Origin: Pseudorhodoplanes sp.
GTDB lineage: Bacteria > Pseudomonadota > Alphaproteobacteria > Rhizobiales > Xanthobacteraceae
DNA: 64,000 nucleotides
Assembly (NCBI GenBank): GCA_032027085.1
Contig: JAVSMS010000001.1
Location: 591,711 to 655,710 of the forward strand
Reading direction: 5' to 3'
The notes below the pieces were generated by a model. It worked only from the letters and a program-made list of their open reading frames with translations, ran no database searches and was not told the DNA's origin. Shown piece by piece: positions 1-64,000 of the stretch. The first letter of the stretch is position 1, and the number at the start of each line of letters is the position of its first letter. Position numbers and translations under genes: made by a program.

Positions 1-585
1 GGAAACGAAAAACGGACCGAAACCACCGGTCTTGTCGAAATTCTTGCCGATGTCCCATTGCGTGGTGCGCTTCTGCCATTCACGCACGGAGCCGTCGTTG
101 AAGCAGGACCAGCCGGCGATCACGGAATAGGCATTCTCCTTGGTCAGATGCTTGGCGCGCTTGCCGATGACCAAGGCGAGTTCCGCTTCATAATCGAAAG
201 TATCGGACGCCTGCGGCCGCACCATCGGCGCGTTGTGCGGCGTCAGCGAAGAGATCACGCGCAGAAAGTAGGTTGGGAATTTTGGCACATTATCGGCGTA
301 GCGGCCTTCCTTCACGTGCTCCATGTAGTTCAGGCCAAGGCAGACGATCTTGCCGGGATTGGCGACCGGCAATGCATAATTGATTCCGGCAAGCGGACGA
401 TGTGCAGAAGCCGGCGCTTTCTTCACCAGATCGGCAAGCGAGGACAGATCTCCGTTCGTGCTCCTGAGGAGCGCGGCGAGATCGGCGGGCACTTTCGAGT
501 CGACCGCCTGCAGGTCAACCACCGTATCGCCTTGCACGGCACCAAGATGCAGCTTGCCGTCCGCTTCCAATCCAACGAGTTTCAT
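1..585 (-). CDS. Fumarylacetoacetate hydrolase family protein (3' end outside window)
   Basis: The reverse strand is open from an ATG at 585 to the window edge, giving about 195 N-terminal residues; the C-terminus lies outside. The start follows a purine-rich GGAAG about 8 nt upstream. The protein opens with a short beta-rich N-terminal domain (MKLVGLEADGK). It then has the FAH core: GLNYMEH, the metal-binding FDYEAELALVIG (Asp and two Glu), SVREWQ and GKNFD. Members hydrolyse C-C bonds of acylpyruvates or act as hydratases or decarboxylases in aromatic catabolism, using Mg or Mn. It lies 30 bp downstream of the deacetylase gene on the same strand and is probably co-transcribed with it. Family is clear; substrate is unknown. 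Confidence 0.85.
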   Translation of the reverse strand, partial: MKLVGLEADGKLHLGAVQGDTVVDLQAVDSKVPADLAALLRSTNGDLSSLADLVKKAPASAHRPLAGINYALPVANPGKIVCLGLNYMEHVKEGRYADNVPKFPTYFLRVISSLTPHNAPMVRPQASDTFDYEAELALVIGKRAKHLTKENAYSVIAGWSCFNDGSVREWQKRTTQWDIGKNFDKTGGFGPFFVS

Positions 586-615
586 TTTCTTCTTCCTTTC
601 AGTAATTACGGAATA

Positions 616-1491
616 TCAGACGGCGGACAGAACGTGATCGGCAATCTCCTGCCGGGTCGCGACCCAGAGCTTGCTGTCGGCCTTGGCCTTGCGTGCAATT
701 TCCTCGAACGCCCAGGCGCCGTAGGGTCGGCCGTAGCAATGCGTATGCGCGGTCACGTCGATCATGATCGCTTCGTCGTTCTGCAACGCGTGCGCGACGA
801 AGTCATCATAGAGCTCGACGAATTGCCGCGGCGAGCGCCCAAACCGCATCGCATGTGGCAGGTCGTTGATTTCCATGGTCAGCGGGATGGCGACAAGCTT
901 GCCGGTGCCGAAATCCTGCACATAGGGCCGATCGTCATCGAACACATCGCCCTGCCAGGCATAGTCGGCTTCGAGCAGAAGCTTCGCCGTGGCGGCGGCC
1001 GGCGTGCCGCGCGGACTGATCCAGCCGAGCGGGCGAACACCGGATGCTCGTGCGAGAAGATCAGTGGTTTTCTGGATGTTCGCTCTGTCTTCTTCGAGCG
1101 TTAACTTGGCCGGAATGATCTCCTGTCCATAGCCATGCGCCACGATTTCGTGGCCTTCATCGGCAATACGCCTGACGATCTCCGGTATCCGCTCGCCGAA
1201 CACGCCGCTGGTCATCACACTGGCCCTGGTGCCCACGCGCTTCATCACGTCGAGCAGCCGCTCGATGCCGCGCACCGCGCCATAATGGCCCCACATCAGC
1301 GCGTTGGTGTCGAACGTGCCGGTCGGCAGCGGATTTCCCATGGGGCCGAGGCCAGGCGCCTTGCCGTCGGACCAGCCCTCGAAGGCAATATTGATGACGA
1401 CGGCCACCTTCTTGCCGCCCGGCCAGCGGAAATCCGCTCCGAGGCGGCGCACACGTGCCTCTTCCGCCACCACATCCTTTACGTCAGTCAT
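616..1491 (-). CDS. Polysaccharide deacetylase (NodB) / allantoinase-like hydrolase
   Basis: A 291-residue protein of the NodB-fold carbohydrate esterase 4 superfamily. It is closest in layout to the cytosolic PuuE/allantoinase-type branch: no signal peptide, an early VVINIAFEGWSDG strand, a GVFGERIPEIVRRIADEGHEIVAHGYG core with the typical metal-site histidine, and a late MIDVTAHTHCYGRP segment. The classical TFDDG motif of chitin deacetylases is not present, which favours a cyclic amide or small-molecule substrate over a polymer. It sits in one operon with the FAH-family gene downstream. A GntR regulator is divergently transcribed 97 bp away and is a good candidate controller. Family fairly certain, substrate not. 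Confidence 0.8.
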   Translation of the reverse strand: MTDVKDVVAEEARVRRLGADFRWPGGKKVAVVINIAFEGWSDGKAPGLGPMGNPLPTGTFDTNALMWGHYGAVRGIERLLDVMKRVGTRASVMTSGVFGERIPEIVRRIADEGHEIVAHGYGQEIIPAKLTLEEDRANIQKTTDLLARASGVRPLGWISPRGTPAAATAKLLLEADYAWQGDVFDDDRPYVQDFGTGKLVAIPLTMEINDLPHAMRFGRSPRQFVELYDDFVAHALQNDEAIMIDVTAHTHCYGRPYGAWAFEEIARKAKADSKLWVATRQEIADHVLSAV

Positions 1492-1588
1492 TATTCCGGT
1501 TGTCTCCGATGCGGGCAGCTGCGCCTTTCGCGACTAAAGCTCCGGCACCCTTTCCTGTCAATATTTGTTCGAACATTCCGTGGAATCC

Positions 1589-2359
1589 ATGCTATTGATC
1601 GATCCTCTTAGCTGTAGGGATTCGGCGATCTTGACCCTGATCGATCTCGGACAGAAGCAAGGCGAGACCCTGACCTCGGCCGTCTTCGACGCGCTACGCC
1701 GGGCGGTCATCACCGGCGAGTTTGCGCCGGGAGAAAAGCTGCGCGTCCGGCAATTGGCAGAACGCTTCGGCACCGGTCTTTCACCCATCCGCGAGGCGCT
1801 CAACCGCCTGCTGCGAGACGGATTGGTCGAACAGAGCGACCTGCGCGGCTTCTCCGTCGCCCCGACGACGGAAGCTGATCTTGATGAACTGACAAAGGCG
1901 CGGATCTGGGCGAATGAGAAGGCGCTGCGCGAGTCGATCGCGCATGGCGATGCCGCCTGGGAGGAGAGCGTGTTGATTGCCTATCACCGACTCTCGAGGA
2001 TCGAGGCGCGACTCGAAAGCTCACCGCCCGATATCGATCCTGCCTGGGATGCCGCGCATGCCACCTTTCATCGGCAACTGACCGCGGCTTGCGGGTCGCG
2101 CTGGCTGATCGGCTTCTGCACGCAGCTCTTCGATTTGGCCGACCGTTACCGTCATCTGTCACGCCTGGCACCGCAGGCAGGTATGCGACGTCGCAACGAC
2201 GAACACCGCATGATCATGGAAGCAACCGTCGCACGCGACGCTGACAAGGCGGCCGCATTGCTCAGCGAACATTTCCTGACGACGGCGCGGTTGAGCCGCG
2301 CGGCTCTCCATCAGGTCGCGGCAGAAAAGCGTCCGCGCGCCCGACGCAGCAGAACTTAG
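1589..2359 (+). CDS. GntR/FadR-type transcriptional regulator (FCD domain)
   Basis: Residues 20-85 form a GntR winged helix: SAVFDALRRAVITGEF, then LRVRQLAERFGTGLSPIREAL, the recognition helix, and a wing ending GFSVAP. An all-helical FCD ligand-binding domain follows (ARIWANEKALRESI, AHATFHRQL, DEHRMIMEA), whose histidines and acidic residues usually bind a metal and a small organic acid. I chose the ATG at 1589 (256 aa); a TTG at 1565 is in frame but has no better ribosome site. It diverges from the deacetylase/FAH pair, which suggests it is their local repressor or activator. Effector unknown. Confidence 0.85.
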   Translation: MLLIDPLSCRDSAILTLIDLGQKQGETLTSAVFDALRRAVITGEFAPGEKLRVRQLAERFGTGLSPIREALNRLLRDGLVEQSDLRGFSVAPTTEADLDELTKARIWANEKALRESIAHGDAAWEESVLIAYHRLSRIEARLESSPPDIDPAWDAAHATFHRQLTAACGSRWLIGFCTQLFDLADRYRHLSRLAPQAGMRRRNDEHRMIMEATVARDADKAAALLSEHFLTTARLSRAALHQVAAEKRPRARRSRT

Positions 2360-2368
2360 GCAACGCCG

Positions 2369-3343
2369 TTATTTGCGAACCAGCGCATATACGGCGAACA
2401 GGTTCTGACTGTCGGTCCAAATCTCAACCGGCGTCCAGCGCGAGCCGCGCGCCAGTGCGCTGAATGAGCCCGGGGTATATTTGTAGCTGTTCTCGGTGTG
2501 GATGGTGTCCCCGGCGCGGAAATCGATCACCTGCCCGGCCACCCGCACCTTTTGCCGTTTCAACGAGGCGAGGTGCATCTCGATGCGCCGCCGCTCGCGG
2601 TTATAGAAAGCGTGATGTTCAAAGGTCTCGCGCTTAAAATCGGCCGCCAGTTCCCGATTCATCCGATCGAGCAAATTGAAATTGAACGCCTCGGTGATGC
2701 CGGCCTTGTCGTTGTAGGCGGCGTTCAGGATATCGACGTCCTTCACCAGGTCGACGCCGATGATCAGCAGCGAATTGTCTCCAAGCAGCAGACAGGCATG
2801 CTTCAGAAACGCCGCGGCATCATGCGGCTCGAGATTGCCGATGGTCGAGCCGGGGAAAAAGCCGACCCGCGGCTTGTTCGCCGCGATCATTGGCAGGTCG
2901 AAAGGCTGCATGAAATCGGCCGCCACCGGTGCGACCGTCAGCGCCGGAAATGCCTTGCGCAATTCCGCAGCTTCGCGCTCCAGAAACTCGCCTGAAATAT
3001 CCACCGGGACATAGGCGGCCAGTTTCGCAGCTGCGGCGTCCAGCAGAATTTTCGCCTTGGTGGCGGAGCCGCTGCCAAACTCGATCAATACCGCCCCATC
3101 AGGGATAAGCGCCGCCATCTTTCCGGCATGTGCGCGCAAAATCTCAAGTTCGCAGCGGGTCGGATAATATTCGGGCTGTCGCGTAATTTCCTCGAACAGC
3201 CGTGAACCTTCCTGGTCGTAAAAATATTTCGGCGGAATGCATTTCGGAGTGCGTGTCAACCCGGCGACTGCGTCGACAGCGAAGATTGCAGCTTCGTGCG
3301 ATTCTGCATTGAACTGAACCCGTGGTTTGGCCAGCGCGCCCAT
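2369..3343 (-). CDS. egtD: L-histidine N-alpha-methyltransferase EgtD
   Basis: A 324-residue SAM-dependent methyltransferase (DUF2260/Methyltransf_33) that trimethylates histidine to hercynine, the first step of ergothioneine synthesis. Visible family marks are PPKYFYDQEGSRLFEEIT and QPEYYPTRCE near residues 38-62, the SAM site LIEFGSGSATKAKILL around 85, FFPGSTIGNLEP around 160 and MHLASLKRQKV late in the protein. Length matches the family. It starts 15 bp after the egtB stop, so the two form an egtB-egtD operon. The amidohydrolase, cysteine ligase and lyase steps (egtC, egtA, egtE) are not in the window. Assignment is strong. Confidence 0.95.
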   Translation of the reverse strand: MGALAKPRVQFNAESHEAAIFAVDAVAGLTRTPKCIPPKYFYDQEGSRLFEEITRQPEYYPTRCELEILRAHAGKMAALIPDGAVLIEFGSGSATKAKILLDAAAAKLAAYVPVDISGEFLEREAAELRKAFPALTVAPVAADFMQPFDLPMIAANKPRVGFFPGSTIGNLEPHDAAAFLKHACLLLGDNSLLIIGVDLVKDVDILNAAYNDKAGITEAFNFNLLDRMNRELAADFKRETFEHHAFYNRERRRIEMHLASLKRQKVRVAGQVIDFRAGDTIHTENSYKYTPGSFSALARGSRWTPVEIWTDSQNLFAVYALVRK

Positions 3344-3357
3344 GACGACCCCGCTTT

Positions 3358-4602
3358 TTATCGATAATCGACCAGCCGCAGGCCGGTGAATTGCCAGCGC
3401 GCCTGCGGGTAGAAGAAATTGCGATAGGTCGCACGGGCGTGACCTTGCGGTGTCGCCAGCGAGGACCCACGCAGGACCATCTGATTGACCATGAACTTGC
3501 CGTTATATTCGCCCAGCGCACCCTCCGGCGCGCGATAGCCCGGATAAGGCGCATAGGCACTGCGTGTCCATTGCCAGACGATGCCGAAGGCGTCGTCGAT
3601 CAGCCCTTCTCGCGCCGCCACCTCCCATTCCATTTCAGTCGGCAGATACTTGCCGGCCCAGCGCGCAAAGGCGTCCGCCTCGTAGTAGCTCACGTGGCAG
3701 ACCGGCGCGGCTAGATCGACCGGCTGCACTCCTCCAAGTGTCATAGCGTGCCATTGACCGTCACGCTGCTGCCAATAGCCCGGCCCTTCCCAGCCTTCGT
3801 TCTCGACCTGGGCCCAACCATCCGACAGCCAGAGTGAGGGCGTGGTGTAGCCGCCGTCCGCCATGAATTCGAGCCATAGCATGTTGCTGACCAGATGCCG
3901 TTCAATCCGCGCTGGCTGCAACAAGGTCGAATGAGCGGGTCTCTCATTGTCGAAATGGAAATCGCCGCCTGCGTGCCCGACCGTGTGGATGCCGGCGGGC
4001 AGACTTGCGAAGGCATCCCGCCCGGCCTGTGCAGGTGGCATCACCCAATCTGGATCATAAGCCGGAAAGGTCGGATTCTGCGCGAAGGCATGCAGGATAT
4101 CGGTCAGCAGCAATTCCTGATGTTGCTGCTCGTGATGCAGGCCGATCTCGACGATCGGAAAAATCTGGGCACAGGTGCTCTCGTCCGCCTGCTCGATCAG
4201 CGCCACCACCGCGTCATCGACATGCGCCCGGTAAGCGGCAACTTCCTCCGCACTGGGGCGCGTGATCAGACCACGTTTCGGGCGTGCATGCCGCGGACCG
4301 GCCGCAACATAATAAGAGTTGAACAGAAACGGAAAACGCTCGTCATAGACCCTGTAGCCGGGCATATGCGGGACGAGCAGGAACGTCTCGAAAAACCACG
4401 TGACGTGTGCGCGGTGCCATTTCGTCGGGCTGGCATCCGGCATCGATTGCACGACCTGATCTTCCGGCGACAGACGCGCGGCGCGTGTTTCAGTTTCGCT
4501 GCGCACGCGGCGGAAGGCGCTCACCCAATAAGGGCGGGCATGCGCTTCACTGCCGGAACGCTCCATACTGTCCTGCTTCCGCAAGGAGGTCGCGGTCGGC
4601 AT
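3358..4602 (-). CDS. egtB: Ergothioneine biosynthesis sulfoxide synthase EgtB
   Basis: A 414-residue non-haem iron enzyme that joins hercynine to a thiol donor with O2, making the sulfoxide precursor of ergothioneine. The N-terminal DinB-like domain carries the three iron histidines: KWH at 63 and HHEQQHQE at 156-163 (His157 and His161). The C-terminal half is a formylglycine-generating-enzyme-like fold with WLEFMADGGY, YLPTEMEWEVAAREG, VWQWTRSAYAPYPG and a terminal TGLRLVDY. ATG at 4602 follows a GGAGA site. An internal ATG at residue 13 is possible. It heads the operon with egtD, and no regulator is adjacent. Confidence 0.94.
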   Translation of the reverse strand: MPTATSLRKQDSMERSGSEAHARPYWVSAFRRVRSETETRAARLSPEDQVVQSMPDASPTKWHRAHVTWFFETFLLVPHMPGYRVYDERFPFLFNSYYVAAGPRHARPKRGLITRPSAEEVAAYRAHVDDAVVALIEQADESTCAQIFPIVEIGLHHEQQHQELLLTDILHAFAQNPTFPAYDPDWVMPPAQAGRDAFASLPAGIHTVGHAGGDFHFDNERPAHSTLLQPARIERHLVSNMLWLEFMADGGYTTPSLWLSDGWAQVENEGWEGPGYWQQRDGQWHAMTLGGVQPVDLAAPVCHVSYYEADAFARWAGKYLPTEMEWEVAAREGLIDDAFGIVWQWTRSAYAPYPGYRAPEGALGEYNGKFMVNQMVLRGSSLATPQGHARATYRNFFYPQARWQFTGLRLVDYR

Positions 4603-4685
4603 TCATTATCTCCATCGTAGGCGGGACATATAGAGTGGGTGCGCACACTCACAATGCCAACAAACGTGCATGGTTCCCTGTCAGC

Positions 4686-4759
4686 CTAGCGTGGTGGTTC
4701 GGAAGTCCGCTTCATTCTTGCCGCATGCTCTTCAGGACTTCCGAACCAAACCACACTAG
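4686..4759. repeat. CTAG-bounded palindromic repeat, copy 1
   Basis: An imperfect inverted repeat that begins CTAGCGTGG and ends CCACACTAG. Arms of about 23 nt contain GGTTCGGAAGTCC, and the central loop is about 26 nt. It shares the AAGTCCGCTTC core with the second copy 13 bp downstream. It looks like an intergenic REP-like element, possibly folding in RNA. Confidence 0.75.
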
Positions 4760-4772
4760 AATCATAGGCTTG

Positions 4773-4847
4773 CTAGTGTCCTTCGAATCCGAAGTCCGCT
4801 CACGGCCAGGCCGCAGATTGAAGCGGACTTCGGATTCGGGACACTAG
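4773..4847. repeat. CTAG-bounded palindromic repeat, copy 2
   Basis: The second palindrome begins CTAGTGTCC and ends GGACACTAG. Its arms contain GAATCCGAAGTCCGCT and the matching AGCGGACTTCGGATTC, around a loop of about 25 nt. End sequences and core resemble copy 1 but differ at several positions, as in separate members of one dispersed family. Confidence 0.75.
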
Positions 4848-5128
4848 CGCCAAACGGGACATCGCGCAGCCGCTCGCACGCGATCGTGAGGCACCATGGT
4901 AATCCCTAAAACACTGAATCAATGATCGTTTTTCTTAATTGATCAAAAGGCATACGAAAAACATACGACATGCTGCCGCACGATTGAGGACATGCGCCGA
5001 CAACGGATTTGCGCCGCAATTGGGGAGCTAAATGCAAACTTGCGCGTTATTGCTGACGCAGGCGAGGCACATTTTATCCGCATTCCATGTTCACGGCCCG
5101 CCTGCCTCGATATCGAGGGAGACAAAAT

Positions 5129-5473
5129 ATGGCTACACGCTCACGACGCCGCGCCGGAGCACGACGTGCCTCCGGCATCAAGCAATCGCTGAATGAAGCT
5201 CAACGTGCGGTCGGCGGCTATGTCCGCTCCGGCAGCAAGCAGGTCAATGATGCCGTCAGCACGTTCCTGAGCAAGTTTGACACCGGCCATTTGCTGGATG
5301 CGCTTCGAAAGAAGACAACCGGTGGCGGACGCCGGTCGAGTACGCGCCGCACCGCGGCGCGTCGCGCAGCGAGCCGCAGCACAACAGGCCGCAAGCGCCG
5401 CTCAGCGCCGAAAGTCCGTCGCGCAGCAGCGCGCAAAACCACCGCAACCCGGCGGAGCACCCGCCGCAAATAA
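5129..5473 (+). CDS. Small Arg/Ser/Ala-rich basic protein, histone H1-like tail
   Basis: A 114-residue, very basic protein. Residues 1-15 are Arg-rich (MATRSRRRAGARR). Residues 16-60 form an amphipathic segment (NEAQRAVGGYVRSGSK and DAVSTFLSKF). The last 55 residues are a low-complexity Arg/Ala/Thr/Ser tail resembling bacterial histone H1-like or AlgP-type DNA-binding tails. The ATG at 5129 was chosen over an upstream in-frame ATG because GAGGGAG lies 8 nt before it. It stands alone with its own terminator. Nucleic-acid binding is inferred only from composition; I do not recognise a named family. Confidence 0.7.
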   Translation: MATRSRRRAGARRASGIKQSLNEAQRAVGGYVRSGSKQVNDAVSTFLSKFDTGHLLDALRKKTTGGGRRSSTRRTAARRAASRSTTGRKRRSAPKVRRAAARKTTATRRSTRRK

Positions 5474-5495
5474 CCGTCCAAGACACTCCCAGACC

Positions 5496-5525
5496 ATGCG
5501 CGGGCTGGTGCACCGGCCCGCGCAT
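5496..5525 (+). terminator. Rho-independent-type terminator after basic-protein gene
   Basis: A perfect 10-bp stem (ATGCGCGGGC with GCCCGCGCAT) around a 10-nt loop, followed by TTCTT. It lies 22 bp after the stop codon of the basic-protein gene. Confidence 0.7.
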
Positions 5526-5580
5526 TTCTTCCCCTCCTTGCGCAATTGCGCTAGGTTGCCCCGTCTCAGGGGCGCGTCGC

Positions 5581-6366
5581 ATGTCGGTCAGCAGTCTTCA
5601 CAGCGTTGACGGCCGTATCACGGCTGCACGCACTGGCGACGGACCGGACTTGGTGATTTTGCATTCGTTGCTGACGGACCGGCATGCCTTCGATCCGGTC
5701 CTGCCGCAACTTGCAGCGAATTTCCGCGTCACGCTGATCAACCTGCCCGGCTTCCACGGCTCGCAGCCGGTGGAGGGAACGCTTGGTGACGCCGTGGCTT
5801 TCGTACAGCGCGCCTTCGACGAATTCGGCATCGCGCACGATACCATCCTGATGGGCAACGGCTATGGCGGCACAGTCGCGCTGGCTTTTGCCATCGCCCA
5901 TTCCAACCGCCTGGGACGGCTGGTGCTGGTCGATGTCGCGCCCGGCTTCCCGGAGCAGGGCAAACAGGCCTTCCGCGTGATGTCAGAGAAGGTTGCGGCG
6001 GTCGGACTCGGCGCCATTGTGGATATCGCAGCCAATCGGGTTTTTCACCAAGCCTATCTCGCCCAGCACCCGCAGGCGGTCGAGGAGCGCCGCGCCGTTT
6101 TGCTCAACATCGATCCTGTGGCGTTCCGCGCCGCCTGCCAAATCCTGGTCGATGCCGATCTGGTGCCCGACCTGCCGAAGGTGAAAACGCCCACACTGGT
6201 GGTGTATGGGGAACTCGATCAGGCGACCCCGCCCGCGCTCAACATGGTCATTGCAAGCAAGGTGCCGGGCGCGAGGGTAGTCGAGCTGAAAGGCTGCGGC
6301 CATTGCCCTCCCCTGGAGCAGCCGCAGGAATTTCTTGCTGCGGTCGAGAAATTCATCTCTGGATGA
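5581..6366 (+). CDS. Alpha/beta hydrolase fold protein lacking the nucleophile serine
   Basis: A 261-residue single-domain alpha/beta hydrolase. The oxyanion-side strand is LVILHSLL, with the cap region after residue 125. The acid loop is VVYGELDQATPP and the catalytic histidine loop GCGHCPPLEQP, both near the C-terminus. At the nucleophile elbow the usual G-x-S-x-G reads GNGYGG (residues 92-97), so the catalytic serine position (94) is glycine, encoded GGC. The protein may be non-hydrolytic, or a lyase or dioxygenase-like member of the fold. It stands alone between a terminator and the downstream transporter. Fold assignment is firm; activity is doubtful. Confidence 0.85.
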   Translation: MSVSSLHSVDGRITAARTGDGPDLVILHSLLTDRHAFDPVLPQLAANFRVTLINLPGFHGSQPVEGTLGDAVAFVQRAFDEFGIAHDTILMGNGYGGTVALAFAIAHSNRLGRLVLVDVAPGFPEQGKQAFRVMSEKVAAVGLGAIVDIAANRVFHQAYLAQHPQAVEERRAVLLNIDPVAFRAACQILVDADLVPDLPKVKTPTLVVYGELDQATPPALNMVIASKVPGARVVELKGCGHCPPLEQPQEFLAAVEKFISG

Positions 6367-6424
6367 ATTCCCCCTTTTGCCGATGGCCCACGGCGTTTCT
6401 CCGCGCTAATAGAGAATGAAAAGC

Positions 6425-6441
6425 GGGTCCGCACCGGACCC
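6425..6441. terminator. Short GC hairpin between hydrolase and transporter genes
   Basis: GGGTCCG and CGGACCC form a perfect 7-bp stem with a CAC loop, 59 bp after the hydrolase stop and 18 bp before the transporter start. There is no U-tract, so it may instead modulate translation of the next gene, whose ribosome site GGGGGG follows it. Confidence 0.4.
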
Positions 6442-6458
6442 AGGCTGTTGGGGGGATT

Positions 6459-7727
6459 ATGGTCGAGCCGTTCTACCTGCTGGGCATTCCAGTTGATTTC
6501 ATCCTGTTCGCGCTGACCCTGCTTGGCGTCGCCCTCTTACACCACTACACCCTCCAGGTCGCGCTGACCGGGCTCGCGGCGATCTCGCTTTACAAGATCA
6601 TTTTCACGGGCTTCAAATTCGGCACCGGCATTTCGGGCTTTGTGCAGCACCTGCACCATGAATGGGTGATCCTGGCGAACCTGTTTTTGCTGCTAATGGG
6701 TTTTGCGCTGCTCTCCCGGCATTTCGAGAAAAGCCAAATTCCCGAAGAGATGCCACGCTTCCTGCCCGATGACTGGAAGGGTGCTTTTGCACTCTTGGCC
6801 ATCGTCTTCGTCTTGTCGAGCTTTCTCGATAATATTGCCGCCGCGCTGATCGGTGGCACCATGGCGCGCCATGTGTTTCGCGGCAAAGTCCATATTGGCT
6901 ATCTGGCGGCGATTGTCGCCGCCTCCAATGCCGGCGGCTCCGGCAGCGTGGTCGGCGACACGACGACGACGATGATGTGGATCGACGGCGTCAGCCCGCT
7001 GATCGTGTTTGACGCCTATATCGCCGCCGTGGTGGCGCTTGTCATTCTCGGGATTCCAGCCGCGTTCCAGCAGCATCGTCATTCGCCTATTGTGAAGGAG
7101 GCACCGAGAGAGCTTCAGATCGAATGGCCGCGCGTGGCCATCGTCGCTCTCATTCTGGTTGCCGCCATTCTCGCCAATGTCACGGCCAATCTGAAATATC
7201 CCGCGCTGCTCGATCTGATCCCTGTCATCGGCCTTGCGGTCTGGGCGGTGATCCTGATCACGGCGCCGTGGCGCCGTCCGGATTGGGAGGTAATGCCGGA
7301 AACCTTCAAGGGTACAATCTTCCTGCTCGCGCTCGTCACGTGCGCATCCATGATGCCGGTCGAAAAACTGCCGCTCGCGTCATGGCAAACCGCGCTCGGG
7401 CTTGGCTTCGTCTCCGCCGTGTTCGACAACATTCCGCTCACGGCACTGGCGCTTAAACAGGGCGGCTATGACTGGGGCTTTCTCGCTTTCGCAGTCGGCT
7501 TCGGCGGCTCGATGATGTGGTTCGGATCATCCGCCGGTGTTGCGCTGTCCAACATGTACCCGGAAGCGAAATCTGTCGGCCTCTGGTTGCGCCACGGCTG
7601 GTACATCGCCGTGGCCTATGTGGTCGGTTTTTTCGTCATGCTCGCCGTTCTCGGCTGGCACCCGGATGAGGGACACAAGAAGCGCGTGGATCTCGCGCCC
7701 ACTTCGATCGCCGTAGTGCATGGCTAA
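6459..7727 (+). CDS. Ion transporter superfamily membrane protein (CitM/ArsB/NhaD-like)
   Basis: A 422-residue inner-membrane protein with about 11-12 hydrophobic segments. The two half-repeats typical of the ion-transporter superfamily are visible as SFLDNIAAALIGG (about 122) and VFDNIPLTALAL (about 322), each followed by a glycine-rich hairpin (SNAGGSGSVVGDTTTT and GFGGSMMWFGSSAGVALS). Such proteins move di/tricarboxylates, arsenite or exchange Na+ for H+. The family cannot be narrowed from sequence alone. It converges with the NhaD-like gene, and their 3' ends overlap by 4 bp. The start follows a GGGGGG ribosome site. Confidence 0.8.
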   Translation: MVEPFYLLGIPVDFILFALTLLGVALLHHYTLQVALTGLAAISLYKIIFTGFKFGTGISGFVQHLHHEWVILANLFLLLMGFALLSRHFEKSQIPEEMPRFLPDDWKGAFALLAIVFVLSSFLDNIAAALIGGTMARHVFRGKVHIGYLAAIVAASNAGGSGSVVGDTTTTMMWIDGVSPLIVFDAYIAAVVALVILGIPAAFQQHRHSPIVKEAPRELQIEWPRVAIVALILVAAILANVTANLKYPALLDLIPVIGLAVWAVILITAPWRRPDWEVMPETFKGTIFLLALVTCASMMPVEKLPLASWQTALGLGFVSAVFDNIPLTALALKQGGYDWGFLAFAVGFGGSMMWFGSSAGVALSNMYPEAKSVGLWLRHGWYIAVAYVVGFFVMLAVLGWHPDEGHKKRVDLAPTSIAVVHG

Positions 7728-9148
7728 AGAAACTTCAGGACCGGCGAGATCGGCAGGAAAGTCAGCAGCAGGAATAGCGGCACCAGAATGAGCGATGCCC
7801 AGAAGAAATACGCGAAAAAGCTGGGCATCTTGATGCCGCGTTCCTCGGCAATCGTGTAGATCATGAAATTGGGCGCGTTCCCGATATAGGTGAGCGCGCC
7901 CATATAGACTGCGCCCATCGAAATTGCGGCAAGGGTTCCCCCTAGCGGACCCATCAATTCGGCTGGATCGCCGCCGGCAAGCTCAAAAAACACAAGATAT
8001 GTCGGCGCATTGTCGAGGAACGCCGACAGAATGCCCGTCAGCCAGAAATAGGCCGCCTCGTGCGGAAGCCCGTCATTTGCGGTGACCGCGCTCAGCAGGA
8101 AGGCAAATTGACCGTCGCGCCCAGCCTGCAGCATCGCCAGCACCGGCACGATTGCGGTGAATATCCCCGCGAAAAGAATCGCCACTTCCCGGATCGGTTC
8201 CCAGGTGAAGCCGTTCGATTCCCGATGCTCATTCGGCGTCAACCATAGCGACAGTAAAGCAATCGCGATCAGTTCGAGATCGCGCAAGAGATTTTGTAAC
8301 GCAACCTCAGTTCCGAATACATTGAATGTGATGCCCGGCCGCCAGAAGGCGGGCAGCAGGATACTGCCGACGATGCCTGCAATCAGCAGGAAATTGATCT
8401 TGCCCCGCAGGCGGATCTGCGATGGCGCCTGGAATTGATCGGCGGCGTCCTTCTCCTTGCGCCAGAGGAATTCATCCAGAACAAAGAACAGCGTCAGCAC
8501 CACAGTGGCGACGATGGTGGTCTGCAACCACAGATTCTGCGCGGTCCAGAAGAAATCGACGCCCCGCAGAAAACCGACAAAGAGTGGCGGATCGCCGAGC
8601 GGCGTCAGCGCGCCGCCGACATTGCCGACAAGGATGATGAAGAACACGACGACATGGACGCGGTTTTGCCGCTGCTCGATCGCGCGCAGCAGCGGGCGGA
8701 TCAGGATCATCGCCGCGCCCGTCGTCCCGACGATACTGGCGCTTGCCGTGCCGAGCGCCAGCATGATCGTGTTGTTGACGGGCGTCGCGCGGATCTGTCC
8801 GCTGACCAGAATGCCGCCGGCGACCGTGTACAGCGCGAACAAGAGAACGATGAAGCTCAGATATTCAGCCAGCATGGCGTGAACGAACACTTCAAACGCC
8901 GTGGCCACGCCAAATCCCGCTGCCAGCGGCGCCAGTGTCAGCAGAGCCCATCCCGCAGCAATCTTGCCGTAATGCGCATGCCAGATTTTCGGAAACAGTA
9001 GAGGTCCAGTCGCGATCGTCAGCAAAAGGCCGGCAAAGGGCAAAGCCCAAGGCCACGACAAGACCGAGCCGTCCAGCGCTGCGGCATGAGCCGGCTGCGC
9101 AGCACAAAATATGAGGATGGAGAAAGCAAGCGACGAACGGATCAACAT
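7724..9148 (-). CDS. NhaD-type Na+/H+ antiporter
   Basis: A 474-residue membrane protein with an N-terminal Sec-type signal or first helix ending HAAALDGS, then about 12 hydrophobic spans. NhaD family marks include GNVGGALTPLGDPPLFVGFLRG, LSAFLDNAPTYLVFFELAGG and YIGNAPNFMIYTIAEERGI, which line the ion path in this superfamily. It should exchange cytoplasmic Na+ or Li+ for protons. It is transcribed toward the related transporter at 6459-7727 and shares its last 4 bp. A paralogous pair in tail-to-tail layout is unusual. Confidence 0.82.
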   Translation of the reverse strand: MLIRSSLAFSILIFCAAQPAHAAALDGSVLSWPWALPFAGLLLTIATGPLLFPKIWHAHYGKIAAGWALLTLAPLAAGFGVATAFEVFVHAMLAEYLSFIVLLFALYTVAGGILVSGQIRATPVNNTIMLALGTASASIVGTTGAAMILIRPLLRAIEQRQNRVHVVVFFIILVGNVGGALTPLGDPPLFVGFLRGVDFFWTAQNLWLQTTIVATVVLTLFFVLDEFLWRKEKDAADQFQAPSQIRLRGKINFLLIAGIVGSILLPAFWRPGITFNVFGTEVALQNLLRDLELIAIALLSLWLTPNEHRESNGFTWEPIREVAILFAGIFTAIVPVLAMLQAGRDGQFAFLLSAVTANDGLPHEAAYFWLTGILSAFLDNAPTYLVFFELAGGDPAELMGPLGGTLAAISMGAVYMGALTYIGNAPNFMIYTIAEERGIKMPSFFAYFFWASLILVPLFLLLTFLPISPVLKFL

Positions 9149-9310
9149 CCGGGGTGCCTTGCATCAGGAGGGAGCCGAAAGCAACGCGGTCATTTGGCCC
9201 CTTTGCCCGCCGGCGAGCGCTTGCCAGCGTCGTGATTTCACGCTACCAAATGGTGATACATGTGTACTGCATAGCGGACCAAGAAGCCGCACGCCTGTCG
9301 GGAGGTCGCG

Positions 9311-10276
9311 TTGACGAAGTCTGTCAAAAAGATTGCGCTCGAAGAGCATTTCTTGGCTCCCGGCTTTGAGGAGTATTGGCTGAGGACGGTCGAGGACGTT
9401 GACCCGAAGCTCTACGGCCAGGTGCTGTCGCGCCTGAAGGATTTCGGGGAATTGCGCATTGCGGCCATGGACAAGGCGGGTATCGAACGTTCGGTGCTGT
9501 CGCTGGCCGGTCCCGGCGTGCAGGCCGAGCGCGATGTTGGCAAGGCCACGCGCAAAGCCATCGAGGCAAACGATTTTCTCGCCGGCGAAATTGCGAAAAA
9601 TCCCCCACGCTATTCCGGCCTCGCGCACATTGCTTTGCAGGATCCGGTCGCCGCGGCAAACGAGCTGGAGCGCTGCGTGAAAGAGCTCGGCTTCGCCGGC
9701 TGCATGATCAATGGCCACACCAACGGGCAATATCTCGACGATCCCTCGCTCTCTCCGTTTTGGGAACGCGCCGAGGCGCTCGAGACAATCGTCTATCTGC
9801 ATCCCGCCGACCCCGTGTCGCCTTTTGCCGTGCTTGACGGCTACAAGGGCCTGAAGCGCGCGACCTGGGAATGGACCCTCGAAACCGGCTCGCACGCCTT
9901 GCGCATGGTGTTCGGCGGTCTGTTCGACCGTTTCCCGAAGGCGACCCTTGCGCTCGGCCATCTCGGCGAAACCCTGCCCTATCTGCTTTGGCGCTTGGAC
10001 AGCCGCGCCAAGCTCTACGGGATCAAGCTCAAACGTCAGCCTTCCGACTACATCCGGGAGAACATGGTGGTGACGCTGTCCGGCATGTACTCGGCGGAGC
10101 CGCTCAATTGTGCGATCGCCGCACTGGGCGCCGACCGGGTCATGTTCTCGGCCGATTACCCCTTCGAATCCGCCGAGGAAGCCGCGCATTTCATGGATAC
10201 CGTGCCTCTCGATGAGAAATTGCGCGAGCAGATCGCGTTTTCGAACGCCCGAAAGATCTTGCGACTTCCGAACTGA
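9311..10276 (+). CDS. Amidohydrolase 2 family decarboxylase (gamma-resorcylate/2,3-DHB type)
   Basis: A 321-residue TIM-barrel protein of the ACMSD/gamma-resorcylate decarboxylase branch. Expected metal ligands are visible: E-x-H in ALEEHF (Glu11, His13), the barrel histidine in VYLHPADP (about 165), ALGHLGE (about 217) and the catalytic Asp in FSADYPFE (about 285). The start is a TTG at 9311, chosen because a strong GGAGG lies at 9301, 5 nt upstream, and no ATG is better placed. It likely decarboxylates a hydroxylated aromatic acid. It heads a same-strand cluster with an IclR regulator, cyclase, cupin, SDR and ABC uptake genes. Confidence 0.85.
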   Translation: MTKSVKKIALEEHFLAPGFEEYWLRTVEDVDPKLYGQVLSRLKDFGELRIAAMDKAGIERSVLSLAGPGVQAERDVGKATRKAIEANDFLAGEIAKNPPRYSGLAHIALQDPVAAANELERCVKELGFAGCMINGHTNGQYLDDPSLSPFWERAEALETIVYLHPADPVSPFAVLDGYKGLKRATWEWTLETGSHALRMVFGGLFDRFPKATLALGHLGETLPYLLWRLDSRAKLYGIKLKRQPSDYIRENMVVTLSGMYSAEPLNCAIAALGADRVMFSADYPFESAEEAAHFMDTVPLDEKLREQIAFSNARKILRLPN

Positions 10277-10294
10277 ACCCTCGGGATCACAACG

Positions 10295-11083
10295 ATGAAC
10301 AAACACGTGACAGCACAGCCCACAGGCACCCACGACAAGAGCAGTGTGCAGGTGATCGCCCGCGCTGCGTCCATTCTGCGCGCGCTGGAAGACGCCACGC
10401 CGGGATTGAGCCTGGGTCAGATTGCGCAGCGGGTAAACCTCGCGCGCTCCACCGTGCAGCGCATCGTTTCGGCGCTGGAGACCGAGAAACTGGTGATTGC
10501 AGCCTCGCCGAACGGACGGGTGCGTCTTGGACCGACGATCCTGCGGCTCGCCGCTTCCGTTCGTACTGATTTTGTCACCATCGCCAAGCCATTCATCACC
10601 AAGCTGTCGCATGACCTGCATGAGACGGTCGATCTCGCGGCGGTGAAAAATGATCACATGGTCTTCATCGATCAGGTCATAGGATCGCAGCGCCTGCGTA
10701 CGGTTTCCGCAGTCGGCGAATCCTTTCCTCTCTATTGCACGGCCAATGGCAAGGCCTATCTGGCGCAACTTGCCGATGAGGAAATCGAGAAGCTGATCGG
10801 CGCCTCCTATGAGGCGCGCACGCCCAAAACCATCACCCGGCTCGATGCGCTGCTTGATGAACTGAACTCCGTGCGCCGCCATGGCGTCGCTTTCGACCGC
10901 GAGGAACATACGCTCGGCATCAGTGCGGCCGGCATCGCACTGCATGACTTCCACGGCAACCCGGTCGCCATCTCTGTGCCGGTACCGAGCCAGCGGTTCA
11001 AGGAGCAACAAAAAGATATCGCCGAGCGGCTTTTACGCACCAAGGCGTCGCTCGAGGAGCATATCAATGCCGCGATGAAGTGA
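10295..11083 (+). CDS. IclR family transcriptional regulator
   Basis: A 262-residue regulator with an N-terminal winged helix (ARAASILRALEDA, then LSLGQIAQRVNLARSTVQRIVSAL as the HTH) and a C-terminal effector-binding GAF-like domain (DLHETVDLAAVKNDHMVFIDQV, FPLYCTANGKAYLA, GVAFDREEHTLGISAAGIAL). IclR proteins control aromatic or small-acid catabolism by binding the pathway substrate. It sits 18 bp after the decarboxylase-like gene and 58 bp before the cyclase gene, embedded in the cluster it most likely regulates. Confidence 0.92.
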   Translation: MNKHVTAQPTGTHDKSSVQVIARAASILRALEDATPGLSLGQIAQRVNLARSTVQRIVSALETEKLVIAASPNGRVRLGPTILRLAASVRTDFVTIAKPFITKLSHDLHETVDLAAVKNDHMVFIDQVIGSQRLRTVSAVGESFPLYCTANGKAYLAQLADEEIEKLIGASYEARTPKTITRLDALLDELNSVRRHGVAFDREEHTLGISAAGIALHDFHGNPVAISVPVPSQRFKEQQKDIAERLLRTKASLEEHINAAMK

Positions 11084-11141
11084 CGGCCGGGATTTGACGA
11101 ACAAGCGCACATTGCGCGCCAAAAAACGGGAGACTTAGAAG

Positions 11142-11987
11142 ATGACAATCAAAATCCGCGGCATTGCGTTCGAGGACAATCTTGAGAACAGCATGGGGCT
11201 GGAATTCTACAATCTGTCGCATCGCTTCGGTTACCAATCACCGAATTGGCCCTATTTCGAGGACGTCAAGATCGAACGCATCCACTACATGGCGAAGTCG
11301 GGCGTGCTGTCGCAACGCATCACGACCTCCATGCACAACACCACGCATATCGATGCGCCGGCACACGTGGTGCAGGGTACGCCGTTCATCGACGAGGTGC
11401 CGCTGCCCCATTTCTTCGGCACCGGAATCGTGGTCTCGATCACGAAGAAAAAGTGGGAGCCGATCACCTATGACGATCTGGAAAAGGCCGCCGGCAAGCA
11501 TGTGCGCCCGCATGACGTGGTGATCGTCAATACCGGTTGGCATCATCAGTACGAAGATAGCGAGGACTATTTCTGCCGCGCGCCGGGCTTCGTGCCATCA
11601 GCCGGCGACTGGTTCGTGGAGAAGAAGGTGAAAGTCGTGGGCCATGACACCCAGGCCAACGACCATCCGCTCGCCACCGCCATCGGCCCGCAGCGCAACG
11701 GTCCGCTGCATCCGCATCTCGCCGAAGAATACAAGGAGTGGTCGGGCGGCCGCGACTGGAAGGACGATTTCCCCGAATGGGAGCCGGTGCACCGCAAGTT
11801 GTTCTCGAACGGCATCCTTGGCATCGAGAATGTCGGCGGCGACCTCGACAAGGTCACCGGCAAGCGCTGCACCTTCGCCTTCTTCCCGTGGAATTGGGAT
11901 CGCGGCGACGGTTGCATCATCCGCCTCGTCGCGATGATCGACAAAAACGGCGGCTACCGTATCGAACGCGGGGAGGACCTGAAATGA
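11142..11987 (+). CDS. Cyclase / kynurenine-formamidase-like metal hydrolase
   Basis: A 281-residue protein of the cyclase family (PF04199). The metal motif is TSMHNTTHIDAPAHV at about residues 64-78, matching the family H-x-x-T-H-x-D-x-P-x-H pattern, with a late IGIENVGGDLD segment. Members hydrolyse N-formyl or cyclic amide bonds using two Zn ions. GGGAG precedes the ATG. The next gene (cupin) starts inside its stop codon (ATGA overlap), indicating translational coupling. A ring-opening or deformylating step in the surrounding pathway is inferred. Confidence 0.88.
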   Translation: MTIKIRGIAFEDNLENSMGLEFYNLSHRFGYQSPNWPYFEDVKIERIHYMAKSGVLSQRITTSMHNTTHIDAPAHVVQGTPFIDEVPLPHFFGTGIVVSITKKKWEPITYDDLEKAAGKHVRPHDVVIVNTGWHHQYEDSEDYFCRAPGFVPSAGDWFVEKKVKVVGHDTQANDHPLATAIGPQRNGPLHPHLAEEYKEWSGGRDWKDDFPEWEPVHRKLFSNGILGIENVGGDLDKVTGKRCTFAFFPWNWDRGDGCIIRLVAMIDKNGGYRIERGEDLK

Positions 11988-12325
11988 TCGTCCGCAAGCT
12001 CAACGACGCAAAATCCTACGAAGCGCCCAATCACCGCGCCTGCGCCTCGCTGCGCCTCTTCGGCATGGACGCAGGCGGGCCGTCCAAGTTCATTGTGGGC
12101 CTCTCGCATTTCCTGCCTGGCGGTGGCGCCGGCCCGGACGCCTCGCCGACCGAGAAGGTCTATGTGGTCGTAGCCGGCAAGCTCACGCTGATCGTGGACG
12201 GCAAGGAAACGGTGCTCGGGCCGGGTGACTCCTGCTTCATCGGGCCGAACGAGAAGCGCGAGATCATCAACCGCACCAACGAAGTGGTGACGATCATCAC
12301 GGCGATGAACAATCCGCAGGTGTAA
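11984..12325 (+). CDS. Small cupin-domain protein
   Basis: A 113-residue single cupin barrel. Cupin motif 1 is degenerate (SHFLPGGGAGPDASPTEKVYVVVAGKLTLIVDG) and motif 2 is LGPGDSCFIGPNEKREIIN. Two of the usual histidine metal ligands are not obvious, so metal binding is uncertain. The ATG overlaps the cyclase stop by 4 bp. It may act as a binding protein or isomerase in the same pathway. Family certain, role unknown. Confidence 0.85.
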   Translation: MIVRKLNDAKSYEAPNHRACASLRLFGMDAGGPSKFIVGLSHFLPGGGAGPDASPTEKVYVVVAGKLTLIVDGKETVLGPGDSCFIGPNEKREIINRTNEVVTIITAMNNPQV

Positions 12326-12330
12326 GCCTG

Positions 12331-12466
12331 CTCCCTCTCCCCGCTTGCGGGGAGAGGGTCGGGGTGAAGGGGGCATCTGCAGACGCTCTGAGTTTCTGGA
12401 GGCCCCTCACCCGCCCGCCTTCGCAAAGCTTCGGCGGGCGAACTCTCCCCGCAAGCGGGGAGAGGT
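12331..12466. repeat. Compound palindromic intergenic repeat inside the operon
   Basis: Three perfect palindromes in 136 bp: 12333-12358 (CCCTCTCCCCGC paired with its complement), 12413-12439 (GCCCGCC/GGCGGGC) and 12443-12464 (CTCTCCCCGC paired with its complement). The outer two are near-copies in inverted order. It fills the 159-bp gap between the cupin and SDR genes. It could weaken read-through or stabilise the upstream mRNA. Confidence 0.8.
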
Positions 12467-12484
12467 AAAGCAAGGGAGAAATCA

Positions 12485-13288
12485 ATGACCGAAGCCTGGC
12501 TCAAAAATCCGCTGTCGCTGTTCGACATCAAGGGCAAAACTGCAATCGTCACTGGCGCGTCCGGCGCTTTCGGCGCCCTCGCGGCGCGGGTCCTTGCGGG
12601 TGCCGGCGCGTACGTCGTGCTGGCCGCCGGAAAAGCGGATGAGCTCAAGAAGACAGCGGCCGAATGCGAAAAGCTCGGCGCCAAGGTCGAGAGCGTGGCG
12701 ATCCGCCCTAGCTCGGAAGCGAACTGCGACAAGATCGTACAGGCGGCCGTCGATAAATTCGGCCGTGTCGATATCCTCGTCGTCGGTTCCGGCAAGAATG
12801 ACGTGTCGAAAATCGTCGACATGTCGCCCGAACGCTTTCTCGACGTCATGGACGCCAATGTCACCCAATCCTGGCTGATGGCACGCGCCGCCGGCCGGCA
12901 GATGCTGAAGCAAGGCGGCGGCGGCAAGATCGTGCTGATGTCTTCGGCACGCGGGCTGCTTGGGCACCCCGCCGGCTACACCGCCTATTGCGCCTCGAAA
13001 TCGGCCGTCGATGGCATCACCAAGGCTCTCGGCTGCGAATGGGGGGACACCGGCATCACCGTCAACGCCATCGCGCCAACCGTATTCCGATCGGCGCTCA
13101 CCGCCTGGATGTATGAGGACACCGACAAGGCCAAGGATGTGCGCAAGGGCTTCCTCGCCCGTGTGCCGAAGGGCCGGCTCGGGGAACCCTCCGATCTCGC
13201 GGGACCCCTTCTCTTCCTCGCCTCCTCGGCGTCCGATTTCTATACGGGCCACATCCTGTATGCCGACGGCGGCTACACCGCAGGCTGA
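12485..13288 (+). CDS. SDR family NAD(P)-dependent oxidoreductase
   Basis: A 267-residue classical short-chain dehydrogenase/reductase. The cofactor motif is VTGASGAFGALAA (about 22-34, TGxxxGxG). The catalytic serine lies in VLMSSARG and the Tyr-x-x-x-Lys in YTAYCASKSAVDG (about 160-165). The C-terminal LFLASSASDFYTGHILYADGGY is the family signature. It probably oxidises or reduces a hydroxyl intermediate. GGGAG precedes the ATG; the stop is one base before the start of the next gene, so the two are tightly coupled. Confidence 0.92.
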   Translation: MTEAWLKNPLSLFDIKGKTAIVTGASGAFGALAARVLAGAGAYVVLAAGKADELKKTAAECEKLGAKVESVAIRPSSEANCDKIVQAAVDKFGRVDILVVGSGKNDVSKIVDMSPERFLDVMDANVTQSWLMARAAGRQMLKQGGGGKIVLMSSARGLLGHPAGYTAYCASKSAVDGITKALGCEWGDTGITVNAIAPTVFRSALTAWMYEDTDKAKDVRKGFLARVPKGRLGEPSDLAGPLLFLASSASDFYTGHILYADGGYTAG

Positions 13289-13289
13289 C

Positions 13290-14201
13290 ATGGCTGGCAC
13301 GCCCCGCATCGCCGTCATCGGCGCCGGGCTCATGGGCCACGGCATCGCGCAGGTCTTTGCGCTGCACGGTCATGATGTCACCGTCTACGATTCCTTCGAC
13401 GGCAATCTGCAGACATTGAAGGACCGCATCAGCACGAATTTGCGCGATCTCGGCGACGATCCGAAAGCCGTCGAACGCGTGACGCCGCAAAGCGATCTCG
13501 CTGCCGCCGTACGCAATGCTGATTATGTGGTCGAGGCCGTGCTGGAGGATCTGCCGCTGAAGCAGAAACTCTTCTCTGAAATCGAAAGCCACGTCCGGCC
13601 GGACACGATTCTCGCCAGCAACACGTCGGTCATTCCGATCACGAAAATCATGGAGGGGCTGCAACACCGAGAGCGTGCGCTCGGCACGCATTGGTGGAAT
13701 CCTCCCTATCTCGTGCCGCTGGTCGAAGTGATCGGCACCCAATGGTCGTCACAAGCGACGATCGGCTGGACCATGAATCTGCACAAGGCCATTGGCAAGA
13801 CGCCTGTGCACGTGAAGAAAGACGTCGCCGGCTTTGTCGGCAACCGCCTGCAGCACGCATTGTGGCGCGAGGCGGTCTCGCTGGTTGAAAACGGAATCTG
13901 CGATGCCGAAACCGTCGATACCGTGATCAAGGCGAGCTTCGGAGGCCGGCTGGCGGTGCTCGGCCCGCTGGAGAACGCCGACCTCGTCGGCACCGATCTG
14001 ACGCTCGCCATCCACAAGACCGTGCTTCCTGAGATCGACAGTCGGCGCGGCGCTTCGCCTTATCTCGAAAAACTGGTCGCAGAAGGCAAGCTCGGCATGA
14101 AATCCGGCGAGGGTTTCCGGAAATGGGTACCTGAGCAGCAAGCAGAGCTCAGGGCAAAGATTACCCGACATCTCAAAAAGGCGCGCGCAGAAGACGCCTG
14201 A
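13290..14201 (+). CDS. 3-hydroxyacyl-CoA dehydrogenase family protein
   Basis: A 303-residue enzyme with an N-terminal Rossmann domain (IAVIGAGLMGHGIAQVFALHGHDVTVYD) and the conserved ASNTSVIPITKI and THWWNPPYLVPLVEVI segments carrying the catalytic histidine. A helical C-terminal domain follows (KDVAGFVGNRLQHALWREA, then GLGMKSGEGFRKW-like end). It oxidises L-3-hydroxyacyl-CoA or a related beta-hydroxy acid with NAD+. I trimmed the start to the ATG at 13290; a longer upstream reading overlaps the SDR gene in another frame. It acts downstream of the ring-opening steps by inference. Confidence 0.92.
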   Translation: MAGTPRIAVIGAGLMGHGIAQVFALHGHDVTVYDSFDGNLQTLKDRISTNLRDLGDDPKAVERVTPQSDLAAAVRNADYVVEAVLEDLPLKQKLFSEIESHVRPDTILASNTSVIPITKIMEGLQHRERALGTHWWNPPYLVPLVEVIGTQWSSQATIGWTMNLHKAIGKTPVHVKKDVAGFVGNRLQHALWREAVSLVENGICDAETVDTVIKASFGGRLAVLGPLENADLVGTDLTLAIHKTVLPEIDSRRGASPYLEKLVAEGKLGMKSGEGFRKWVPEQQAELRAKITRHLKKARAEDA

Positions 14202-14231
14202 TCATTATTCAGGTCATACGGGAGGAACATC

Positions 14232-15536
14232 GTGACGAAGGACAACGGCACTTCCAAGAACAAGCTCGGCAATGGCGTCTCGCGCCGAAACGTCATTCAG
14301 GCAGGCGCAGCCACTCTGGTCGCCGCACCCGCCGTTTTGCGGATCATTCCCGCCAACGCGCAAAGCAAGGTCATCAAGATCGGCAATGTGAGCCCGCGCA
14401 CCGGCCCGCTGGCCGGCTTCGGCGAGGCCGATCCTTTCATCATCGATCAGGTGAAGGGCATTCTCTCGAAAGGCATCCAGAGCGGCGGCAAGACTTATCC
14501 GGCCGAGATCATCTCCAAGGACAGCCAGTCGAATGCCAGCCGCGCCGCCGAAGTCGCGGCCGAGCTGATCCTGCGCGACAAAGTCGATCTGCTGGTCGGC
14601 GCCGGCACGCCGGACACGACCAATCCGGTCGCCGATCAGGCGGAGGTCAATGAAGTCCCCTGCATCACCACCAACTGTCCGTGGCAGCCCTATTTCTTCG
14701 GCCGCAAGGGCGACCCCAAAAAGGGCTTCAACTGGACCTATCACTTCTTCTGGGGTCTGGAAGACGTCATCGCCGCATTTCTTGCCTTGTGGGACGGCGC
14801 GCCGACCAACAAGGTTGTGGGTGGCGTGTTCCCCAATGACGCCGACGGCAATGCCTGGGGCGATTCCAAGCTGGGTCTGCCGCCGGCGCTTGCGCAAGCG
14901 GGCTACAAGCTCATCGATCCGGGCCGCTATCAGGTGATGAACAACGACTTCACCTCGCAAATCTCCGCGTTCAAGGCGGCGGGCTGCGAAATTGTCACCG
15001 GCAACATGATCCCGCCGGATTTTGCGACCTTCTGGTCGCAGGCGGCGCAACAGGGCTTCAAGCCGAAGATCGTCACCATCGGCAAGGCGCTGCTGTTCCC
15101 CTCGGCCGTGAACGCGCTCGGCGCGCGCGGCCATGGCCTCACCACCGAAATCTGGTGGACACCGAACCATCCCTTCAAATCGGGTCTCACAGGGCAGTCG
15201 GCGAGAGAGCTGGCCGAGGCTTACATGAAAGCTGCGAATCGTCCGTGGACGCAACCGATCGGATACCAGCACGCGCTGTTCGAAGTCGCCATCGATACGC
15301 TCAAGCGGGCCAAATCGCTCGAGCCGAAGGCGATCCTGAATTCCATCATTGCGACCGACTACCGTTCAATCGTCGGTCCGGTGAAATGGACCGGCCAGCC
15401 GGTGAAGAATGTGACCAAGACGCCGCTGGTCGCCGGGCAATGGAAGCGCGTAGACGACAAGTTCGATCTGGTGATTACGGCGAACAAGCGGGCACCGGAA
15501 ATTCCGGTCGGCGGCAAGTTGGAATTGTTGTCGTAG
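14232..15536 (+). CDS. Branched-chain-amino-acid-type ABC transporter substrate-binding protein
   Basis: A 434-residue periplasmic binding protein of the Leu/Ile/Val (Peripla_BP_6) family. A twin-arginine-type signal is seen: SRRNVIQAGAATLVAAPAVL, cleaved near NAQS. The mature domain begins VIKIGNVSPRTGPLAGFGEAD. Alphaproteobacterial members often bind aromatic acids, amides or urea rather than amino acids. GGAGG lies 6 nt before the GTG start. A palindromic repeat separates it from the ATPase gene, which could allow the binding protein to be made in excess. Confidence 0.92.
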   Translation: MTKDNGTSKNKLGNGVSRRNVIQAGAATLVAAPAVLRIIPANAQSKVIKIGNVSPRTGPLAGFGEADPFIIDQVKGILSKGIQSGGKTYPAEIISKDSQSNASRAAEVAAELILRDKVDLLVGAGTPDTTNPVADQAEVNEVPCITTNCPWQPYFFGRKGDPKKGFNWTYHFFWGLEDVIAAFLALWDGAPTNKVVGGVFPNDADGNAWGDSKLGLPPALAQAGYKLIDPGRYQVMNNDFTSQISAFKAAGCEIVTGNMIPPDFATFWSQAAQQGFKPKIVTIGKALLFPSAVNALGARGHGLTTEIWWTPNHPFKSGLTGQSARELAEAYMKAANRPWTQPIGYQHALFEVAIDTLKRAKSLEPKAILNSIIATDYRSIVGPVKWTGQPVKNVTKTPLVAGQWKRVDDKFDLVITANKRAPEIPVGGKLELLS

Positions 15537-15540
15537 CCCT

Positions 15541-15652
15541 CCACGTCGTCACCCTGAGGTGCGAGCGGCCGAAGGTCGCGAGCTACGAAGGGCGACGACG
15601 TGGCCGACATCCTTCGAGGCCCGGCCTGCGGCCGGGCACCTCAGGATAACGT
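15541..15652. repeat. Nested inverted-repeat element between SBP and livG-like genes
   Basis: Three nested inverted pairs: CCACGTCGTC (15541-15550) with GACGACGTGG (15594-15603), CCTGAGGTGC (15553-15562) with GCACCTCAGG (15636-15645), and a central CCCGGCC-TGC-GGCCGGG hairpin near 15620-15636. It is likely a dispersed intergenic palindrome. Its place between a binding-protein gene and its transporter genes suits mRNA stabilisation. Confidence 0.75.
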
Positions 15653-15673
15653 TGCCAAGGCAGGATTTGCATC

Positions 15674-16399
15674 GTGCCCCTCCTCACCTTGACGCAAACT
15701 TCCAAACGCTTCGGCGCCGTCATTATCGCCGATGGCATCGACCTTTCGGTCGAGAAGGGCGAGGCGCTCGGCATCATCGGGCCGAACGGCGCCGGCAAGA
15801 CCACCTTGTTCGGTATCATCAGCGGCACCGTGCCGCCGGACTCAGGTCAGGTGGCATTCGACGGCCGCGACATTACGCGCCTCGCGCCGGACAAACGTTG
15901 TCGCATGGGCATCGCACGCTCGTTCCAGGTTCCGCAGCCCTTCGGCGGCATGACCGTGTTCGAAAATCTCGTCGTCGCCGCCGCCTTCGGCCAGGGCCGA
16001 AGCGAGCGCGATGTTTACGCTGACAGCCATCTTGTCCTCGAGCATTGCGGTCTCGCCGCGAAGGCAAACCGGCCGGCGGGCGCGCTCACGCTGCTCGATC
16101 GCAAGCGGCTAGAGCTTGCCCGCGCACTGGCGACCGGCCCGCAATTGCTGCTGCTCGATGAAGTGGCCGGCGGCCTCACCGAGCATGAATGCGAAGCGCT
16201 GGTGACGCTGATCAAGGACATCCGCAAGATCGGCATCACCATCGTCTGGATCGAGCATATCGTGCACGCCCTGCTCGCTGTCATCGACCGTCTCGTGGTG
16301 CTGCATGGCGGCGCTTTCATTGCCCAGGGTGACCCGCAGACCGTGATCCGCTCGCCGCAGGTCAACGAAATCTATATGGGGATCCCCGCCGATGCCTGA
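15674..16399 (+). CDS. livG: ABC transporter ATP-binding protein, LivG type
   Basis: A 241-residue ATPase. Walker A is IGPNGAGKTTLF (about 36-47), Walker B is LLLLDEVAGGL, and the signature region (LTLLDRKRLELARAL) departs from LSGGQ, as is common in LivG proteins. The start is a GTG at 15674. It pairs with the LivF-type protein downstream, whose start overlaps its last 8 bp, to power the two permeases. Substrate follows the 14232 binding protein. Confidence 0.9.
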   Translation: MPLLTLTQTSKRFGAVIIADGIDLSVEKGEALGIIGPNGAGKTTLFGIISGTVPPDSGQVAFDGRDITRLAPDKRCRMGIARSFQVPQPFGGMTVFENLVVAAAFGQGRSERDVYADSHLVLEHCGLAAKANRPAGALTLLDRKRLELARALATGPQLLLLDEVAGGLTEHECEALVTLIKDIRKIGITIVWIEHIVHALLAVIDRLVVLHGGAFIAQGDPQTVIRSPQVNEIYMGIPADA

Positions 16400-17096
16400 G
16401 CCGCTGCTCGCCATCCGGTCGCTCAATGCGTTCTACGGCGATTTCCAGGCGCTGTTCGACATTTCATTAGCGGTGCCCGCAGGCGAGGTGGTGTCGTTTG
16501 TTGGCGCCAATGGTGCGGGAAAGAGCACACTCCTGAAAAGCATCGCCGGGCTGATGCCCGGCCGCCGCGATGCGATTGTGTTCGCCGGCGAAGAGATCGG
16601 CGACAGACCCGCCTACGAGGTTGCCAAGCGCGGCATTGCATTGGTGCCTGAAGGCCGCCGGCTCTTTCCATCCCTGTCGGTCGAGGAAAACCTGATGATC
16701 GGCGGCCAGCTCGGCCGCGAGGGACAGTGGTCACTGGCGCGCATCTATGAACTCTTCCCGGTTCTGTTCGAACGCCGCCGTGTGCCCGCAACATCTCTGT
16801 CCGGCGGACAGCAACAGATGTGCGCCATCGGACGCGCGCTGATGTCCAATCCACGCCTCTTGATGTGCGACGAGATCAGCCTCGGCCTCGCGCCCATCGT
16901 GGTGCGCGACATCTATGCACGGCTGCCGCAGATCGCAGCCGCGGGCATCACGCTCATCGTCGTAGAGCAGGACGTGGCGCAGGCGCTGAAGGCCGCCGAC
17001 CGCATTTATTGCCTGCAGGAAGGCCGTGTCGTGCTGCACGGCAAAGCCGGCGAAGTTACGCGCGAGGCGGTATCGGCCGCGTATTTCGGGGTGTGA
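16392..17096 (+). CDS. livF: ABC transporter ATP-binding protein, LivF type
   Basis: A 234-residue ATPase with Walker A VGANGAGKSTLL, signature LSGGQQQMCAIGRAL, Walker B LLMCDEISLGLAP and the LivF-typical GIALVPEGRRLFPSLSVEENL. The ATG at 16392 overlaps the livG-type gene by 8 bp and the next gene begins 3 bp after its stop, so translation is coupled along the operon. Confidence 0.93.
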   Translation: MPEPLLAIRSLNAFYGDFQALFDISLAVPAGEVVSFVGANGAGKSTLLKSIAGLMPGRRDAIVFAGEEIGDRPAYEVAKRGIALVPEGRRLFPSLSVEENLMIGGQLGREGQWSLARIYELFPVLFERRRVPATSLSGGQQQMCAIGRALMSNPRLLMCDEISLGLAPIVVRDIYARLPQIAAAGITLIVVEQDVAQALKAADRIYCLQEGRVVLHGKAGEVTREAVSAAYFGV

Positions 17097-17099
17097 AAC

Positions 17100-17963
17100 G
17101 TGGAATGGGTGAACACGATCGTGCAAGGTATTCTGACCGGCGGGCTCTATGCCATGTTCGCCGCGGGCCTTTCACTCATCTTCGGCGTCATGCGCCTTGT
17201 CAACATCGCGCATGGCGACCTGATCGTGCTTGCGGCCTATATCGCGCTCGTCGTGGTCGAGACGCTGGGTATCGATCCGCTGATGTCGCTACTCTTCGTC
17301 GTGCCGATCATGGCCGTGATTGGATATGTCCTGCAGCGCACGATCCTCAACCGCACGCTGGGCGATGATCTGCTGCCGCCGCTGCTGGTGACGTTTGGCC
17401 TCTCGGTCATCATCCAGAATGCGTTGCTGGAAGTCTTCACCGCCGACAGCCGCAAGCTCAATGCCGGTCCGATTGAAACCGCAAGCATGGAGGTTTTGCC
17501 CGGCGTCTCGCTCGGTATTCTGCCGCTGGCGCAATTCATCATTGCCGTCGCCGTGATTGCACTGATGCAGATGGTGTTCTACCGCACGGCGATGGGGCGT
17601 GCATTCCGCGCCACGTCCGACGACCAGCCGGTGTCGCAGCTTATGGGTCTCGACAACCGCCACATTTTCGGTCTTGCGATGGCCTTGTCGCTAGCCATTG
17701 TCGCCATCGCCGGCGTGCTCCTCGCCGTGCGCGCCAATTTTGATCCCTCGATCGGCCCTGCCCGGCTGATCTTCGGCTTTGAAGCAGTCATTATCGGCGG
17801 GCTCGGGTCGATGTGGGGTACGCTCGCCGGCGGCATCATCCTCGGCGTGTCGCAGGCGATTGGCGCCAAGATCGATCCCGGCTGGCAATTGCTCGCCGGT
17901 CATTTTGTCTTTCTTTTCATCCTTGCAATCCGCCCGCAAGGCCTGTTCCCGAAGGTGCAGTGA
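17100..17963 (+). CDS. livH: ABC transporter permease, LivH type
   Basis: A 287-residue inner-membrane permease with about 8 hydrophobic spans. Family marks are GLYAMFAAGLSLIFGVMRLVNIAHGD near the N-terminus and GFEAVIIGGLGSMWGTLAGG near the C-terminus. The start is a GTG 3 bp after the livF-type stop. Its TGA overlaps the next ATG by one base (TGATG). Confidence 0.92.
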   Translation: MEWVNTIVQGILTGGLYAMFAAGLSLIFGVMRLVNIAHGDLIVLAAYIALVVVETLGIDPLMSLLFVVPIMAVIGYVLQRTILNRTLGDDLLPPLLVTFGLSVIIQNALLEVFTADSRKLNAGPIETASMEVLPGVSLGILPLAQFIIAVAVIALMQMVFYRTAMGRAFRATSDDQPVSQLMGLDNRHIFGLAMALSLAIVAIAGVLLAVRANFDPSIGPARLIFGFEAVIIGGLGSMWGTLAGGIILGVSQAIGAKIDPGWQLLAGHFVFLFILAIRPQGLFPKVQ

Positions 17964-18979
17964 TGAGCAGCGCCGCCATTCGCGTCGTCCACTTCACCCG
18001 CTCCAGCCAGATCGGCATCGCGGGCTTCGCCCTGCTCTTGATTGCGCTGGCGACGGCGCCCTATTGGGCCGAGCGCTCTGACCTGCGTCTGCTGGCGGAG
18101 ATCTTCACCTACGTGACGCTGGCAAGCCTCTGGAATCTGCTCGCGGGCTATGCCGGCCTCGTGTCGGTCGGCCAGCAGGCTTACGTCGGGCTCGGCGCCT
18201 ACATTCTTTTCGGGCTTGCGATCTTCGCCGGCCTCAATCCCGTCTGGACCATTCCCGTTGCAGGCGTCATTTCCGCCATCGTTGCCTACCCCGTTGCTCT
18301 CCTGATCTTCCGCCTGCGCGGGCATTATTTCGCCATTGGCACCTGGGTGGTGGCGGAAGTCTTCCGGCTGCTCGCAGCGCAGATCGGCCCGCTCGGTGGC
18401 GGCTCCGGCATCTCCCTGCCGGTCGCAACCGTCACCGCCATCGCCGAGACGCGGCAGATGCGCGAATTTCTGATCTACTGGATCGCACTGGCGCTGCTCG
18501 TCGTTATTCTTGGCCTGATCGTGATGCTGCTGCGCTCACGCTACGGGCTCGCGCTCACCGCGATCCGTGACAATGAGACCGCCGCCTTGTCGAACGGCGT
18601 CAATGTCACCCGCACCAAGCTTGTGGTCTATGTGATCACCGCCGCCGGCACGGCGATGGTCGGCGCGCTCATCTTTCTGCAGAAGCTGCGGATTTCGCCG
18701 GATACCGCTTTCAGCGTCAATGAATGGACCGCCTTCGTCATCTTCATCGTGGTGATCGGTGGCGTCGGCCGGCTGGAAGGCCCGATCATCGGTACCATCG
18801 CCTTTTTCCTGCTGCGAGAGACCATGGCCGATCTCGGCGCGATCTATCTTCTGATGCTCGGGGTCGTCGCCATCGCGGTGATGCTGAAGACACCGAAGGG
18901 CCTCTGGGGTTATGTCGCGGACCGTTTCGGCTGGGAGCTGTTTCCGCTGGCGCGGCGGGTCGAGCAGCGAAAGGATTGA
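17963..18979 (+). CDS. livM: ABC transporter permease, LivM type
   Basis: A 338-residue permease with about 9-10 spans. Signature segments are ASLWNLLAGYAGLVSVGQQAYVGLGAY, RLRGHYFAIGTWVVAEVFRLL and AFVIFIVVIGGVGRLEGPIIGT. I trimmed the start to the ATG at 17963, which overlaps the livH-type stop; the longer open frame upstream lies inside livH. With the other three Liv-type proteins it makes a complete importer. Confidence 0.92.
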   Translation: MSSAAIRVVHFTRSSQIGIAGFALLLIALATAPYWAERSDLRLLAEIFTYVTLASLWNLLAGYAGLVSVGQQAYVGLGAYILFGLAIFAGLNPVWTIPVAGVISAIVAYPVALLIFRLRGHYFAIGTWVVAEVFRLLAAQIGPLGGGSGISLPVATVTAIAETRQMREFLIYWIALALLVVILGLIVMLLRSRYGLALTAIRDNETAALSNGVNVTRTKLVVYVITAAGTAMVGALIFLQKLRISPDTAFSVNEWTAFVIFIVVIGGVGRLEGPIIGTIAFFLLRETMADLGAIYLLMLGVVAIAVMLKTPKGLWGYVADRFGWELFPLARRVEQRKD

Positions 18980-19152
18980 TTGGCGATCCGCGGCCGCACC
19001 TGAAGCGGGCCAATATGGTCATCCCCCTTCACGGAAAACCTCGCGCTTCTGGAAGGACTTCCTTTGCGCCGGCATTCGCCGGAATATCGAGACCGCTATG
19101 GCAGTTGAAATGCGGCCCGGTGATTCTGGGCGGCTGACCGCGGGAGGAAAGA

Positions 19153-20160
19153 ATGAATCGGGATCTCCTGATTGACATTTTCTGCCACATCTATCCGGAT
19201 CGATTCTTTCAGGAGATGACCAAAGTTTCTCCGCAACTCGAGAATCTGGGCAAACGCCTGCGCTCGGTCCGAAAGTTGTTCGATCTCGATGAACGATTCC
19301 GCGAGATGGACACGCTGGGCGACTACCGGCAGATCATTTCACTGCCCAATCCTCCCATTGAAGACATAGCCCAATCCGCGATCGGCCTCGACCTCGCGCG
19401 CATTGCCAATGACGCGATGGCCGACCTGTGCCGCAAGCATCCGGAACGGTTTCCAGCCTTCGCCGCCGCCTTGTGCCTGACCGACATCGAAGGATCGCTC
19501 GCCGAAGCCAGACGCGCCATCGATACCCTGGGCGCGCGCGGGATCCAGATTTTCACCAATGTCGCGGGACGTCCACTGGACGCCCCCTCCTTCCGCCCGG
19601 TCTTCGACCTCATGGCGCATTACGACCTGCCAGTCTGGCTACACCCCGTGCGTACTGCGGCGATGACCGACTATCCCGCCGAGCCGAAATCTCGCTTCGA
19701 AATGTGGTGGTGCTTCGGCTGGCCCTATGACACCTCGGTGGCCATGGCGCGACTGGTCTTTTCCGGGTTGTTCGATCGCCACCCGAGCATAAAGATCATC
19801 ACCCATCATTGTGGCGGCATGATCCCCTATTTTGATGAGCGCGTCGGGGCGGGCCTGGAAGTGCTCGGCAGCCGCACCAGCGACGAGGACTATTCGCAAA
19901 TCCTTCCTTCGCTGAAGCGGCCGCATCTGGAATATTTCCGCGGCTTCTACGCCGACACTGCCATGTTTGGAGGCCAATACGGCGTGCGTTGCGGTTACGA
20001 ATTCTTCGGCGCCGACCGCCTCGTGTTCGCAACCGATGCGCCGCTTGGCCCGATCAAGCCGACGATCGGAGTTGTCGACAGACTCGGCCTCGATGAAGCA
20101 AATCTCCGTAAGATCAAGTCGGGCAATGCCGCAAGGCTCTTGAACATGGCGTTCAACTAG
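19153..20160 (+). CDS. Amidohydrolase 2 (ACMSD-like) family protein
   Basis: A 335-residue TIM-barrel protein of the ACMSD-like family. Visible positions are IDIFCHIYP (7-15), WLHPVR (about 160), ITHHCGGMIPYFDER (about 215) and VFATDAPLGP (about 295) with the catalytic Asp. The first strand normally carries His-x-His or Glu-x-His; here it reads Phe10-Cys11-His12, so one metal ligand is absent. GGGAGGAAAG precedes the ATG. It follows the transporter genes after a 173-bp gap and probably acts on the same compound class as the 9311 protein. Confidence 0.85.
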   Translation: MNRDLLIDIFCHIYPDRFFQEMTKVSPQLENLGKRLRSVRKLFDLDERFREMDTLGDYRQIISLPNPPIEDIAQSAIGLDLARIANDAMADLCRKHPERFPAFAAALCLTDIEGSLAEARRAIDTLGARGIQIFTNVAGRPLDAPSFRPVFDLMAHYDLPVWLHPVRTAAMTDYPAEPKSRFEMWWCFGWPYDTSVAMARLVFSGLFDRHPSIKIITHHCGGMIPYFDERVGAGLEVLGSRTSDEDYSQILPSLKRPHLEYFRGFYADTAMFGGQYGVRCGYEFFGADRLVFATDAPLGPIKPTIGVVDRLGLDEANLRKIKSGNAARLLNMAFN

Positions 20161-20186
20161 CGTCTGGTGATGCGAGGAGAAGTCTG

Positions 20187-20693
20187 ATGACTCGCAAGTT
20201 ATTCAATTTTTCAAAGGCGCAGGCGATCCTGTTCGTATTGTGTGCCGCGGCTTTGCTTGCCACCTCCGGGACCGCCGAGGCGCAGAGGACCGGCCGCTCG
20301 CCCTATTGCGCGATATTGAGCGGCGACGGCGGCATGGATTGCAGCTATCCGACCCTGCAAAGCTGCCTCGCCACAGTGAGCGGTGTCGGCGGCGCCTGCA
20401 ACCCAAACCCGCGTGCCCCGGGCGGGGCAGCTCCGCCAGGCTTCCTGCAGCGTCTGATGCAGGGCAACGGACCTGCGTTTGCGCCCGTTGACGTCGGGCC
20501 TCCACCCGATGCCGGCCCGGCCGTCGCTTCCACGCGTCGCCCCACCAGACGCGAATGGCCCTATTGCGCGACATACTCGAATGGCTCGACCAATTGCGGC
20601 TTTCCTACACTGCAAAGCTGCCACGCAGCCGTTAGCGGTGTGGGAGGCGTCTGTCGGGCCAATCCTCGCGCGGGACGCAATCCGCGTTCCTGA
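20187..20693 (+). CDS. Secreted protein with two tandem DUF3551 repeats
   Basis: A 168-residue protein with a Sec signal peptide (hydrophobic ILFVLCAAALLATSG, cleavage near AEAQ) and two copies of a cysteine-containing unit. Copy 1 (about 40-78) runs YCAILSG to CNPNPRAPG; copy 2 (about 126-163) runs YCATYSN to CRANPRAGR. Both contain PTLQSC and AVSGVGG or TVSGVGG. Each unit keeps three cysteines. The linker is Pro/Ala-rich. DUF3551 proteins are small exported proteins of unknown function, common in Bradyrhizobium relatives and usually single-unit. It precedes the beta-helix gene by 11 bp. Confidence 0.8.
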   Translation: MTRKLFNFSKAQAILFVLCAAALLATSGTAEAQRTGRSPYCAILSGDGGMDCSYPTLQSCLATVSGVGGACNPNPRAPGGAAPPGFLQRLMQGNGPAFAPVDVGPPPDAGPAVASTRRPTRREWPYCATYSNGSTNCGFPTLQSCHAAVSGVGGVCRANPRAGRNPRS

Positions 20694-20704
20694 GTGGCGC
20701 AAGC

Positions 20705-21874
20705 ATGACCAGGCCTCCCTTTGTCAACGTGACAGCGCCGCCCTTCGGCGCCAAGGGCGATGGTCGCAGCGACGATCGCGCCGCGATTCAAGCGGCCATT
20801 CACGCGGCGGCGAATAATGGCGGCGGCTCCGTTTATTTCCCGAAAGGCGTTTATCTGATCGGCGCGGAGCCGAACGGCATCGGCGGTCTGCAACTGCGCT
20901 CGCATGTCACGCTACAAGGCGAGGCGCCGCGCGCGGTCATTCTGAAATTAGAGGACGGAGCTAACAAGACGCTCATCTATGGCCCCTCCGGGGTGGAGCG
21001 GCTTTGGGGCAGTGAGTCAGCCGACGGCCTGCAGAACTGGTCAATCGTCAATATTGAACTTGACGGTAACCGCGCAAAGAATAAGTCCGGCAACGGCGTC
21101 TGGATCTACGGCTTCAAGCCAATCATTGACAAACTCTTTATCGGCAATGTCGCCGAACATGGCTGGCGCACCGAGTGGGGCAGCGCCGGCCCGCCCTTTG
21201 GCATGGAAGGCATTATCCGCGATGTCTATATCGACACCTGCGGCAAACACGGTTTCTGGTTCGCTGGCCCGCATGATTCAACGATCAGCAACGTACTGGT
21301 TGTGGATCCGTCGCAGTCCGAGCGTGCGGCATGGGACGCTTTTCGCATTGAGGGGCGCGCGACGTCACGTTTCGTGACCTGCCATTCCTGGGCGCGCTCA
21401 AACAGACCGAACCGGCATCGTTACGGACTCTATGACACCTCCGGCGGCAACGATTTCATCGGCTGCCAGTTCGAAGGCGCCTTCTCCGCGAACGTCTACG
21501 CGGCCGGCCATGGCACGACATTCGATGCCTGCCGCTTCTTTGCCGCCGGCAACGGCATCAATGTACTGGTCCGCACCAGCGAGATCATCATGACCGCGCG
21601 GCTTGAAGGTCCGCTGGAGGGCGCTCCGCCCTGCAGGGGCATCGTACTCGGACAACCGGGTGACTGGGTCGCCGCCTGCGACATCAACGTCTATGTGGGA
21701 AAACATGCGGCCGGAGCGATCGACTTTACCCATTCAGCAGGAACAAATTCGGTCCGCGTTCGAGGCTTTCTTGAAAGCGGCGTTCCTTACGTCGGGCATC
21801 CGCGACCGGATGATGATGTCGACTTTTTCTGCTCCGGAAAAAGCGGCACCGTTCTGCGCCAATCCGCCAAGTGA
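20705..21874 (+). CDS. Right-handed parallel beta-helix protein (pectate-lyase-3/GH28-like)
   Basis: A 389-residue protein beginning with the pectate_lyase_3 signature VTAPPFGAKGDGRSDDRAAIQAAIHAA and YFPKGVYLIG, followed by repeated short beta-strands typical of a right-handed parallel beta-helix (NIELDGNRAKNKSGNGVWIYG, RDVYIDTCGKHGFWFAG). Such folds cut polysaccharides or form phage and surface appendages. No signal peptide is seen, and no clear catalytic Asp cluster of polygalacturonases is recognised. It starts 11 bp after the DUF3551 gene and converges with the amidase. Confidence 0.8.
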   Translation: MTRPPFVNVTAPPFGAKGDGRSDDRAAIQAAIHAAANNGGGSVYFPKGVYLIGAEPNGIGGLQLRSHVTLQGEAPRAVILKLEDGANKTLIYGPSGVERLWGSESADGLQNWSIVNIELDGNRAKNKSGNGVWIYGFKPIIDKLFIGNVAEHGWRTEWGSAGPPFGMEGIIRDVYIDTCGKHGFWFAGPHDSTISNVLVVDPSQSERAAWDAFRIEGRATSRFVTCHSWARSNRPNRHRYGLYDTSGGNDFIGCQFEGAFSANVYAAGHGTTFDACRFFAAGNGINVLVRTSEIIMTARLEGPLEGAPPCRGIVLGQPGDWVAACDINVYVGKHAAGAIDFTHSAGTNSVRVRGFLESGVPYVGHPRPDDDVDFFCSGKSGTVLRQSAK

Positions 21875-21880
21875 GGCCAG

Positions 21881-22717
21881 TTATTTGCGCTTGCGACCTG
21901 AGCTCGCCTCGCGCGATCCGCGCGACCGGCAGAATTTCTCGACAGCCTCTTTAGTCGCCGCAGCCAGAAGCCGCTGCCGCGCCTCGCTGGCTAGGATCGC
22001 TTCTTCGTCGGGATTGATGATCATACCCGCTTCAAAAAGAACCGCCGGCATGCGCGCCCCACGCAGTACATACAGCTTATCGAAGCGATAAATGCCCGCC
22101 TGCTTGTCGAGCAATTGGCGCCGCCGGGAGCGCATAAATTTCTCGGTATAGTGCGGCGTGAATTGCAGACCCTCTTCCTTCAACGCACGACCCAGCATCC
22201 TGGCAAATTGCAGGCTGCCGGCGCGATCGGCATTCTCATAAGATATGAAAATCGAATGCCCCTTAAAGCGATCGTTGAAGCGTTTCGGGCCGCCCTCCTC
22301 GTCCATATGAAGCAGCAGCCAGTCCGGAACGGAATCATGATGGATTGACAGCAGAAGATCGGCGTTGGCCGCATTCGCATCCACGACCCGCTTGATCAAG
22401 GCACTGCGCGCCGCGCCCGACGCAACCTGCAAAGCCGTCTTCGCAAATCCCGCCTCCAACAGCGCCCGCTCAATCTCACGGGCAAGGCGCAGGTTGAAGT
22501 CATATTCGGTCATGCTGCGTGCGGAAATGGCGCCGGGCTCTTCAGCGGTGTGCCCCACATCGAGCAGTACCCGGAACTGCGTCTGATCGCAGGACGGCCG
22601 CGGTTTGGATTTTTCCGCTTGGACAACACCGCTCGCAAAGGCCGTCGCGGCTATGGAAGCCGCAAGCAGCGGCGCAATATGCGCGCGTCGCCACCGCAAT
22701 ATGTTCAGACGAACCAT
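21881..22717 (-). CDS. N-acetylmuramoyl-L-alanine amidase (amidase_3)
   Basis: A 278-residue exported zinc amidase. A Sec signal is seen in HIAPLLAASIAATAFASGVVQA. Catalytic motifs are LLDVGHTAEEPG (first Zn His), EYDFNLRLAREIERAL (Zn Glu), LLSIHHDSVPDW (second His) and VLFEAGMIINPDEE (catalytic Glu). It cleaves the amide between MurNAc and the stem peptide, in cell separation or recycling. I chose the ATG at 22717 because it places the signal peptide at the N-terminus; a GTG at 22807 would add 30 non-signal residues. Its end is 6 bp from the converging beta-helix gene. Confidence 0.88.
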   Translation of the reverse strand: MVRLNILRWRRAHIAPLLAASIAATAFASGVVQAEKSKPRPSCDQTQFRVLLDVGHTAEEPGAISARSMTEYDFNLRLAREIERALLEAGFAKTALQVASGAARSALIKRVVDANAANADLLLSIHHDSVPDWLLLHMDEEGGPKRFNDRFKGHSIFISYENADRAGSLQFARMLGRALKEEGLQFTPHYTEKFMRSRRRQLLDKQAGIYRFDKLYVLRGARMPAVLFEAGMIINPDEEAILASEARQRLLAAATKEAVEKFCRSRGSREASSGRKRK

Positions 22718-22785
22718 TTCGCTCTCGGCTTGACACGACGAAGGCCCCACCCTATTGCCCGGGGTCTCCAAAAGCGAGTACCTGC

Positions 22786-23016
22786 ATGGCGAATAGCGAA
22801 CTGACACCGGCCGAATTCGAACAGGCCAAGAAAATGGCGGAGCGGATGGCGGAAGCGACCGCGGGCGCCTCGGCCGGGGTGACCCTTTATGCGATCAGCC
22901 TGCTCAGCGCGTCAATCGTCAGAAATCACGGGATTCGCTTTGCCGATGGACGGAATTTGCTGAGAGGCATGTATTCCGCCTCCGAAAAGCTGCTGCGGAA
23001 GATGTACGGCGGATAA
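22786..23016 (+). CDS. Small hypothetical protein, 76 aa
   Basis: A 76-residue protein, MANSELTPAEFEQAKKMAERM, then a short alanine/glycine hydrophobic stretch (GASAGVTLYAISLLSASI) and a basic end (EKLLRKMYGG). It diverges from the amidase 68 bp away. I do not recognise the family. Composition and codon pattern resemble a real small helical protein. Ribosome site is weak. Confidence 0.55.
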   Translation: MANSELTPAEFEQAKKMAERMAEATAGASAGVTLYAISLLSASIVRNHGIRFADGRNLLRGMYSASEKLLRKMYGG

Positions 23017-23038
23017 CAAAGTCAGCGGGAGAGATTCC

Positions 23039-23320
23039 ATGCTGCGGACGATGTTGCCGAGCATTTCGATTGCGGCGGCCGGTTTTGGCCACGGATTCGC
23101 GCCGGCCAACCGCTCCGGCGTGCTTGCTCCGAACAACCTCTTCTGTCTGATGCAGCGCGAGACGGCCACGGTGAATTGCATGTTCGCGACCATGCAGCAA
23201 TGCCGCCGTCGGCAGATGTCGGGCGCGAAGGTGAGTGCATTGCAAACTCCGCTCTTGGCGCATCGCATTACGATCCGCGCGAACGACGTTGTTTGGAAAT
23301 ATCTGCGCCGTGCCTTGTGA
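23039..23320 (+). CDS. Small exported protein, weak DUF3551-like
   Basis: A 93-residue protein with a short hydrophobic N-terminus (LPSISIAAAGFGHGFA) and a region NLFCLMQRETATVNCMFATMQQC that matches the DUF3551 spacing (aromatic-Cys, x-Cys-x-Phe-x-T-M-x-Q-C), but without the following GG-x-C end. It may be a divergent or decaying family member. CGGGAGAG precedes the ATG. It begins 22 bp after the previous small gene. Confidence 0.5.
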   Translation: MLRTMLPSISIAAAGFGHGFAPANRSGVLAPNNLFCLMQRETATVNCMFATMQQCRRRQMSGAKVSALQTPLLAHRITIRANDVVWKYLRRAL

Positions 23321-23672
23321 AGCCAGGGGCACAGTCGAACTGAAGCTGTAGCGCCCTGAAGTCACTGGGAGGCCCTGCCCTCACCAGAACCTGCCCGCAC
23401 CGCTGCCCCGCATTTCCGTCCGCTTTTTTGGGCGGTCTGAGGTATCGCCGCCCTCGGATATCACGGAAGAAGACGCTCCCGGACATTGCGCGCTGCTCGG
23501 AATGGTTGAAAAGCAAAGCCGTGCCTGAAAGGTCGCCCTGGCACGAAAATGCATACCACTGGTCCCGAATAGCGGGCCGCAATGGCTTCGCCAATGTGAA
23601 CTAGATGACACACGCGAGACCGTGCTCGCGCTAATTACTCATGCAGTCTCCATTACCGACCGAAAGCACCCG
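23321..23672. other. Intergenic region, no supported gene
   Basis: 352 bp with open frames on both strands but none with recognisable protein character. A CCGC-T6-GGGCGG segment near 23425 could fold weakly. The promoter of the metallopeptidase gene probably lies at its 3' end. Confidence 0.5.
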
Positions 23673-24770
23673 ATGCGCAGGCCAATCGACGACAGATCTA
23701 GCGAGGGTCAACTCCGCCAGCTTGACCGGTGGGCGGTCATGTCTCTTGCTTCGATCGTCGGGATCGCAATCTTGTCAGCACTGCTGCTGAGTTCCGGCAG
23801 CACCGCAGCGCGATTCCAGGAACCGGCATCTTCCTTGTCACACAAGCCGAAGGGCGAGTTACAAGCGCCGTTCGAAAAAACCTCGGAGGCTACCGGCTCA
23901 AGCGCGCTGAATACAAATCAGTTTGATATCGCATATGCGGAGCCGAAAAACCCGATACATCGTCCGATTTTTGAAATGCTGAAAGAGGAACACATCCTGG
24001 AGAAAATGCAGGCGGTCCTCGCGCCGGTGAAATTACCGGTCCGTATTACGCTGAAGTTGGAGGGATGCGATGGTATTGCCAACGCAACCTTCTGGGACGA
24101 CGTCATCAAAGTCTGCTATGAATATATCGAACACGTATGGAACCATGCGTCCAATGTGGCAACCGGCGGATTATCGCCGAGAGATGCTTTGATTGGTTCC
24201 ACGGTCGATGTCTTCTTGCACGAAGCCGGGCACGCCGTTGTGGAGGTGCTGGATATTCCATTTTTTGGTCGCGAAGAAGAGGTCGCGGATTATTTCGCGA
24301 CCTACATTTTGCTCCAGTTGTGCATGGACGACGCCCGGCGGCTGATCCTTGGTGCTTCCTTTGTCAGCGGCAGGGAAGCGATCGAAGAGCAAGGAAAGGC
24401 GCCAGAACTGCGCCTATTGGCCGATACTCATTCTTTACCAGCACAACGTCACTTCAATCGCTGGTGTATGGCCTACGGTGCAAACCCCGTCATGTTTTCC
24501 GAAGCAGTCAGCGTTGGTATGCTGCCGATAAGCCGCGCGAAGCATTGCCGTTATGAATACCAGACAAACGAATTTGCCTTTAAGGCGCTGATCTCACCGT
24601 ACATCGACGATGAGTTGAAGCGGAGCGTTCTGACCAGGACGTGGTTTGACTTGCCGACAATGAGGATACAGACGTGTCCTGAAGCAGTGCCGGTCGCAGT
24701 ATCGCATCGTCTGCCCGCAGTGCGGCCGGAAACTGCGCCTGGCGTCTATCCAGCTCTGGCTCAGAAGTAG
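23673..24770 (+). CDS. DUF4344-type zinc metallopeptidase, membrane-anchored or secreted
   Basis: A 365-residue protein with one N-terminal hydrophobic helix (SLASIVGIAILSALLLSSG, about 31-49) and a zincin motif FLHEAGHAVVEVL (His183, Glu184, His187), with REEEVADYFATYI about 15 residues on supplying the third ligand. This His-Glu-x-x-His with later Glu/Asp-rich helix is the DUF4344 putative metallopeptidase pattern. An upstream in-frame GTG at 23622 would add 17 residues. The catalytic domain is expected in the periplasm. Substrate unknown. Confidence 0.8.
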   Translation: MRRPIDDRSSEGQLRQLDRWAVMSLASIVGIAILSALLLSSGSTAARFQEPASSLSHKPKGELQAPFEKTSEATGSSALNTNQFDIAYAEPKNPIHRPIFEMLKEEHILEKMQAVLAPVKLPVRITLKLEGCDGIANATFWDDVIKVCYEYIEHVWNHASNVATGGLSPRDALIGSTVDVFLHEAGHAVVEVLDIPFFGREEEVADYFATYILLQLCMDDARRLILGASFVSGREAIEEQGKAPELRLLADTHSLPAQRHFNRWCMAYGANPVMFSEAVSVGMLPISRAKHCRYEYQTNEFAFKALISPYIDDELKRSVLTRTWFDLPTMRIQTCPEAVPVAVSHRLPAVRPETAPGVYPALAQK

Positions 24771-24890
24771 CAAGTTCGGCCGAGCCATTCCCATCCGCAA
24801 GATCATCTCGTCATTGTGAGATAGCTGACAGAACAACGGCCAATCCTGCGCTAATTGGGTGGATGCAATTTTTGTTTAAAGGAGGCGTCC

Positions 24891-25289
24891 ATGCATACGT
24901 TAAGGGTCCGATTCACCAACAATCAGCTTCCCCTCATCGACCGGTCGAGGGGCATGTCGCTTGCTCTGGCCGTCGCGGTCGCCACCTTTGCCTCTCTGCC
25001 GCTGGGTGCTGGTACCGCCGCGCGATCCGATAGTTGGTCGCCTGCTTCAGAAAAATTGGAAGACAATCTGGCGGCACCACAGGGCAAGGCTGAGCAGACC
25101 ACGACTGGAGCGGGAGGCGCATCCGAAGCGGGGGTCCGGGACAGTCACATCGCCCACCCTGCCATTCGCAACTCTATCAGTATATCAGAGAACTCCTTCG
25201 GTTTTGATAAGCTCAATGCTGTTCACGATTACAGCTTGCCGGAGCACCAATACGGAGAGCGGAGACAGACTCTCCCGCTTGTGAACTGA
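24891..25289 (+). CDS. Hypothetical exported protein, 132 aa
   Basis: A 132-residue protein with an internal hydrophobic stretch MSLALAVAVATFASLPLGAG (about 22-41) that could be a signal peptide, then a polar, Ser/Gly/Glu-rich, probably disordered region. AAAGGAGG sits 6 nt before the ATG at 24891, which decides this start over an upstream one at 24855. No family recognised. It is the last gene before the strand switch. Confidence 0.6.
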   Translation: MHTLRVRFTNNQLPLIDRSRGMSLALAVAVATFASLPLGAGTAARSDSWSPASEKLEDNLAAPQGKAEQTTTGAGGASEAGVRDSHIAHPAIRNSISISENSFGFDKLNAVHDYSLPEHQYGERRQTLPLVN

Positions 25290-25376
25290 TCCAGTTTGGA
25301 GCTGCGGTTTGCGTCTAGTGCCGTGTCATCGAGATGATTTGAATCGCTGCGGGTCATCAGCAATGGCTCCGCCTCA

Positions 25377-26570
25377 TCAAAGGGGATTCCTCAACAAAGG
25401 CAAGAAGCCGACGAGCCAGATCGCAAAGGCGAGCGACCACAGTATCGCGCTAAGGACATAGTGTCCGCCCAGCATGAAGGCGCCAACCTGGATTTCCGGC
25501 AACACTCTGACGAGACCAGCGCACGTCATCACGATGACCGCCGCATGCGCGTGCCAGGGAAGGTCGAGCGATCGGCCGGTGTGGCGCAGGCCGGCAATGA
25601 TGAACACGCTCATCACGGCAAGGCCGAGGCTAGCCACCGAGAGCAGATGCAATCCGCTGGCCGTTGCGACAGGAGCGCCGAGTTTTGCCAGACCGATCAG
25701 CAAAAACCCGACGCCGGCGAACGCATTGGCGCCGGCGAGCGCAAGCACCTGCGTCCGGAAGACAGCCTTCCCAATGAACCACTCGGCCAGACGGTCGAAG
25801 AAGGCCGCCGCCGCCGCGAGCGCCAGATAAGCGGGAACGGTCGAGGCCGGCGCGACCAAAGCCGCTATGGCATAGATTGCGACCAGAGCGGCCGTGAGGT
25901 TCTGCCGGCCGGGATGGGGACGATAGGGCGTCGTCTCCCCGCTTGGATCCAGCGCAAGGTTGATGATCACGACGTTGATGCGGGCAATGGCGAGCGAGAA
26001 GAAGATCAGAAAAATCATGAGCGCCGCGTGCAGCAACCGCGAGGCGAGGTCCGTCATTCCGTTCAGCCACGCGAGCCGAATGGCCAGTTCGGTGAACCAG
26101 AGCAACCCCACCCAGACGGCGAAGGAGGTATGTCGCGTGCTGCCGCGTTCGATCAGCGCCTTCGAGACATACCAGAACAGCAGGCCGAGAAAGATCAGAT
26201 CAGTAACAGCCGCGACGACAACAAGCGCGTCAGCACCCACAAAGCCGATCAGCCGTCCCGGAAGCCAAAGAAACACAAGAACGAGGAGCGTACGGCCTCG
26301 GCGCGGCGGAGTGTCGGTCCATTCCGGAGTAGCCGACATGAGAAACCCCGCCAGCGCCGCGCCATAAGTACCGAAAATCATTTCATGCGCATGCCATTGG
26401 CTTGCGGGAATATCGTGTGCAAGCGGCAGCGCGAAAGCAAACATTGCGACCCACGCCAGCGGAGAGAGCACGGCGTAACAGGCGGCAACAGGGAAGAAAA
26501 GGAGGAGTCCTTCCCCCAGCAGCGGACTGGCGATGCTGGTCGGTTGGTCGGTACGACACGCGAGCGTCAA
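25377..26570 (-). CDS. nnrS: NnrS family haem-copper membrane protein
   Basis: A 397-residue, 12-span membrane protein matching NnrS. Conserved histidines appear in ASQWHAHEMIFGTYGAALAGFL (about 57-78) and in the late LHLLSVASLGLAVMSVF, ITAGLRHTGR-like and GGHYVLSA segments. NnrS relieves nitric oxide stress and is controlled by NnrR in denitrifiers. It is the last gene of a five-gene minus-strand operon and starts inside the stop codon of the ABC ATPase (4-bp overlap). Its presence ties the uptake genes to nitric oxide or nitrite metabolism. Confidence 0.92.
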   Translation of the reverse strand: MTLACRTDQPTSIASPLLGEGLLLFFPVAACYAVLSPLAWVAMFAFALPLAHDIPASQWHAHEMIFGTYGAALAGFLMSATPEWTDTPPRRGRTLLVLVFLWLPGRLIGFVGADALVVVAAVTDLIFLGLLFWYVSKALIERGSTRHTSFAVWVGLLWFTELAIRLAWLNGMTDLASRLLHAALMIFLIFFSLAIARINVVIINLALDPSGETTPYRPHPGRQNLTAALVAIYAIAALVAPASTVPAYLALAAAAAFFDRLAEWFIGKAVFRTQVLALAGANAFAGVGFLLIGLAKLGAPVATASGLHLLSVASLGLAVMSVFIIAGLRHTGRSLDLPWHAHAAVIVMTCAGLVRVLPEIQVGAFMLGGHYVLSAILWSLAFAIWLVGFLPLLRNPL

Positions 26571-27310
26571 GCGGCATTCTCCCGCTCACCGTCGAACAGC
26601 TCCCGGAATTCTGGATCCCGCGACCACGATTCGACTATTTCAAAGACGGCGCGATCACTGCGCTCTCCGGGCTTTCCCTCAATCACCCGGTTCGTGACCA
26701 GACCTTCCGCGCGGCCGGAGAGAACGACGAGACGATGCGCAACGCGCACCGCCTCCGACAGGTCATGCGTCACGAACAATGCGGAGAAATTCTCGCGTGC
26801 CGCTGCCTCAATCACCAGATCCTGAAGGATCCGCTTCAGCCCGACATCGACCGCGGTGAACGGCTCATCGAAGAACACGACGTCCGGACCGACCGCCAGC
26901 GCGCGGGCCACTGCCACCCGTTGACGCATGCCGCCGGAAAGCTCCACCGGATATTTTTCGAGATCTCGCGGATGCAAGCCGACTTCCTGGGCACGCCGTT
27001 CCGCGGCTTGTCGGCTCGCCGCCTGCCCCGTCCCGCTCGCGCGCAGACCATAGGCGATGTTGTCCTGCGCAGTCAGCCAGGGCAGCAGCCGCGGCTCCTG
27101 GAACACGACCGCATGACGGTGATAACTGCGCCGCACCCGCCCACGCAGCGGGTCGATCAGGCCGGCGGCAATTTGCAGCACTGTCGTCTTACCGCAGCCC
27201 GACGGCCCCAGCAGCGCCACGACCTCGCCTGTCGCGAGCGAAAGATCGAGCTTTTCAAACACGGGGCGGCCAAGAAAAGCATGACCCACGTCCTCGAGCA
27301 GGAGCTTCAT
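26567..27310 (-). CDS. ABC transporter ATP-binding protein (nitrate/sulfonate/taurine type)
   Basis: A 247-residue ATPase with Walker A LGPSGCGKTTVLQIAAGL, Q-loop VFQEPRLLPWLTAQDN, signature LSGGMRQRVAVARAL and Walker B VVFFDEPFTAVD. The H-loop is FVTHDLSEAV. These fit the SsuB/TauB/NrtD group. It overlaps the permease gene by 4 bp at its start and nnrS by 4 bp at its end. Confidence 0.92.
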   Translation of the reverse strand: MKLLLEDVGHAFLGRPVFEKLDLSLATGEVVALLGPSGCGKTTVLQIAAGLIDPLRGRVRRSYHRHAVVFQEPRLLPWLTAQDNIAYGLRASGTGQAASRQAAERRAQEVGLHPRDLEKYPVELSGGMRQRVAVARALAVGPDVVFFDEPFTAVDVGLKRILQDLVIEAAARENFSALFVTHDLSEAVRVAHRLVVLSGRAEGLVTNRVIEGKPGERSDRAVFEIVESWSRDPEFRELFDGERENAA

Positions 27311-28125
27311 CGCTTGACGCCCCAGGGCAGTCCGGCTTCCCGCCAGCGTTCAAACCGGTCGCGAAGCGGATGCAGCAATATGTATTCCGTGACCAGCGCA
27401 AAGGCGACGACGGCCACGATCAGGGCCATCACCCGCGGGATGTCGAACAGCGCCCGTGCCGTCGCCAGTTCGCCGCCGATCCCTCCTGTATTGGATAGAA
27501 GCTCGGCCATAACCGTTATTTTCCAGGCCGAGCCCGCCGTCGTCGTCCAGGCCGGGAAGAGGTAGGAGATCAGGTGCGGTCTTGTCACTGTGCGAAAGCG
27601 CATCCAGGCGCCAGCGCCGAACGAGCGCGCCATGACATCAAGCGCGCGGTCGCGTGTTGCGACCCCTTCAAGCCCGCCGGCAAATGAGATCGGCAGGGCC
27701 GCAACAACCACGGTCATGACGGCAGAGCCACCGGTCGATCCGAACCAGATCAGCGCCAGCACGATCCACGCGATGGGCGGGACGCCGAGGATAACGGTGA
27801 CGATGGGGCGCATCAGCCGCATCGCGGCGAAAGAATATCCCGCGATCGCGCCGGCGGTCGTGCCAAAGCCGACAGCCAGCAGGAAGCCTATGGCGGCCCG
27901 CTCGGCGGTCAGCTTTGCCGCTTCGGCGAAGGTCGGCTCGTGTATGATGGCGGACAATGCTGCCAGTGTCTCGAGCGGCGACGGCAGGATGAAAGACCCG
28001 TAGAACTCATGACCTGCCTGCCAGGCTGCTGCAAGGCAGAACAGGCCTGCAGCGCCGGCCCAAGCCGACCAAATGTAGCGGCCGGTCCAGCCGACGAAGG
28101 CCATGCTCTGCGCGAACGGTGTCAC
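27307..28125 (-). CDS. ABC transporter permease (SsuC/TauC-like)
   Basis: A 272-residue permease with about 6 spans and the inner-membrane coupling motif around EGVATRDRALDVMARSFGAGAW. I placed the start at a GTG (28125) that overlaps the binding-protein stop (GTGA); the alternative ATG at 28104 loses 7 residues. Longer upstream readings run back into the binding-protein gene. It forms the membrane channel for the NMT1-like importer. Confidence 0.88.
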   Translation of the reverse strand: MTPFAQSMAFVGWTGRYIWSAWAGAAGLFCLAAAWQAGHEFYGSFILPSPLETLAALSAIIHEPTFAEAAKLTAERAAIGFLLAVGFGTTAGAIAGYSFAAMRLMRPIVTVILGVPPIAWIVLALIWFGSTGGSAVMTVVVAALPISFAGGLEGVATRDRALDVMARSFGAGAWMRFRTVTRPHLISYLFPAWTTTAGSAWKITVMAELLSNTGGIGGELATARALFDIPRVMALIVAVVAFALVTEYILLHPLRDRFERWREAGLPWGVKR

Positions 28126-29090
28126 AATGGGTAAAACGCGTCGCCTGGCAACTTGCCGCCGATGATGCGCGGATCGTCCTTGGCCAGGATGGAAAAGAAT
28201 GCCTCCAGTTCCGGGCGAATTGAGGAGGCTGGCAGCGCAGCAAGATTGCTGTGGGGAATCGCCTCCGCAACCACGGGACTCATCAGCCCGAGTTCCGTCG
28301 CCGAAACAAGAGACGCGCGGTACGGATGGTTGACGACGAAGTCCACGGCGGACTGCAAGGTCGCCTGAAACCCTACAAGCCCGGCGTGGCCGAGTGCGTC
28401 GACAAACGGCCGTGTGACGGCAAGGCCGGCCTGCGGGATGAAGCCGCTGCCCCCGACGACCCTTGCCCATTCCTTCTGAAAATCGATCGCACGGGTGAGA
28501 CCGCTCAAGCTGACTTTCCCGCGCAGGATCGCGGCGGTGACGGCGGGTTCCGCCATGAGCGCGCCATCGACGCGGCCGGCAAGCAGCATTTGAACTGCTT
28601 CGGGCGGCGTTCCGGCATAGTCGAACTGAATGTCCTTTCCGGCCTTCAAGCCCGCCTTTGCCAGCAGGCGGCGCAGAAGAAGATCAGGCATGTCGTTGCG
28701 GAACGGCACCGCAATCTTCTTGCCGGCGAAATCCTCAATCCGGCGGAACCGGTCGTTCCCCACGATGTAGAGAAGCCCGCGCGTCATGATGTTGAGCAGA
28801 TGGACGCCGAGCCCGCGATTGTGGAGATTCGCCGCCACGTTGCTGGGGACGATGACGGCTTGCATCGCGCCGGAACTCAACCCCGCGCGCATTTCGTCCG
28901 GTGTGCGCCATGTCTTGAAGACAGCCGACGCGTCGATCTCCTTGAGCGCTCCGTTCGCGATGGCTTGCGCAAGCACGATCGAAGGCGCCGCCGGCGGCCC
29001 CCACAGCGTCAACGGCGCCGCCGCCCGCGCAAGACGCGGTGCGGCGAGCGCAAACGGCAAACCGGCGACGAAACTGCGGCGGTTCAGCAT
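28122..29090 (-). CDS. ABC transporter substrate-binding protein (NMT1/SsuA-like)
   Basis: A 322-residue periplasmic protein. A signal peptide (NRRSFVAGLPFALAAPRLARAAA), possibly Tat-type, is followed by TLWGPPAAPSIVLAQAIANGAL. The type-II binding core shows IEDFAGKKIAVPFRNDMPDLLLRRLL and AGRVDGALMAEPAV. Relatives bind nitrate, sulfonates, thiamine precursors or metal chelates. AAGGAGG precedes the start. Lying after a TonB receptor gene, it likely receives the same ligand in the periplasm. Confidence 0.88.
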   Translation of the reverse strand: MLNRRSFVAGLPFALAAPRLARAAAPLTLWGPPAAPSIVLAQAIANGALKEIDASAVFKTWRTPDEMRAGLSSGAMQAVIVPSNVAANLHNRGLGVHLLNIMTRGLLYIVGNDRFRRIEDFAGKKIAVPFRNDMPDLLLRRLLAKAGLKAGKDIQFDYAGTPPEAVQMLLAGRVDGALMAEPAVTAAILRGKVSLSGLTRAIDFQKEWARVVGGSGFIPQAGLAVTRPFVDALGHAGLVGFQATLQSAVDFVVNHPYRASLVSATELGLMSPVVAEAIPHSNLAALPASSIRPELEAFFSILAKDDPRIIGGKLPGDAFYPL

Positions 29091-29109
29091 GCGAACCTCC
29101 TTGTTATTG

Positions 29110-29132
29110 GGCGCGCGCCTTAAGCGCGCGCC
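29110..29132 (-). terminator. GC-rich hairpin between TonB receptor and binding-protein genes
   Basis: A perfect 9-bp stem (GGCGCGCGC/GCGCGCGCC) around CTTAA, 40 bp after the receptor stop and 20 bp before the binding-protein start, with no U-tract. A weaker AACCCTC/GAGGGT stem lies nearer the stop. It may give partial termination or protect the receptor mRNA, letting the two parts be expressed at different levels. Confidence 0.5.
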
Positions 29133-29172
29133 GTTTGTCCGACCCTCGGAGAGGGTTTTCTAGCCTGACCAC

Positions 29173-31509
29173 TCAGAATCTCGCTTTCACGCCCCCGAAG
29201 TAACCGCGCCCGTCGCCGGGCAGGAACGCCGCCTGATCGGAACGTGCCTGATCGACGACGAGGGTTGAAGCGGCATAGGTTTCGTTGAACAGGTTTGTGA
29301 TCTCGCCGAAGATCGAGATTGTGTCATTGACCCTGTATTCGGAACGCAGATCGACCACCACATAGGGATCGGCGTAGAGCGTATTCATGTTATCGACCGG
29401 CGTCTCCTGCGGAACCCAGCGGACCGCACCCTGGATCATCCACTTGCCGGTCGCCTGGTACTGAAGCATCGCGTTGACAAGATGGCTCGGCGCGCCGGCA
29501 AGCTTATTGTTGCCGCGGACCGGATCGTTGTCGAAGCGGAAATCCTGGTAGGTATAAACGACGCGCCCCGACAGCTTATCGGTGAGCGCCGCTCCGACAC
29601 CGAGCTCGACGCCGAAATGCGTGGTCTTGTCGGCGTTGATGGCGCCGAGCGAGGCGCCCGTCGCGTCACGCAGGCTCAGCAATTCGTTATCCACCCAGGA
29701 GTAATAGACGACCGCATCCCATGAAAATTGCGCGGTGCGGCCGCGCCAGCCGCCCTCGACCGTGGTTGCGGTCTGCGCTTCCAGGTTGGGCGTGGTGAAC
29801 ACCGCTATGGCCAACGGCTGCTGCGGATTGCGGCCGGCGCTTGAATTGGGCGTACCATTCACTGTGGCCAGCAGATCGTCGTGCGTGGGCGGCTCGAAGC
29901 TGCGGCTGACCGCGGCGAAATAGGTCTGCACATTGTCCGGCCGGTAGGACAAGGCGAGGCTCGGACTCCAGCCGTCATAGTTGTGCGCATAGCTCGTACT
30001 GACCGTCGGCCGCGAGCCAGTTGCCTGCAGCACATTTGGATTGTTGGCGAAGTATTGAATCCACGGCCGAGTCGCGAGGCCATAGGTGTCCTTGTTGTCG
30101 CGCGTTGCATGTGCATACGAAATCGCGGGCGAGAGCGTGACGTTTTCCCAGATCGGGATGTTGAAGCCGGCAAACAGCGACAGCGTCGAGGCATCAAGCT
30201 CGCTCTCGCCGAATTTCGCGCCCGTGGTTCCGCCCTGGTTGATGAAGTTGCCGCGGTCGGCGGAGCCGATGGTGTACTGACCCGTCGCCTCGAACAGCGG
30301 CAGAACATTGAAGCCGGGGTTGAAGGCGTAGCGCAACAAGCCGGTGAAATCCCCGCCCTCGGTGGTGCGCACGCCGGACGAAATCGGAAAACGGAAGGTG
30401 TCGTCGGTGTAGGTATAGCCGACCGCGGCATCGATCAGGTGTGCGCCGTAGGTCGCGGTGGTGCGCGATCCGGCCAGGAACTGGCTCGCTTCGCGCATCG
30501 GCCGGTCGCGCAGCACATTGGGGCCGGGATTGATGGCGCCTCCCGGGGCAGGTGTCGGCCCGGAATGCACCTGCCGCGGATCGGCATACATCCCCGCCTT
30601 GGTCAGCGGGCCGGCCACATCGAATTTCAGGTCGGTATAGCCCAGGAACACGCGAGTACTGACATTCTCCGAATGCTTGATACCGATATTGGCGTTCACG
30701 GCATTGCGCTCGGAATCATTGTAGACGCGGAAGCCATCGCGCTGGTTGGTGTCGAACTGGATCATGCCGTCGACATTATCCTTGCGGAAGCCAGCCTGTC
30801 CGCCGGCGCTGATCTGGCCGAAGCTGCCACCGCTCGCCGAGAGCTGCGCACCCGGCTGTGTCGAGCCGGTCGGCGAGACGAAGTTGAGCGCGCCGCCGAG
30901 CACGGTGGCGCCGAGGCGGTTCGCCATATAGCCGCGATAGACCTCGATCGCCTGCGCCTGCTGCGGATTGGCGAAGCCGACGATGTAAGAGCCGTCGGCG
31001 CGGTTGATCGGCAGGCCGTTCTGCAACACCAGAACGCCGCGCTCGACCGGGTTCTGTTGCAATCCGGAGCCGCGGATCTGGATGCGCGGCTGGTCATTGC
31101 CGCCGAAGAAATTCTGCACCACGACGCCTGGCGCGCTCTCGAGCGCCCTTGCGATCGTGAGATTGGCGGTGTCGGGGAAGTCTTGCTGACGTACAAGGGT
31201 GACGCCGCCGGGCAGCGCCTGAAACCGTTCCGCCACCGTCGCCGCAGCCGGCGCGGCAGGTGCAGTACTCTGTGCGGTCGCGGGCGCGCCGGACGCCGCG
31301 CGCGCAGGCGCCTGCCGCCGGTCTTCCACAGTGATCGTATCGAGTGTGATCGTAGAACCCGGCGTGGCCGATTGCGCGAAGCAGGCATGACTTACGGTCG
31401 ACAGCAGCAGTCCAGTCGCCAGGCCAGTCAGACACCTCGTTCTGCCTTTTCGAGGCGCCTCCGGCCTCTGTCCCGTGCAAGTGATTCGATCTTCGGCATC
31501 CGCGCTCAT
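29173..31509 (-). CDS. TonB-dependent outer-membrane receptor
   Basis: A 778-residue receptor. After the signal peptide (CLTGLATGLLLSTVSHACFAQ) come a TonB box-like ITLDTITVEDR, a Pro/Ala/Thr-rich linker, a plug domain (ALESAPGVVVQNFFGGNDQPR, RGSGLQQNPVERGVLVLQNG) and a 22-strand barrel ending GYFGGVKARF with the terminal Phe. The start at 31509 follows GGGGGAG; an earlier ATG at 31560 is less likely. It is the first gene of the receptor-ABC-NnrS operon and has an upstream Crp/Fnr-type site with an ideal -10. Ligand unknown; a metal chelate is plausible. Confidence 0.9.
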   Translation of the reverse strand: MSADAEDRITCTGQRPEAPRKGRTRCLTGLATGLLLSTVSHACFAQSATPGSTITLDTITVEDRRQAPARAASGAPATAQSTAPAAPAAATVAERFQALPGGVTLVRQQDFPDTANLTIARALESAPGVVVQNFFGGNDQPRIQIRGSGLQQNPVERGVLVLQNGLPINRADGSYIVGFANPQQAQAIEVYRGYMANRLGATVLGGALNFVSPTGSTQPGAQLSASGGSFGQISAGGQAGFRKDNVDGMIQFDTNQRDGFRVYNDSERNAVNANIGIKHSENVSTRVFLGYTDLKFDVAGPLTKAGMYADPRQVHSGPTPAPGGAINPGPNVLRDRPMREASQFLAGSRTTATYGAHLIDAAVGYTYTDDTFRFPISSGVRTTEGGDFTGLLRYAFNPGFNVLPLFEATGQYTIGSADRGNFINQGGTTGAKFGESELDASTLSLFAGFNIPIWENVTLSPAISYAHATRDNKDTYGLATRPWIQYFANNPNVLQATGSRPTVSTSYAHNYDGWSPSLALSYRPDNVQTYFAAVSRSFEPPTHDDLLATVNGTPNSSAGRNPQQPLAIAVFTTPNLEAQTATTVEGGWRGRTAQFSWDAVVYYSWVDNELLSLRDATGASLGAINADKTTHFGVELGVGAALTDKLSGRVVYTYQDFRFDNDPVRGNNKLAGAPSHLVNAMLQYQATGKWMIQGAVRWVPQETPVDNMNTLYADPYVVVDLRSEYRVNDTISIFGEITNLFNETYAASTLVVDQARSDQAAFLPGDGRGYFGGVKARF

Positions 31510-31640
31510 TCCAGCTCCCCCCGGGGCAATCGACTGAACATGCGACTCGCCGCAGCACATGAAGCCAGCACTGTTCGCTGGACCGCGGTTCGTCAGTTGG
31601 GTTTGATCTGGATGGCAATTCGGCTGTCTTGATCGCGAAA

Positions 31641-31682
31641 ACTATAAAAAGGCGATTGTCACCTCAGTTTGATTTCGCGCAA
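31641..31682 (-). promoter_or_regulatory. NnrR/Fnr-type box and -10 for TonB-ABC-nnrS operon
   Basis: On the minus strand TTGCG-CGAA-ATCAA (31682-31669) is a 14-bp Crp/Fnr-family site. A TATAGT -10 lies at 31646-31641. The box centre is 41.5 bp from the start point implied at 31634, the class II activator geometry. The transcript would have a leader of about 125 nt. Confidence 0.65.
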
Positions 31683-31794
31683 CGAAGAACTACTTATTTG
31701 ATTTTTCTCACAGTTTCTCTTTTGAAAAATTAAAAACTATATCGATCAAATATCGACCGCCGCTGCGCAAATCGTCTTCAGCGGCCGGTCTAAT

Positions 31795-31808
31795 TTGCTG
31801 ATCCGCAA
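31795..31808 (+). promoter_or_regulatory. NnrR/Fnr-type box upstream of nirK
   Basis: TTGCT-GATC-CGCAA fits TTGNN-N4-NNCAA, 64 bp before the nirK ATG. At -41.5 the start would fall near 31843, where the -10 region is poor (CAGTCT), so promoter geometry is less certain than for the other sites. Confidence 0.5.
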
Positions 31809-31872
31809 CGCACACGCGTTACACGCGCCACAGTCTCCGAACATCGGCAAACAATAGCCTGCGGAGATAATC

Positions 31873-33000
31873 ATGTTCACCCGATATGTCTTGCTGGCAG
31901 GGGTTGCGTTAGCAAGCGTTGCGCTCGCCGCGCCCGCCTTGAGCAATGACTTGTACAAACTTCCCCGCCAACAAGTTCAACTGGTTCCGCCGCCTTTCGT
32001 TCATCCGCATGAACAGGCCACAAAGGAAGGCCCCAAGATCGTCCAGTTTCGGATGACGATTCAAGAGAAGGAAATGGTTATCGATGACGCGGGCACCAAA
32101 GTGCACGCGATGACCTTCGACGGTTCGGTCCCAGGTCCGTTGATGGTCGTGCATGAAGGCGACTATGTCGAACTGACTCTGATCAATCCCGCGACCAACT
32201 CGATGCCGCACAACATCGATTTTCATTCGGCGACCGGTGCGCTGGGCGGCGGCGGTTTAACGCTGATTCATCCCGGCGAAGATGTCGTGCTGCGCTTTAA
32301 GGCAACGCGTTCCGGAGTCTTCGTCTATCACTGCGCACCAGAGGGCATGGTCCCCTGGCATGTGGTGTCAGGCATGAGCGGGGCCATCATGGTCCTTCCG
32401 CGCGACGGCCTGAAAGACAGGAATGACAAGCCTCTGCGTTACGATCGCGTCTATTATATCGGCGAGAACGACTTCTACGTGCCGCGCGACGAGAAGGGGC
32501 GTTTCAAGACTTACGCCACTCCCGGCGAATCCCATGCCGATACGACCGAGGTAATGCGCAAGCTTATTCCGACCCATGTCGTCTTTAACGGCAGGGTCGG
32601 CGCGCTGACCGGCAAGAACGCCCTACAAGCCAAGGTCGGCGAGACGGTCTTGATTATCCATTCGCAGGCCAACCGCGACAGCCGTCCGCATCTTATTGGC
32701 GGTCACGGCGACTACGTCTGGGAAACCGGCAAGTTCGCCAATCCACCCGAGAAAGATCTGGAAACCTGGTTCGTTCGCGGCGGGTCGGCATCAGCCGCGC
32801 TCTACAAATTCCTCCAGCCTGGAATCTATGCGTACCTGAATCATAACCTCATCGAAGCCTTCGAACTTGGCGCCGCGGCACACTTCAAGGTCGACGGCAC
32901 CTGGAACGATGACCTGATGAAACAGGTGCGCCCGCCCGCTCCCATCCGCGATGGCAGGCTTGGCGCGCTGGACACGAAACCAAGCGTAACAACCCGGTAA
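31873..33000 (+). CDS. nirK: Copper-containing nitrite reductase NirK
   Basis: A 375-residue periplasmic enzyme that reduces nitrite to nitric oxide. A Sec signal ends near ALSND. Two cupredoxin domains carry all ligands: type 1 copper His113, Cys154, His163, Met168; type 2 copper His118, His153, His324; catalytic Asp116 (MPHNIDFH) and His273 ([10 protein letters not shown]). Length matches the family. nirV follows 30 bp downstream. An NnrR-type site precedes the gene. With nnrS and the NnrR-like regulator nearby, it makes this a denitrification locus; no nar, nor or nos genes are in the window. Confidence 0.97.
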
Positions 33001-33030
33001 ACATCATCAGGAACGGCAGCGGCAACAGCC

Positions 33031-33960
33031 ATGCGATCGAATTCGACGTCCTTCGAGACGACAAGCCTCATTCGATTTGCAGCAGGGCTGGTTGTCGCTG
33101 CCGCTTTGATCGGAGACATCCAAACAGGCGCGGCATTCCACCAGCCGGAAGTTGTCCACATTGATCCGGGTGTCTTCACCTATCGCGTTGCCGGCGAGTT
33201 CACACAAACCAACCGCCCGGTCAATGCCCCGCTCGTCAGCATGCGAATCGATTATCCCCTCATCATCATGAGGATGCAGGTCAGCGCAGCGGATTTCGAC
33301 CGTTGCGTCGCCGACGGTGCCTGCCGATCGCGAGACACTGAGCCAAAACGGTCAGATTTGCCGGTCACCGGCGTGAGTTGGCATGACGCTGCCGCCTACG
33401 CGAAGTGGCTATCCGCCAAAACCGGACAACGCTGGCGCCTGCCCACAGATGAAGAATGGTCTTATGCGGCTGGCTCACGGTTCAAGGATGACGCCGTAGC
33501 CGCGGAAGACGCTGGCGATTTCAGCAAACGCTGGCTGGCGAAATACGGCCAGGAAGATCGCGCGGAACGAGCCGCCGAGCGGACATTGCGGCCTTTCGGT
33601 GCCTTTGGTGCCAACGAGCACGGGCTTCTCGACATCGCCGGCAATGTCTGGGAATGGACCGATACCTGTTTCATTCGCCAAACGCTCGACGCCGCCGGCC
33701 GCCCCGATGAGACTCCCACGATCAATTGCGGCGTACGGGTCGTCGCCGGCGAACATCGCAGCTACGTTTCCGATTTCATCCGCGACCCGAAGTCTGGCGG
33801 CTGCTCCATTGGCACCCCGCCCACCCATCTCGGATTCAGGCTGGTGCGAGATGATGAGCCGGCGCAGGTGTCGCAGCTCTCTCGCCTGTTCCTACGCATC
33901 CGCAACGTTGAGGAGACTCCTCGCAATCGTCCCTGGCATCAATGGACCAGGCTCGATTGA
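33031..33960 (+). CDS. nirV: NirV, formylglycine-generating-enzyme-fold protein
   Basis: A 309-residue protein with a signal-like hydrophobic start (LVVAAALIGDIQTGAA) and an FGE-sulfatase (SUMF1-like) domain: VTGVSWHDAAAYAKWLSAKTGQRWRLPTDEEWSYAAGS core, LLDIAGNVWEWTDTC and LGFRLVRDD end. The long upstream segment VHIDPGVFTYRVAGEFTQTN is typical of NirV. It follows nirK in many denitrifiers; its exact role in NirK maturation or function is unsettled. It is 30 bp after nirK and probably co-transcribed. Confidence 0.9.
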   Translation: MRSNSTSFETTSLIRFAAGLVVAAALIGDIQTGAAFHQPEVVHIDPGVFTYRVAGEFTQTNRPVNAPLVSMRIDYPLIIMRMQVSAADFDRCVADGACRSRDTEPKRSDLPVTGVSWHDAAAYAKWLSAKTGQRWRLPTDEEWSYAAGSRFKDDAVAAEDAGDFSKRWLAKYGQEDRAERAAERTLRPFGAFGANEHGLLDIAGNVWEWTDTCFIRQTLDAAGRPDETPTINCGVRVVAGEHRSYVSDFIRDPKSGGCSIGTPPTHLGFRLVRDDEPAQVSQLSRLFLRIRNVEETPRNRPWHQWTRLD

Positions 33961-33972
33961 ACAGGCGTGCCG

Positions 33973-34683
33973 CTAACCCTCTTCTCCCGCGATGCGCGCG
34001 AGTTCATTCATATCGTGGACGATCACCCTCCGCCGAGCGCTCGCCACAACACCTCGATTTTCCCAGGCGCTGAGTGTGCGGCTCGCCGTATGAAGCGTTG
34101 CCCCCGTCATTTCGGCAAGATCTTGCCGCAAAAGGGGAAATGCGATCTCGATTCCGCGCGATGTCCGCCGCCCGGCCTGGCGGGCAAGCCGCAGCACCGT
34201 ATGTGCAATGCGACGCTCAACTCCCTGGGTTGAAAATTCCCGCAGACGCTGCTGAATTTCAGTGTAGCGCCGAGCAATGATCGTCAGCGCATTCATCGCC
34301 ACCTCGGGGCGGCGCGCCATGATCTGACGGATATAGGCGCGGGGCCAGCCGAGAAGACGGCTTTCGATGACAGACGTCACAGTGCTCGGATGCTGGCTGT
34401 CCCCGCTCAGGACGGCATAACCAACGACGTCGGCCGGGCCAAAATAGCGGATGATCACCTGTTCGCCTTCGGGGGTCGATTGGGTCGCCCTGAGACGGCC
34501 GTCGAGTACAAGATAGAATATCGCGGCGTTATCCCCCTGGTGAAAGATGACATCGTGCTGAACCGCATGCTTGAAAAATCCGGTCGCCCGGATTTCATCA
34601 AGAATTTCAGGGGCAACGTCGCGAAAGAGATCCGCTCGATTGAGGATGCCGAGATCTGTTTGACACTCCATCCCGCGCCTCAT
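33973..34683 (-). CDS. nnrR: Crp/Fnr family regulator, NnrR-like
   Basis: A 236-residue regulator with a cyclic-nucleotide-like N-terminal beta-roll (VIFHQGDNAAIFYLVLDGRLRATQ), dimer helix and C-terminal HTH (LRQDLAEMTGATLHTASRTLSAWENRGVV). Only one cysteine (Cys7, in MECQTD) is seen, so it cannot bind an Fnr-type Fe-S cluster. The recognition helix has LHTASR where Fnr has VETISR, the substitution I associate with NnrR and TTGCG-like half-sites. NnrR senses nitric oxide and activates nir, nor and nnrS. It lies between nirKV and the alternative oxidase. Naming it NnrR rather than DnrD-like is inference. Confidence 0.8.
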   Translation of the reverse strand: MRRGMECQTDLGILNRADLFRDVAPEILDEIRATGFFKHAVQHDVIFHQGDNAAIFYLVLDGRLRATQSTPEGEQVIIRYFGPADVVGYAVLSGDSQHPSTVTSVIESRLLGWPRAYIRQIMARRPEVAMNALTIIARRYTEIQQRLREFSTQGVERRIAHTVLRLARQAGRRTSRGIEIAFPLLRQDLAEMTGATLHTASRTLSAWENRGVVASARRRVIVHDMNELARIAGEEG

Positions 34684-34751
34684 TCGAGGTCCGGCAACGC
34701 GGTAAGCAGAGCCCGCAATGGGACATAAATCACCGGTGTGGGGTATTCTCT

Positions 34752-34794
34752 TTGACCGGCATCAAGGACCCCACGAAATATCTGTATATATTAT
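34752..34794 (+). promoter_or_regulatory. NnrR/Fnr-type box and -10 for alternative oxidase gene
   Basis: TTGAC-CGGC-ATCAA at 34752-34765 and TATTAT at 34789-34794. The box centre is 41.5 bp before the start expected at about 34800. The region is AT-rich in contrast to its surroundings. The leader would be about 110 nt. Confidence 0.65.
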
Positions 34795-34909
34795 AAAAAT
34801 TATGGTGACGCTGTGAAATCCGGCGGCAGGCGTTGGGGCGCGCGATCGCGTTGCGCCCCATAGCTGCGGCGTCCTGGACAGGTAGGCGGACGCCCGGGCG
34901 GCGGGATCG

Positions 34910-35569
34910 ATGCTCAACATTGACAAATCAGACCTCAACCGCGACCGCGCTGCCGCGACATTCTCCGACCGCGTGGCAGCCGGCGTTGTGCGGATGATGG
35001 CGTCGACGGCATCCGTATTGTTCGGACGCCGTTATGGCGACCGGGTGGTCGTTCTGGAGACCATCGCGGCTGTGCCTGGCATGGTTGCGGCCACCCTCCT
35101 GCATCTCAAATGCCTGCGCGCAATGATCGACGACCGAGGCTGGGTCCGTAGATTCATGGACGAAGCGGAGAACCAGCGTGCTCATCTGATGGTCTTTGTC
35201 GCCATCCAGCAACCCAGCGCCGCCGAACGTCTGCTCATCGTCCTGGCTCAGGGTTTTTTCTATAACGCATTTTTCCTTCTTTACCTCTGCTCGCCGCGCA
35301 CCGCCCACCGGCTGGCCGGCTATCTGTCGGAAGCCGCGGTGCGCGGCTATTCGCAATATCTCGCCGGCATCGAATCGCTCAGCCGGGAGAATGTTGCCGC
35401 CCCCGCTTTCGCCATCGCGTACTGGAACCTGGAACCCGACGCACAGTTGAGCGACCTGATTGTCGCCATGCGCGAGGATGAGGCAATTCATCGCGACATC
35501 AATCACGCCTTTGCCGATGCCCTCGCCGCCGGAAATCCGTTACCGGAGCGTCCCGGCCGAGCCATGTGA
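34910..35569 (+). CDS. Alternative oxidase-family protein with altered di-iron site
   Basis: A 219-residue membrane-associated protein clearly homologous to cyanide-resistant ubiquinol oxidase: VVLETIAAVPGMVAATLLHL, DEAENQRAHLMVF, FFLLYLCSPRTAHRLAGYL and REDEAIHRDINHAFAD align without gaps in the core. Of the six expected iron ligands, Glu50, His92, Glu191 and His194 are kept. The Glu of the usual NERMH reads Gln89 and the ligand Glu of GYLEEEA reads Ser140; the quinol-site Glu of that motif is Ala142. It may be catalytically altered or a sensor or chaperone. A Crp/Fnr box precedes it, and it diverges from the NnrR-like gene. Confidence 0.85.
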   Translation: MLNIDKSDLNRDRAAATFSDRVAAGVVRMMASTASVLFGRRYGDRVVVLETIAAVPGMVAATLLHLKCLRAMIDDRGWVRRFMDEAENQRAHLMVFVAIQQPSAAERLLIVLAQGFFYNAFFLLYLCSPRTAHRLAGYLSEAAVRGYSQYLAGIESLSRENVAAPAFAIAYWNLEPDAQLSDLIVAMREDEAIHRDINHAFADALAAGNPLPERPGRAM

Positions 35570-35971
35570 CTTTGGTTTCATTCCCACGCCTACATGCGGC
35601 AGGCACTTGCTGCCGTAGAGACTTGGAACTGCGAAGGTCACGACGTGGTCGCCCTGATTCAGGTCGGTGATGTCGCCCCCAATCTCGACAAGGTGAAAAG
35701 TGTCAAGCTCCCCGGCCTTCACGGCAAGCGCATGGTCGCGATCTTGCTGAAACTCATCAGCAGCCTGTTCGCACTACCGGGCACGCCGGCGAACTGACAA
35801 TCACTGCGTCATGAACAGGGATGACCGCAATGGCGGCGGATTTCAGAATCGCTGTCGGCGTGGTGCTCGTCACCGTGGACCGTGACGCCAAATCTTATTT
35901 TCCGACCCTGTTCCGGCAATCTACCGGAACTCGTGCGATAGTAAGCTTGCTCACATCGTGCAAGGGACGGG
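35570..35971. other. Intergenic region with an uncertain gene remnant
   Basis: On the minus strand about 35540-35760 an open frame without a good start reads DHALAVKAGELDTFHLVEIGGDITDL then QGDHVVTFAVPS and HVGVGMKPKSHG. GDHVV resembles the N-terminal Zn-domain of alcohol dehydrogenases, but the match is weak. A plus-strand frame also exists at 35594-35797. I cannot support either as a real gene. The rest (35800-35971) shows nothing. Confidence 0.3.
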
Positions 35972-36910
35972 CTATTCAGCCCGATAAGCCTCTTGCGCTT
36001 GCCCATGCATGAAAGCCGCGCCTGAGCTCCCGGCGAGGAATCCGTTGGAAAAGGCTGCGATAGGCATAAGCGATTTCAATTCGCGGAGGGCCTCCTCACC
36101 GTCAAGCCGGCAGTCCAGCGCACGCCGGAAAAGTTCGGCCACCGCGATCATGTCACAATTATGCGGCGATAGGCGGAACGAAGTGACGCCCGCAGCCCGC
36201 AGGCGCTCAAGATCGCCGAGCAGGTTGCAATAGGTGGCCGACAGCGTCTGCACACCGTTGACGGCAAGGAAATCCTGGCCATCAAGCGTTTCCACCATGA
36301 GCCCGTCGCAATCCTCACCACAAACAAACTGGCAGTTATCCTTGGCAAGACCATGGACGCGGGCATGGTAGCAGCGCGCCGAAATGGCGAGCGGAACGCG
36401 GCCAAAGGCCCACATTTCCGTCCTGGCACGATGAGCCGCCGCCACCCTGGCAAGCACCGAGACGGACGCGAATGGCAGTTCGGGCGGCAGACAGATATGG
36501 TTCGCACCTCGCCCGGCCAGGAAGCCGAGCGTCCCCTCATTGTACACATTGGTCAGCGGACCGACCGAAAATGCGCGACCAGGCTCAAGATAAGCGAGCA
36601 TGGTCAGATCGTTGACCTCGATTTCGAGATCGCCGTTTGCGGCGATGTCGGCGCACATCTCCCGCTCGCGCTTGAGGGTGACCAGAGCCAGGGAGGAAAG
36701 CACCACAGTCTTGCCGGCGCGCTGGAGCCGCTCGATTGCCTGGGGAATCCGGTCGACATAGTATGGCAGTCGTTTGGAACATACGACCTCGCCAATGCAC
36801 ACGCGGTCGATCGGAGCCTCATCGGCAATACGGGCGTAAAAGTCGCTCCATCGTTCAGGGCTCCAGTTGAACAACAGCGGTCCAAGGGTGAGCATGGAAT
36901 CGCTTGTCAT
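35972..36910 (-). CDS. ubiV: O2-independent ubiquinone hydroxylase subunit UbiV (U32 family)
   Basis: A 312-residue U32-peptidase-family protein. Cysteines for the 4Fe-4S cluster are placed as in UbiV: IGEVVCSKRLPYYVDR early, then RCYHARVHGLAKDNCQFVCGEDCDG at about 180-204. The N-terminus LTLGPLLFNWSPERWSDFYARIADEAPIDRVCIGE is typical. With UbiU it hydroxylates the ubiquinone ring without O2, using prephenate as oxygen donor. It lies 13 bp after ubiU in the ubiT-ubiU-ubiV operon and ends before a featureless gap. Confidence 0.95.
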   Translation of the reverse strand: MTSDSMLTLGPLLFNWSPERWSDFYARIADEAPIDRVCIGEVVCSKRLPYYVDRIPQAIERLQRAGKTVVLSSLALVTLKREREMCADIAANGDLEIEVNDLTMLAYLEPGRAFSVGPLTNVYNEGTLGFLAGRGANHICLPPELPFASVSVLARVAAAHRARTEMWAFGRVPLAISARCYHARVHGLAKDNCQFVCGEDCDGLMVETLDGQDFLAVNGVQTLSATYCNLLGDLERLRAAGVTSFRLSPHNCDMIAVAELFRRALDCRLDGEEALRELKSLMPIAAFSNGFLAGSSGAAFMHGQAQEAYRAE

Positions 36911-36923
36911 GTGTCACCTCCGC

Positions 36924-37928
36924 TTAGCGCCAGGTCTTTTGATAAGCACCGGCAGTTGTTGCTTGCCCCTCGCTCAAGCGTCTTAGTTCACCTGCCGGAA
37001 TGGAAACACCGATTGTCTGCGCGCCGAGAGCGCGCCGGAAGCTCGCGACCACGTCGCGAACATAGGAACGGCTGCGCTGGCGGCCCTCGATCTTGATCGC
37101 GGTCACGCCGGCGGCAGACAATTGCGGCAACAGCGTCGCGGCGTCGAGGCTCACCGGATCCTCGAACACGTGACCGCGATACGGACCCGCCGAGAAGGCG
37201 CCCTTACAGATCGTCGGATACGGTGCGCTCTGATCTTTGGGCACGCGGTCGATGGTGAATTCCCCCAGGCGGGAAACGAGCTCATCGCCTTCGACGCTGT
37301 AATGCACATGGCTCGCCGGAGAGCACACTCCATGCATATTGGGCGACTTTCCCGTCACGTAGGACGATAGTGCGCAGCGCCCTTCCGCCATGACGCAGAG
37401 TCCGCCGAACACAAAGACTTCCGTTTCGCAAGGAATCTCCGCATTGATCGCAGCGATCTCGGACACCGTCAGCACGCGCGGCAGCACCACCCGTTTGACG
37501 TCAAAGGTTTCGGCATAGAAACGGATGGCATCTGCATTGGCAGCGGCGGCCTGCACCGAAAGGTGCCGCCGCATGTCCGGATGCCGCTCGGCCGTATAGG
37601 CGAGCAACCCGATATCCGCGACAATGACAGCGTCGACACCAATGCGCGCCGCATCATCGACCGCGCAATGCCAAATGTCCAGCGCGCCCGCGCGGGGAAA
37701 GGTGTTGATAGCGACGAACACCCGCGCGCCGCGAGCATGCGCGTATTGAACGGCCCCTGTCAGTTCGTCTCTTGAAAAGTTCAGGCCGGGAAAATTGCGC
37801 GCGTTCGTCTCGTCACGGAATCCACAATAGACGCTGTCGGCACCGGCATCGACGGCCGCCCGCAGCGCGGCTGGCGTCCCCGCGGGGCATACGAGTTCAA
37901 GGCTCTGCGCTGCATTCATTACAATCAA
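36924..37928 (-). CDS. ubiU: O2-independent ubiquinone hydroxylase subunit UbiU (U32 family)
   Basis: A 334-residue U32-family protein: LELVCPAGTPAALRAAVDAGADSVYCGF at the N-terminus, LSVQAAAANADAIRFY in the middle and the cysteine set GGLCVMAEGRCALSSY, HGVCSPASH and PTICKGAF (about 175-240) that binds a 4Fe-4S cluster. It forms a heterodimer with UbiV. The start at 37928 has near-consensus purines upstream. It begins 7 bp after ubiT stops, so all three genes are one operon. Confidence 0.95.
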   Translation of the reverse strand: MIVMNAAQSLELVCPAGTPAALRAAVDAGADSVYCGFRDETNARNFPGLNFSRDELTGAVQYAHARGARVFVAINTFPRAGALDIWHCAVDDAARIGVDAVIVADIGLLAYTAERHPDMRRHLSVQAAAANADAIRFYAETFDVKRVVLPRVLTVSEIAAINAEIPCETEVFVFGGLCVMAEGRCALSSYVTGKSPNMHGVCSPASHVHYSVEGDELVSRLGEFTIDRVPKDQSAPYPTICKGAFSAGPYRGHVFEDPVSLDAATLLPQLSAAGVTAIKIEGRQRSRSYVRDVVASFRRALGAQTIGVSIPAGELRRLSEGQATTAGAYQKTWR

Positions 37929-37935
37929 TCACAAT

Positions 37936-38475
37936 TCATCGGTTCGCTTGAGGAGCAAGGCCGGCGACGCGAATCACCGACGGAATGATGCGGCGTGCGA
38001 GTTGCTCGGCGGCGCCGGTCGGCGCGAGCGCGGCTGCAATTTCGCTCGGGAGGTCGATGTCTGCATCGTCTAGCGCATTGCGCAGCGCCAGCACGGCTTC
38101 CGTATCGCCCTCAAACACGATGTCGCGGGAGAAGAACAAGGCGTCGCCATCATAGGCACCATGGAGCATGCCCAGTAGCGCCGCGAGCGGCCCGGCTATG
38201 CGCGCGTCCCACGCGCCCGCATCTTCGCGGCGCCGCGGCTCGACCATGGGTCGATCGGGATGCGGCCTGAGCCGGAAAACGAATGGGAGATCGACCGGAT
38301 CGACCAGAAAAATCTTCTCGGCGTGCCCCTCGAGCCGCGCAAACAGGGCGGGCTGCTGCCGTCGCACGCTCTCTGCTGCGCGCTGCAAAATGAGACGCAA
38401 TGGCCACAACGGCAGAGGCCTCAGAAGCAGCGCGAGCGGAGCCGGGACGATAGGAACATTGGTCGCATTATGCAT
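37936..38475 (-). CDS. ubiT: UbiT, SCP2-domain accessory factor of anaerobic ubiquinone synthesis
   Basis: A 179-residue SCP2 (sterol-carrier) protein: PLALLLRPLPLWPLRLILQRAAESVRRQQPALFARLEGHAEKIF is the UbiT-like amphipathic start, and DALFFSRDIVFEGDTEAVLALRNALDDADID the lipid-binding core. It delivers polyprenyl intermediates. The ATG at 38475 is the only in-frame start that keeps the family N-terminus; an upstream reading to 38652 is inside ubiD's leader. No ribosome site precedes it, and the predicted start of transcription coincides with the ATG, so the mRNA may be leaderless. Confidence 0.9.
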   Translation of the reverse strand: MHNATNVPIVPAPLALLLRPLPLWPLRLILQRAAESVRRQQPALFARLEGHAEKIFLVDPVDLPFVFRLRPHPDRPMVEPRRREDAGAWDARIAGPLAALLGMLHGAYDGDALFFSRDIVFEGDTEAVLALRNALDDADIDLPSEIAAALAPTGAAEQLARRIIPSVIRVAGLAPQANR

Positions 38476-38480
38476 AACAA

Positions 38481-38523
38481 AACATAGCTGGGGAGAAATG
38501 CTGCGTCTTTGCTCCAGAGCAAA
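38481..38523 (-). promoter_or_regulatory. Perfect palindromic NnrR/Fnr-type box and -10 for ubiTUV
   Basis: TTTGCTCCAGAGCAAA (38508-38523) is a perfect palindrome of the TTGNN-N4-NNCAA type. On the minus strand TATGTT lies at 38486-38481. The box centre is 41.5 bp from 38474, which is the second base of the ubiT ATG. It lies between divergent ubiT and ubiD and could serve both. Confidence 0.65.
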
Positions 38524-38545
38524 GCGCAGGGGCTTCCGCGCAGAC

Positions 38546-40105
38546 ATGGATCGCCGCAAGGAGATGCTGGTGCTCGTCCGCGATCTGCCACCATTTCGCA
38601 ATTTGCGGGATTTTCTCGACCATCTTGCGATCACGAAGGACCTAGTCCGCATCGCTGAGCCGGTCTCGCTTGTCCATGAGATGACCGAGATTCATCGGCG
38701 CGTTCTTCACGCGGAAGGCCCTGTCTTACGTTTCGACAAAGCCTTGCATGAGGCTGGCGCGCCGGCTTCCATGCCGGTCATCGTCAATCTGTTCGGGACG
38801 GTGGAACGGGTCGCGGCGGGTTTTGGCGTCCGGCGCAATCGTCTTGGTGAGCTTGGCGAAGCATTGGCGGCTTTGCGCAACCCGCGCCCGTTGAACGGGG
38901 TCCGTGATGCCCTCAAGCGCTGGCCCATGCTACGGGCCGCGCTGGCAACGCGCGCCCAATTGGTGCAACGCGCAGCTGTGCAGACGATCACTCGGCGCCA
39001 TGGTGATATCGACCTTGGCGCGTTGCCGATCCAGACCTGCTGGCCGGGAGAACCAGCCCCGCTCATCACATGGCCTCTTGTCATCACCCGTCCGCCAAAT
39101 GCCGATGCGGCCGACGTCGGCCGCATGAATGTCGGCGTCTATCGCCTGCAGGTGCTGGACCGGGAGCGATTAATAGTTCGCTGGCTCGCTCATCGCGGCG
39201 GCGCGGCGCATCATCGCGCCTGGGCCGCGCTGAACCAGGACATGCCGGTTGCAGTCGCCATTGGTGCAGATCCGGCCACCATGCTCGCCGCAGTGCTGCC
39301 TCTCCCCGAAGCATTGTCGGAAATGAACTTCGCAGGCCTGTTGCGAGGCGAACGGCCGCGTATAACCCCCGCCGTCAGCGTCCCTGTCATGGTTCCTGCA
39401 GACGCAGAAATTGTCATTGAGGGCTGGGTCAGCCCGCGGGAAACGGCGCCCGAAGGTCCCTATGGCGACCACACGGGCTACTACAATGGCGTTGAGAACT
39501 TCCCGGTCTTGCGCGTGACCGCAATCACGAGCCGGGCCGATCCTCTATATTTGTCGACCTTTACCGGCAGACCGCCGGACGAGCCGTCGGTCATCGGCGA
39601 AGCGCTGAACGAACTCGCCTTGCCGCTCATCCGCCAGCAGATACCGGAAATCGCTGATCTCTACCTGCCACCCGCCGCCTGCTCCTATCGCATCGCGGTG
39701 GTCTCCATCGCAAAGCGCTATCCTGGGCAGGCGCGGCGCGTGATGATGGCGCTGTGGGGGATGCTCCCGCAATTCAGCTACACCAAAATGATCGTCGTGG
39801 TGGACGACGACATCGATGTCCGCAGCGGAGCGGATGTGCTGTGGGCAACGTCCACGCGGATGGACCCGGCGCGGGATCTCCTGGTGCTTGACCGAACGCC
39901 TATCGACTATCTCGACTTCGCCTCGCCGGAATCCGGCCTGGGCGGCAAGCTCGGCATCGACGCCACAACCAAGATTGGCAGCGAGACACACCGCGAATGG
40001 GGCCGGCCACTCGTAATGTCGCCGGAAGTGACGACGCGCGTCGATAAAATATGGCCGCAACTCGCATTCAAGCTGCGTGCCGGCATTGGCGGGATGGAAC
40101 AATGA
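38546..40105 (+). CDS. ubiD: UbiD family decarboxylase (4-hydroxy-3-polyprenylbenzoate type)
   Basis: A 519-residue prenylated-FMN decarboxylase: FRNLRDFLDHL at the N-terminus, GRMNVGVYRLQVLDRERLIVRWLAHRGGAAHHRAW (prFMN and substrate site, about 190-225), APEGPYGDHTGYYN, and KIGSETHREWGRPL near the end. It removes the carboxyl of the prenylated 4-hydroxybenzoate ring. Start is uncertain: ATG 38546, 38564 or 38498 (GGGGAG only 2 nt away). It overlaps ubiX by 4 bp, the cofactor-making partner. It diverges from ubiT, so the whole ring-modification set is here. Confidence 0.92.
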   Translation: MDRRKEMLVLVRDLPPFRNLRDFLDHLAITKDLVRIAEPVSLVHEMTEIHRRVLHAEGPVLRFDKALHEAGAPASMPVIVNLFGTVERVAAGFGVRRNRLGELGEALAALRNPRPLNGVRDALKRWPMLRAALATRAQLVQRAAVQTITRRHGDIDLGALPIQTCWPGEPAPLITWPLVITRPPNADAADVGRMNVGVYRLQVLDRERLIVRWLAHRGGAAHHRAWAALNQDMPVAVAIGADPATMLAAVLPLPEALSEMNFAGLLRGERPRITPAVSVPVMVPADAEIVIEGWVSPRETAPEGPYGDHTGYYNGVENFPVLRVTAITSRADPLYLSTFTGRPPDEPSVIGEALNELALPLIRQQIPEIADLYLPPAACSYRIAVVSIAKRYPGQARRVMMALWGMLPQFSYTKMIVVVDDDIDVRSGADVLWATSTRMDPARDLLVLDRTPIDYLDFASPESGLGGKLGIDATTKIGSETHREWGRPLVMSPEVTTRVDKIWPQLAFKLRAGIGGMEQ

Positions 40106-40665
40106 GCGCGCGTGTCGTTGTCGGAATCAGCGGCGCGTCCGGTGCCGCCATCGGCATTCGTGTCGTTGAGCTTCTCGCAGAGCTAAAAGCCGAGATCGAT
40201 CTCGTTATTTCTACCGATGCGGAACGAACGATCGCAATGGAAACAGGTGCCGAGGCCCTAGACAAGATCACCACACTGCCTGTCCGCCGCCACGACGCGA
40301 GCAACCTCGGCGCAGCCATAGCCTCCGGCTCGGTTCAGACTGCGGGCATGATCGTCGCGCCCTGCTCTATGCGCACGCTTGCGGCGATCGCTCACTCGCT
40401 GTCTCACAATCTGCTGGTCCGTGCGGCCGACGTCCACTTGAAAGAACGCCGCCCTCTTGTGCTCATCGCCCGCGAGACGCCGCTCCACCTTGGACATCTG
40501 AAGGCGATGACCGCTGTCACCGAGATGGGGGCAATCGTGATGCCGCCGGTCCCCGCTTTCTATCTGCACCCTTCCGGCATTCAGGATGTGATCGAACAGA
40601 TCGCGCGCCGTGCGATCGATCTTCTCCACGTCGCAGAGCCGACTGCAAAGACGTGGAAGGGCTAA
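40102..40665 (+). CDS. ubiX: UbiX flavin prenyltransferase
   Basis: A 187-residue flavoprotein: VVGISGASGAAIGIRVVELL (FMN site), IVAPCSMRTLAAIAHSLSHNLLVRAADVHLKERRPLVLIARETPLHLGHL and GAIVMPPVPAFYLHP are all UbiX signatures. It prenylates FMN to the cofactor used by UbiD. The ATG overlaps the ubiD stop (ATGA), so the two are translationally coupled. Confidence 0.96.
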   Translation: MSARVVVGISGASGAAIGIRVVELLAELKAEIDLVISTDAERTIAMETGAEALDKITTLPVRRHDASNLGAAIASGSVQTAGMIVAPCSMRTLAAIAHSLSHNLLVRAADVHLKERRPLVLIARETPLHLGHLKAMTAVTEMGAIVMPPVPAFYLHPSGIQDVIEQIARRAIDLLHVAEPTAKTWKG

Positions 40666-40701
40666 GGAAATACGATGTTCCTCTGTTGGACGTGAGCAGA
40701 C

Positions 40702-41223
40702 ATGGTGCGCATTGGCATTCTTACCATTTCAGACCGGGCAAGTGGCGGACAGTATGAAGACGTGAGCGGTCCTGCGATCGAAGCTTGGCTCACGCGCGCG
40801 ATTCGTTCCCCGTGGACCTCGTGTCGCCGCATCGTCCCCGACGGCCTTGAATCGGTGTGCGACGCCCTGATCGCGCTGTGCGACGACGACGGTGCCGATC
40901 TCGTCTTGACCACCGGCGGCACCGGCCCCGCGCCGCGCGACCTAACACCCGAAGCAATGCGGGCTGTGATTGTGCGCGAGTTGCCCGGGTTTGGTGAGCT
41001 CATGCGGCGCGTCAGCTTCAACACGGTGCCGACGGCGATCCTGTCGCGCCAATCCGCCGGCATACGCGGCCATACATTGATTGTGACCCTGCCTGGAAAG
41101 CCGACCTCAATCGCCGTGTGCCTCGACGCAGTATTTCCGGCGATCCCCTATTGTTTGGACCTGATTGGAGCCGGACGAATCGAGACCGATCCCGATATTT
41201 GCCTTGCTTTTCGCCCGGCATGA
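40702..41223 (+). CDS. mogA: Molybdopterin adenylyltransferase MogA-like
   Basis: A 173-residue MoaB/Mog-fold protein: IGILTISDRASGGQYEDVSGPAI at the start, LVLTTGGTGPAPRDLTPEAM (MPT-binding) and TLIVTLPGKPTSIAVCLDAV. It adenylylates molybdopterin before Mo insertion. Molybdoenzymes such as nitrate reductase need it, which suits the denitrification context. It follows ubiX by 36 bp on the same strand. Confidence 0.9.
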   Translation: MVRIGILTISDRASGGQYEDVSGPAIEAWLTRAIRSPWTSCRRIVPDGLESVCDALIALCDDDGADLVLTTGGTGPAPRDLTPEAMRAVIVRELPGFGELMRRVSFNTVPTAILSRQSAGIRGHTLIVTLPGKPTSIAVCLDAVFPAIPYCLDLIGAGRIETDPDICLAFRPA

Positions 41224-41334
41224 GATTCATCGGGGTTGAGTTTCCTCGTGCGCGATCCGCAGGTCCTTGCCCGTCACAATCAGGGCCTGTGCCTCACGCA
41301 TCGCCTGGGCTGCGTTCGCCGCAGATATACGAAT

Positions 41335-41595
41335 CTAGTCGAACAGTGTCGCCATTTCCTCGAACACACCTGGGTCGTCTTCCCCTCCGTTGATGTCATC
41401 GAGCTCGGCAAGAAAATAGAGCTGAGCCGCGATCCAATCCCTCTGCCGGCGCCCCTGTCGAAGCGCGCTGCGAAATCGGCGGCGAAATTCGAGGTCCGAG
41501 AAACGCTCGAGCGCGCCGTCGAGCGTCGTTCTGCACTCGCAATCAAGTGCACAACGGCACTGGACTCTCCGGCATTTTGCAGAGGCATGAACCAC
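41335..41595 (-). CDS. Hypothetical protein, 86 aa
   Basis: A possible small gene with GTG start at 41595. Residues 27-86 look protein-like: LERFSDLEFRRRFRSALRQ then an acidic end (AELDDINGGEDDPGVFEEM). GGAAG lies 4 nt upstream. A plus-strand frame overlaps (41236-41625) but reads as low complexity. No family recognised; low confidence. Confidence 0.35.
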   Translation of the reverse strand: MVHASAKCRRVQCRCALDCECRTTLDGALERFSDLEFRRRFRSALRQGRRQRDWIAAQLYFLAELDDINGGEDDPGVFEEMATLFD

Positions 41596-41734
41596 TCATC
41601 TTCCGGTCGAAAGGCCGATTTATAGTCAAGAAAAATGCCGGCAGAACTGGCAACCGACGTTGTGGCCGCGCAAACTTCAACGGTCTGATGTGCGCAAATC
41701 CGCCGGCGAGTTATGAGCGGCTTAGGGTGAAACG

Positions 41735-41775
41735 CGCTTTGGGAGAAGAGATCACAGGCTCTCCCATAAAGCGCA
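41735..41775. terminator. Hairpin before the paaY 3' end
   Basis: GCGCTTT-GGGAGA pairs with TCTCCC-AT-AAAGCGC, a stem of about 13 bp with a small bulge and a loop of about 13 nt. It lies 20 bp beyond the paaY stop and could terminate it. No U-tract. Confidence 0.45.
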
Positions 41776-41794
41776 CCGTGACGACAGCTCTGCC

Positions 41795-42442
41795 CTACTT
41801 TCGGTCATGACGAGGATTGCGGCGCTTTCGCCTCGCATCGCGCAAGGGAAGCGACATACCCTCATCCATCCGCTTCCGGCCGGGGTCGAAATGCGTCAAC
41901 GGCTGCGCCGCAATATGCGTCGCCAGGCTTCTTTTCGCCAACTGATGATATTGCTGGGTCGCCTCGATCTTGATGGCCAGCTCATCGTCGGTCAGTTCGC
42001 GCAAGACCCTGGCCGGAATGCCCGCCGCCAGATGACACGGCGGAATCTCGACGTCGGTCGCAACAAAGCTCATGGCCGCGATGATCGCGGATTCGCCGAT
42101 GACGGCGTGGTCCATGATCACCGAATGCATGCCGACCATTGCGTTCCTTCCGATGCGCGCGCTGTGGATAATGGCGCCGTGCCCGATATGTCCGTCGGGT
42201 CCGATTACGACGTCCGTGCCGGGCAACGTGTGCAGCGTGCAGTTGTCCTGCACATTGGAGCCATGCTCCAGCACGATGCGGCTGAAATCTCCGCGCAGCG
42301 ATGCACCCGGCGCCACGTAGCAGCCTGCGCCGATCACCACATCGCCAATGATGATGGCATCGGGGTGCACGAAAGCGGTCGGATCGATGACCGGTGCGAT
42401 GCCGTCGATGGAATAGATTTTGCGTTTGTTCGAGCTCATCAC
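41795..42442 (-). CDS. paaY: PaaY-like hexapeptide-repeat thioesterase / gamma-carbonic anhydrase fold
   Basis: A 215-residue left-handed beta-helix protein. Hexapeptide repeats run from PVIDPTAFVHPDAIIIGDVVIGAGCYVAPGASLRGDF through IVLEHGSNVQDNCTLHT, GPDGHIGHGAIIHSARIGRNAMVGMHSVIMDHAVIG; the Zn histidines are in HT, HIGHGAIIH. The LVRELTDDELA and HFDPGRKRMDEG C-terminus matches PaaY. It hydrolyses stalled aryl-CoA in phenylacetate breakdown. It neighbours a broken aryl-CoA ligase, so it may be a leftover of an aromatic-CoA pathway. It diverges from the Dabb gene 38 bp away. Confidence 0.82.
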   Translation of the reverse strand: MMSSNKRKIYSIDGIAPVIDPTAFVHPDAIIIGDVVIGAGCYVAPGASLRGDFSRIVLEHGSNVQDNCTLHTLPGTDVVIGPDGHIGHGAIIHSARIGRNAMVGMHSVIMDHAVIGESAIIAAMSFVATDVEIPPCHLAAGIPARVLRELTDDELAIKIEATQQYHQLAKRSLATHIAAQPLTHFDPGRKRMDEGMSLPLRDARRKRRNPRHDRK

Positions 42443-42480
42443 CCACTGTCCCTCAAAACAGCATAAGAAGGAAGCGACCT

Positions 42481-42807
42481 ATGTTCCGGCATGTGTCTCT
42501 CTACAGGATGGTGCCCGAGGCCGATCTGCAGGCGGCTATCGACATCCTCAATGCTCTGCCGGCAAAAGTGCCGGGAATCATCAACTGGACCCTGGGAGCG
42601 CATCGGTCGCCTCCCAGCGGGCGCAGCGGACACTGGGACTATGGCTTGGTGTGCGACTTCAGAAGCTTCGAGGATCTGCAGACTTACAACAGTCACCCGG
42701 CCCACTTTGAAGCCGTCAAGGCGGTCTTGCCAATGATCTCGGCGCACGCGATCTGCGATTTGAGTTTAACGCGGATAAATAAGACGTTTGGTGCCTCTTG
42801 GGTCTGA
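42481..42807 (+). CDS. Dabb (stress-responsive A/B barrel) domain protein
   Basis: A 108-residue protein, MFRHVSLYRMVPEADLQAAIDILNALPAKVPGIINWTLG then HWDYGLVCDFRSFEDLQTYNSHPAHFEAVKAVLP, the dimeric alpha/beta-barrel pattern of the Dabb family. Members act as small cyclases or stress proteins of mostly unknown role. AAGGAAG lies 7 nt upstream. The region after it is a degraded ligase gene. Confidence 0.85.
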   Translation: MFRHVSLYRMVPEADLQAAIDILNALPAKVPGIINWTLGAHRSPPSGRSGHWDYGLVCDFRSFEDLQTYNSHPAHFEAVKAVLPMISAHAICDLSLTRINKTFGASWV

Positions 42808-43568
42808 CTAGCCGATGGCTGGCAATTTTCTGAAGAACCCCCGCCACAGCAACAGTTTGGATTCAAGGGCGTGCGCTGCTATTTGTCGGCGGGCGAGTCG
42901 CTTCCCGAAAACGTCTATAACCGTTGGCGCGAGGCCACGGGCGCGCCGATCGTCGAAGGCATCGGCATGACCGAAACAATATTCATGGTGATAGGCGGCA
43001 CGCCGCAGGACCATCGGCCGGGCGCCACCGGCAAGCCCTTTTCCTATACCGAAGTGAAGCTCCTCGATCCCGAAGACCAGCCGGTCGAACCGGGATCACC
43101 GGGGACGCTCCGTCTGGGCTCGCTGTGCAAAGATTATTGGCAGCAGCCGGAAAAGACCGACGCGGCCTTCCGCGACGGCTGGTTCCGCACCGGCGACGTC
43201 TTCGTCATCGATGAAGAAGGCTGGTGGCGATCATCAGGGCCGCGCCGACGATCTGCTCAAGATATCCGGGCAATGGGTCAGCCCGGCGGAGATCGAGGAA
43301 TGTGCGACGACAGTGCCCGGTGTGGCGGAAGCCATCGTCGTTGGCGCACAGGATGAAGACGGGCTGGTTCGGCTGAGCATGTTCCTGGTCGCGCCCGAGG
43401 GGGACAGCGAGACCTTGCTGCAGCGTGTGCAGGAACGTCTCCTGCAGACGCTCTCAAAATACAAGTGCCCGAGGCGCATTGTGTTCGTCGATGCGATTCC
43501 ACGCACCGCGACCGGAAAGGCGCGACGCTTTCGCCTGCGGAACTGGGCGGCATTTCCTGCAACGATTG
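42808..43568 (+). pseudogene. Truncated, frameshifted aryl-CoA ligase (4-hydroxybenzoate/benzoate type)
   Basis: AMP-binding enzyme C-terminal half. Frame 1 reads FKGVRCYLSAGESLP, GAPIVEGIGMTETIFMV, GATGKPFSY and KTDAAFRDGWFRTGDVFVIDEEGWWR. A one-base insertion near 43230 moves the homology to the next frame: QGRADDLLKISGQWVSPAEIEE, then VDAIPRTATGKARRFRLRNW. The N-terminal ~280 residues of a ligase are missing, and no start exists. It is joined directly to a DUF6455 sequence without the usual C-terminal stop. It is a clear pseudogene. Confidence 0.85.
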
Positions 43569-43850
43569 ATGCGCGCGCTCGGACTCGATCCGGTTCGCCT
43601 CGAACAGGCGAATGCGCCACTGTTCCGCAATCTGCAGCGAAAATGCGTCTCCTGCGACTCCCACGAACGCTGCGACGCCGAGCTACAACAAGGCACCTAC
43701 GAAGCCGACTTCCAGGACTATTGCCCGAATGCGGATGTCCTTGTTTCTCTGCGGATCGGCGGCGGCCCCATTAAGAGACATGCCGCGCGGTCTCGCGTTG
43801 CGGTTCAGAGTTGGGGGGCAGACAGTTACGAACACGCCGTCACGGCGTGA
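43569..43850 (+). CDS. DUF6455-family protein, probably 5'-truncated
   Basis: A 93-residue frame from ATG 43569: MRALGLDPVRLEQANAPLFR then LQRKCVSCDSHERCDAEL and DYCPNADVL, the DUF6455 core with its Cys pattern (Cys-x-x-Cys, Cys, then YCPNA). In-frame residues before the ATG (HFLQRL) also fit the family, so its true start was lost by fusion to the ligase remnant. The tail after IGGGP looks unrelated. It may be non-functional. Confidence 0.55.
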   Translation: MRALGLDPVRLEQANAPLFRNLQRKCVSCDSHERCDAELQQGTYEADFQDYCPNADVLVSLRIGGGPIKRHAARSRVAVQSWGADSYEHAVTA

Positions 43851-44110
43851 CGGACGATGGCGCCATGCGAGAACGGAGAAGCTGCGTCAATCGGCATTGC
43901 GCCAAATTCGTTATCGGCTAGGCGCGCTTTTTCAGTGGCTTAGCGCGGAATTTGGTAGCGGAGGACGGACCCGCGACCTGCTCACCGCTAAGCTCTTGAT
44001 TTCAAAGAATCCAGCTCGCCCAAAGTCGCCAATGGGTAATGTCACATACTTACATTCTAAGATTAGAGCGCTCTTATCTGCAAGTCCTGGAGGCCCACGT
44101 ATTAGACCTA
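43851..44110. other. Intergenic region, no supported gene
   Basis: 260 bp with no convincing frame. The reverse strand at about 43935-43985 resembles the 3' part of a tRNA (GTCGCGGGTCCG with CTCCGCTACCA), but the T-loop is deleted and no full cloverleaf is present. It may be a scar of an attachment site. Confidence 0.4.
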
Positions 44111-45116
44111 TGGCCTGCACCCGGTTTTGTTGACACGCACTTAAGCTAACCCGTGCTTCCGCTCGAACTCCATAGGGCTGAGATAGCCGATGGTCGAGTG
44201 CCTGCGCTTCGGATTGTAGAAGCGCTCGATATAGTCGAACACGTCGGCCTTGGCTTCGTCCCGTGTCCGGTAGGTCTTGCGCGCCGTGCGCTCGGTTTTC
44301 AGCGACGAGAAGAAGCTCTCCATCGCCGCATTGTCCCAGACATTGCCGGAGCGGCTCATTGAGCAGACGATGCCATGATCTGCCACCAGCCGCTGGAATG
44401 GCTCACTGGTATATTGACTGCCACGATCGGTGATGCAGCAGCGCGTCAGGCTTGCCCCGCCGCCAGATCGCCATCACCAGCGCATCGGTGACGAGCTGAG
44501 CCGTCATGGCGGCACTCATCGACCAGCCGACGACGACGAGAGAACAGGTCCACGACGGTCAAGACGTAAAGCCAGCCCTCGGCTGTCCAGACATAGGTGA
44601 AGTCGGCAATCCATCGACGGTTGGGAGCGGGAGCGGCAAAGGCGCGGTCAAGCACGTTCGGAGCGACGGCGGCGGCCTGCCGCGGACCCAGGTCAGGCGG
44701 CAGCCGACGCCGGCGCGGGCGGGCTTTAAGCTCCTGGCACCGCATCAACCGCTCGAACAGGTGCAGTCCGCAGGATATCCCTTCGGCGAGCAGATCATGC
44801 CAGACCCGCCTGGCGCCATAGGTCCGGTCGCTCGCCAGGAAGCTCGCTCGCACCTTCGCGCCGAGCGCTTCGTCATTGCGACTGCGCTGGCTGCGGCCGC
44901 TTCAGCCACGCATAGAAGCCGCCCCGCGAGACACCGAGCGCCCCGCACATCCAATCCGCCGGCCAGATCCCCCGGTGCTTCGCGATGATGGAGCACTTCA
45001 CGTCGATTCCTTCGCGAAGTAGGCTGCGGCTTTTTTTTTTGGATGTCCCGCTCCGCTTTCAGCTTGTTCACTTCGCGCTTGAGCCGCGCGATCTCTTCGG
45101 AACCGGGTGCAGGCCA
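44111..45116 (-). mobile_element. Degenerate IS3-family insertion sequence
   Basis: The span is bounded by a perfect 16-bp inverted repeat, TGGCCTGCACCCGGTT at 44111-44126 and its complement at 45101-45116. It holds IS3-type transposase sequence on the minus strand. The right repeat falls inside the transposase orfA frame, and the N-terminal half of orfA is missing, so this copy is truncated. No target duplication is seen next to it. Confidence 0.75.
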
Positions 45117-45127
45117 CTTACTCATAA
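44141..45127 (-). pseudogene. IS3-family transposase (OrfA remnant and frameshifted OrfB)
   Basis: OrfA keeps only SEEIARLKREVNKLKAERDIQ, then a run of ten A residues (45031-45040 as T) where two extra bases put the expected AAYFAKEST end out of frame. OrfB pieces are in different frames: MCGALGVSRGGFYAWLK, ASDRTYGARRVWHDLLAEG, RRWIADFTYVWTAEGWLYVL (first Asp) and, after two more shifts near 44530 and 44400, SGNVWDNAAMESFFSSLKTE (catalytic Glu) to the stop at 44141. The second Asp motif is disrupted. It cannot make an active transposase. Confidence 0.85.
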
Positions 45128-45370
45128 CGGCCATTTGGCTTGGGTATAGGACTCCGAGTCTAAGAACAAAAGTGAACCGGCTCAGCCACTTAGCCGGCGA
45201 GTCCCGAATTGTGGGGTAGCTTTGTGGGGTAAAGGTATCCTGAGCTTCAGCTTTCCACAACCCGCTACGAGAACCGAGGCTTTGCGGCCGCCGTTGCTGT
45301 AAAGAGAAGTGCGTCCGACTTGGGGGAGATCGATGGTGACAGAAGCCTGCCTGAAGGCCATCCCGGAGCA
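45117..45370. other. Non-coding stretch upstream of the defence-like operon
   Basis: 254 bp that must hold the promoter of the operon. TTGTGGGGTA occurs twice at a 13-bp step (45209-45218 and 45222-45231), a pattern I associate with core sites near DUF4102 integrase genes, though no integrase is in the window. A short frame [13 protein letters not shown] ends at the operon start. Otherwise nothing. Confidence 0.45.
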
Positions 45371-48300
45371 ATGAGACTTGAAGAAGTTGCACCCGGGCAA
45401 AGCCTCTCGGGGATCGAACCAACTGACATTGTGACCGTTGTGGCGGTCGTACCGCTGGCCGAAGGGTCTGTGCAGCTAATTTACCGCGCGCCTGACGGGA
45501 CGATGAAGGAACGCCTGCTCGGGCGGGCGGAAGAAGCAACAATCGCCGTTGCCAGTACCGAGCGCCCGTTCTCGTTCGACGGCGACGGTGGTGCCTTCCA
45601 ACTGGCCTGCGAGGCCAAGCGGATAGACCTTGCCTTCCTGTTTGATCCGATGATGGCGGTGCACAGCTCGAACGTCGAGCCGCTGCCGCACCAGATCACC
45701 GCCGTTTACGAGTCACTGTTGCCGCGCCAGCCGCTGCGCTTTGTTCTTGCCGACGATCCTGGCGCCGGCAAGACCATTATGGCGGGCCTCTACATCCGCG
45801 AGCTTATCATGCGCGCGGACTCGCACCGCATTCTAATTGTCGCGCCAGGCAGCCTGGTCGAGCAGTGGCGCGACGAACTGTTTGAGAAATTTGGGCTGGA
45901 GTTTCACGTTTATTCGAGCCTGCTGGAGCAGACCTCGCCCAGCGGCAATCCCTTCGACGACTTCCCGCGCCTGATCGTCCGCCTCGATCAGCTTTCCCGC
46001 AACGAGGAGCTACAGGACAAGTTGTGCAATCCTGGCTGGGACCTCGCCGTGTTCGACGAGGCACATAAGCTGTCGGCGCACTATTTCGGATCTAAGCTTG
46101 AAAAGACGGCACGTTTTCGGTTCGCGGAGAAGCTGGGCAAGCATGTTCGGCACCTACTGCTGATGACGGCGACGCCCCACAACGGCAAGGAAGAAGACTT
46201 CCAGCTTTTCCTGTCGCTTCTGGATTCGGACCGCTTCTACGGAAAATTCCGGGATGGCGTTCATAAGGTCGATCCCTCCGACCTGATGCGTCGCATGGTC
46301 AAGGAAGAACTACTGAAATTTGACGGTACCCCGCTGTTTCCGGAGCGTCGCGCCTATACAGTCAATTACGAGTTATCACCGATCGAAGCTGCGCTCTATG
46401 AGGCCGTTACCAACTACGTGCAAACGGAGATGGGCAAGGCTGACCAACTCCAAGGCGCGCGCAAGGGATCGGTCGGTTTTGCGCTCACCGCGCTGCAACG
46501 GCGACTTGCCTCAAGCCCAGAGGCCATCTTCCAATCGCTCAAACGCCGCCGCGAGCGGCTTGAGAATCGGCTGCGCGAAGAAAAACTGGGTATCCGGGGC
46601 CGCCAGCCCATTGCCGAGACTTATCCCGGAATCCCTGAGGATGACGACGACCTCAGCGCCGAAGAACAGGAAACTCTTGAAGAAAATCTGATCGACGAGG
46701 CGACCGCCGCCAAGACCGTTACCGAGCTTGAGGCCGAGATCGTCATCCTCAAAGGGCTGGAAGCCCAGGCCAAGGCCGTTGTCGCGTCAGGCCAGGATCG
46801 CAAGTGGGATGAGCTGTCCAAGATTTTGCAGAATAATCCCGAAATGCGCGATGCCGCCGGCCGGCAGCGCAAGATCATCATCTTCTCAGAGCATCGGGAT
46901 ACGCTGAATTACCTTCATGCCAAGGTTGCCGGCGTGATTGGAAATCCCGATGCCATCGTCACCATTCACGGCGGCACGCATCGTGATGAGCGCCGCCGAC
47001 TCCAGGCATTGTTCCGTTCCGATCCCGATGTTCGCGTGCTGGTGGCAACCGACGCAGCCGGCGAAGGCGTAAACCTTCAGAACGCGAACCTCATGGTCAA
47101 CTATGACCTGCCCTGGAACCCGAACCGGCTGGAGCAGAGGTTCGGTCGCATCCACCGTATCGGGCAGACTGAAGTCTGCCACCTGTGGAATCTGGTCGCC
47201 AAAGAAACTCGTGAGGGTGACGTCTATCATCGGCTGCTTAAGAAGCTGGAGGTCGAAAGTGCCGCGCTGAAGGGCCGCGTCTTCGACATTCTGGGCGAGG
47301 TTTTCGAGGAAACCAGTCTCAAAGACCTCCTCATTCAAGCTATCCGCTACGGTGACCAGCCTGAGGTGCGTGCGCGTTTGACGCAAAAGATCGACCAGGC
47401 GCTCGACCACGATCACCTCAAGAACCTTCTCAACCGCAATGCTCTCGCGCAGGAAACTATGAGTGCCGAGCGGCTATTCGCCGTCAAGGAAGAAATGGAG
47501 AAGGCCGAAGCCCGGCGGCTCCAGCCCTTCTTTGTGCGCGCCTTCTTCACCAAGGCGCTGGATACCCTCGGCGGAACGGCGCATCCGCGCGAATCCAGCC
47601 GCTATGAGGTCACTCATGTCCCCGCAGCGATCCGCGAACGCGACCGCCGCTTGACCGGGCGGAACCGGCGAGAGAATGAGCCGGTGCTGCGGCGGTATAG
47701 CCGCATCTGTTTCGAACGGGAGGCCATTCAGCCGCTCGACAAGCCCGGGCTGGAGCGCGCCGTTCTCATGCACCCCGGCCATCCGCTTATGCTCGCCATG
47801 TCGGACATGATCCTTGAGCAGCATGCCAACCTGCTGCGGCAGGGTGCCGTTCTTATCGACCCTGCCGACGAAGGTCTTGATCCCGCGCTGCTGTTTCTTC
47901 TCACCCACGAAATCAAATCGGGTGACGGCGCCGTTCTTTCCAAGCGTCTGCAATTCGTGCGCGTTAGGCCGGACGGCAAGGCGGAGTTCGCGGGCTGGGC
48001 GCCGCATCTTGACCTTGAGCCGATGTCAGAGAGCGAACGCGTTTTGCTCAGGGATACCCTCAAGGCGTCGTGGCTTGCCTCGGGCCAGGAACAGCGTGCC
48101 TTGTCGCTGGCGGCAACGACGCTTGTGCCCGAACACTATGGCGAGGTCGCCCAGCGGCGTATCGCCCATGTCGAAAAGACCCTCAACGCCGTGCACGAGC
48201 GCCTGAGCAAGGAAATCGCCTTCTGGCAGGATCGCTGGCTCAAGCTCAAGGAGGACGGCGAGGCCGGCAGGGACGTTCGCCTCAACCTCCAAAATATCGA

Positions 48301-48883
48301 GCGCACGCTTTCCGATCTGCAAAGCCGCCTGGAAAACCGCAAGAAAGAGCTTCAGGCCATGCGGCACGTCGTCAACGGCACCCCAGTCGTGCTGGGCGCG
48401 GCGCTGATCGTTCCGGCGGGCCTTATGGCAAAACTGCGCGGTGATGAGCCGGTCGATCCGGCGGCGGCGACCTTTGCCGCCGACCCGGCGGCACGCTCGC
48501 GCATCGAGCAGCTTGCCATGCAGGCCGTGCAGAAGGCTGAGGAAGCGCGCGGCTGCCGCGTCGTCGATGTATCCGCTGCAAAATGCGGGTGGGATTTGAG
48601 TTCCTATCCCCCTGCCATCGACGGCAAACAGCCCGACCCGCGCCATATCGAGGTGAAGGGCCGAGTGAAGGGCGCCAGCACCGTTACCATCACCCGTAAC
48701 GAAATGCTCTACGCCTTCAATCAGGGCGACAAGTTCGTACTGGCCATCGCGCTGGTCGGCGAGGACGACTCCATCGACGGCCCGCATTACATCCGCAATC
48801 CTTTCGACCGCGAGCCCGGCTGGGGAGTCGCGTCGATCAATTACAGCTTGGGCGATCTGCTCGCCAAGGCAGAAGTTCAATGA
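45371..48883 (+). CDS. SNF2-family helicase with C-terminal DUF3883 domain
   Basis: A 1170-residue superfamily-2 ATPase. Walker A is [13 protein letters not shown] (128-140), motif II DEAH (229-232), motif [14 protein letters not shown]; motifs V and VI appear in [42 protein letters not shown] coiled, acidic insertion splits the two RecA lobes. The C-terminal DUF3883 has Asp1075, then IEVKGR with Glu1094 and Lys1096, a D...ExK array like PD-(D/E)xK nucleases. I chose the ATG at 45371 because the family begins MRLE; a TTG at 45320 adds 17 residues. It opens a four-gene operon and resembles helicases of DISARM-type defence systems. Confidence 0.88.
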
Positions 48884-49383
48884 GCGCCGCCGATGTTATG
48901 GGAAAGCAGGCCCTGGTGGTCGCCACCGCGCTGACGACGGCAGAGCAATCGAATGCGATTGTCGTTTCCTTCGATGCTAAGTGGCATCGCAGTTTGTTAG
49001 GCGGGACACTGGGTGCCGTCATTCGGAAACGCGTGCCTAAAGAACGAAGTTTTGACTGGCTATATTTTCACGTCAATAGCCCGATAAGCGCGATCTGTGG
49101 ACGAGTTAGAATCGACAAAATTACTATGATCACCTTGCAGCAAGCAATTCGACTTGCCGAGCAACTCAACCTTCCTCCAGATGCAATAGCGCAGTACGTG
49201 GGGCACGACGGCCGAGTCGGATGCTATCATCTCGGCTCGTTTCAGATCCCATCCGTCGCGCTGCATCGCTCTACTCTCACCGAGAGGGTGAAATACAGTC
49301 CGCCACAAAGCTTTCTAATTCTTTCCAAAAGCGCAAAAGAAATCATCGACGCGATCTGCGGCTTCGATGATGTTTCGTCTTGA
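48880..49383 (+). CDS. ASCH/PUA-like domain protein in defence-like operon
   Basis: A 167-residue protein with no catalytic motif. Residues 26-165 follow the ASCH/PUA pattern: an opening strand [50 protein letters not shown], a helical insert with [19 protein letters not shown], and a closing [17 protein letters not shown]. Such domains bind RNA or modified bases (compare EVE and YTH). The ATG overlaps the helicase stop by 4 bp and the methyltransferase starts 13 bp after it, so it is an operon member. I infer a reader of the modification made by the next gene. Family call is by eye. Confidence 0.7.
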
Positions 49384-49396
49384 GAGGGTTAGAATC

Positions 49397-52294
49397 TTGA
49401 CTTCAACAATAAAATCCCCCCGCAAGCTTATCGAGGTGTCGCTCCCACTGGACGCGATTAATATTGCTGCGGCTCGCGAAAAATCCATTCGACACGGCCA
49501 TCCCAGCACATTGCATCTGTGGTGGGCGCGACGACCGCTGGCTGCGGCGCGGGCCGTGATATTTGCACAGATGGTCAATGATCCATCGTGGAAATGGGAG
49601 CTTGAGCATCCCGGCGAGGTTCCGCCCAACAATCTCAAGGCAAGCTGGGCCAAAAGCCGCAATCGGTTATTCGCCATCATCAAAGATATGGTGACCTGGG
49701 AAAACACCACCAACGAAGAAGTGCTGGAAAGAGCCCGCGTTGAAATCCGCAAGTCCTGGCGCGAAACTTGCGACCTCAACAAGGATCACCCGCAGGCTGC
49801 GGAACTGTTCGACCCCGGAAAGTTGCCCGCTTTCCACGATCCGTTTGCCGGCGGCGGCGCCTTGCCGCTGGAGGCGCAACGGCTTGGGCTTGAAGCCTAT
49901 GCGTCCGACCTCAACCCCGTCGCCGTCCTCATCAACAAGGCGATGTTAGAGATTCCGCCAAAGTTTGCGGGACGCCCGCCGGTGAACCCGGAAGCGCGCG
50001 CAAGCCATGACTCTTGGAGCAACCAGTGGAGTGCGGCGCAAGGAATCGCCGAAGACGTCCGCTATTACGGCCAATGGATGCGCGAGCAAGCGCAAAAGCG
50101 CATCGGGCATCTCTACCCGCCTGTCGAGATTACGAAGGACATGGCAGATGATCGGCCCGATCTGAAACCGCTTGTCGGAAAGAAACTCACGGTCATCGCC
50201 TGGCTCTGGGCGCGGACGGTGAAAAGCCCGAATCCCGCCTTCCGTCACGTCGATGTGCCGTTGGCCTCAACGTTTGTTCTTTCAAGCAAGGAAGGCAAAG
50301 GAGCCTACGTTCAGCCCATCGTCAATGAAGACAAGTACAGCTTCACGGTGAAGGTAGGTAAGCCGCCGCAGGAAGCTAGTGAAGGCACCAAGGCCGGCGG
50401 TCGTGGCGCGAACTTTCGTTGCGTGCTCTCACATACACCCATTGGCGGCGACTACATCAAAGCTGAGGGGCGAGCCGGGCGCATGGGCGCAAGGCTCATG
50501 GCCATCGTCGCAGAAGGTACGCGAGGCCGTGTCTTTTTGGCGCCGACCCTCGAACACGAGAATGCCGCTCGGCTGGCGCAACCCGCTTGGAAGCCCTCTG
50601 GCAATGTGCCTGCCCGCCTCACGGGCGGTACGTGCGTTCCTTATGGCCTGACCGAATGGGGCGACCTCTTCACCCCGCGCCAGCTTGTGGCGCTGACGAT
50701 GTTCAGCGATCTCGTTACGGAAGCTCGAAAACAAATTGAGCACGACGCGCTGGCCGCCAACCTGCCCAACGACGACACCGCACTCGAATCGGGCGGCTCA
50801 GGCGCAAAAGCCTATGCTGATGCTATCGCGGTGTATCTCGGCCTGGCCGTCAGCAGGACGGCGAATACAATAAATTCTCTTGCTGTATGGTCTCAAAGCC
50901 GCGAACAGAGCGTCAATTTGTTTAGTAGACAAGCCATACCGATGGCGTGGGACTTCCCAGAGGTAAATCCCTTCGCAGGCGCGGCTGGTGATTTCGGAGC
51001 TACAACAACGTCCATTGCGAAAATAGTGTCGCAAGCCTTGATACGGTCTGCGCACGTGCAGCAGGCAGACGCGCAGACGCAGGAAATATCTAGGTCAAAG
51101 CTGATCTCGACAGACCCGCCCTACTACGACAACGTGGCTTATGCTGACCTAGCTGACTTCTTTTACGTCTGGATTAGAAAGTCCCTTCGGCCAGTCTTCC
51201 CGAGTCTGTTGGCAACCGTTGAGACACCCAAGGTGGAGGAGCTTGTCGCTTCTGCCTATCGCCACGGCGGGAAGGAAAGGGCCGAGATGTTCTTTCTTGA
51301 CGGCATGGCTCTATCGCTAACCCGTCTCGCCGCTTTGGCCCATCCAAGTTTCCCGCTGACTATCTACTACGCATTCAGACAATCCGAAACGGCCACAGAG
51401 ACTGGCACGACATCAACAGGTTGGGAGACATTCCTAGAAGCGACCAAGCGGGCCGGATTTGCGCTGACTGGAACTTGGCCGATGCGTACTGAGCGGCCAA
51501 GTGGTGTGAAGACCGGTACAAACGCCCTCGCATCCAGTATCGTCCTTGTTTGCCGCCCGCGACCCGCGACGGCGGAAACCATTTCTCGCCGCGCATTCCT
51601 GCGCGAGTTGAATCAGGTTCTACCCGAGGCGCTTGATGAAATGACACGCGGCTCCGGCGACGACCGTTCTCCGGTCGCGCCGGTCGATCTTTCCCAGGCC
51701 ATCATCGGTCCCGGCATGGCCGTGTTCTCAAAATACGCCGCCGTGCTTGAGGCCGACGGTACTCCAATGACGGTGCAGACCGCTTTGCGGCTCATCAATC
51801 GCTTCCTCGCCGAGGACGACTTCGACCACGATACGCAATTCTGCCTGCACTGGTTTGAGCAGTACGGATGGAAGGAAGGCAAGTTCGGCGATGCCGACGT
51901 TCTGGCACGCGGAAAAGGCACCAGCGTTGACGGCGTGAAGCAGACCGGCGTGCTCTATGCTACCGGTGGCGTCGTCCGCCTGCTGAAATGGGGTGACTAC
52001 CCGGCGACCTGGAATCCGACAGAGGATGATCGCCTGCCGGTATGGGAAGCCCTGCATCACCTGATCCGCATCTTCAAGACGGAAGGCGAGAGCGGCGCGG
52101 GAAAAGTCCTTGCGGCCGTCGCCGCGAAAGCCGAGCCGACGCGACAGCTTGCCTATCGTCTTTATACGCTGTGCGAGCGCGCGGGCTGGGCTGAGGATGC
52201 CCGCGCTTACAATGAAATTGTCACAAGCTGGAGCGCCATCGAGTCCGCCGCCGCAGCGGCTCCGAAGGCGCAGCAGGCTGATCTATTCGGATGA
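49397..52294 (+). CDS. DUF1156-family DNA methyltransferase
   Basis: A 965-residue protein. The N-terminus [41 protein letters not shown] is the DUF1156 signature. SAM motif I is [15 protein letters not shown] (148-160) and the amino-methyltransferase motif IV is DPPYYDN (573-579), pointing to N6-adenine or N4-cytosine. The order I then IV with about 420 residues between suggests an alpha-like arrangement with the target-recognition region in the middle. A TTG start at 49397 follows GAGAGGG; an ATG at 49367 would overlap the ASCH-like gene. No separate nuclease gene is present. Confidence 0.9.
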
Positions 52295-52304
52295 GGGGGC
52301 TGAT

Positions 52305-55139
52305 ATGAAACCTTGGAGGGAAGTGGCTGTTCCCCATCAGGACGTACTCGAAGGCACGTTTCAGCAATCGGAGTTTGCGGCCGATATTACGGCGGTCAGT
52401 ACCGGCAAGGCGAGCCGTGAATATCAGGACGCCGCCGCTTTCTTCGATCGTACCTTCATTACTGAGGGCATGGCGCTTCTTCTGACGCAGGTGGCGCAGC
52501 GGCTTGCCGGCAAGGGCGGCGAGCCGGTCGTACAGCTTCAAACCGCGTTCGGCGGCGGCAAGACCCACACCATGCTGGCCGTTTATCACCTTGCGACCCG
52601 CAAGGGCGTCTTGTCCGAACTCGCGGGCATTCCGGCCCTTGTTGACCGGGCCGGGTTGATGGACGTGCCACAGGCACGCGTGGCCGTGATCGACGGAACC
52701 GCCCATGCGCCGGGTCAGCCATGGAAGCGCGGCGGTCAGACCGTCAGGACACTTTGGGGCGAACTTGCCTGGCAGCTTGGCGGTGCCGAAGGCTACGCAC
52801 TCGTTGCCGAGGCTGACGCGACGGGTACATGCGGCGCAGAAGTGCTGCAGCCGCTCTTGGAGAAATATGCACCTTGTGTCGTTCTGATCGACGAACTTGT
52901 GGCTTATTTTCGACAATTCCCCGAATCGCAGACCATAAGCGGCGGCAGCTACGATACCAATCTATCCTTTGTTCAAGCGTTGACTAATGCGGTCACACGG
53001 GTGCCCCGCGCCATCGTTCTAGCGTCATTGCCCGAGTCCGATGTTGAGGCCGGCAGCCAGCGCGGCGTTGCTGCGCTCCGGGCTCTCGAAAAGACTTTCG
53101 GGCGCGTGCAGGCGATTTGGAAGCCGGTAGCGACCGAAGAGGCTTTCGAGATAGTGAGACGACGGCTATTCGAGAAGGTAGGCGACGAAAAAACCCGCGA
53201 AGCCGTGTGTCGCGCTTTCGCCGATCTCTACATTGCCGAGGGTGTCAAGCTTCCATCTGAAACGCAGGAACGACGCTATTACGACAGGCTACTGCAAGCT
53301 TATCCCATCCATCCGGAAATCTTCGACCGGCTATATGAGGACTGGACGACCATTGACGGCTTCCAGCGTACACGTGGCGTGCTCAAACTGATGGCAAAGG
53401 TCATCTTTCGCCTCTGGAAGGACGACAACAAAGACCTGCTCATCATGCCCGGCAGCCTGCCGCTGCATGACGGCAGCAGCCGTAACGAACTCACCTACTA
53501 TCTGCCCGCCGGCTGGGATGCCGTGATCGAGCGCGACATCGACGGCGAGCGCGCGGAAACCACCGCGCTCGAAAGCCGGGAGCCGCGCTTCGGCCAGGTC
53601 GGAGCCGCCCGGCGCATTGCGCGCACGATCTTCCTTGGCAGCGCGCCATCGTCCGTTGTGTCCAATGCTGCCGCACGTGGTATCGACCGCGCGCATATTG
53701 TACTGGGGTGCTTGCAGCCGGGGCAAACTTCATCGGTCTATACCGATGCCCTTAGCCGTCTCGCCGACCGGCTGCATTATCTCAACGCTTCCGGCGACAA
53801 AAGCCAGGATGCGACGCGTTTCTGGTTTGACACCCGCGCCAACCTGCGCCGTGAGATGGAAGATCGCAAACGCCGGTTTGACGATCTCACGGAGGTTCGC
53901 GTCAAGATCGCGGACACGCTCAAAAAGACCCTTAGCGGGGCGTCATTTTTCGATGGCGTACATATCTTCACATCCCACGCCGATGTGCCTGACGACAGCG
54001 CGCTGCGGCTTGTCGTCCTGCCCCCTGAAAACTGGTACACGAGGGACGAGGCGCGGCTTGCATTCGATCTCGCTCTGGAGATCATTACTAAAAATGGTGC
54101 GACGCCACGTTATCGCAGCAATCGCCTGATCTTCCTTGCTGCTGACCACGGCGCGCTTGCTAGACTCAGGGATGTTGCGCGTGTGGCACTCGCCTGGAGC
54201 TCGATCGTCGATGATGTAAAGGAAGGTCGACTCAATATTGACCTTTTGCAAAAGAGCCAGGCCGAGAAAGAACTCAAGAGCGCCGAGGACGTTCTACCGC
54301 GTGCGGCGCGCGAATGTTACAAGTGGCTGCTCTGCCCGACCCAGGATGCGCCCGCTGACAAGTCTGGCATCGAGGCGTTCCCTCTGAACACCGCTGGCGG
54401 CGCTGGCGCAGAGATTGAGCGGGTTTGCACCGACAACGAACTTGTCATCACCACCTGGTCGCCAATCCACCTGCGCGCAAAGCTGAAGGAACTTTACTGG
54501 AAAGGCGGCCAGAACGCCGCCAACGCTTCCGCCTTCTTTGAGGATACGCTGCGGTATCTTTATATGCCGCGCCTGAAATCGCGGGATGTTCTAGGGCAGG
54601 TAATTCACGCTGGCGTGGCCAGCAAGGATTTCTTCGGCACGGCCTATGGTCAGGCCGACGGTAAGTTCGAGGGCTTCGGCCTGGGCAGCGGCAGTGTGGT
54701 GTTCGACGATACCCTGCTTCTGATTGAGCCAGAGACGGCACGCGCTTACGAGCAGGCAAACCGGACGAAAGCTCCGAACTCCGATGTCGGGTCCGGTCCA
54801 ACCGTGACTACGGGAGCAGATACCAGTCCGGACTATCCTCTGCCCTCCACCACACCTGGCGGCGGACTCTCGGACCCAGGTGGAAAGCCGTTGGTACCGG
54901 GAGCGGCAAAAGTCAAATCTTTCTTCGGCTCAGCCGACATTCCGACCGCCACCGCGAAGATGCGCTTGGTGCAGATTGCCGACGAGATCGTCTCCGTGCT
55001 TGCTTCCGATCCAAACGCGAATATTCGCCTCACCGTCGAGATTTCTGCCGACTTTCCCGACGGGGTAAATGACTCGATAAAGCGCGCAGTTTCTGAAAAC
55101 GCCCGCAGTCTTGGACTGAAGGCCGCTGATTGGGAGTGA
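52305..55139 (+). CDS. DUF499 P-loop ATPase
   Basis: A 944-residue protein with the DUF499 N-terminus: [26 protein letters not shown]. The P-loop is [19 protein letters not shown] (about 80-98) and Walker B is [14 protein letters not shown] (about 193-206). A long helical middle and a Pro/Gly-rich linker (about 840) lead to a C-terminal small domain. The family is known only from co-occurrence with DUF1156 methyltransferases and helicases in predicted defence loci. I trimmed an upstream reading to the ATG at 52305, 10 bp after the methyltransferase stop (GAGGGG upstream). Confidence 0.88.
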
Positions 55140-55323
55140 GTAGGACGTGCGACATCCTGAATTTGTTGGGGCTGACAAATTGTTACGACACGACTCGTGA
55201 GGATGGGATGAGAGGACGCTTCAAGTTGGGCGCTGCCCGACTATGACCTGCCTCCGGTTTTCTGGACTGCGCTAAGCTGGAAAATTCCAGTTTTGCGGCA
55301 ACGGCCGGAGGACGGAGCGAACC

Positions 55324-55590
55324 ATGAAGAGATCGAAGTTTTCGGAGGCGCAGATTGCCTTCGTGCTGAAGCAGGCGGAGGACGGCACCGCGATCGGCGA
55401 AGTCTGCCGGAAGGCAGGGATCTCCGAAGCCACGTTCTACAACTGGCGTAAGAAGTATGCCGGTCTGATGCCCTCGGAGATGAAGCGCCTGCGTCAGCTC
55501 GAGGATGAGAACGGCAAGCTCAAGAAGCTGGTCGCCGACCTGTCGCTTGATCGCGCCATGCTGCAGGATGTTCTTCGCCGCAAACTATGA
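55324..55590 (+). CDS. IS3-family transposase OrfA
   Basis: An 88-residue DNA-binding subunit with an N-terminal HTH (SKFSEAQIAFVLKQAEDGTAIGEVCRKAGISEATFYNWRKKYAG) and a leucine-zipper helix (LKRLRQLEDENGKLKKLVADL-like). Its stop overlaps the OrfB start (ATGA), where the two are coupled or joined by frameshifting. Confidence 0.93.
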   Translation: MKRSKFSEAQIAFVLKQAEDGTAIGEVCRKAGISEATFYNWRKKYAGLMPSEMKRLRQLEDENGKLKKLVADLSLDRAMLQDVLRRKL

Positions 55591-56456
55591 AGCCTGCCCG
55601 GCGTCGGCAGTTGGTCGATCATGCGCGATCGACCTGGAAGGTCTCGATCCGTCGCGCCTGTTCAGTCCTGGTGACGGAGCCCTCGACCTACCACTACAAG
55701 AGCCGCCGCGCTGGGCAGGCGCCCCTTTGCCACCGGATGAAGGAGATCGCCGCAACACGGGTGCGCTACGGCTACCGGCGGATTCATGTGCTGCTGCGGC
55801 GTGAGGGCTGGCCGGTGAACGCCAAGCGCGTCTATCGGCTGTATCGCGAGATGGGCCTGCAATTGCGCAACAAAACGCCCAGGCGCCGGGTCAAGGCCAG
55901 GCTGCGAGACGACCGTCAGCCAGCGACCCGCTCGAACGAGATCTGGGCGATGGACTTCGTGCACGATCAACTCGCCACCGGCCGCAAGTTGCGCGTGCTC
56001 ACCATCGTGGACACGTTCTCCCGGTTTTCGCCGGCGACGGAAGTGCGCTTCAACTTTCGCGGTGCCGATGTTGTCGAGGTGCTTGAACGTGTCGGCCGCC
56101 AGCTTGGCTATCCAAAGGCCATCCGGGTCGACCAGGGCAGCGAGTTCGTCTCGCGCGATCTCGATCTCTGGGCCTACCAGCGTGACGTCACGCTCGACTT
56201 CTCCCGGCCAGGCAAGCCCACCGACAACGCATTCATCGAGTCGTTCAACGGCAAGTTCCGGAGCGAGTGTCTGAACGCACACTGGTTCATGAGCCTCGAC
56301 GATGCGCAGCGAAAATGCGAGGCTTGGCGTAGACACTACAACGAGGAGCGACCACACAGCGCGATCGGCAACCGACCGCCGATCGACGTGCTGAATCGAT
56401 CAGCGGCGCACGGCCCGCCACTGGTCGAACAGGCTGGAAATTCCCCAGCCGCGTGA
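55587..56456 (+). CDS. IS3-family transposase OrfB (DDE integrase)
   Basis: A 289-residue catalytic subunit. The rve/DDE core is intact: WAMDFVHDQLATGRKLRVLTIVD (first Asp), IRVDQGSEF (second Asp) and DNAFIESFNGKFRSECLN (Glu). YGYRRIHVLLRREGWPVNAKRVYRLYR is the usual upstream HTH. The element may be active, unlike the decayed copy at 44111. Confidence 0.94.
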   Translation: MKPARRRQLVDHARSTWKVSIRRACSVLVTEPSTYHYKSRRAGQAPLCHRMKEIAATRVRYGYRRIHVLLRREGWPVNAKRVYRLYREMGLQLRNKTPRRRVKARLRDDRQPATRSNEIWAMDFVHDQLATGRKLRVLTIVDTFSRFSPATEVRFNFRGADVVEVLERVGRQLGYPKAIRVDQGSEFVSRDLDLWAYQRDVTLDFSRPGKPTDNAFIESFNGKFRSECLNAHWFMSLDDAQRKCEAWRRHYNEERPHSAIGNRPPIDVLNRSAAHGPPLVEQAGNSPAA

Positions 56457-56529
56457 TCCAAAGACGGGGTGCAGCTCAACTAGGAACGGACTCTACCCAA
56501 AAACGGGGGCAATTAAGGGGAGCAGGTCA

Positions 56530-56836
56530 CCGTTTTGAAGCCGTCAATCTGGAGCGGGGCTTCGTCGCCCTTTGCCCACCAAAGACGCCCAGGGCCTCTC
56601 CTAGAGAGCTCGCACTGCGAACCCCAGAAAAGACCCGGCCGAACCTGCGACGCACCTGCAAGGGCTGTTTCCGGGCGTTCTCCGGCTTGCCTAGCCACCA
56701 GCGCGCTTCCGTAGCAGCTTGCGGCGGCCGCTTGCTCGACAAAAATCCTGAATCGCCCCTCCGGCCAGGTCGCGAACGTTGCGACCCGGCCGTTTTGATT
56801 GGCCGGCTGGATTACCGATCAATGCACCAATGCACC
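56530..56836. other. Spacer after IS element, no supported gene
   Basis: 307 bp. A plus-strand frame continues to 56863 but reads as low-information Arg/Pro sequence. Possible gene debris at the junction of the defence-like operon and the mobilisation module. Confidence 0.4.
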
Positions 56837-57163
56837 TCACCGTCGAAACAAACGCTTGAGTAAACGGACCAACATCTGGAGGTCCCGCTGCAACCGCGTA
56901 ACAGCGAGCAGCAAATAGACGGTCCTGATCGCAGAATTCGGCGAAAGCGCGAAGGTTGAATTACCCAGATGGGCGTGGTCGAGCGCTTGCCGCAGCATTA
57001 CGACAAAGGCACGCGAACCGATCTGTGGCGGAGCAACGCCGCAATAAACCAAGTAGGCGTCGCCGGTTTCGGCAGCAATCTGTCGCCTAGCCAAATCCGG
57101 CGCCCTCGTTGCCAAAATACGTACGTGCCCGTCCGCGCCAGCCACAAGCGTGACGATATGCAT
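56837..57163 (-). CDS. Hypothetical protein of the mobilisation module, 108 aa
   Basis: A 108-residue protein starting MHIVTLVAGADGHVRILATRAP, with GDAYLVYCGVAPPQIGSRAF in the middle and a basic leucine-rich end (LQRDLQMLVRLLKRLFRR). I do not recognise the family. GGAGGG lies 8 nt before the ATG at 57163; an in-frame GTG at 57169 is also possible. It is downstream of the primase gene on the same strand. Confidence 0.5.
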   Translation of the reverse strand: MHIVTLVAGADGHVRILATRAPDLARRQIAAETGDAYLVYCGVAPPQIGSRAFVVMLRQALDHAHLGNSTFALSPNSAIRTVYLLLAVTRLQRDLQMLVRLLKRLFRR

Positions 57164-57464
57164 GATCACGCCCCTCCCGCGCGAATTAGCGCAGCCGCAG
57201 CAGCAGCAGTCGAGATTACCTGATAGAGGGCTCGGACCCGGCGTCCGATGGGTCCATTATTGACGACGCGCTGCGTCGCCCGCATGGTATTGGGAACCAT
57301 GACGATCTCCTGTGGTAGCAGGTGGTCGAATGGCCAGGTCGTGCCGGGGTTGCACCCCCGGCGCGGCCGCCCTTAAGTGCGGTCGCTGCCTGACCAGCCG
57401 CAGGATGCGGCTGCTATTAAATGGGAAGTAGCGAGACAGTATATCAAGAAGGGCGCACTGAAGT
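57164..57464. other. Spacer between small gene and primase, no supported gene
   Basis: 301 bp. A 27-codon minus-strand frame from ATG 57299 has an excellent AGGAG site but ends at TAA near 57216, so it might be a leader peptide or nothing. A GC-rich stem lies at about 57340-57375. Confidence 0.4.
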
Positions 57465-58427
57465 TCAACCGAGAGGGTTAATGGGCGAATAACTGCTCTT
57501 ACCCTCAAGATGCATCGAAGCAGCCTCGACCGTGCGCCAGGCGTACGAATAGTCCTTGTCGGGGCGGGTCTGGGCGAGCCAGGCCGCGATCTCGCTTCCG
57601 TCAATACCATGTGCCAAAGCTTCTACGGCAGACGCGAAGTCAATTTCCGAGCGGGATCCGCTGGAAGCAGGCCGACGTCCAGCAGCAAGTTGCCCGTCGA
57701 TGCGCTTGGCCGCGCGAGCGCGAAATACGTCGAGCTGTTTCCAAAGCGGCATTTTGATTTCAGGAGCAGACAAGGCCGCTTTTTCCGGGCGGCGCCCCGC
57801 GCCCGCCCGCGCCTGTGACGCACATGCTGGCTCAATCTCCGCCAGGAGAGCGGCTGCCCGGGGCGCAACAAGACCCGGCGCAGTGTGGATCACGCGCACA
57901 AATGGAAAGAGACCATTCGGCTGGCGATACTTGTCCTTGCGATTTGTAAGGCCCGGCACCCTGCCCGGCTGCCACGCAGAGGCCGCGCGCGGATCAGCGT
58001 CAAACGTCTGAATGAGGTGCCGCAATGCGGCTTGCACAAGCTCCGGGCTGAGCCACGCCCCGACGGGCACCAAGCGAATCCACACCTGAAAATTTCCAGG
58101 TGAAGTTTCCACCGTAAGAACGGGCGGAAAGTCATTTGACGTCAAGCGCGCAACGTTGCCAGCCGTCACATCGTCAAGCAGTACGACGCCAGGATGTCCT
58201 CCCGTGTTAGCGCGAACGCGCAGGTACACGTGCGCGCCGCGCGCGTTCGCGGCACACGCGCGCGGCAGCAGAGCAAGCACATCAGACGTGGCAAGGTCCC
58301 GGTTTTGCCAGTACCCGCGACCGCGCACTTCACCGGGGCGGGGCGGAAAAATCATCCCGAGGTCGACCGGTGTGCCGATCGCCTCAATTGCCCTTGTCAC
58401 AGCCGAGACGGTGAGGGGATGCGTCAC
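57465..58427 (-). CDS. RepB-type plasmid DNA primase domain protein
   Basis: A 320-residue protein with a RepB_primase-like core: RVRANTGGHPGVVLLDDVTAGNV (paired Asp for metal), VLTVETSPGNFQVWIRLV and AWQPGRVPGLTNRKDKYRQ, all typical of relaxase-linked or plasmid primases. A C-terminal helical part ends with DKDYSYAWRTVEAASMHLEG. The GTG start overlaps the upstream gene's stop (GTGA). It would prime the transferred strand after mobilisation. Confidence 0.82.
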   Translation of the reverse strand: MTHPLTVSAVTRAIEAIGTPVDLGMIFPPRPGEVRGRGYWQNRDLATSDVLALLPRACAANARGAHVYLRVRANTGGHPGVVLLDDVTAGNVARLTSNDFPPVLTVETSPGNFQVWIRLVPVGAWLSPELVQAALRHLIQTFDADPRAASAWQPGRVPGLTNRKDKYRQPNGLFPFVRVIHTAPGLVAPRAAALLAEIEPACASQARAGAGRRPEKAALSAPEIKMPLWKQLDVFRARAAKRIDGQLAAGRRPASSGSRSEIDFASAVEALAHGIDGSEIAAWLAQTRPDKDYSYAWRTVEAASMHLEGKSSYSPINPLG

Positions 58428-58921
58428 CGTGCTCTCTCCGACCAGCCGGGGAGCCGGCCGCGCATTTTCGTAAACGCATAGCGGTTCACTTCGCGACTGA
58501 GTTCAGAGATCGGGAGGTTCGACCACTGAGGCGGAATTGCTTCGTTGATAGCGTCGAGAAACCTCACGCCCTCAAGCGCGGAATGCGTCACCGCAATCGC
58601 CTGACCGACCAGATCGCATGCAAGAGCCGCAAACTTATCAAACGCGCCCTCGCGCGCCTGACCCACAAAAGTTCCAAACCGCCCGTCGATTTCCAGCGGG
58701 GGATATTTTTCCTCCAATGCCGCGCATGCTAGTGCAACGGAAACTCCATCTCGTTTGGCTATGCGCTGGCCATCCCGGATCTTAGCAAGGTCCTGGAGTA
58801 CGGCCGTCTGGCTCGCAATGTGGCCGTTCAGTACGCGAAAAAGTGATGGAATTGTAGGCGCCCTAACCGGCTGCTCCACCTCCTCACTCCATCCATTTTC
58901 ACCAAACTCATTGTCCGACAT
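58424..58921 (-). CDS. Hypothetical mobilisation-module protein
   Basis: A 165-residue acidic-to-neutral helical protein (MSDNEFGENGWSEEVEQP, SLFRVLNGHIASQTAVLQDLAKI). The start at 58921 is set by AGGAG 6 nt upstream; an ATG 6 nt earlier is too close to that site. It overlaps the primase gene by 4 bp and diverges from mobC across the candidate oriT. Possibly an accessory relaxosome or copy-control protein, but unrecognised. Confidence 0.6.
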   Translation of the reverse strand: MSDNEFGENGWSEEVEQPVRAPTIPSLFRVLNGHIASQTAVLQDLAKIRDGQRIAKRDGVSVALACAALEEKYPPLEIDGRFGTFVGQAREGAFDKFAALACDLVGQAIAVTHSALEGVRFLDAINEAIPPQWSNLPISELSREVNRYAFTKMRGRLPGWSERAR

Positions 58922-59056
58922 GTGCATCTCCTAAGGTGCGGATCCTCTCAATATCGTTCGTCGGCCTGCAAAACCAAAATCGTCCGCGTGATTGAAATTA
59001 TTTGTTCGCCTCTTGCAGGCTCAGAAATCATTCTGGTGACGGAAGGACAGCGATAG

Positions 59057-59108
59057 CCAGGTGTGCGTGCGGATATCCGCACGCACCTGGGCAGGGGGCG
59101 AAGCCCCC
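59057..59108. other. Candidate origin of transfer (oriT)
   Basis: An almost perfect inverted repeat of 34 bp (59057-59090; arms CCAGGT...GCGTGCGGAT with a 2-bp asymmetry) followed by a GGGGG-CGAAG-CCCCC hairpin (59094-59108) and a C-run. It lies in the divergent gap between the primase operon and mobC-relaxase, the usual oriT place. Confidence 0.55.
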
Positions 59109-59132
59109 GTGCACCCCCCTTTGAGACGAACG

Positions 59133-59555
59133 ATGACGACTGATAAAAAATGCAGACGATCTGAAAAACGACAAATGCAGTGCACGTTGCTCGTGCGCCT
59201 TGACGATCAGCTCGCCAACAAGCTCGGCGCCGCAGCAAGGGCCGGCGGTTCAACGCGTCCCGCCTTCGTGCGCGCGCTATTGCTACATCACCTCGAACAA
59301 GAAACCCCCGCGCCCGCTTCGGTTACTGAATTGCAAGCAACGGCACCCGTGTCTCGCGTTACGGATATTGAACGATTGTTCGCCACAGCCGGCACCCATG
59401 TTGGGCGCCAGACCGGAGCACTCGTTCAACTCGCCAAGTCGGTGCGGGCGAATGGAGGGGCTTCCTCACTCCATGCTGAGATCGAGAAATTGATTATCGA
59501 CGCACGCAAGACGCTCGCATGCATTCGCGACGCGCTTCTGGAGATAAAGCCATGA
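59133..59555 (+). CDS. MobC-like ribbon-helix-helix relaxosome protein
   Basis: A 140-residue protein. Residues 15-55 form a ribbon-helix-helix motif (MQCTLLVRLDDQLANKLGAAARAGGSTRPAFVRALLLHHLE), and a helical region follows with SLHAEIEKLIIDARKTLACIRDALLEIK. It would bind oriT and help the relaxase. The ATG at 59133 excludes 24 residues of an upstream reading through the oriT-like hairpins. It overlaps the relaxase gene by 4 bp (ATGA). Confidence 0.8.
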   Translation: MTTDKKCRRSEKRQMQCTLLVRLDDQLANKLGAAARAGGSTRPAFVRALLLHHLEQETPAPASVTELQATAPVSRVTDIERLFATAGTHVGRQTGALVQLAKSVRANGGASSLHAEIEKLIIDARKTLACIRDALLEIKP

Positions 59556-61216
59556 TTACCGGCTTTTGCGTGCATTCAGGTGGAACGGCTCTCGCCCGGC
59601 ATCTCGCCCGGCACGACAACAATGAGAGCGTTTCTGTTGCTACACGAGGTCTCGCGGCTGACACAATCAAAGACGGCATCACTGAGCTCGGCCTGATGTC
59701 GAGAGGCTGTGGTACTAAAAAGCCGCTAATCCACGTTTGGGCCAGCCCTACGCGATTGTACTCAAAGGGCGGTTGGAGCCGGTATTGGGCCAGATTTGAA
59801 AAGGAGTTTGGCCTTGAATTACAGCCGTATGTCGAAGTCACGCATATAAAGCTCGGTCTCGGGGGGCGCACCGCGGAGCACAAGCATCGTGTTTACGTCC
59901 GCATCCGGCCAGATAGGACCGCAATTCCGTATTCGCACAGCCACAAGCGCATGGAAAAGCTCTCACGACTGGCGGAGCTGGATGCCGGCGAGCCGCTAAC
60001 AAAAGGTCGGCACAGCAGGGCTGTAGTGAAAGCGTTGGAACGGCAGGGACTCGAGCTTGAAGCGCAGGCCTTGGTGAATGCGGGCCTGACGACGGGGCCG
60101 CTACCCGTTGCACCGTCGCCAGCTGAACGCGCCGCAGCCGAGCAGAAGGAAGATCTCGCCCCCGATGCAATCTGGATGCGCGCGCATAGTGCCTGGTGCC
60201 GCTCGAATGACGCTGCATCCTTCGTTGCAGCATTGCAGGCCGAAGGGTTGAGCATCGCGGAGGGCAGCCGCGGTCCAGTTCTTGTTGGCCCGCGTGGTAG
60301 CGTGACCAGTTTGCGGCGAGCTGTTTCGAACGGCGCACGCCGCGCGGGTTGCGATTCGGTACGTAAAAGCGACATCCGGCAGCGGATCGCCGACCATATA
60401 CTTCCAGCGCTCGACGATGTGCTCAAAAGCCAACCGGCATGCCCAGTTGATCAGTTGTTTTCCATCGTCGGCCTTGATCGAAGCATCCCTGTTCCAGATC
60501 CCAAGTATCCGTCCGCCCAAGTCGAGGAAAACCATTCCTGGTCGTTCGCAAACGCAGCTGAACCGACTAGTTTCGACGCGCCCACTACAGAGGATATATT
60601 GCTCACGCCCGCACAAATGGCTGCTGCTCAGGCGTTTGAAGATGCGCTCGCTTATGGGAGCGCTGAATTCGCGCAAAAGGTACTTCGGGAAATCGAAGCC
60701 GAGTTGGCAACGGCGCAGCAAGAGAAAATCGCAGAAGACAAGGATCTTGCCCAGCACTTGCGTCAGCGCGTTGCCAGACTTGGGGGGGACCCCGCGTTGC
60801 CAGCCATCGGGATTCCAGGCTGGCGCGATGCATTCAAAGCCGATCTTGCGCGCCTTCCCCGCAAAATCGGGCCGGTATTACGCTGGGTAGAACAGAGAGA
60901 GGCGGGTTGCTGCAAGATCACTTTGCGGTCCGGCGTTACAGTTATCACGATGCCCGATCGGGCTGTTGCCGATCAAGCAACGGACGAAACCGTGTCCGTG
61001 ATGATCTCTCACGCTCACGCCCGTGGCTGGCAAGAAATCACTGTCACCGGGGGGACACCGGAATGGCGAGAAGCGATTACGCGCGCCGCCACGAGAGCGG
61101 GGATCGCCGTCGTCAATCACGATCTCAAACTAGTAGAAGAGGAAGAGCGGCAAATCATGCGGAAGGAGATGGCCCTTGAGCTTGTCAACGATGGTCGCAT
61201 GCCCGGCAACAGGTAA
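59552..61216 (+). CDS. Relaxase/mobilisation nuclease with C-terminal LPD7 domain
   Basis: A 554-residue protein. The N-terminus (GFCVHSGGTALARHLARHDNN, then KPLIHVWASPT) and the ARFEKEFGLELQPYVEVTH and EHKHRVYVRI segments fit relaxases; the two histidine sites are the likely metal triad. The C-terminal quarter (GVTVITMPDRAVADQATDETV and ARGWQEITVTGGTPEW) is an LPD7 domain. It nicks oriT for transfer. Its ATG lies in the mobC stop. It needs a type IV secretion system in trans; none is in the window. Confidence 0.82.
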   Translation: MITGFCVHSGGTALARHLARHDNNESVSVATRGLAADTIKDGITELGLMSRGCGTKKPLIHVWASPTRLYSKGGWSRYWARFEKEFGLELQPYVEVTHIKLGLGGRTAEHKHRVYVRIRPDRTAIPYSHSHKRMEKLSRLAELDAGEPLTKGRHSRAVVKALERQGLELEAQALVNAGLTTGPLPVAPSPAERAAAEQKEDLAPDAIWMRAHSAWCRSNDAASFVAALQAEGLSIAEGSRGPVLVGPRGSVTSLRRAVSNGARRAGCDSVRKSDIRQRIADHILPALDDVLKSQPACPVDQLFSIVGLDRSIPVPDPKYPSAQVEENHSWSFANAAEPTSFDAPTTEDILLTPAQMAAAQAFEDALAYGSAEFAQKVLREIEAELATAQQEKIAEDKDLAQHLRQRVARLGGDPALPAIGIPGWRDAFKADLARLPRKIGPVLRWVEQREAGCCKITLRSGVTVITMPDRAVADQATDETVSVMISHAHARGWQEITVTGGTPEWREAITRAATRAGIAVVNHDLKLVEEEERQIMRKEMALELVNDGRMPGNR

Positions 61217-61876
61217 CCCAAGCCGTGATCACGATGAAGCCTGCAACATCACGGCCGATGACCGTGCTGGCATCGTTTACTATTACCGCTACAACAACCG
61301 CGGTCGCCTCGATCGGCCGACCATTGGATCAACACGGCGGATTAAGCAAATTGCCAACGATCTAGCCCGCGTGGTTCGAATTTGACGATGGTCCAATGGC
61401 ACAGGCCGGCGCGCGCGCCGGAAGGAATATCCCTTGCCGGCAACCGATAAATACCCAAGAGCGGGAGTGCGGGAGGGCAGCTGGAAAAATTGGTCCTGAG
61501 ACGCCGGGAAAGGCTCTTCTCAGAGGTCTCGAGGACCAAGCTGGGAGGAAATGCTTCGCGGGGCTTCCCACCGCCGTAAGGTCCGTTTCCGGCCGTTACA
61601 AACGGATTGCGTACAAACACTCACGTTCTCGTCCGGACGACAGGTCATGCCCCCGGCGCCCGGCCCCACAATCTCGACTTCCACCAGCACCGGCGTCCCG
61701 AAGTTCTGCCCGCGGTTGGCTACTGTCCACATGATCGGCCAATGCCCGGCCGAACTCGACGTTCTTAAGAAAGTTCTACAGACGCCGCCCGTTGAAAGCT
61801 TAATTCGTCGCCCCACAGCTACAACCTCAGCCCAGGCTCAACGTGTTCCGCAAAACTATCGGCCGCCGCGACACCT
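61217..61876. other. Intergenic region, no supported gene
   Basis: 660 bp between convergent genes. A plus-strand frame to 61385 (RAGIVYYYRYNNRGRLDRP) could be a small gene overlapping the relaxase end, but is unsupported. A perfect 16-bp palindrome CCGGCGCGCGCGCCGG lies at 61406-61421. Several more weak frames are open from 61400 to 61876. Confidence 0.45.
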
Positions 61877-64000
61877 TCAGTCCGGCGCGGAAAGAGCGCC
61901 GAGACCGTCTTGAGCGGCCTGAGCAGCTGCCGGCGGTGTCATCGCGGCCGCAGGCAGAGCAGGAACCGGATGAATCGCGCGGAATCTCTGCACGAAGGCT
62001 TCACGGTCGTTCAGCCGCACCAGAACGGGATTTTCACAGCTGGACGCTTTCCCGAACACCACCGCATGTCGCGCCTCAAGGCTTGGCAGAACCCCTGCAT
62101 AATCGCCGCCAATGTAGTTCGACAGAAATTCTTTGCCGGTGTCGTCGAAAGTCCGCATTGCAAAAATAGTGTTGCACTGGTTCAGGATCGTCTTCGTTAC
62201 GTTGGCGGTCCGCTGCGTGATCAACAGGCAACCGAGGCCGTACTTGCGACCCTGCAGGATGGCGCGAGCGGTGCGCGCCGTCGCCGCTTTGTCGCCCTCG
62301 GCGACGACGGAGTTCCACTCCGGCACCAGTGAGTGCGCCTCCTCATAGACCAAGCACAGCCGGCCCTGATCGGTCATGCCGAGTTCCTGGCACACCCTAA
62401 GCGCGGCATCCGAGATTAAGGCCGTGATCTCGGTCGGTGTGAGCGACGCCATCGACGCGTCGCCTGTTTTGAAATCCTTGAAACCAGTCTGCCGCCACAC
62501 ATCAAATGCCGCAGGATTCACGATACGGAGATTGCGCCCATTTTCTGCCAGGAATGCGCGAATTTGCTCGGTCAGCTTCTGCGAGAAGCGTCCAACGGTA
62601 CCGCCTTCCTCACGGTTCTGTTCGACCTTTCCCCGACCAGAAACCGCGTGGAGTTCATCGTCCAGTTGCTTTTCACGCGCTACGTCAACAAAATCCCCAA
62701 GCAGCTTGGCGTACTGATCGGTGAGGTCGAGGCAGATCACCTTGATGCCATCGGCGATCATGCGCTCGACGAGCTCAATGGCGAGGTAGCTTTTGCCGAT
62801 TCCGAGGATGCCAAGGACGGCGGTGTTATGCGTCACGGCCGCCGACATATCGAGACCGACGCCGAAGCCCGTATTTGGAAAATGGCCGATGGTCGAGGCT
62901 GCGTCCGCCGCGCCCTCGTCGTCGCGCAGGAACACCGGCGCATTCATGCGCGGCAGCCATTTCACCGGCATGAATTTTCCAGCATCCGCATCCCATCGGC
63001 CGATCTTGCGCGCCTTGGCCCGCGCATAGCCGTAGGTGTTCTTCTGCTGGACGATCTCCTCGCGCGTCAGTCCGTCGATAATTTGAAAAATGACAAAGGA
63101 ATCACCAATCCGCGCTTCCACCAACCGACCTTCGGATAAGTTGCGCTCCTCGGTCACCTCAAAGAGGACGTAGTCCAGACTTGTGTCGCTGACGACTACA
63201 CCGCAAAGGCGATTGATCCACTGTATGGCAGGGACGTCCTCTAACTCCTCAGGGGTCGCGTTCAGCGCCAGCGCAGTCGCCGCGCCCTTCGAGTCCGGGA
63301 GGTTCCCGATCCTGTCCCGCAACCCGGCAGGCAGCGGAGCGGTCAGAACTCGCAGCAGATTTCCCTCGTCGCGACCGACATAGTTGAGCGCCACGCCAAG
63401 CATCCATGGTCCGTGGCTATCGGCGACCACGAGCGGCGTTCCCCGCTCCACATCGGCCTGACCCAGCTGCCGGACAAGCACGATGCCGGGCGACTGGTGT
63501 GCCGCAATCGCCCCCACGATCTGATCGGGACGGAGGACATTCCAATGCTCGCGCGCCCATCCAACGAAGTCCAAGACGGACTCTACCGGGCGCAGCACAA
63601 CGATCATGGCCCACGTGCTCAGGATCGCGATGACCTCGTGGGGGCGGGTACGGTGAAACAGCCAGACGCATAGCAGGATCACGATAGTGAAGATGACGAC
63701 TGGGCTGCCAAGGCTGCGAACAGCCCTATCGGCGAGGCGGACGACGGGGCGGGTTTCCATACCGATGGGGGGCCGGACCAGCAGGACGAGGACGGAGACG
63801 AGGCAAACGGCTGCGCAGAACACAATTGTCGTCCAAAGCAGCCACCAGTCGGCGCTCTCCGGCTGAACCGCGAGTGAGCTCGCGAGCAATGCCGCCAGCG
63901 CCATGAAAGAGTTCGTGGCCGAGTCCGCGGGCGGCGTGAAATGCGGGTTCAGGAGACGACTGCCGAACAGGAGGCTGGCGAACCCACTTAAGAGCCAGAT
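61877..64000 (-). CDS. HerA/FtsK-like membrane-anchored ATPase (5' end outside window)
   Basis: Over 700 residues are visible. The frame stays open past an ATG at 63904 to the window edge (IWLLSGFASLLFGSRLLNPHF), so the true start is outside. The N-terminal part has about four membrane spans (LLWTTIVFCAAVCLVSVLVLLV, IFTIVILLCVWLF). The HerA-like ATPase follows: LGILGIGKSYLAIELVERM (P-loop), CLVYEEAHSLVPEW (Walker B) and QGRKYGLGCLLITQRTANVTK (sensor). Such proteins pump or process DNA, in conjugation, defence (HerA-SIR2 style) or chromosome handling. Convergent with the relaxase gene. Role unknown. Confidence 0.82.
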   Translation of the reverse strand: MWLLSGFASLLFGSRLLNPHFTPPADSATNSFMALAALLASSLAVQPESADWWLLWTTIVFCAAVCLVSVLVLLVRPPIGMETRPVVRLADRAVRSLGSPVVIFTIVILLCVWLFHRTRPHEVIAILSTWAMIVVLRPVESVLDFVGWAREHWNVLRPDQIVGAIAAHQSPGIVLVRQLGQADVERGTPLVVADSHGPWMLGVALNYVGRDEGNLLRVLTAPLPAGLRDRIGNLPDSKGAATALALNATPEELEDVPAIQWINRLCGVVVSDTSLDYVLFEVTEERNLSEGRLVEARIGDSFVIFQIIDGLTREEIVQQKNTYGYARAKARKIGRWDADAGKFMPVKWLPRMNAPVFLRDDEGAADAASTIGHFPNTGFGVGLDMSAAVTHNTAVLGILGIGKSYLAIELVERMIADGIKVICLDLTDQYAKLLGDFVDVAREKQLDDELHAVSGRGKVEQNREEGGTVGRFSQKLTEQIRAFLAENGRNLRIVNPAAFDVWRQTGFKDFKTGDASMASLTPTEITALISDAALRVCQELGMTDQGRLCLVYEEAHSLVPEWNSVVAEGDKAATARTARAILQGRKYGLGCLLITQRTANVTKTILNQCNTIFAMRTFDDTGKEFLSNYIGGDYAGVLPSLEARHAVVFGKASSCENPVLVRLNDREAFVQRFRAIHPVPALPAAAMTPPAAAQAAQDGLGALSAPD

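Follow-up and report, generated by a model that had tools for sequence, protein, structure and literature searches.

The four genes at positions 45371 to 55139 of the window, as the whole 64,000-nucleotide stretch analysed is called here, raise the question of whether they make up a system of their own or belong to one already named, and of what the small second gene, S, adds to it. The list of open reading frames placed all four on the same strand in the order hmaA, S, hmaB, hmaC (Table 1), and the compact operon proposed in the original prediction was borne out. The start of S overlaps the end of hmaA by 4 bp (ATGA), and the spacing between hmaB and hmaC is 10 bp. For hmaB the list gave an ATG at 49367, which overlaps S; alignment with the homologous start of a related locus (L034) favoured the TTG at 49397, and the gap of 13 bp between S and hmaB follows from this choice. 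The proposed bracketing by IS3-family elements was also found. The inverted repeats of the upstream remnant are perfect and surround broken IS3-type transposase fragments; no second full copy was present in the genome, which contained two matches of ∼50 bases only. Of the downstream element, six more copies match at 100% (rounded), and two others have diverged to 66–70%. No sigma-70-like promoter was found upstream of hmaA, the two matches in the region being at chance level and on the opposite strand, and the promoter and terminator scan of the region gave results at chance level.

Table 1. Features of the hmaA-S-hmaB-hmaC operon and its surroundings, in window coordinates.
Feature	Coordinates	Strand	Basis
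hmaA, Swi2/Snf2-type helicase with C-terminal NOV_C/DUF3883 region (predicted PD-(D/E)XK nuclease), 1170 aa	45371..48883	+	PADLOC, Pfam, motifs
S, probable ASCH-superfamily protein between hmaA and hmaB, 167 aa	48880..49383	+	hhalign, predicted fold, homologues in L034 and L037
hmaB, DUF1156 amino-methyltransferase, 965 aa from the TTG start	49397..52294	+	PADLOC, Pfam, motifs
hmaC, DUF499 P-loop ATPase, 944 aa, without N-terminal HEPN extension	52305..55139	+	PADLOC, Pfam, motif
IS3-family remnant upstream (context, outside the system)	44111..45116	-	16-bp inverted repeats, transposase fragments
Multi-copy IS3-family element downstream (context)	about 55244..56478	+	∼105 bp past the hmaC stop; Pfam, copies

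PADLOC called three of the four genes near full length, as HmaA (2081.7 bits, residues 1–1169 of 1170), HmaB (1708.2 bits, almost full length) and HmaC (1437.7 bits, residues 1–944). The Pfam gathering scores were exceeded by Helicase_C, SNF2 (SNF2-rel_dom) and NOV_C (the DUF3883 region, 62.7 bits) in HmaA, by DUF1156 in HmaB and by DUF499 in HmaC, in agreement with the SNF2-DUF3883 helicase, amino-methyltransferase and DUF499 ATPase expected beforehand. The motifs of all three proteins are intact. HmaA contains DPGAGKT and DEAH, and its residues D1075, E1094 and K1096 were invariant in 59 of 59 aligned HmaA rows, after 31 missing, partial or frameshifted rows had been dropped; a C-terminal PD-(D/E)XK nuclease, one of the marks of membership, is predicted on this protein. 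HmaB contains DPFAGGG at 148 and DPPYYDN at 573, both near-invariant across 81 rows (9 dropped). For HmaC, all 70 rows retained after the removal of 20 have the GGGKT of residues 83–87. The operon almost certainly belongs to Hma, which was named in 2021 in PADLOC and is reported from 26 phyla in the relevant passages of PMC8565338, and which passages of PMC12839542 describe as "Type-1 BREX-related" (Type-1 BR), with an N-terminal TUDOR domain on the helicase as a feature. It had been stated that no characterised system has exactly these four genes; three of them constitute this named system, and the fourth is an embedded extra, located in the hmaA-hmaB junction. The whole is probably best described as an intact Hma (helicase, methylase, ATPase) core with one embedded accessory. 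The Hma operon itself is ordinary, and S is its sole new part.

Hma operons were compared at 92 loci, comprising the window and 91 fetched loci which, having been picked by HmaB or HmaC similarity, are not a random sample. HmaB was matched in 90 of the 92 loci (L032 and L033 gave no match) and HmaA, HmaB and HmaC together in 66, so the association is not due to chance. The junction between hmaA and hmaB was analysed in 68 loci, 22 of the 90 being left out as hmaA was missing, ended short of residue 1100 or did not precede hmaB; the gene order was A-B-C in 65 of these 68. Extra DNA occupied the junction in 46 loci, with a Septu-like pair in 14 and S in only three, the window, L034 and L037. As S is this infrequent and the slot variable, the four genes cannot be regarded as one fixed cassette. 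Embedding of extra genes in Hma has already been described in passages of PMC12255303, PMC11411939, PMC10855318 and PMC12988326. S resembles the Hma-embedded candidates (HEC) and Septu-in-Hma in its position between hmaA and hmaB and in being transcribed in their direction, but it is set apart from them by the PADLOC models, none of which, those for HEC and Septu included, matched window S at E 0.001; its assignment as a Septu or HEC gene was rejected. Slot genes of 171 aa in L042 and 172 aa in L110 were likewise rejected as S homologues, as an iterative profile search found no similarity and neither matched Pfam or PADLOC. At the hmaB-hmaC junction, where the family scan took in 56 of 58 ORFs, gaps of ∼500–600 bases largely corresponded to N-terminal extensions of HmaC rather than to cargo in the two loci read.

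The closest relatives of the operon bear on the origin of S. Seven loci, the window among them, share an HmaA identity of at least 87%. The hmaA gene of each ends in ATGA, and the slot contains PtuA and PtuB in all but the window; tblastn detected neither protein in the slice 40001–60000 of the window (E 1e-5). In L034 and L037 (two of the 67 other loci), S lies between the Septu-like genes and hmaB, directly after ptuB with short overlaps, whereas in the window it stands alone. This arrangement would fit S being a remnant or partner of the Septu-like module. The ancestral order would have been hmaA-ptuA-ptuB-S-hmaB-hmaC, and after the loss of ptuAB in the window S would have kept a regulatory, antitoxin or coupling function and no independent role. 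However, S is absent from four of the six close relatives with Septu, so that it is not an obligate Septu partner, and its reading frame in the window is intact; we consider this origin unlikely. As S is present both with and without Septu in operons that are otherwise nearly identical, Hma loci with Septu, Septu plus S, S alone or an empty slot around a shared core offer a clean natural comparison.

The original prediction described S as ASCH-like. This received no direct support from Pfam (0 families at E 10), and window S alone had no match in PADLOC, Pfam, NCBIfam or PDB; support came from profile-profile comparison and from the predicted fold. Homologues of S were present in L034 and L037 (45% and 44%), and the resulting three-sequence profile, on which the ASCH assignment was built, matched an ASCH alignment in hhalign (98.1%, E 9.3e-14). 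Two relatives of that alignment (L126 and L130) attain the Pfam ASCH gathering score. The S profile also found ASCH proteins in four other genomes (G829, G1043, G880 and G641) at E 7.6e-7 to 9.7e-5. A sequence match to the Zymomonas ASCH protein (ZmASCH) in PDB reached only E 0.014. A predicted structure of S with a pLDDT of 84 matched the fold of ZmASCH at E 1.9e-10, and the top eight PDB matches were all ZmASCH; the alignment behind this model included 11 ASCH proteins from viral contigs, and the fold therefore leans toward ASCH. An AlphaFold model from the three S sequences alone had a pLDDT of 37 and was discarded. Taken from these comparisons, S very probably adopts an ASCH fold.

The similarity of S to ZmASCH (PDB 5guq, 5gus) lies in the fold, with a TM-score of 0.72 on the S query and 0.83 on the target and an rmsd of 2.2, while the identity is 16% and two of three functional residues differ. 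ZmASCH is reported as an ssRNA-specific ribonuclease, with Tyr47, Lys53 and Ser128 as functional residues, in passages of PMC5615036; in the alignment S keeps Ser128 only, the other two being replaced by His64 and by Ser/Gly. The Lys and Glu of the GxKxxExR motif, present in all four ASCH rows of the alignment compared by hhalign, are lost in all three S proteins; the Gly is kept in two and the Arg in three. S could be a backup effector of the ZmASCH kind that would cleave single-stranded RNA upon failure of the DNA-targeting core. Its nearest solved fold would agree with this, as would the nuclease cargo of other Hma operons and the lack in window HmaC of the HEPN domain, a domain that passages of PMC12839542 report as a fusion in 1370 of 2446 Type-1 BR taxa and whose absence Type-1 BR allows. 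With two functional residues altered and the motif Lys and Glu gone, a nuclease is disfavoured and such an effector appears distinctly improbable, although His64 could be catalytic after all. A nucleic-acid reader is more likely, and the chance that S acts non-catalytically, as a reader or adaptor, is put at about even. A further relative may be PDC-M11B, a catalogued candidate that is the ASCH partner of PIN-GNAT-EVE proteins: it matched S of L034 weakly but colinearly (E 6.9e-6), as well as the ASCH genes of the four genomes found with the S profile. Unlike PDC-M11B, S adjoins no PIN-GNAT-EVE gene and is without the GxKxxExR Lys and Glu, and PDC-M11B matched neither window S at E 0.001 nor S of L037 at E 1.

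Other named systems did not account for the operon. The marker of Type-2 BR, a standalone DUF3780, had no Pfam match among the four genes, nor did they match the PglZ and iSTAND genes that mark Type-3 BR. A variant of class 1 DISARM, which had been drawn as a parallel, shares an Snf2 helicase and a DNA methylase with the operon, and the helicase does match the DrmD models (382 bits in PADLOC, 391.7 bits in NCBIfam), but the NCBIfam score falls short of its DrmD cut-off of 610, the HmaA model gives 2081.7 bits, and the other three genes match no Drm model. The scores refute membership; the parallel extends no further than homology of the helicase, and this assignment can hardly be correct.

From the gene families and motifs, we infer the activities of the whole operon and any protection it would confer. 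HmaB is predicted to methylate the amino group of adenine or cytosine and thereby mark host DNA. Its central region (∼301–675) had 27–65% identity to seven close relatives, compared with 59–97% for the flanking blocks, a pattern expected of a target-recognition region; this variable part would set the sequence to be methylated. HmaC, as an ORC/Cdc6-like ATPase, is predicted to assemble or load the complex on unmarked DNA, and HmaA, whose motifs are present, would translocate and then cut with its C-terminal DUF3883 nuclease. The modification-based anti-phage action suggested earlier agrees with what passages of PMC12839542, PMC7641849 and PMC3710099 predict for such operons; a methylase marking self is plausible as a model and already predicted in the literature. 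S would join this core as a diverged ASCH/PUA-fold protein, in a slot used elsewhere for Septu-like and other cargo, and would act as an added sensor or adaptor, most likely binding DNA or RNA rather than cutting it.

In a more specific form of this role, S would be a swappable sensor of modified bases, a diverged ASCH reader taking the place of Septu in the slot. It would add a response to DNA with hypermodified bases or, alternatively, link restriction to the mark set by HmaB. We regard this as doubtful at best; if true, a single operon would combine type I-like and type IV-like recognition. The only readers mentioned in passages of the papers concerned are EVE proteins in the vicinity of archaeal relatives (PMC7641849) and the DUF3780 fusions of Type-2 BR (PMC12839542), and S would extend base-reader proteins to Type-1 BR operons.

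Searches for more S genes returned few candidates. Nothing useful was found in plasmids and phages, and a search of viral contigs for S and A2 led nowhere. A genome-contig collection yielded no relatives, though L034 and L037 belong to it; as both were missed, this search says little on the rarity of S. Profile searches of three overlapping draws of sampled genomes recovered the window's own S as the sole close member, accompanied by two weak matches (E about 0.007) among 385 genomes, by one ASCH protein (8.5e-5) and three matches at 0.002 to 0.007 that were not counted among 398, and by three ASCH proteins among 397. Being known from three loci only, S may be a passenger gene. The differences between S sequences at the three codon positions (68/49/108 and 70/48/116) are distributed in the way typical of conserved coding genes. 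In all three loci S is AT-rich, with a GC content of 52.2, 43.9 and 42.9% against 55–65% for the measured neighbouring genes, hmaB of L034 being left out of these figures.

The four-gene cassette is an Hma operon of ordinary type that appears intact and lies in mobile surroundings. The four co-directional reading frames of the original prediction were confirmed, their junctions being, in order, an overlap of 4 bp and gaps of 13 and 10 bp; the 13-bp gap holds only if hmaB starts at TTG 49397, which matches the start in L034, another Hma locus, in the alignment. The PADLOC models for HmaA (2081.7 bits), HmaB (1708.2) and HmaC (1437.7) were matched with near whole-protein coverage. The original prediction could name no characterised system with exactly these four genes; three of them belong to the named system Hma, and S, the small gene between hmaA and hmaB, matched no PADLOC model. 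Pfam assigned Helicase_C, SNF2 and NOV_C to the helicase, DUF1156 to the methylase and DUF499 to the ATPase, and the helicase scored 391.7 bits against NCBIfam DrmD, below the model cut-off of 610. HmaC was matched just once in the own genome, which consists of one 4.97-Mb contig. Scans of the window for tRNAs, and for Rfam families at gathering score, found none.

Coordinates of the Hma operon and of neighboring features in the window
Feature	Position	Strand	Remark
hmaA helicase	45371-48883	+	reading frame
S small gene	48880-49383	+	reading frame
hmaB methylase	49397 (TTG, if aligned with L034 start)-52294	+	reading frame
hmaC ATPase	52305-55139	+	reading frame
RepB-primase gene	57465-58427	-	downstream of IS3 element
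Relaxase-like gene with LPD7 domain	59519-61216	+	relaxase match slightly below Pfam cut-off
HerA-type ATPase	61877-64000	-	PADLOC HerA models, E 7.9e-24, C-terminal part
Enzyme fragments: Flavoprotein (UbiX-like), hexapeptide-repeat, AMP-binding	40054-43774		upstream of island

Judged from its motifs, the core of the operon looks intact. DPGAGKT and DEAH are present in the helicase, and the predicted-nuclease residues D1075, E1094 and K1096 were invariant in 59/59 HmaA rows (31 rows dropped), as were DPP in 81/81 HmaB rows (9 dropped) and GGGKT in 70/70 HmaC rows (20 dropped). Compared with seven close relatives, the identity of HmaB fell to 27-65% per 75-residue block at residues ~301-675, versus 59-97% in the flanking blocks. 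The target-recognition region would be expected here, between DPFAGGG and DPPYYDN and slightly beyond. DPPYYDN fits an amino-methyltransferase, and the motif alone cannot tell N6-adenine from N4-cytosine.

According to passages of PMC8565338, Hma comprises three genes in one operon, counts 1,638 instances across 26 phyla and is frequently accompanied by Septu type I; HmaB is termed an m5C methyltransferase there. In excerpts of PMC12839542 the system is renamed Type-1 BREX-related, its methylase is predicted to be N6-adenine-specific, and experimental work on a helicase from Halomonas is cited. Such operons were noticed earlier, according to parts of PMC3710099 and PMC7641849. Embedded defence genes are likewise already published, in the portions consulted of PMC12255303 ('Septu in Hma systems'), PMC11411939 (GmrSD-like genes) and PMC10855318 and PMC12988326 (embedded candidates).

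The junction between hmaA and hmaB is a slot with variable content. The loci compared were the best 80 of at least 592 from genome contigs, 11 from sampled genomes and the window, picked by similarity to HmaB or HmaC and thus not a random sample. HmaB was matched in 90 loci, and in 68 of these HmaA preceded HmaB and reached residue 1100. The gap was at most 163 bases in 22/68 loci and at least 293 bases in 46/68; in 44 of the 46 wide gaps an ORF of 120 aa or more ran in the direction of the operon. Slot ORFs of this size lay on the operon strand in 83 cases and on the opposite strand in 6. A Septu-like ATPase and PtuB-like pair was present in 14/68 loci (13 via protein clusters, L034 via tblastn); the pair of L023, the only one scanned singly, was PtuA plus PtuB. 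When the 83 slot proteins were scanned jointly, 16 matched the PtuA model PDLC00310 and 18 matched HEC-01A, two models that overlap. Large, mutually related proteins occupied the junction in the loci L025 (about 2156-6646) and L100 (4006-8214); that of L025 matched PADLOC TmtA, with a Pfam sacsin domain just below cut-off. A second variable slot was seen at hmaB-hmaC, where gaps exceeded 730 bases in 28/65 loci (e.g., L112, L092) and contained other ATPase and nuclease-like ORFs.

The new elements here are gene S and a slot that holds S alone. S homologues were found in L034 (Mesorhizobium denitrificans) and L037 (Altererythrobacter MAG), 45% and 44% identical, placed between ptuB and hmaB. 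Seven loci share an HmaA of 87% identity or more. In all of them hmaA ended in ATGA; the Septu-like pair was present in six and S in three, the window being the only one with S and without the pair. The GC content of S was below that of the neighbors measured: 52.2 vs 59-61% in the window, 43.9 vs 59-65% in L034 and 42.9 vs 55-62% in L037. The differences per codon position, 68/49/108 and 70/48/116, show that S is coding and under constraint. Titles, abstracts and passages of the literature linking ASCH to phage defence, Septu or methyltransferase, or Hma to Septu, BREX or embedding, mentioned no Hma operon with an ASCH insert. The PADLOC model PDC-M11B shows that ASCH genes related to S are already catalogued as embedded candidates.

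By chained profile, hhalign and fold evidence, S is predicted to be an ASCH-superfamily protein. With a profile of the three S proteins, four genomes yielded ASCH-type proteins (E 8.5e-5, 7.6e-7, 3.3e-6 and 9.7e-5). Each adjoins a ~480-500 aa protein that looks by eye like PIN and/or GNAT combined with EVE; in the one neighbor scanned, EVE stayed below threshold (E 0.25). The same arrangement is described in part of PMC7641849. All four of these ASCH genes were matched by PDC-M11B at 1e-25 or below, and S of L034 at E 6.9e-6, with no match to S of L037 at E 1 or to S of the window at E 0.001. Two viral-contig relatives, L126 and L130, passed the Pfam ASCH cut-off. Against PDB sequences the S profile gave borderline matches only, the best four being forms of ZmASCH, the Zymomonas ASCH protein (E 0.014 to 0.06). 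An AlphaFold2 model from 14 aligned sequences reached pLDDT 84.0 and pTM 0.79; its alignment included ASCH relatives, so model and sequence evidence are not independent lines. The top eight Foldseek matches in the PDB were all ZmASCH (best E 1.9e-10, TM 0.72/0.83), followed by weaker matches to McrB N-terminal, TRIP4 ASCH, YTH and EVE structures. Together with the hhalign comparison to the four ASCH proteins (98.1%, E 9.3e-14), this fold match supports the "ASCH-like" label originally given to S. Elsewhere in the own genome (L147, G000:C1:448500-453500, 200-2828), a separate two-gene unit encodes a 728-aa protein, GNAT/PIN/EVE by eye, whose gene overlaps by 8 bases that of a 149-aa ASCH protein matching PDC-M11B at 1.3e-25.

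According to passages of PMC5615036, ZmASCH is an ssRNA-specific ribonuclease that needs Tyr47, Lys53 and Ser128. In the profile-PDB alignment, S has His64 opposite Tyr47, Ser70 opposite Lys53 (where the homologues have Gly) and Ser144 opposite Ser128. All four ASCH rows share the Lys and Glu of GxKxxExR; S of the window has Leu and Val instead, and both residues are likewise missing from the two homologues. Because of these changes, S may act by binding rather than by cleavage, a reading to which we give an even chance. Next in order is a role as a regulator or Septu relic. Least probable is an RNase, as in ZmASCH, since the Tyr47 and Lys53 positions and the GxKxxExR Lys and Glu are changed.

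The predicted IS3-family bracket was borne out as a decayed IS3-type remnant 5' of the operon and a multi-copy IS3 element 3' of it. A simple scan found no sigma-70-like promoter before hmaA. The RepB-primase and relaxase-LPD7 genes form a mobile-element backbone beside the operon on a chromosome-sized contig. The HerA-type ATPase is possibly a second defence gene close to the operon; hydrophobic segments were seen by eye at its N-terminus. The enzyme fragments suggest a metabolic neighborhood interrupted before the IS remnant.
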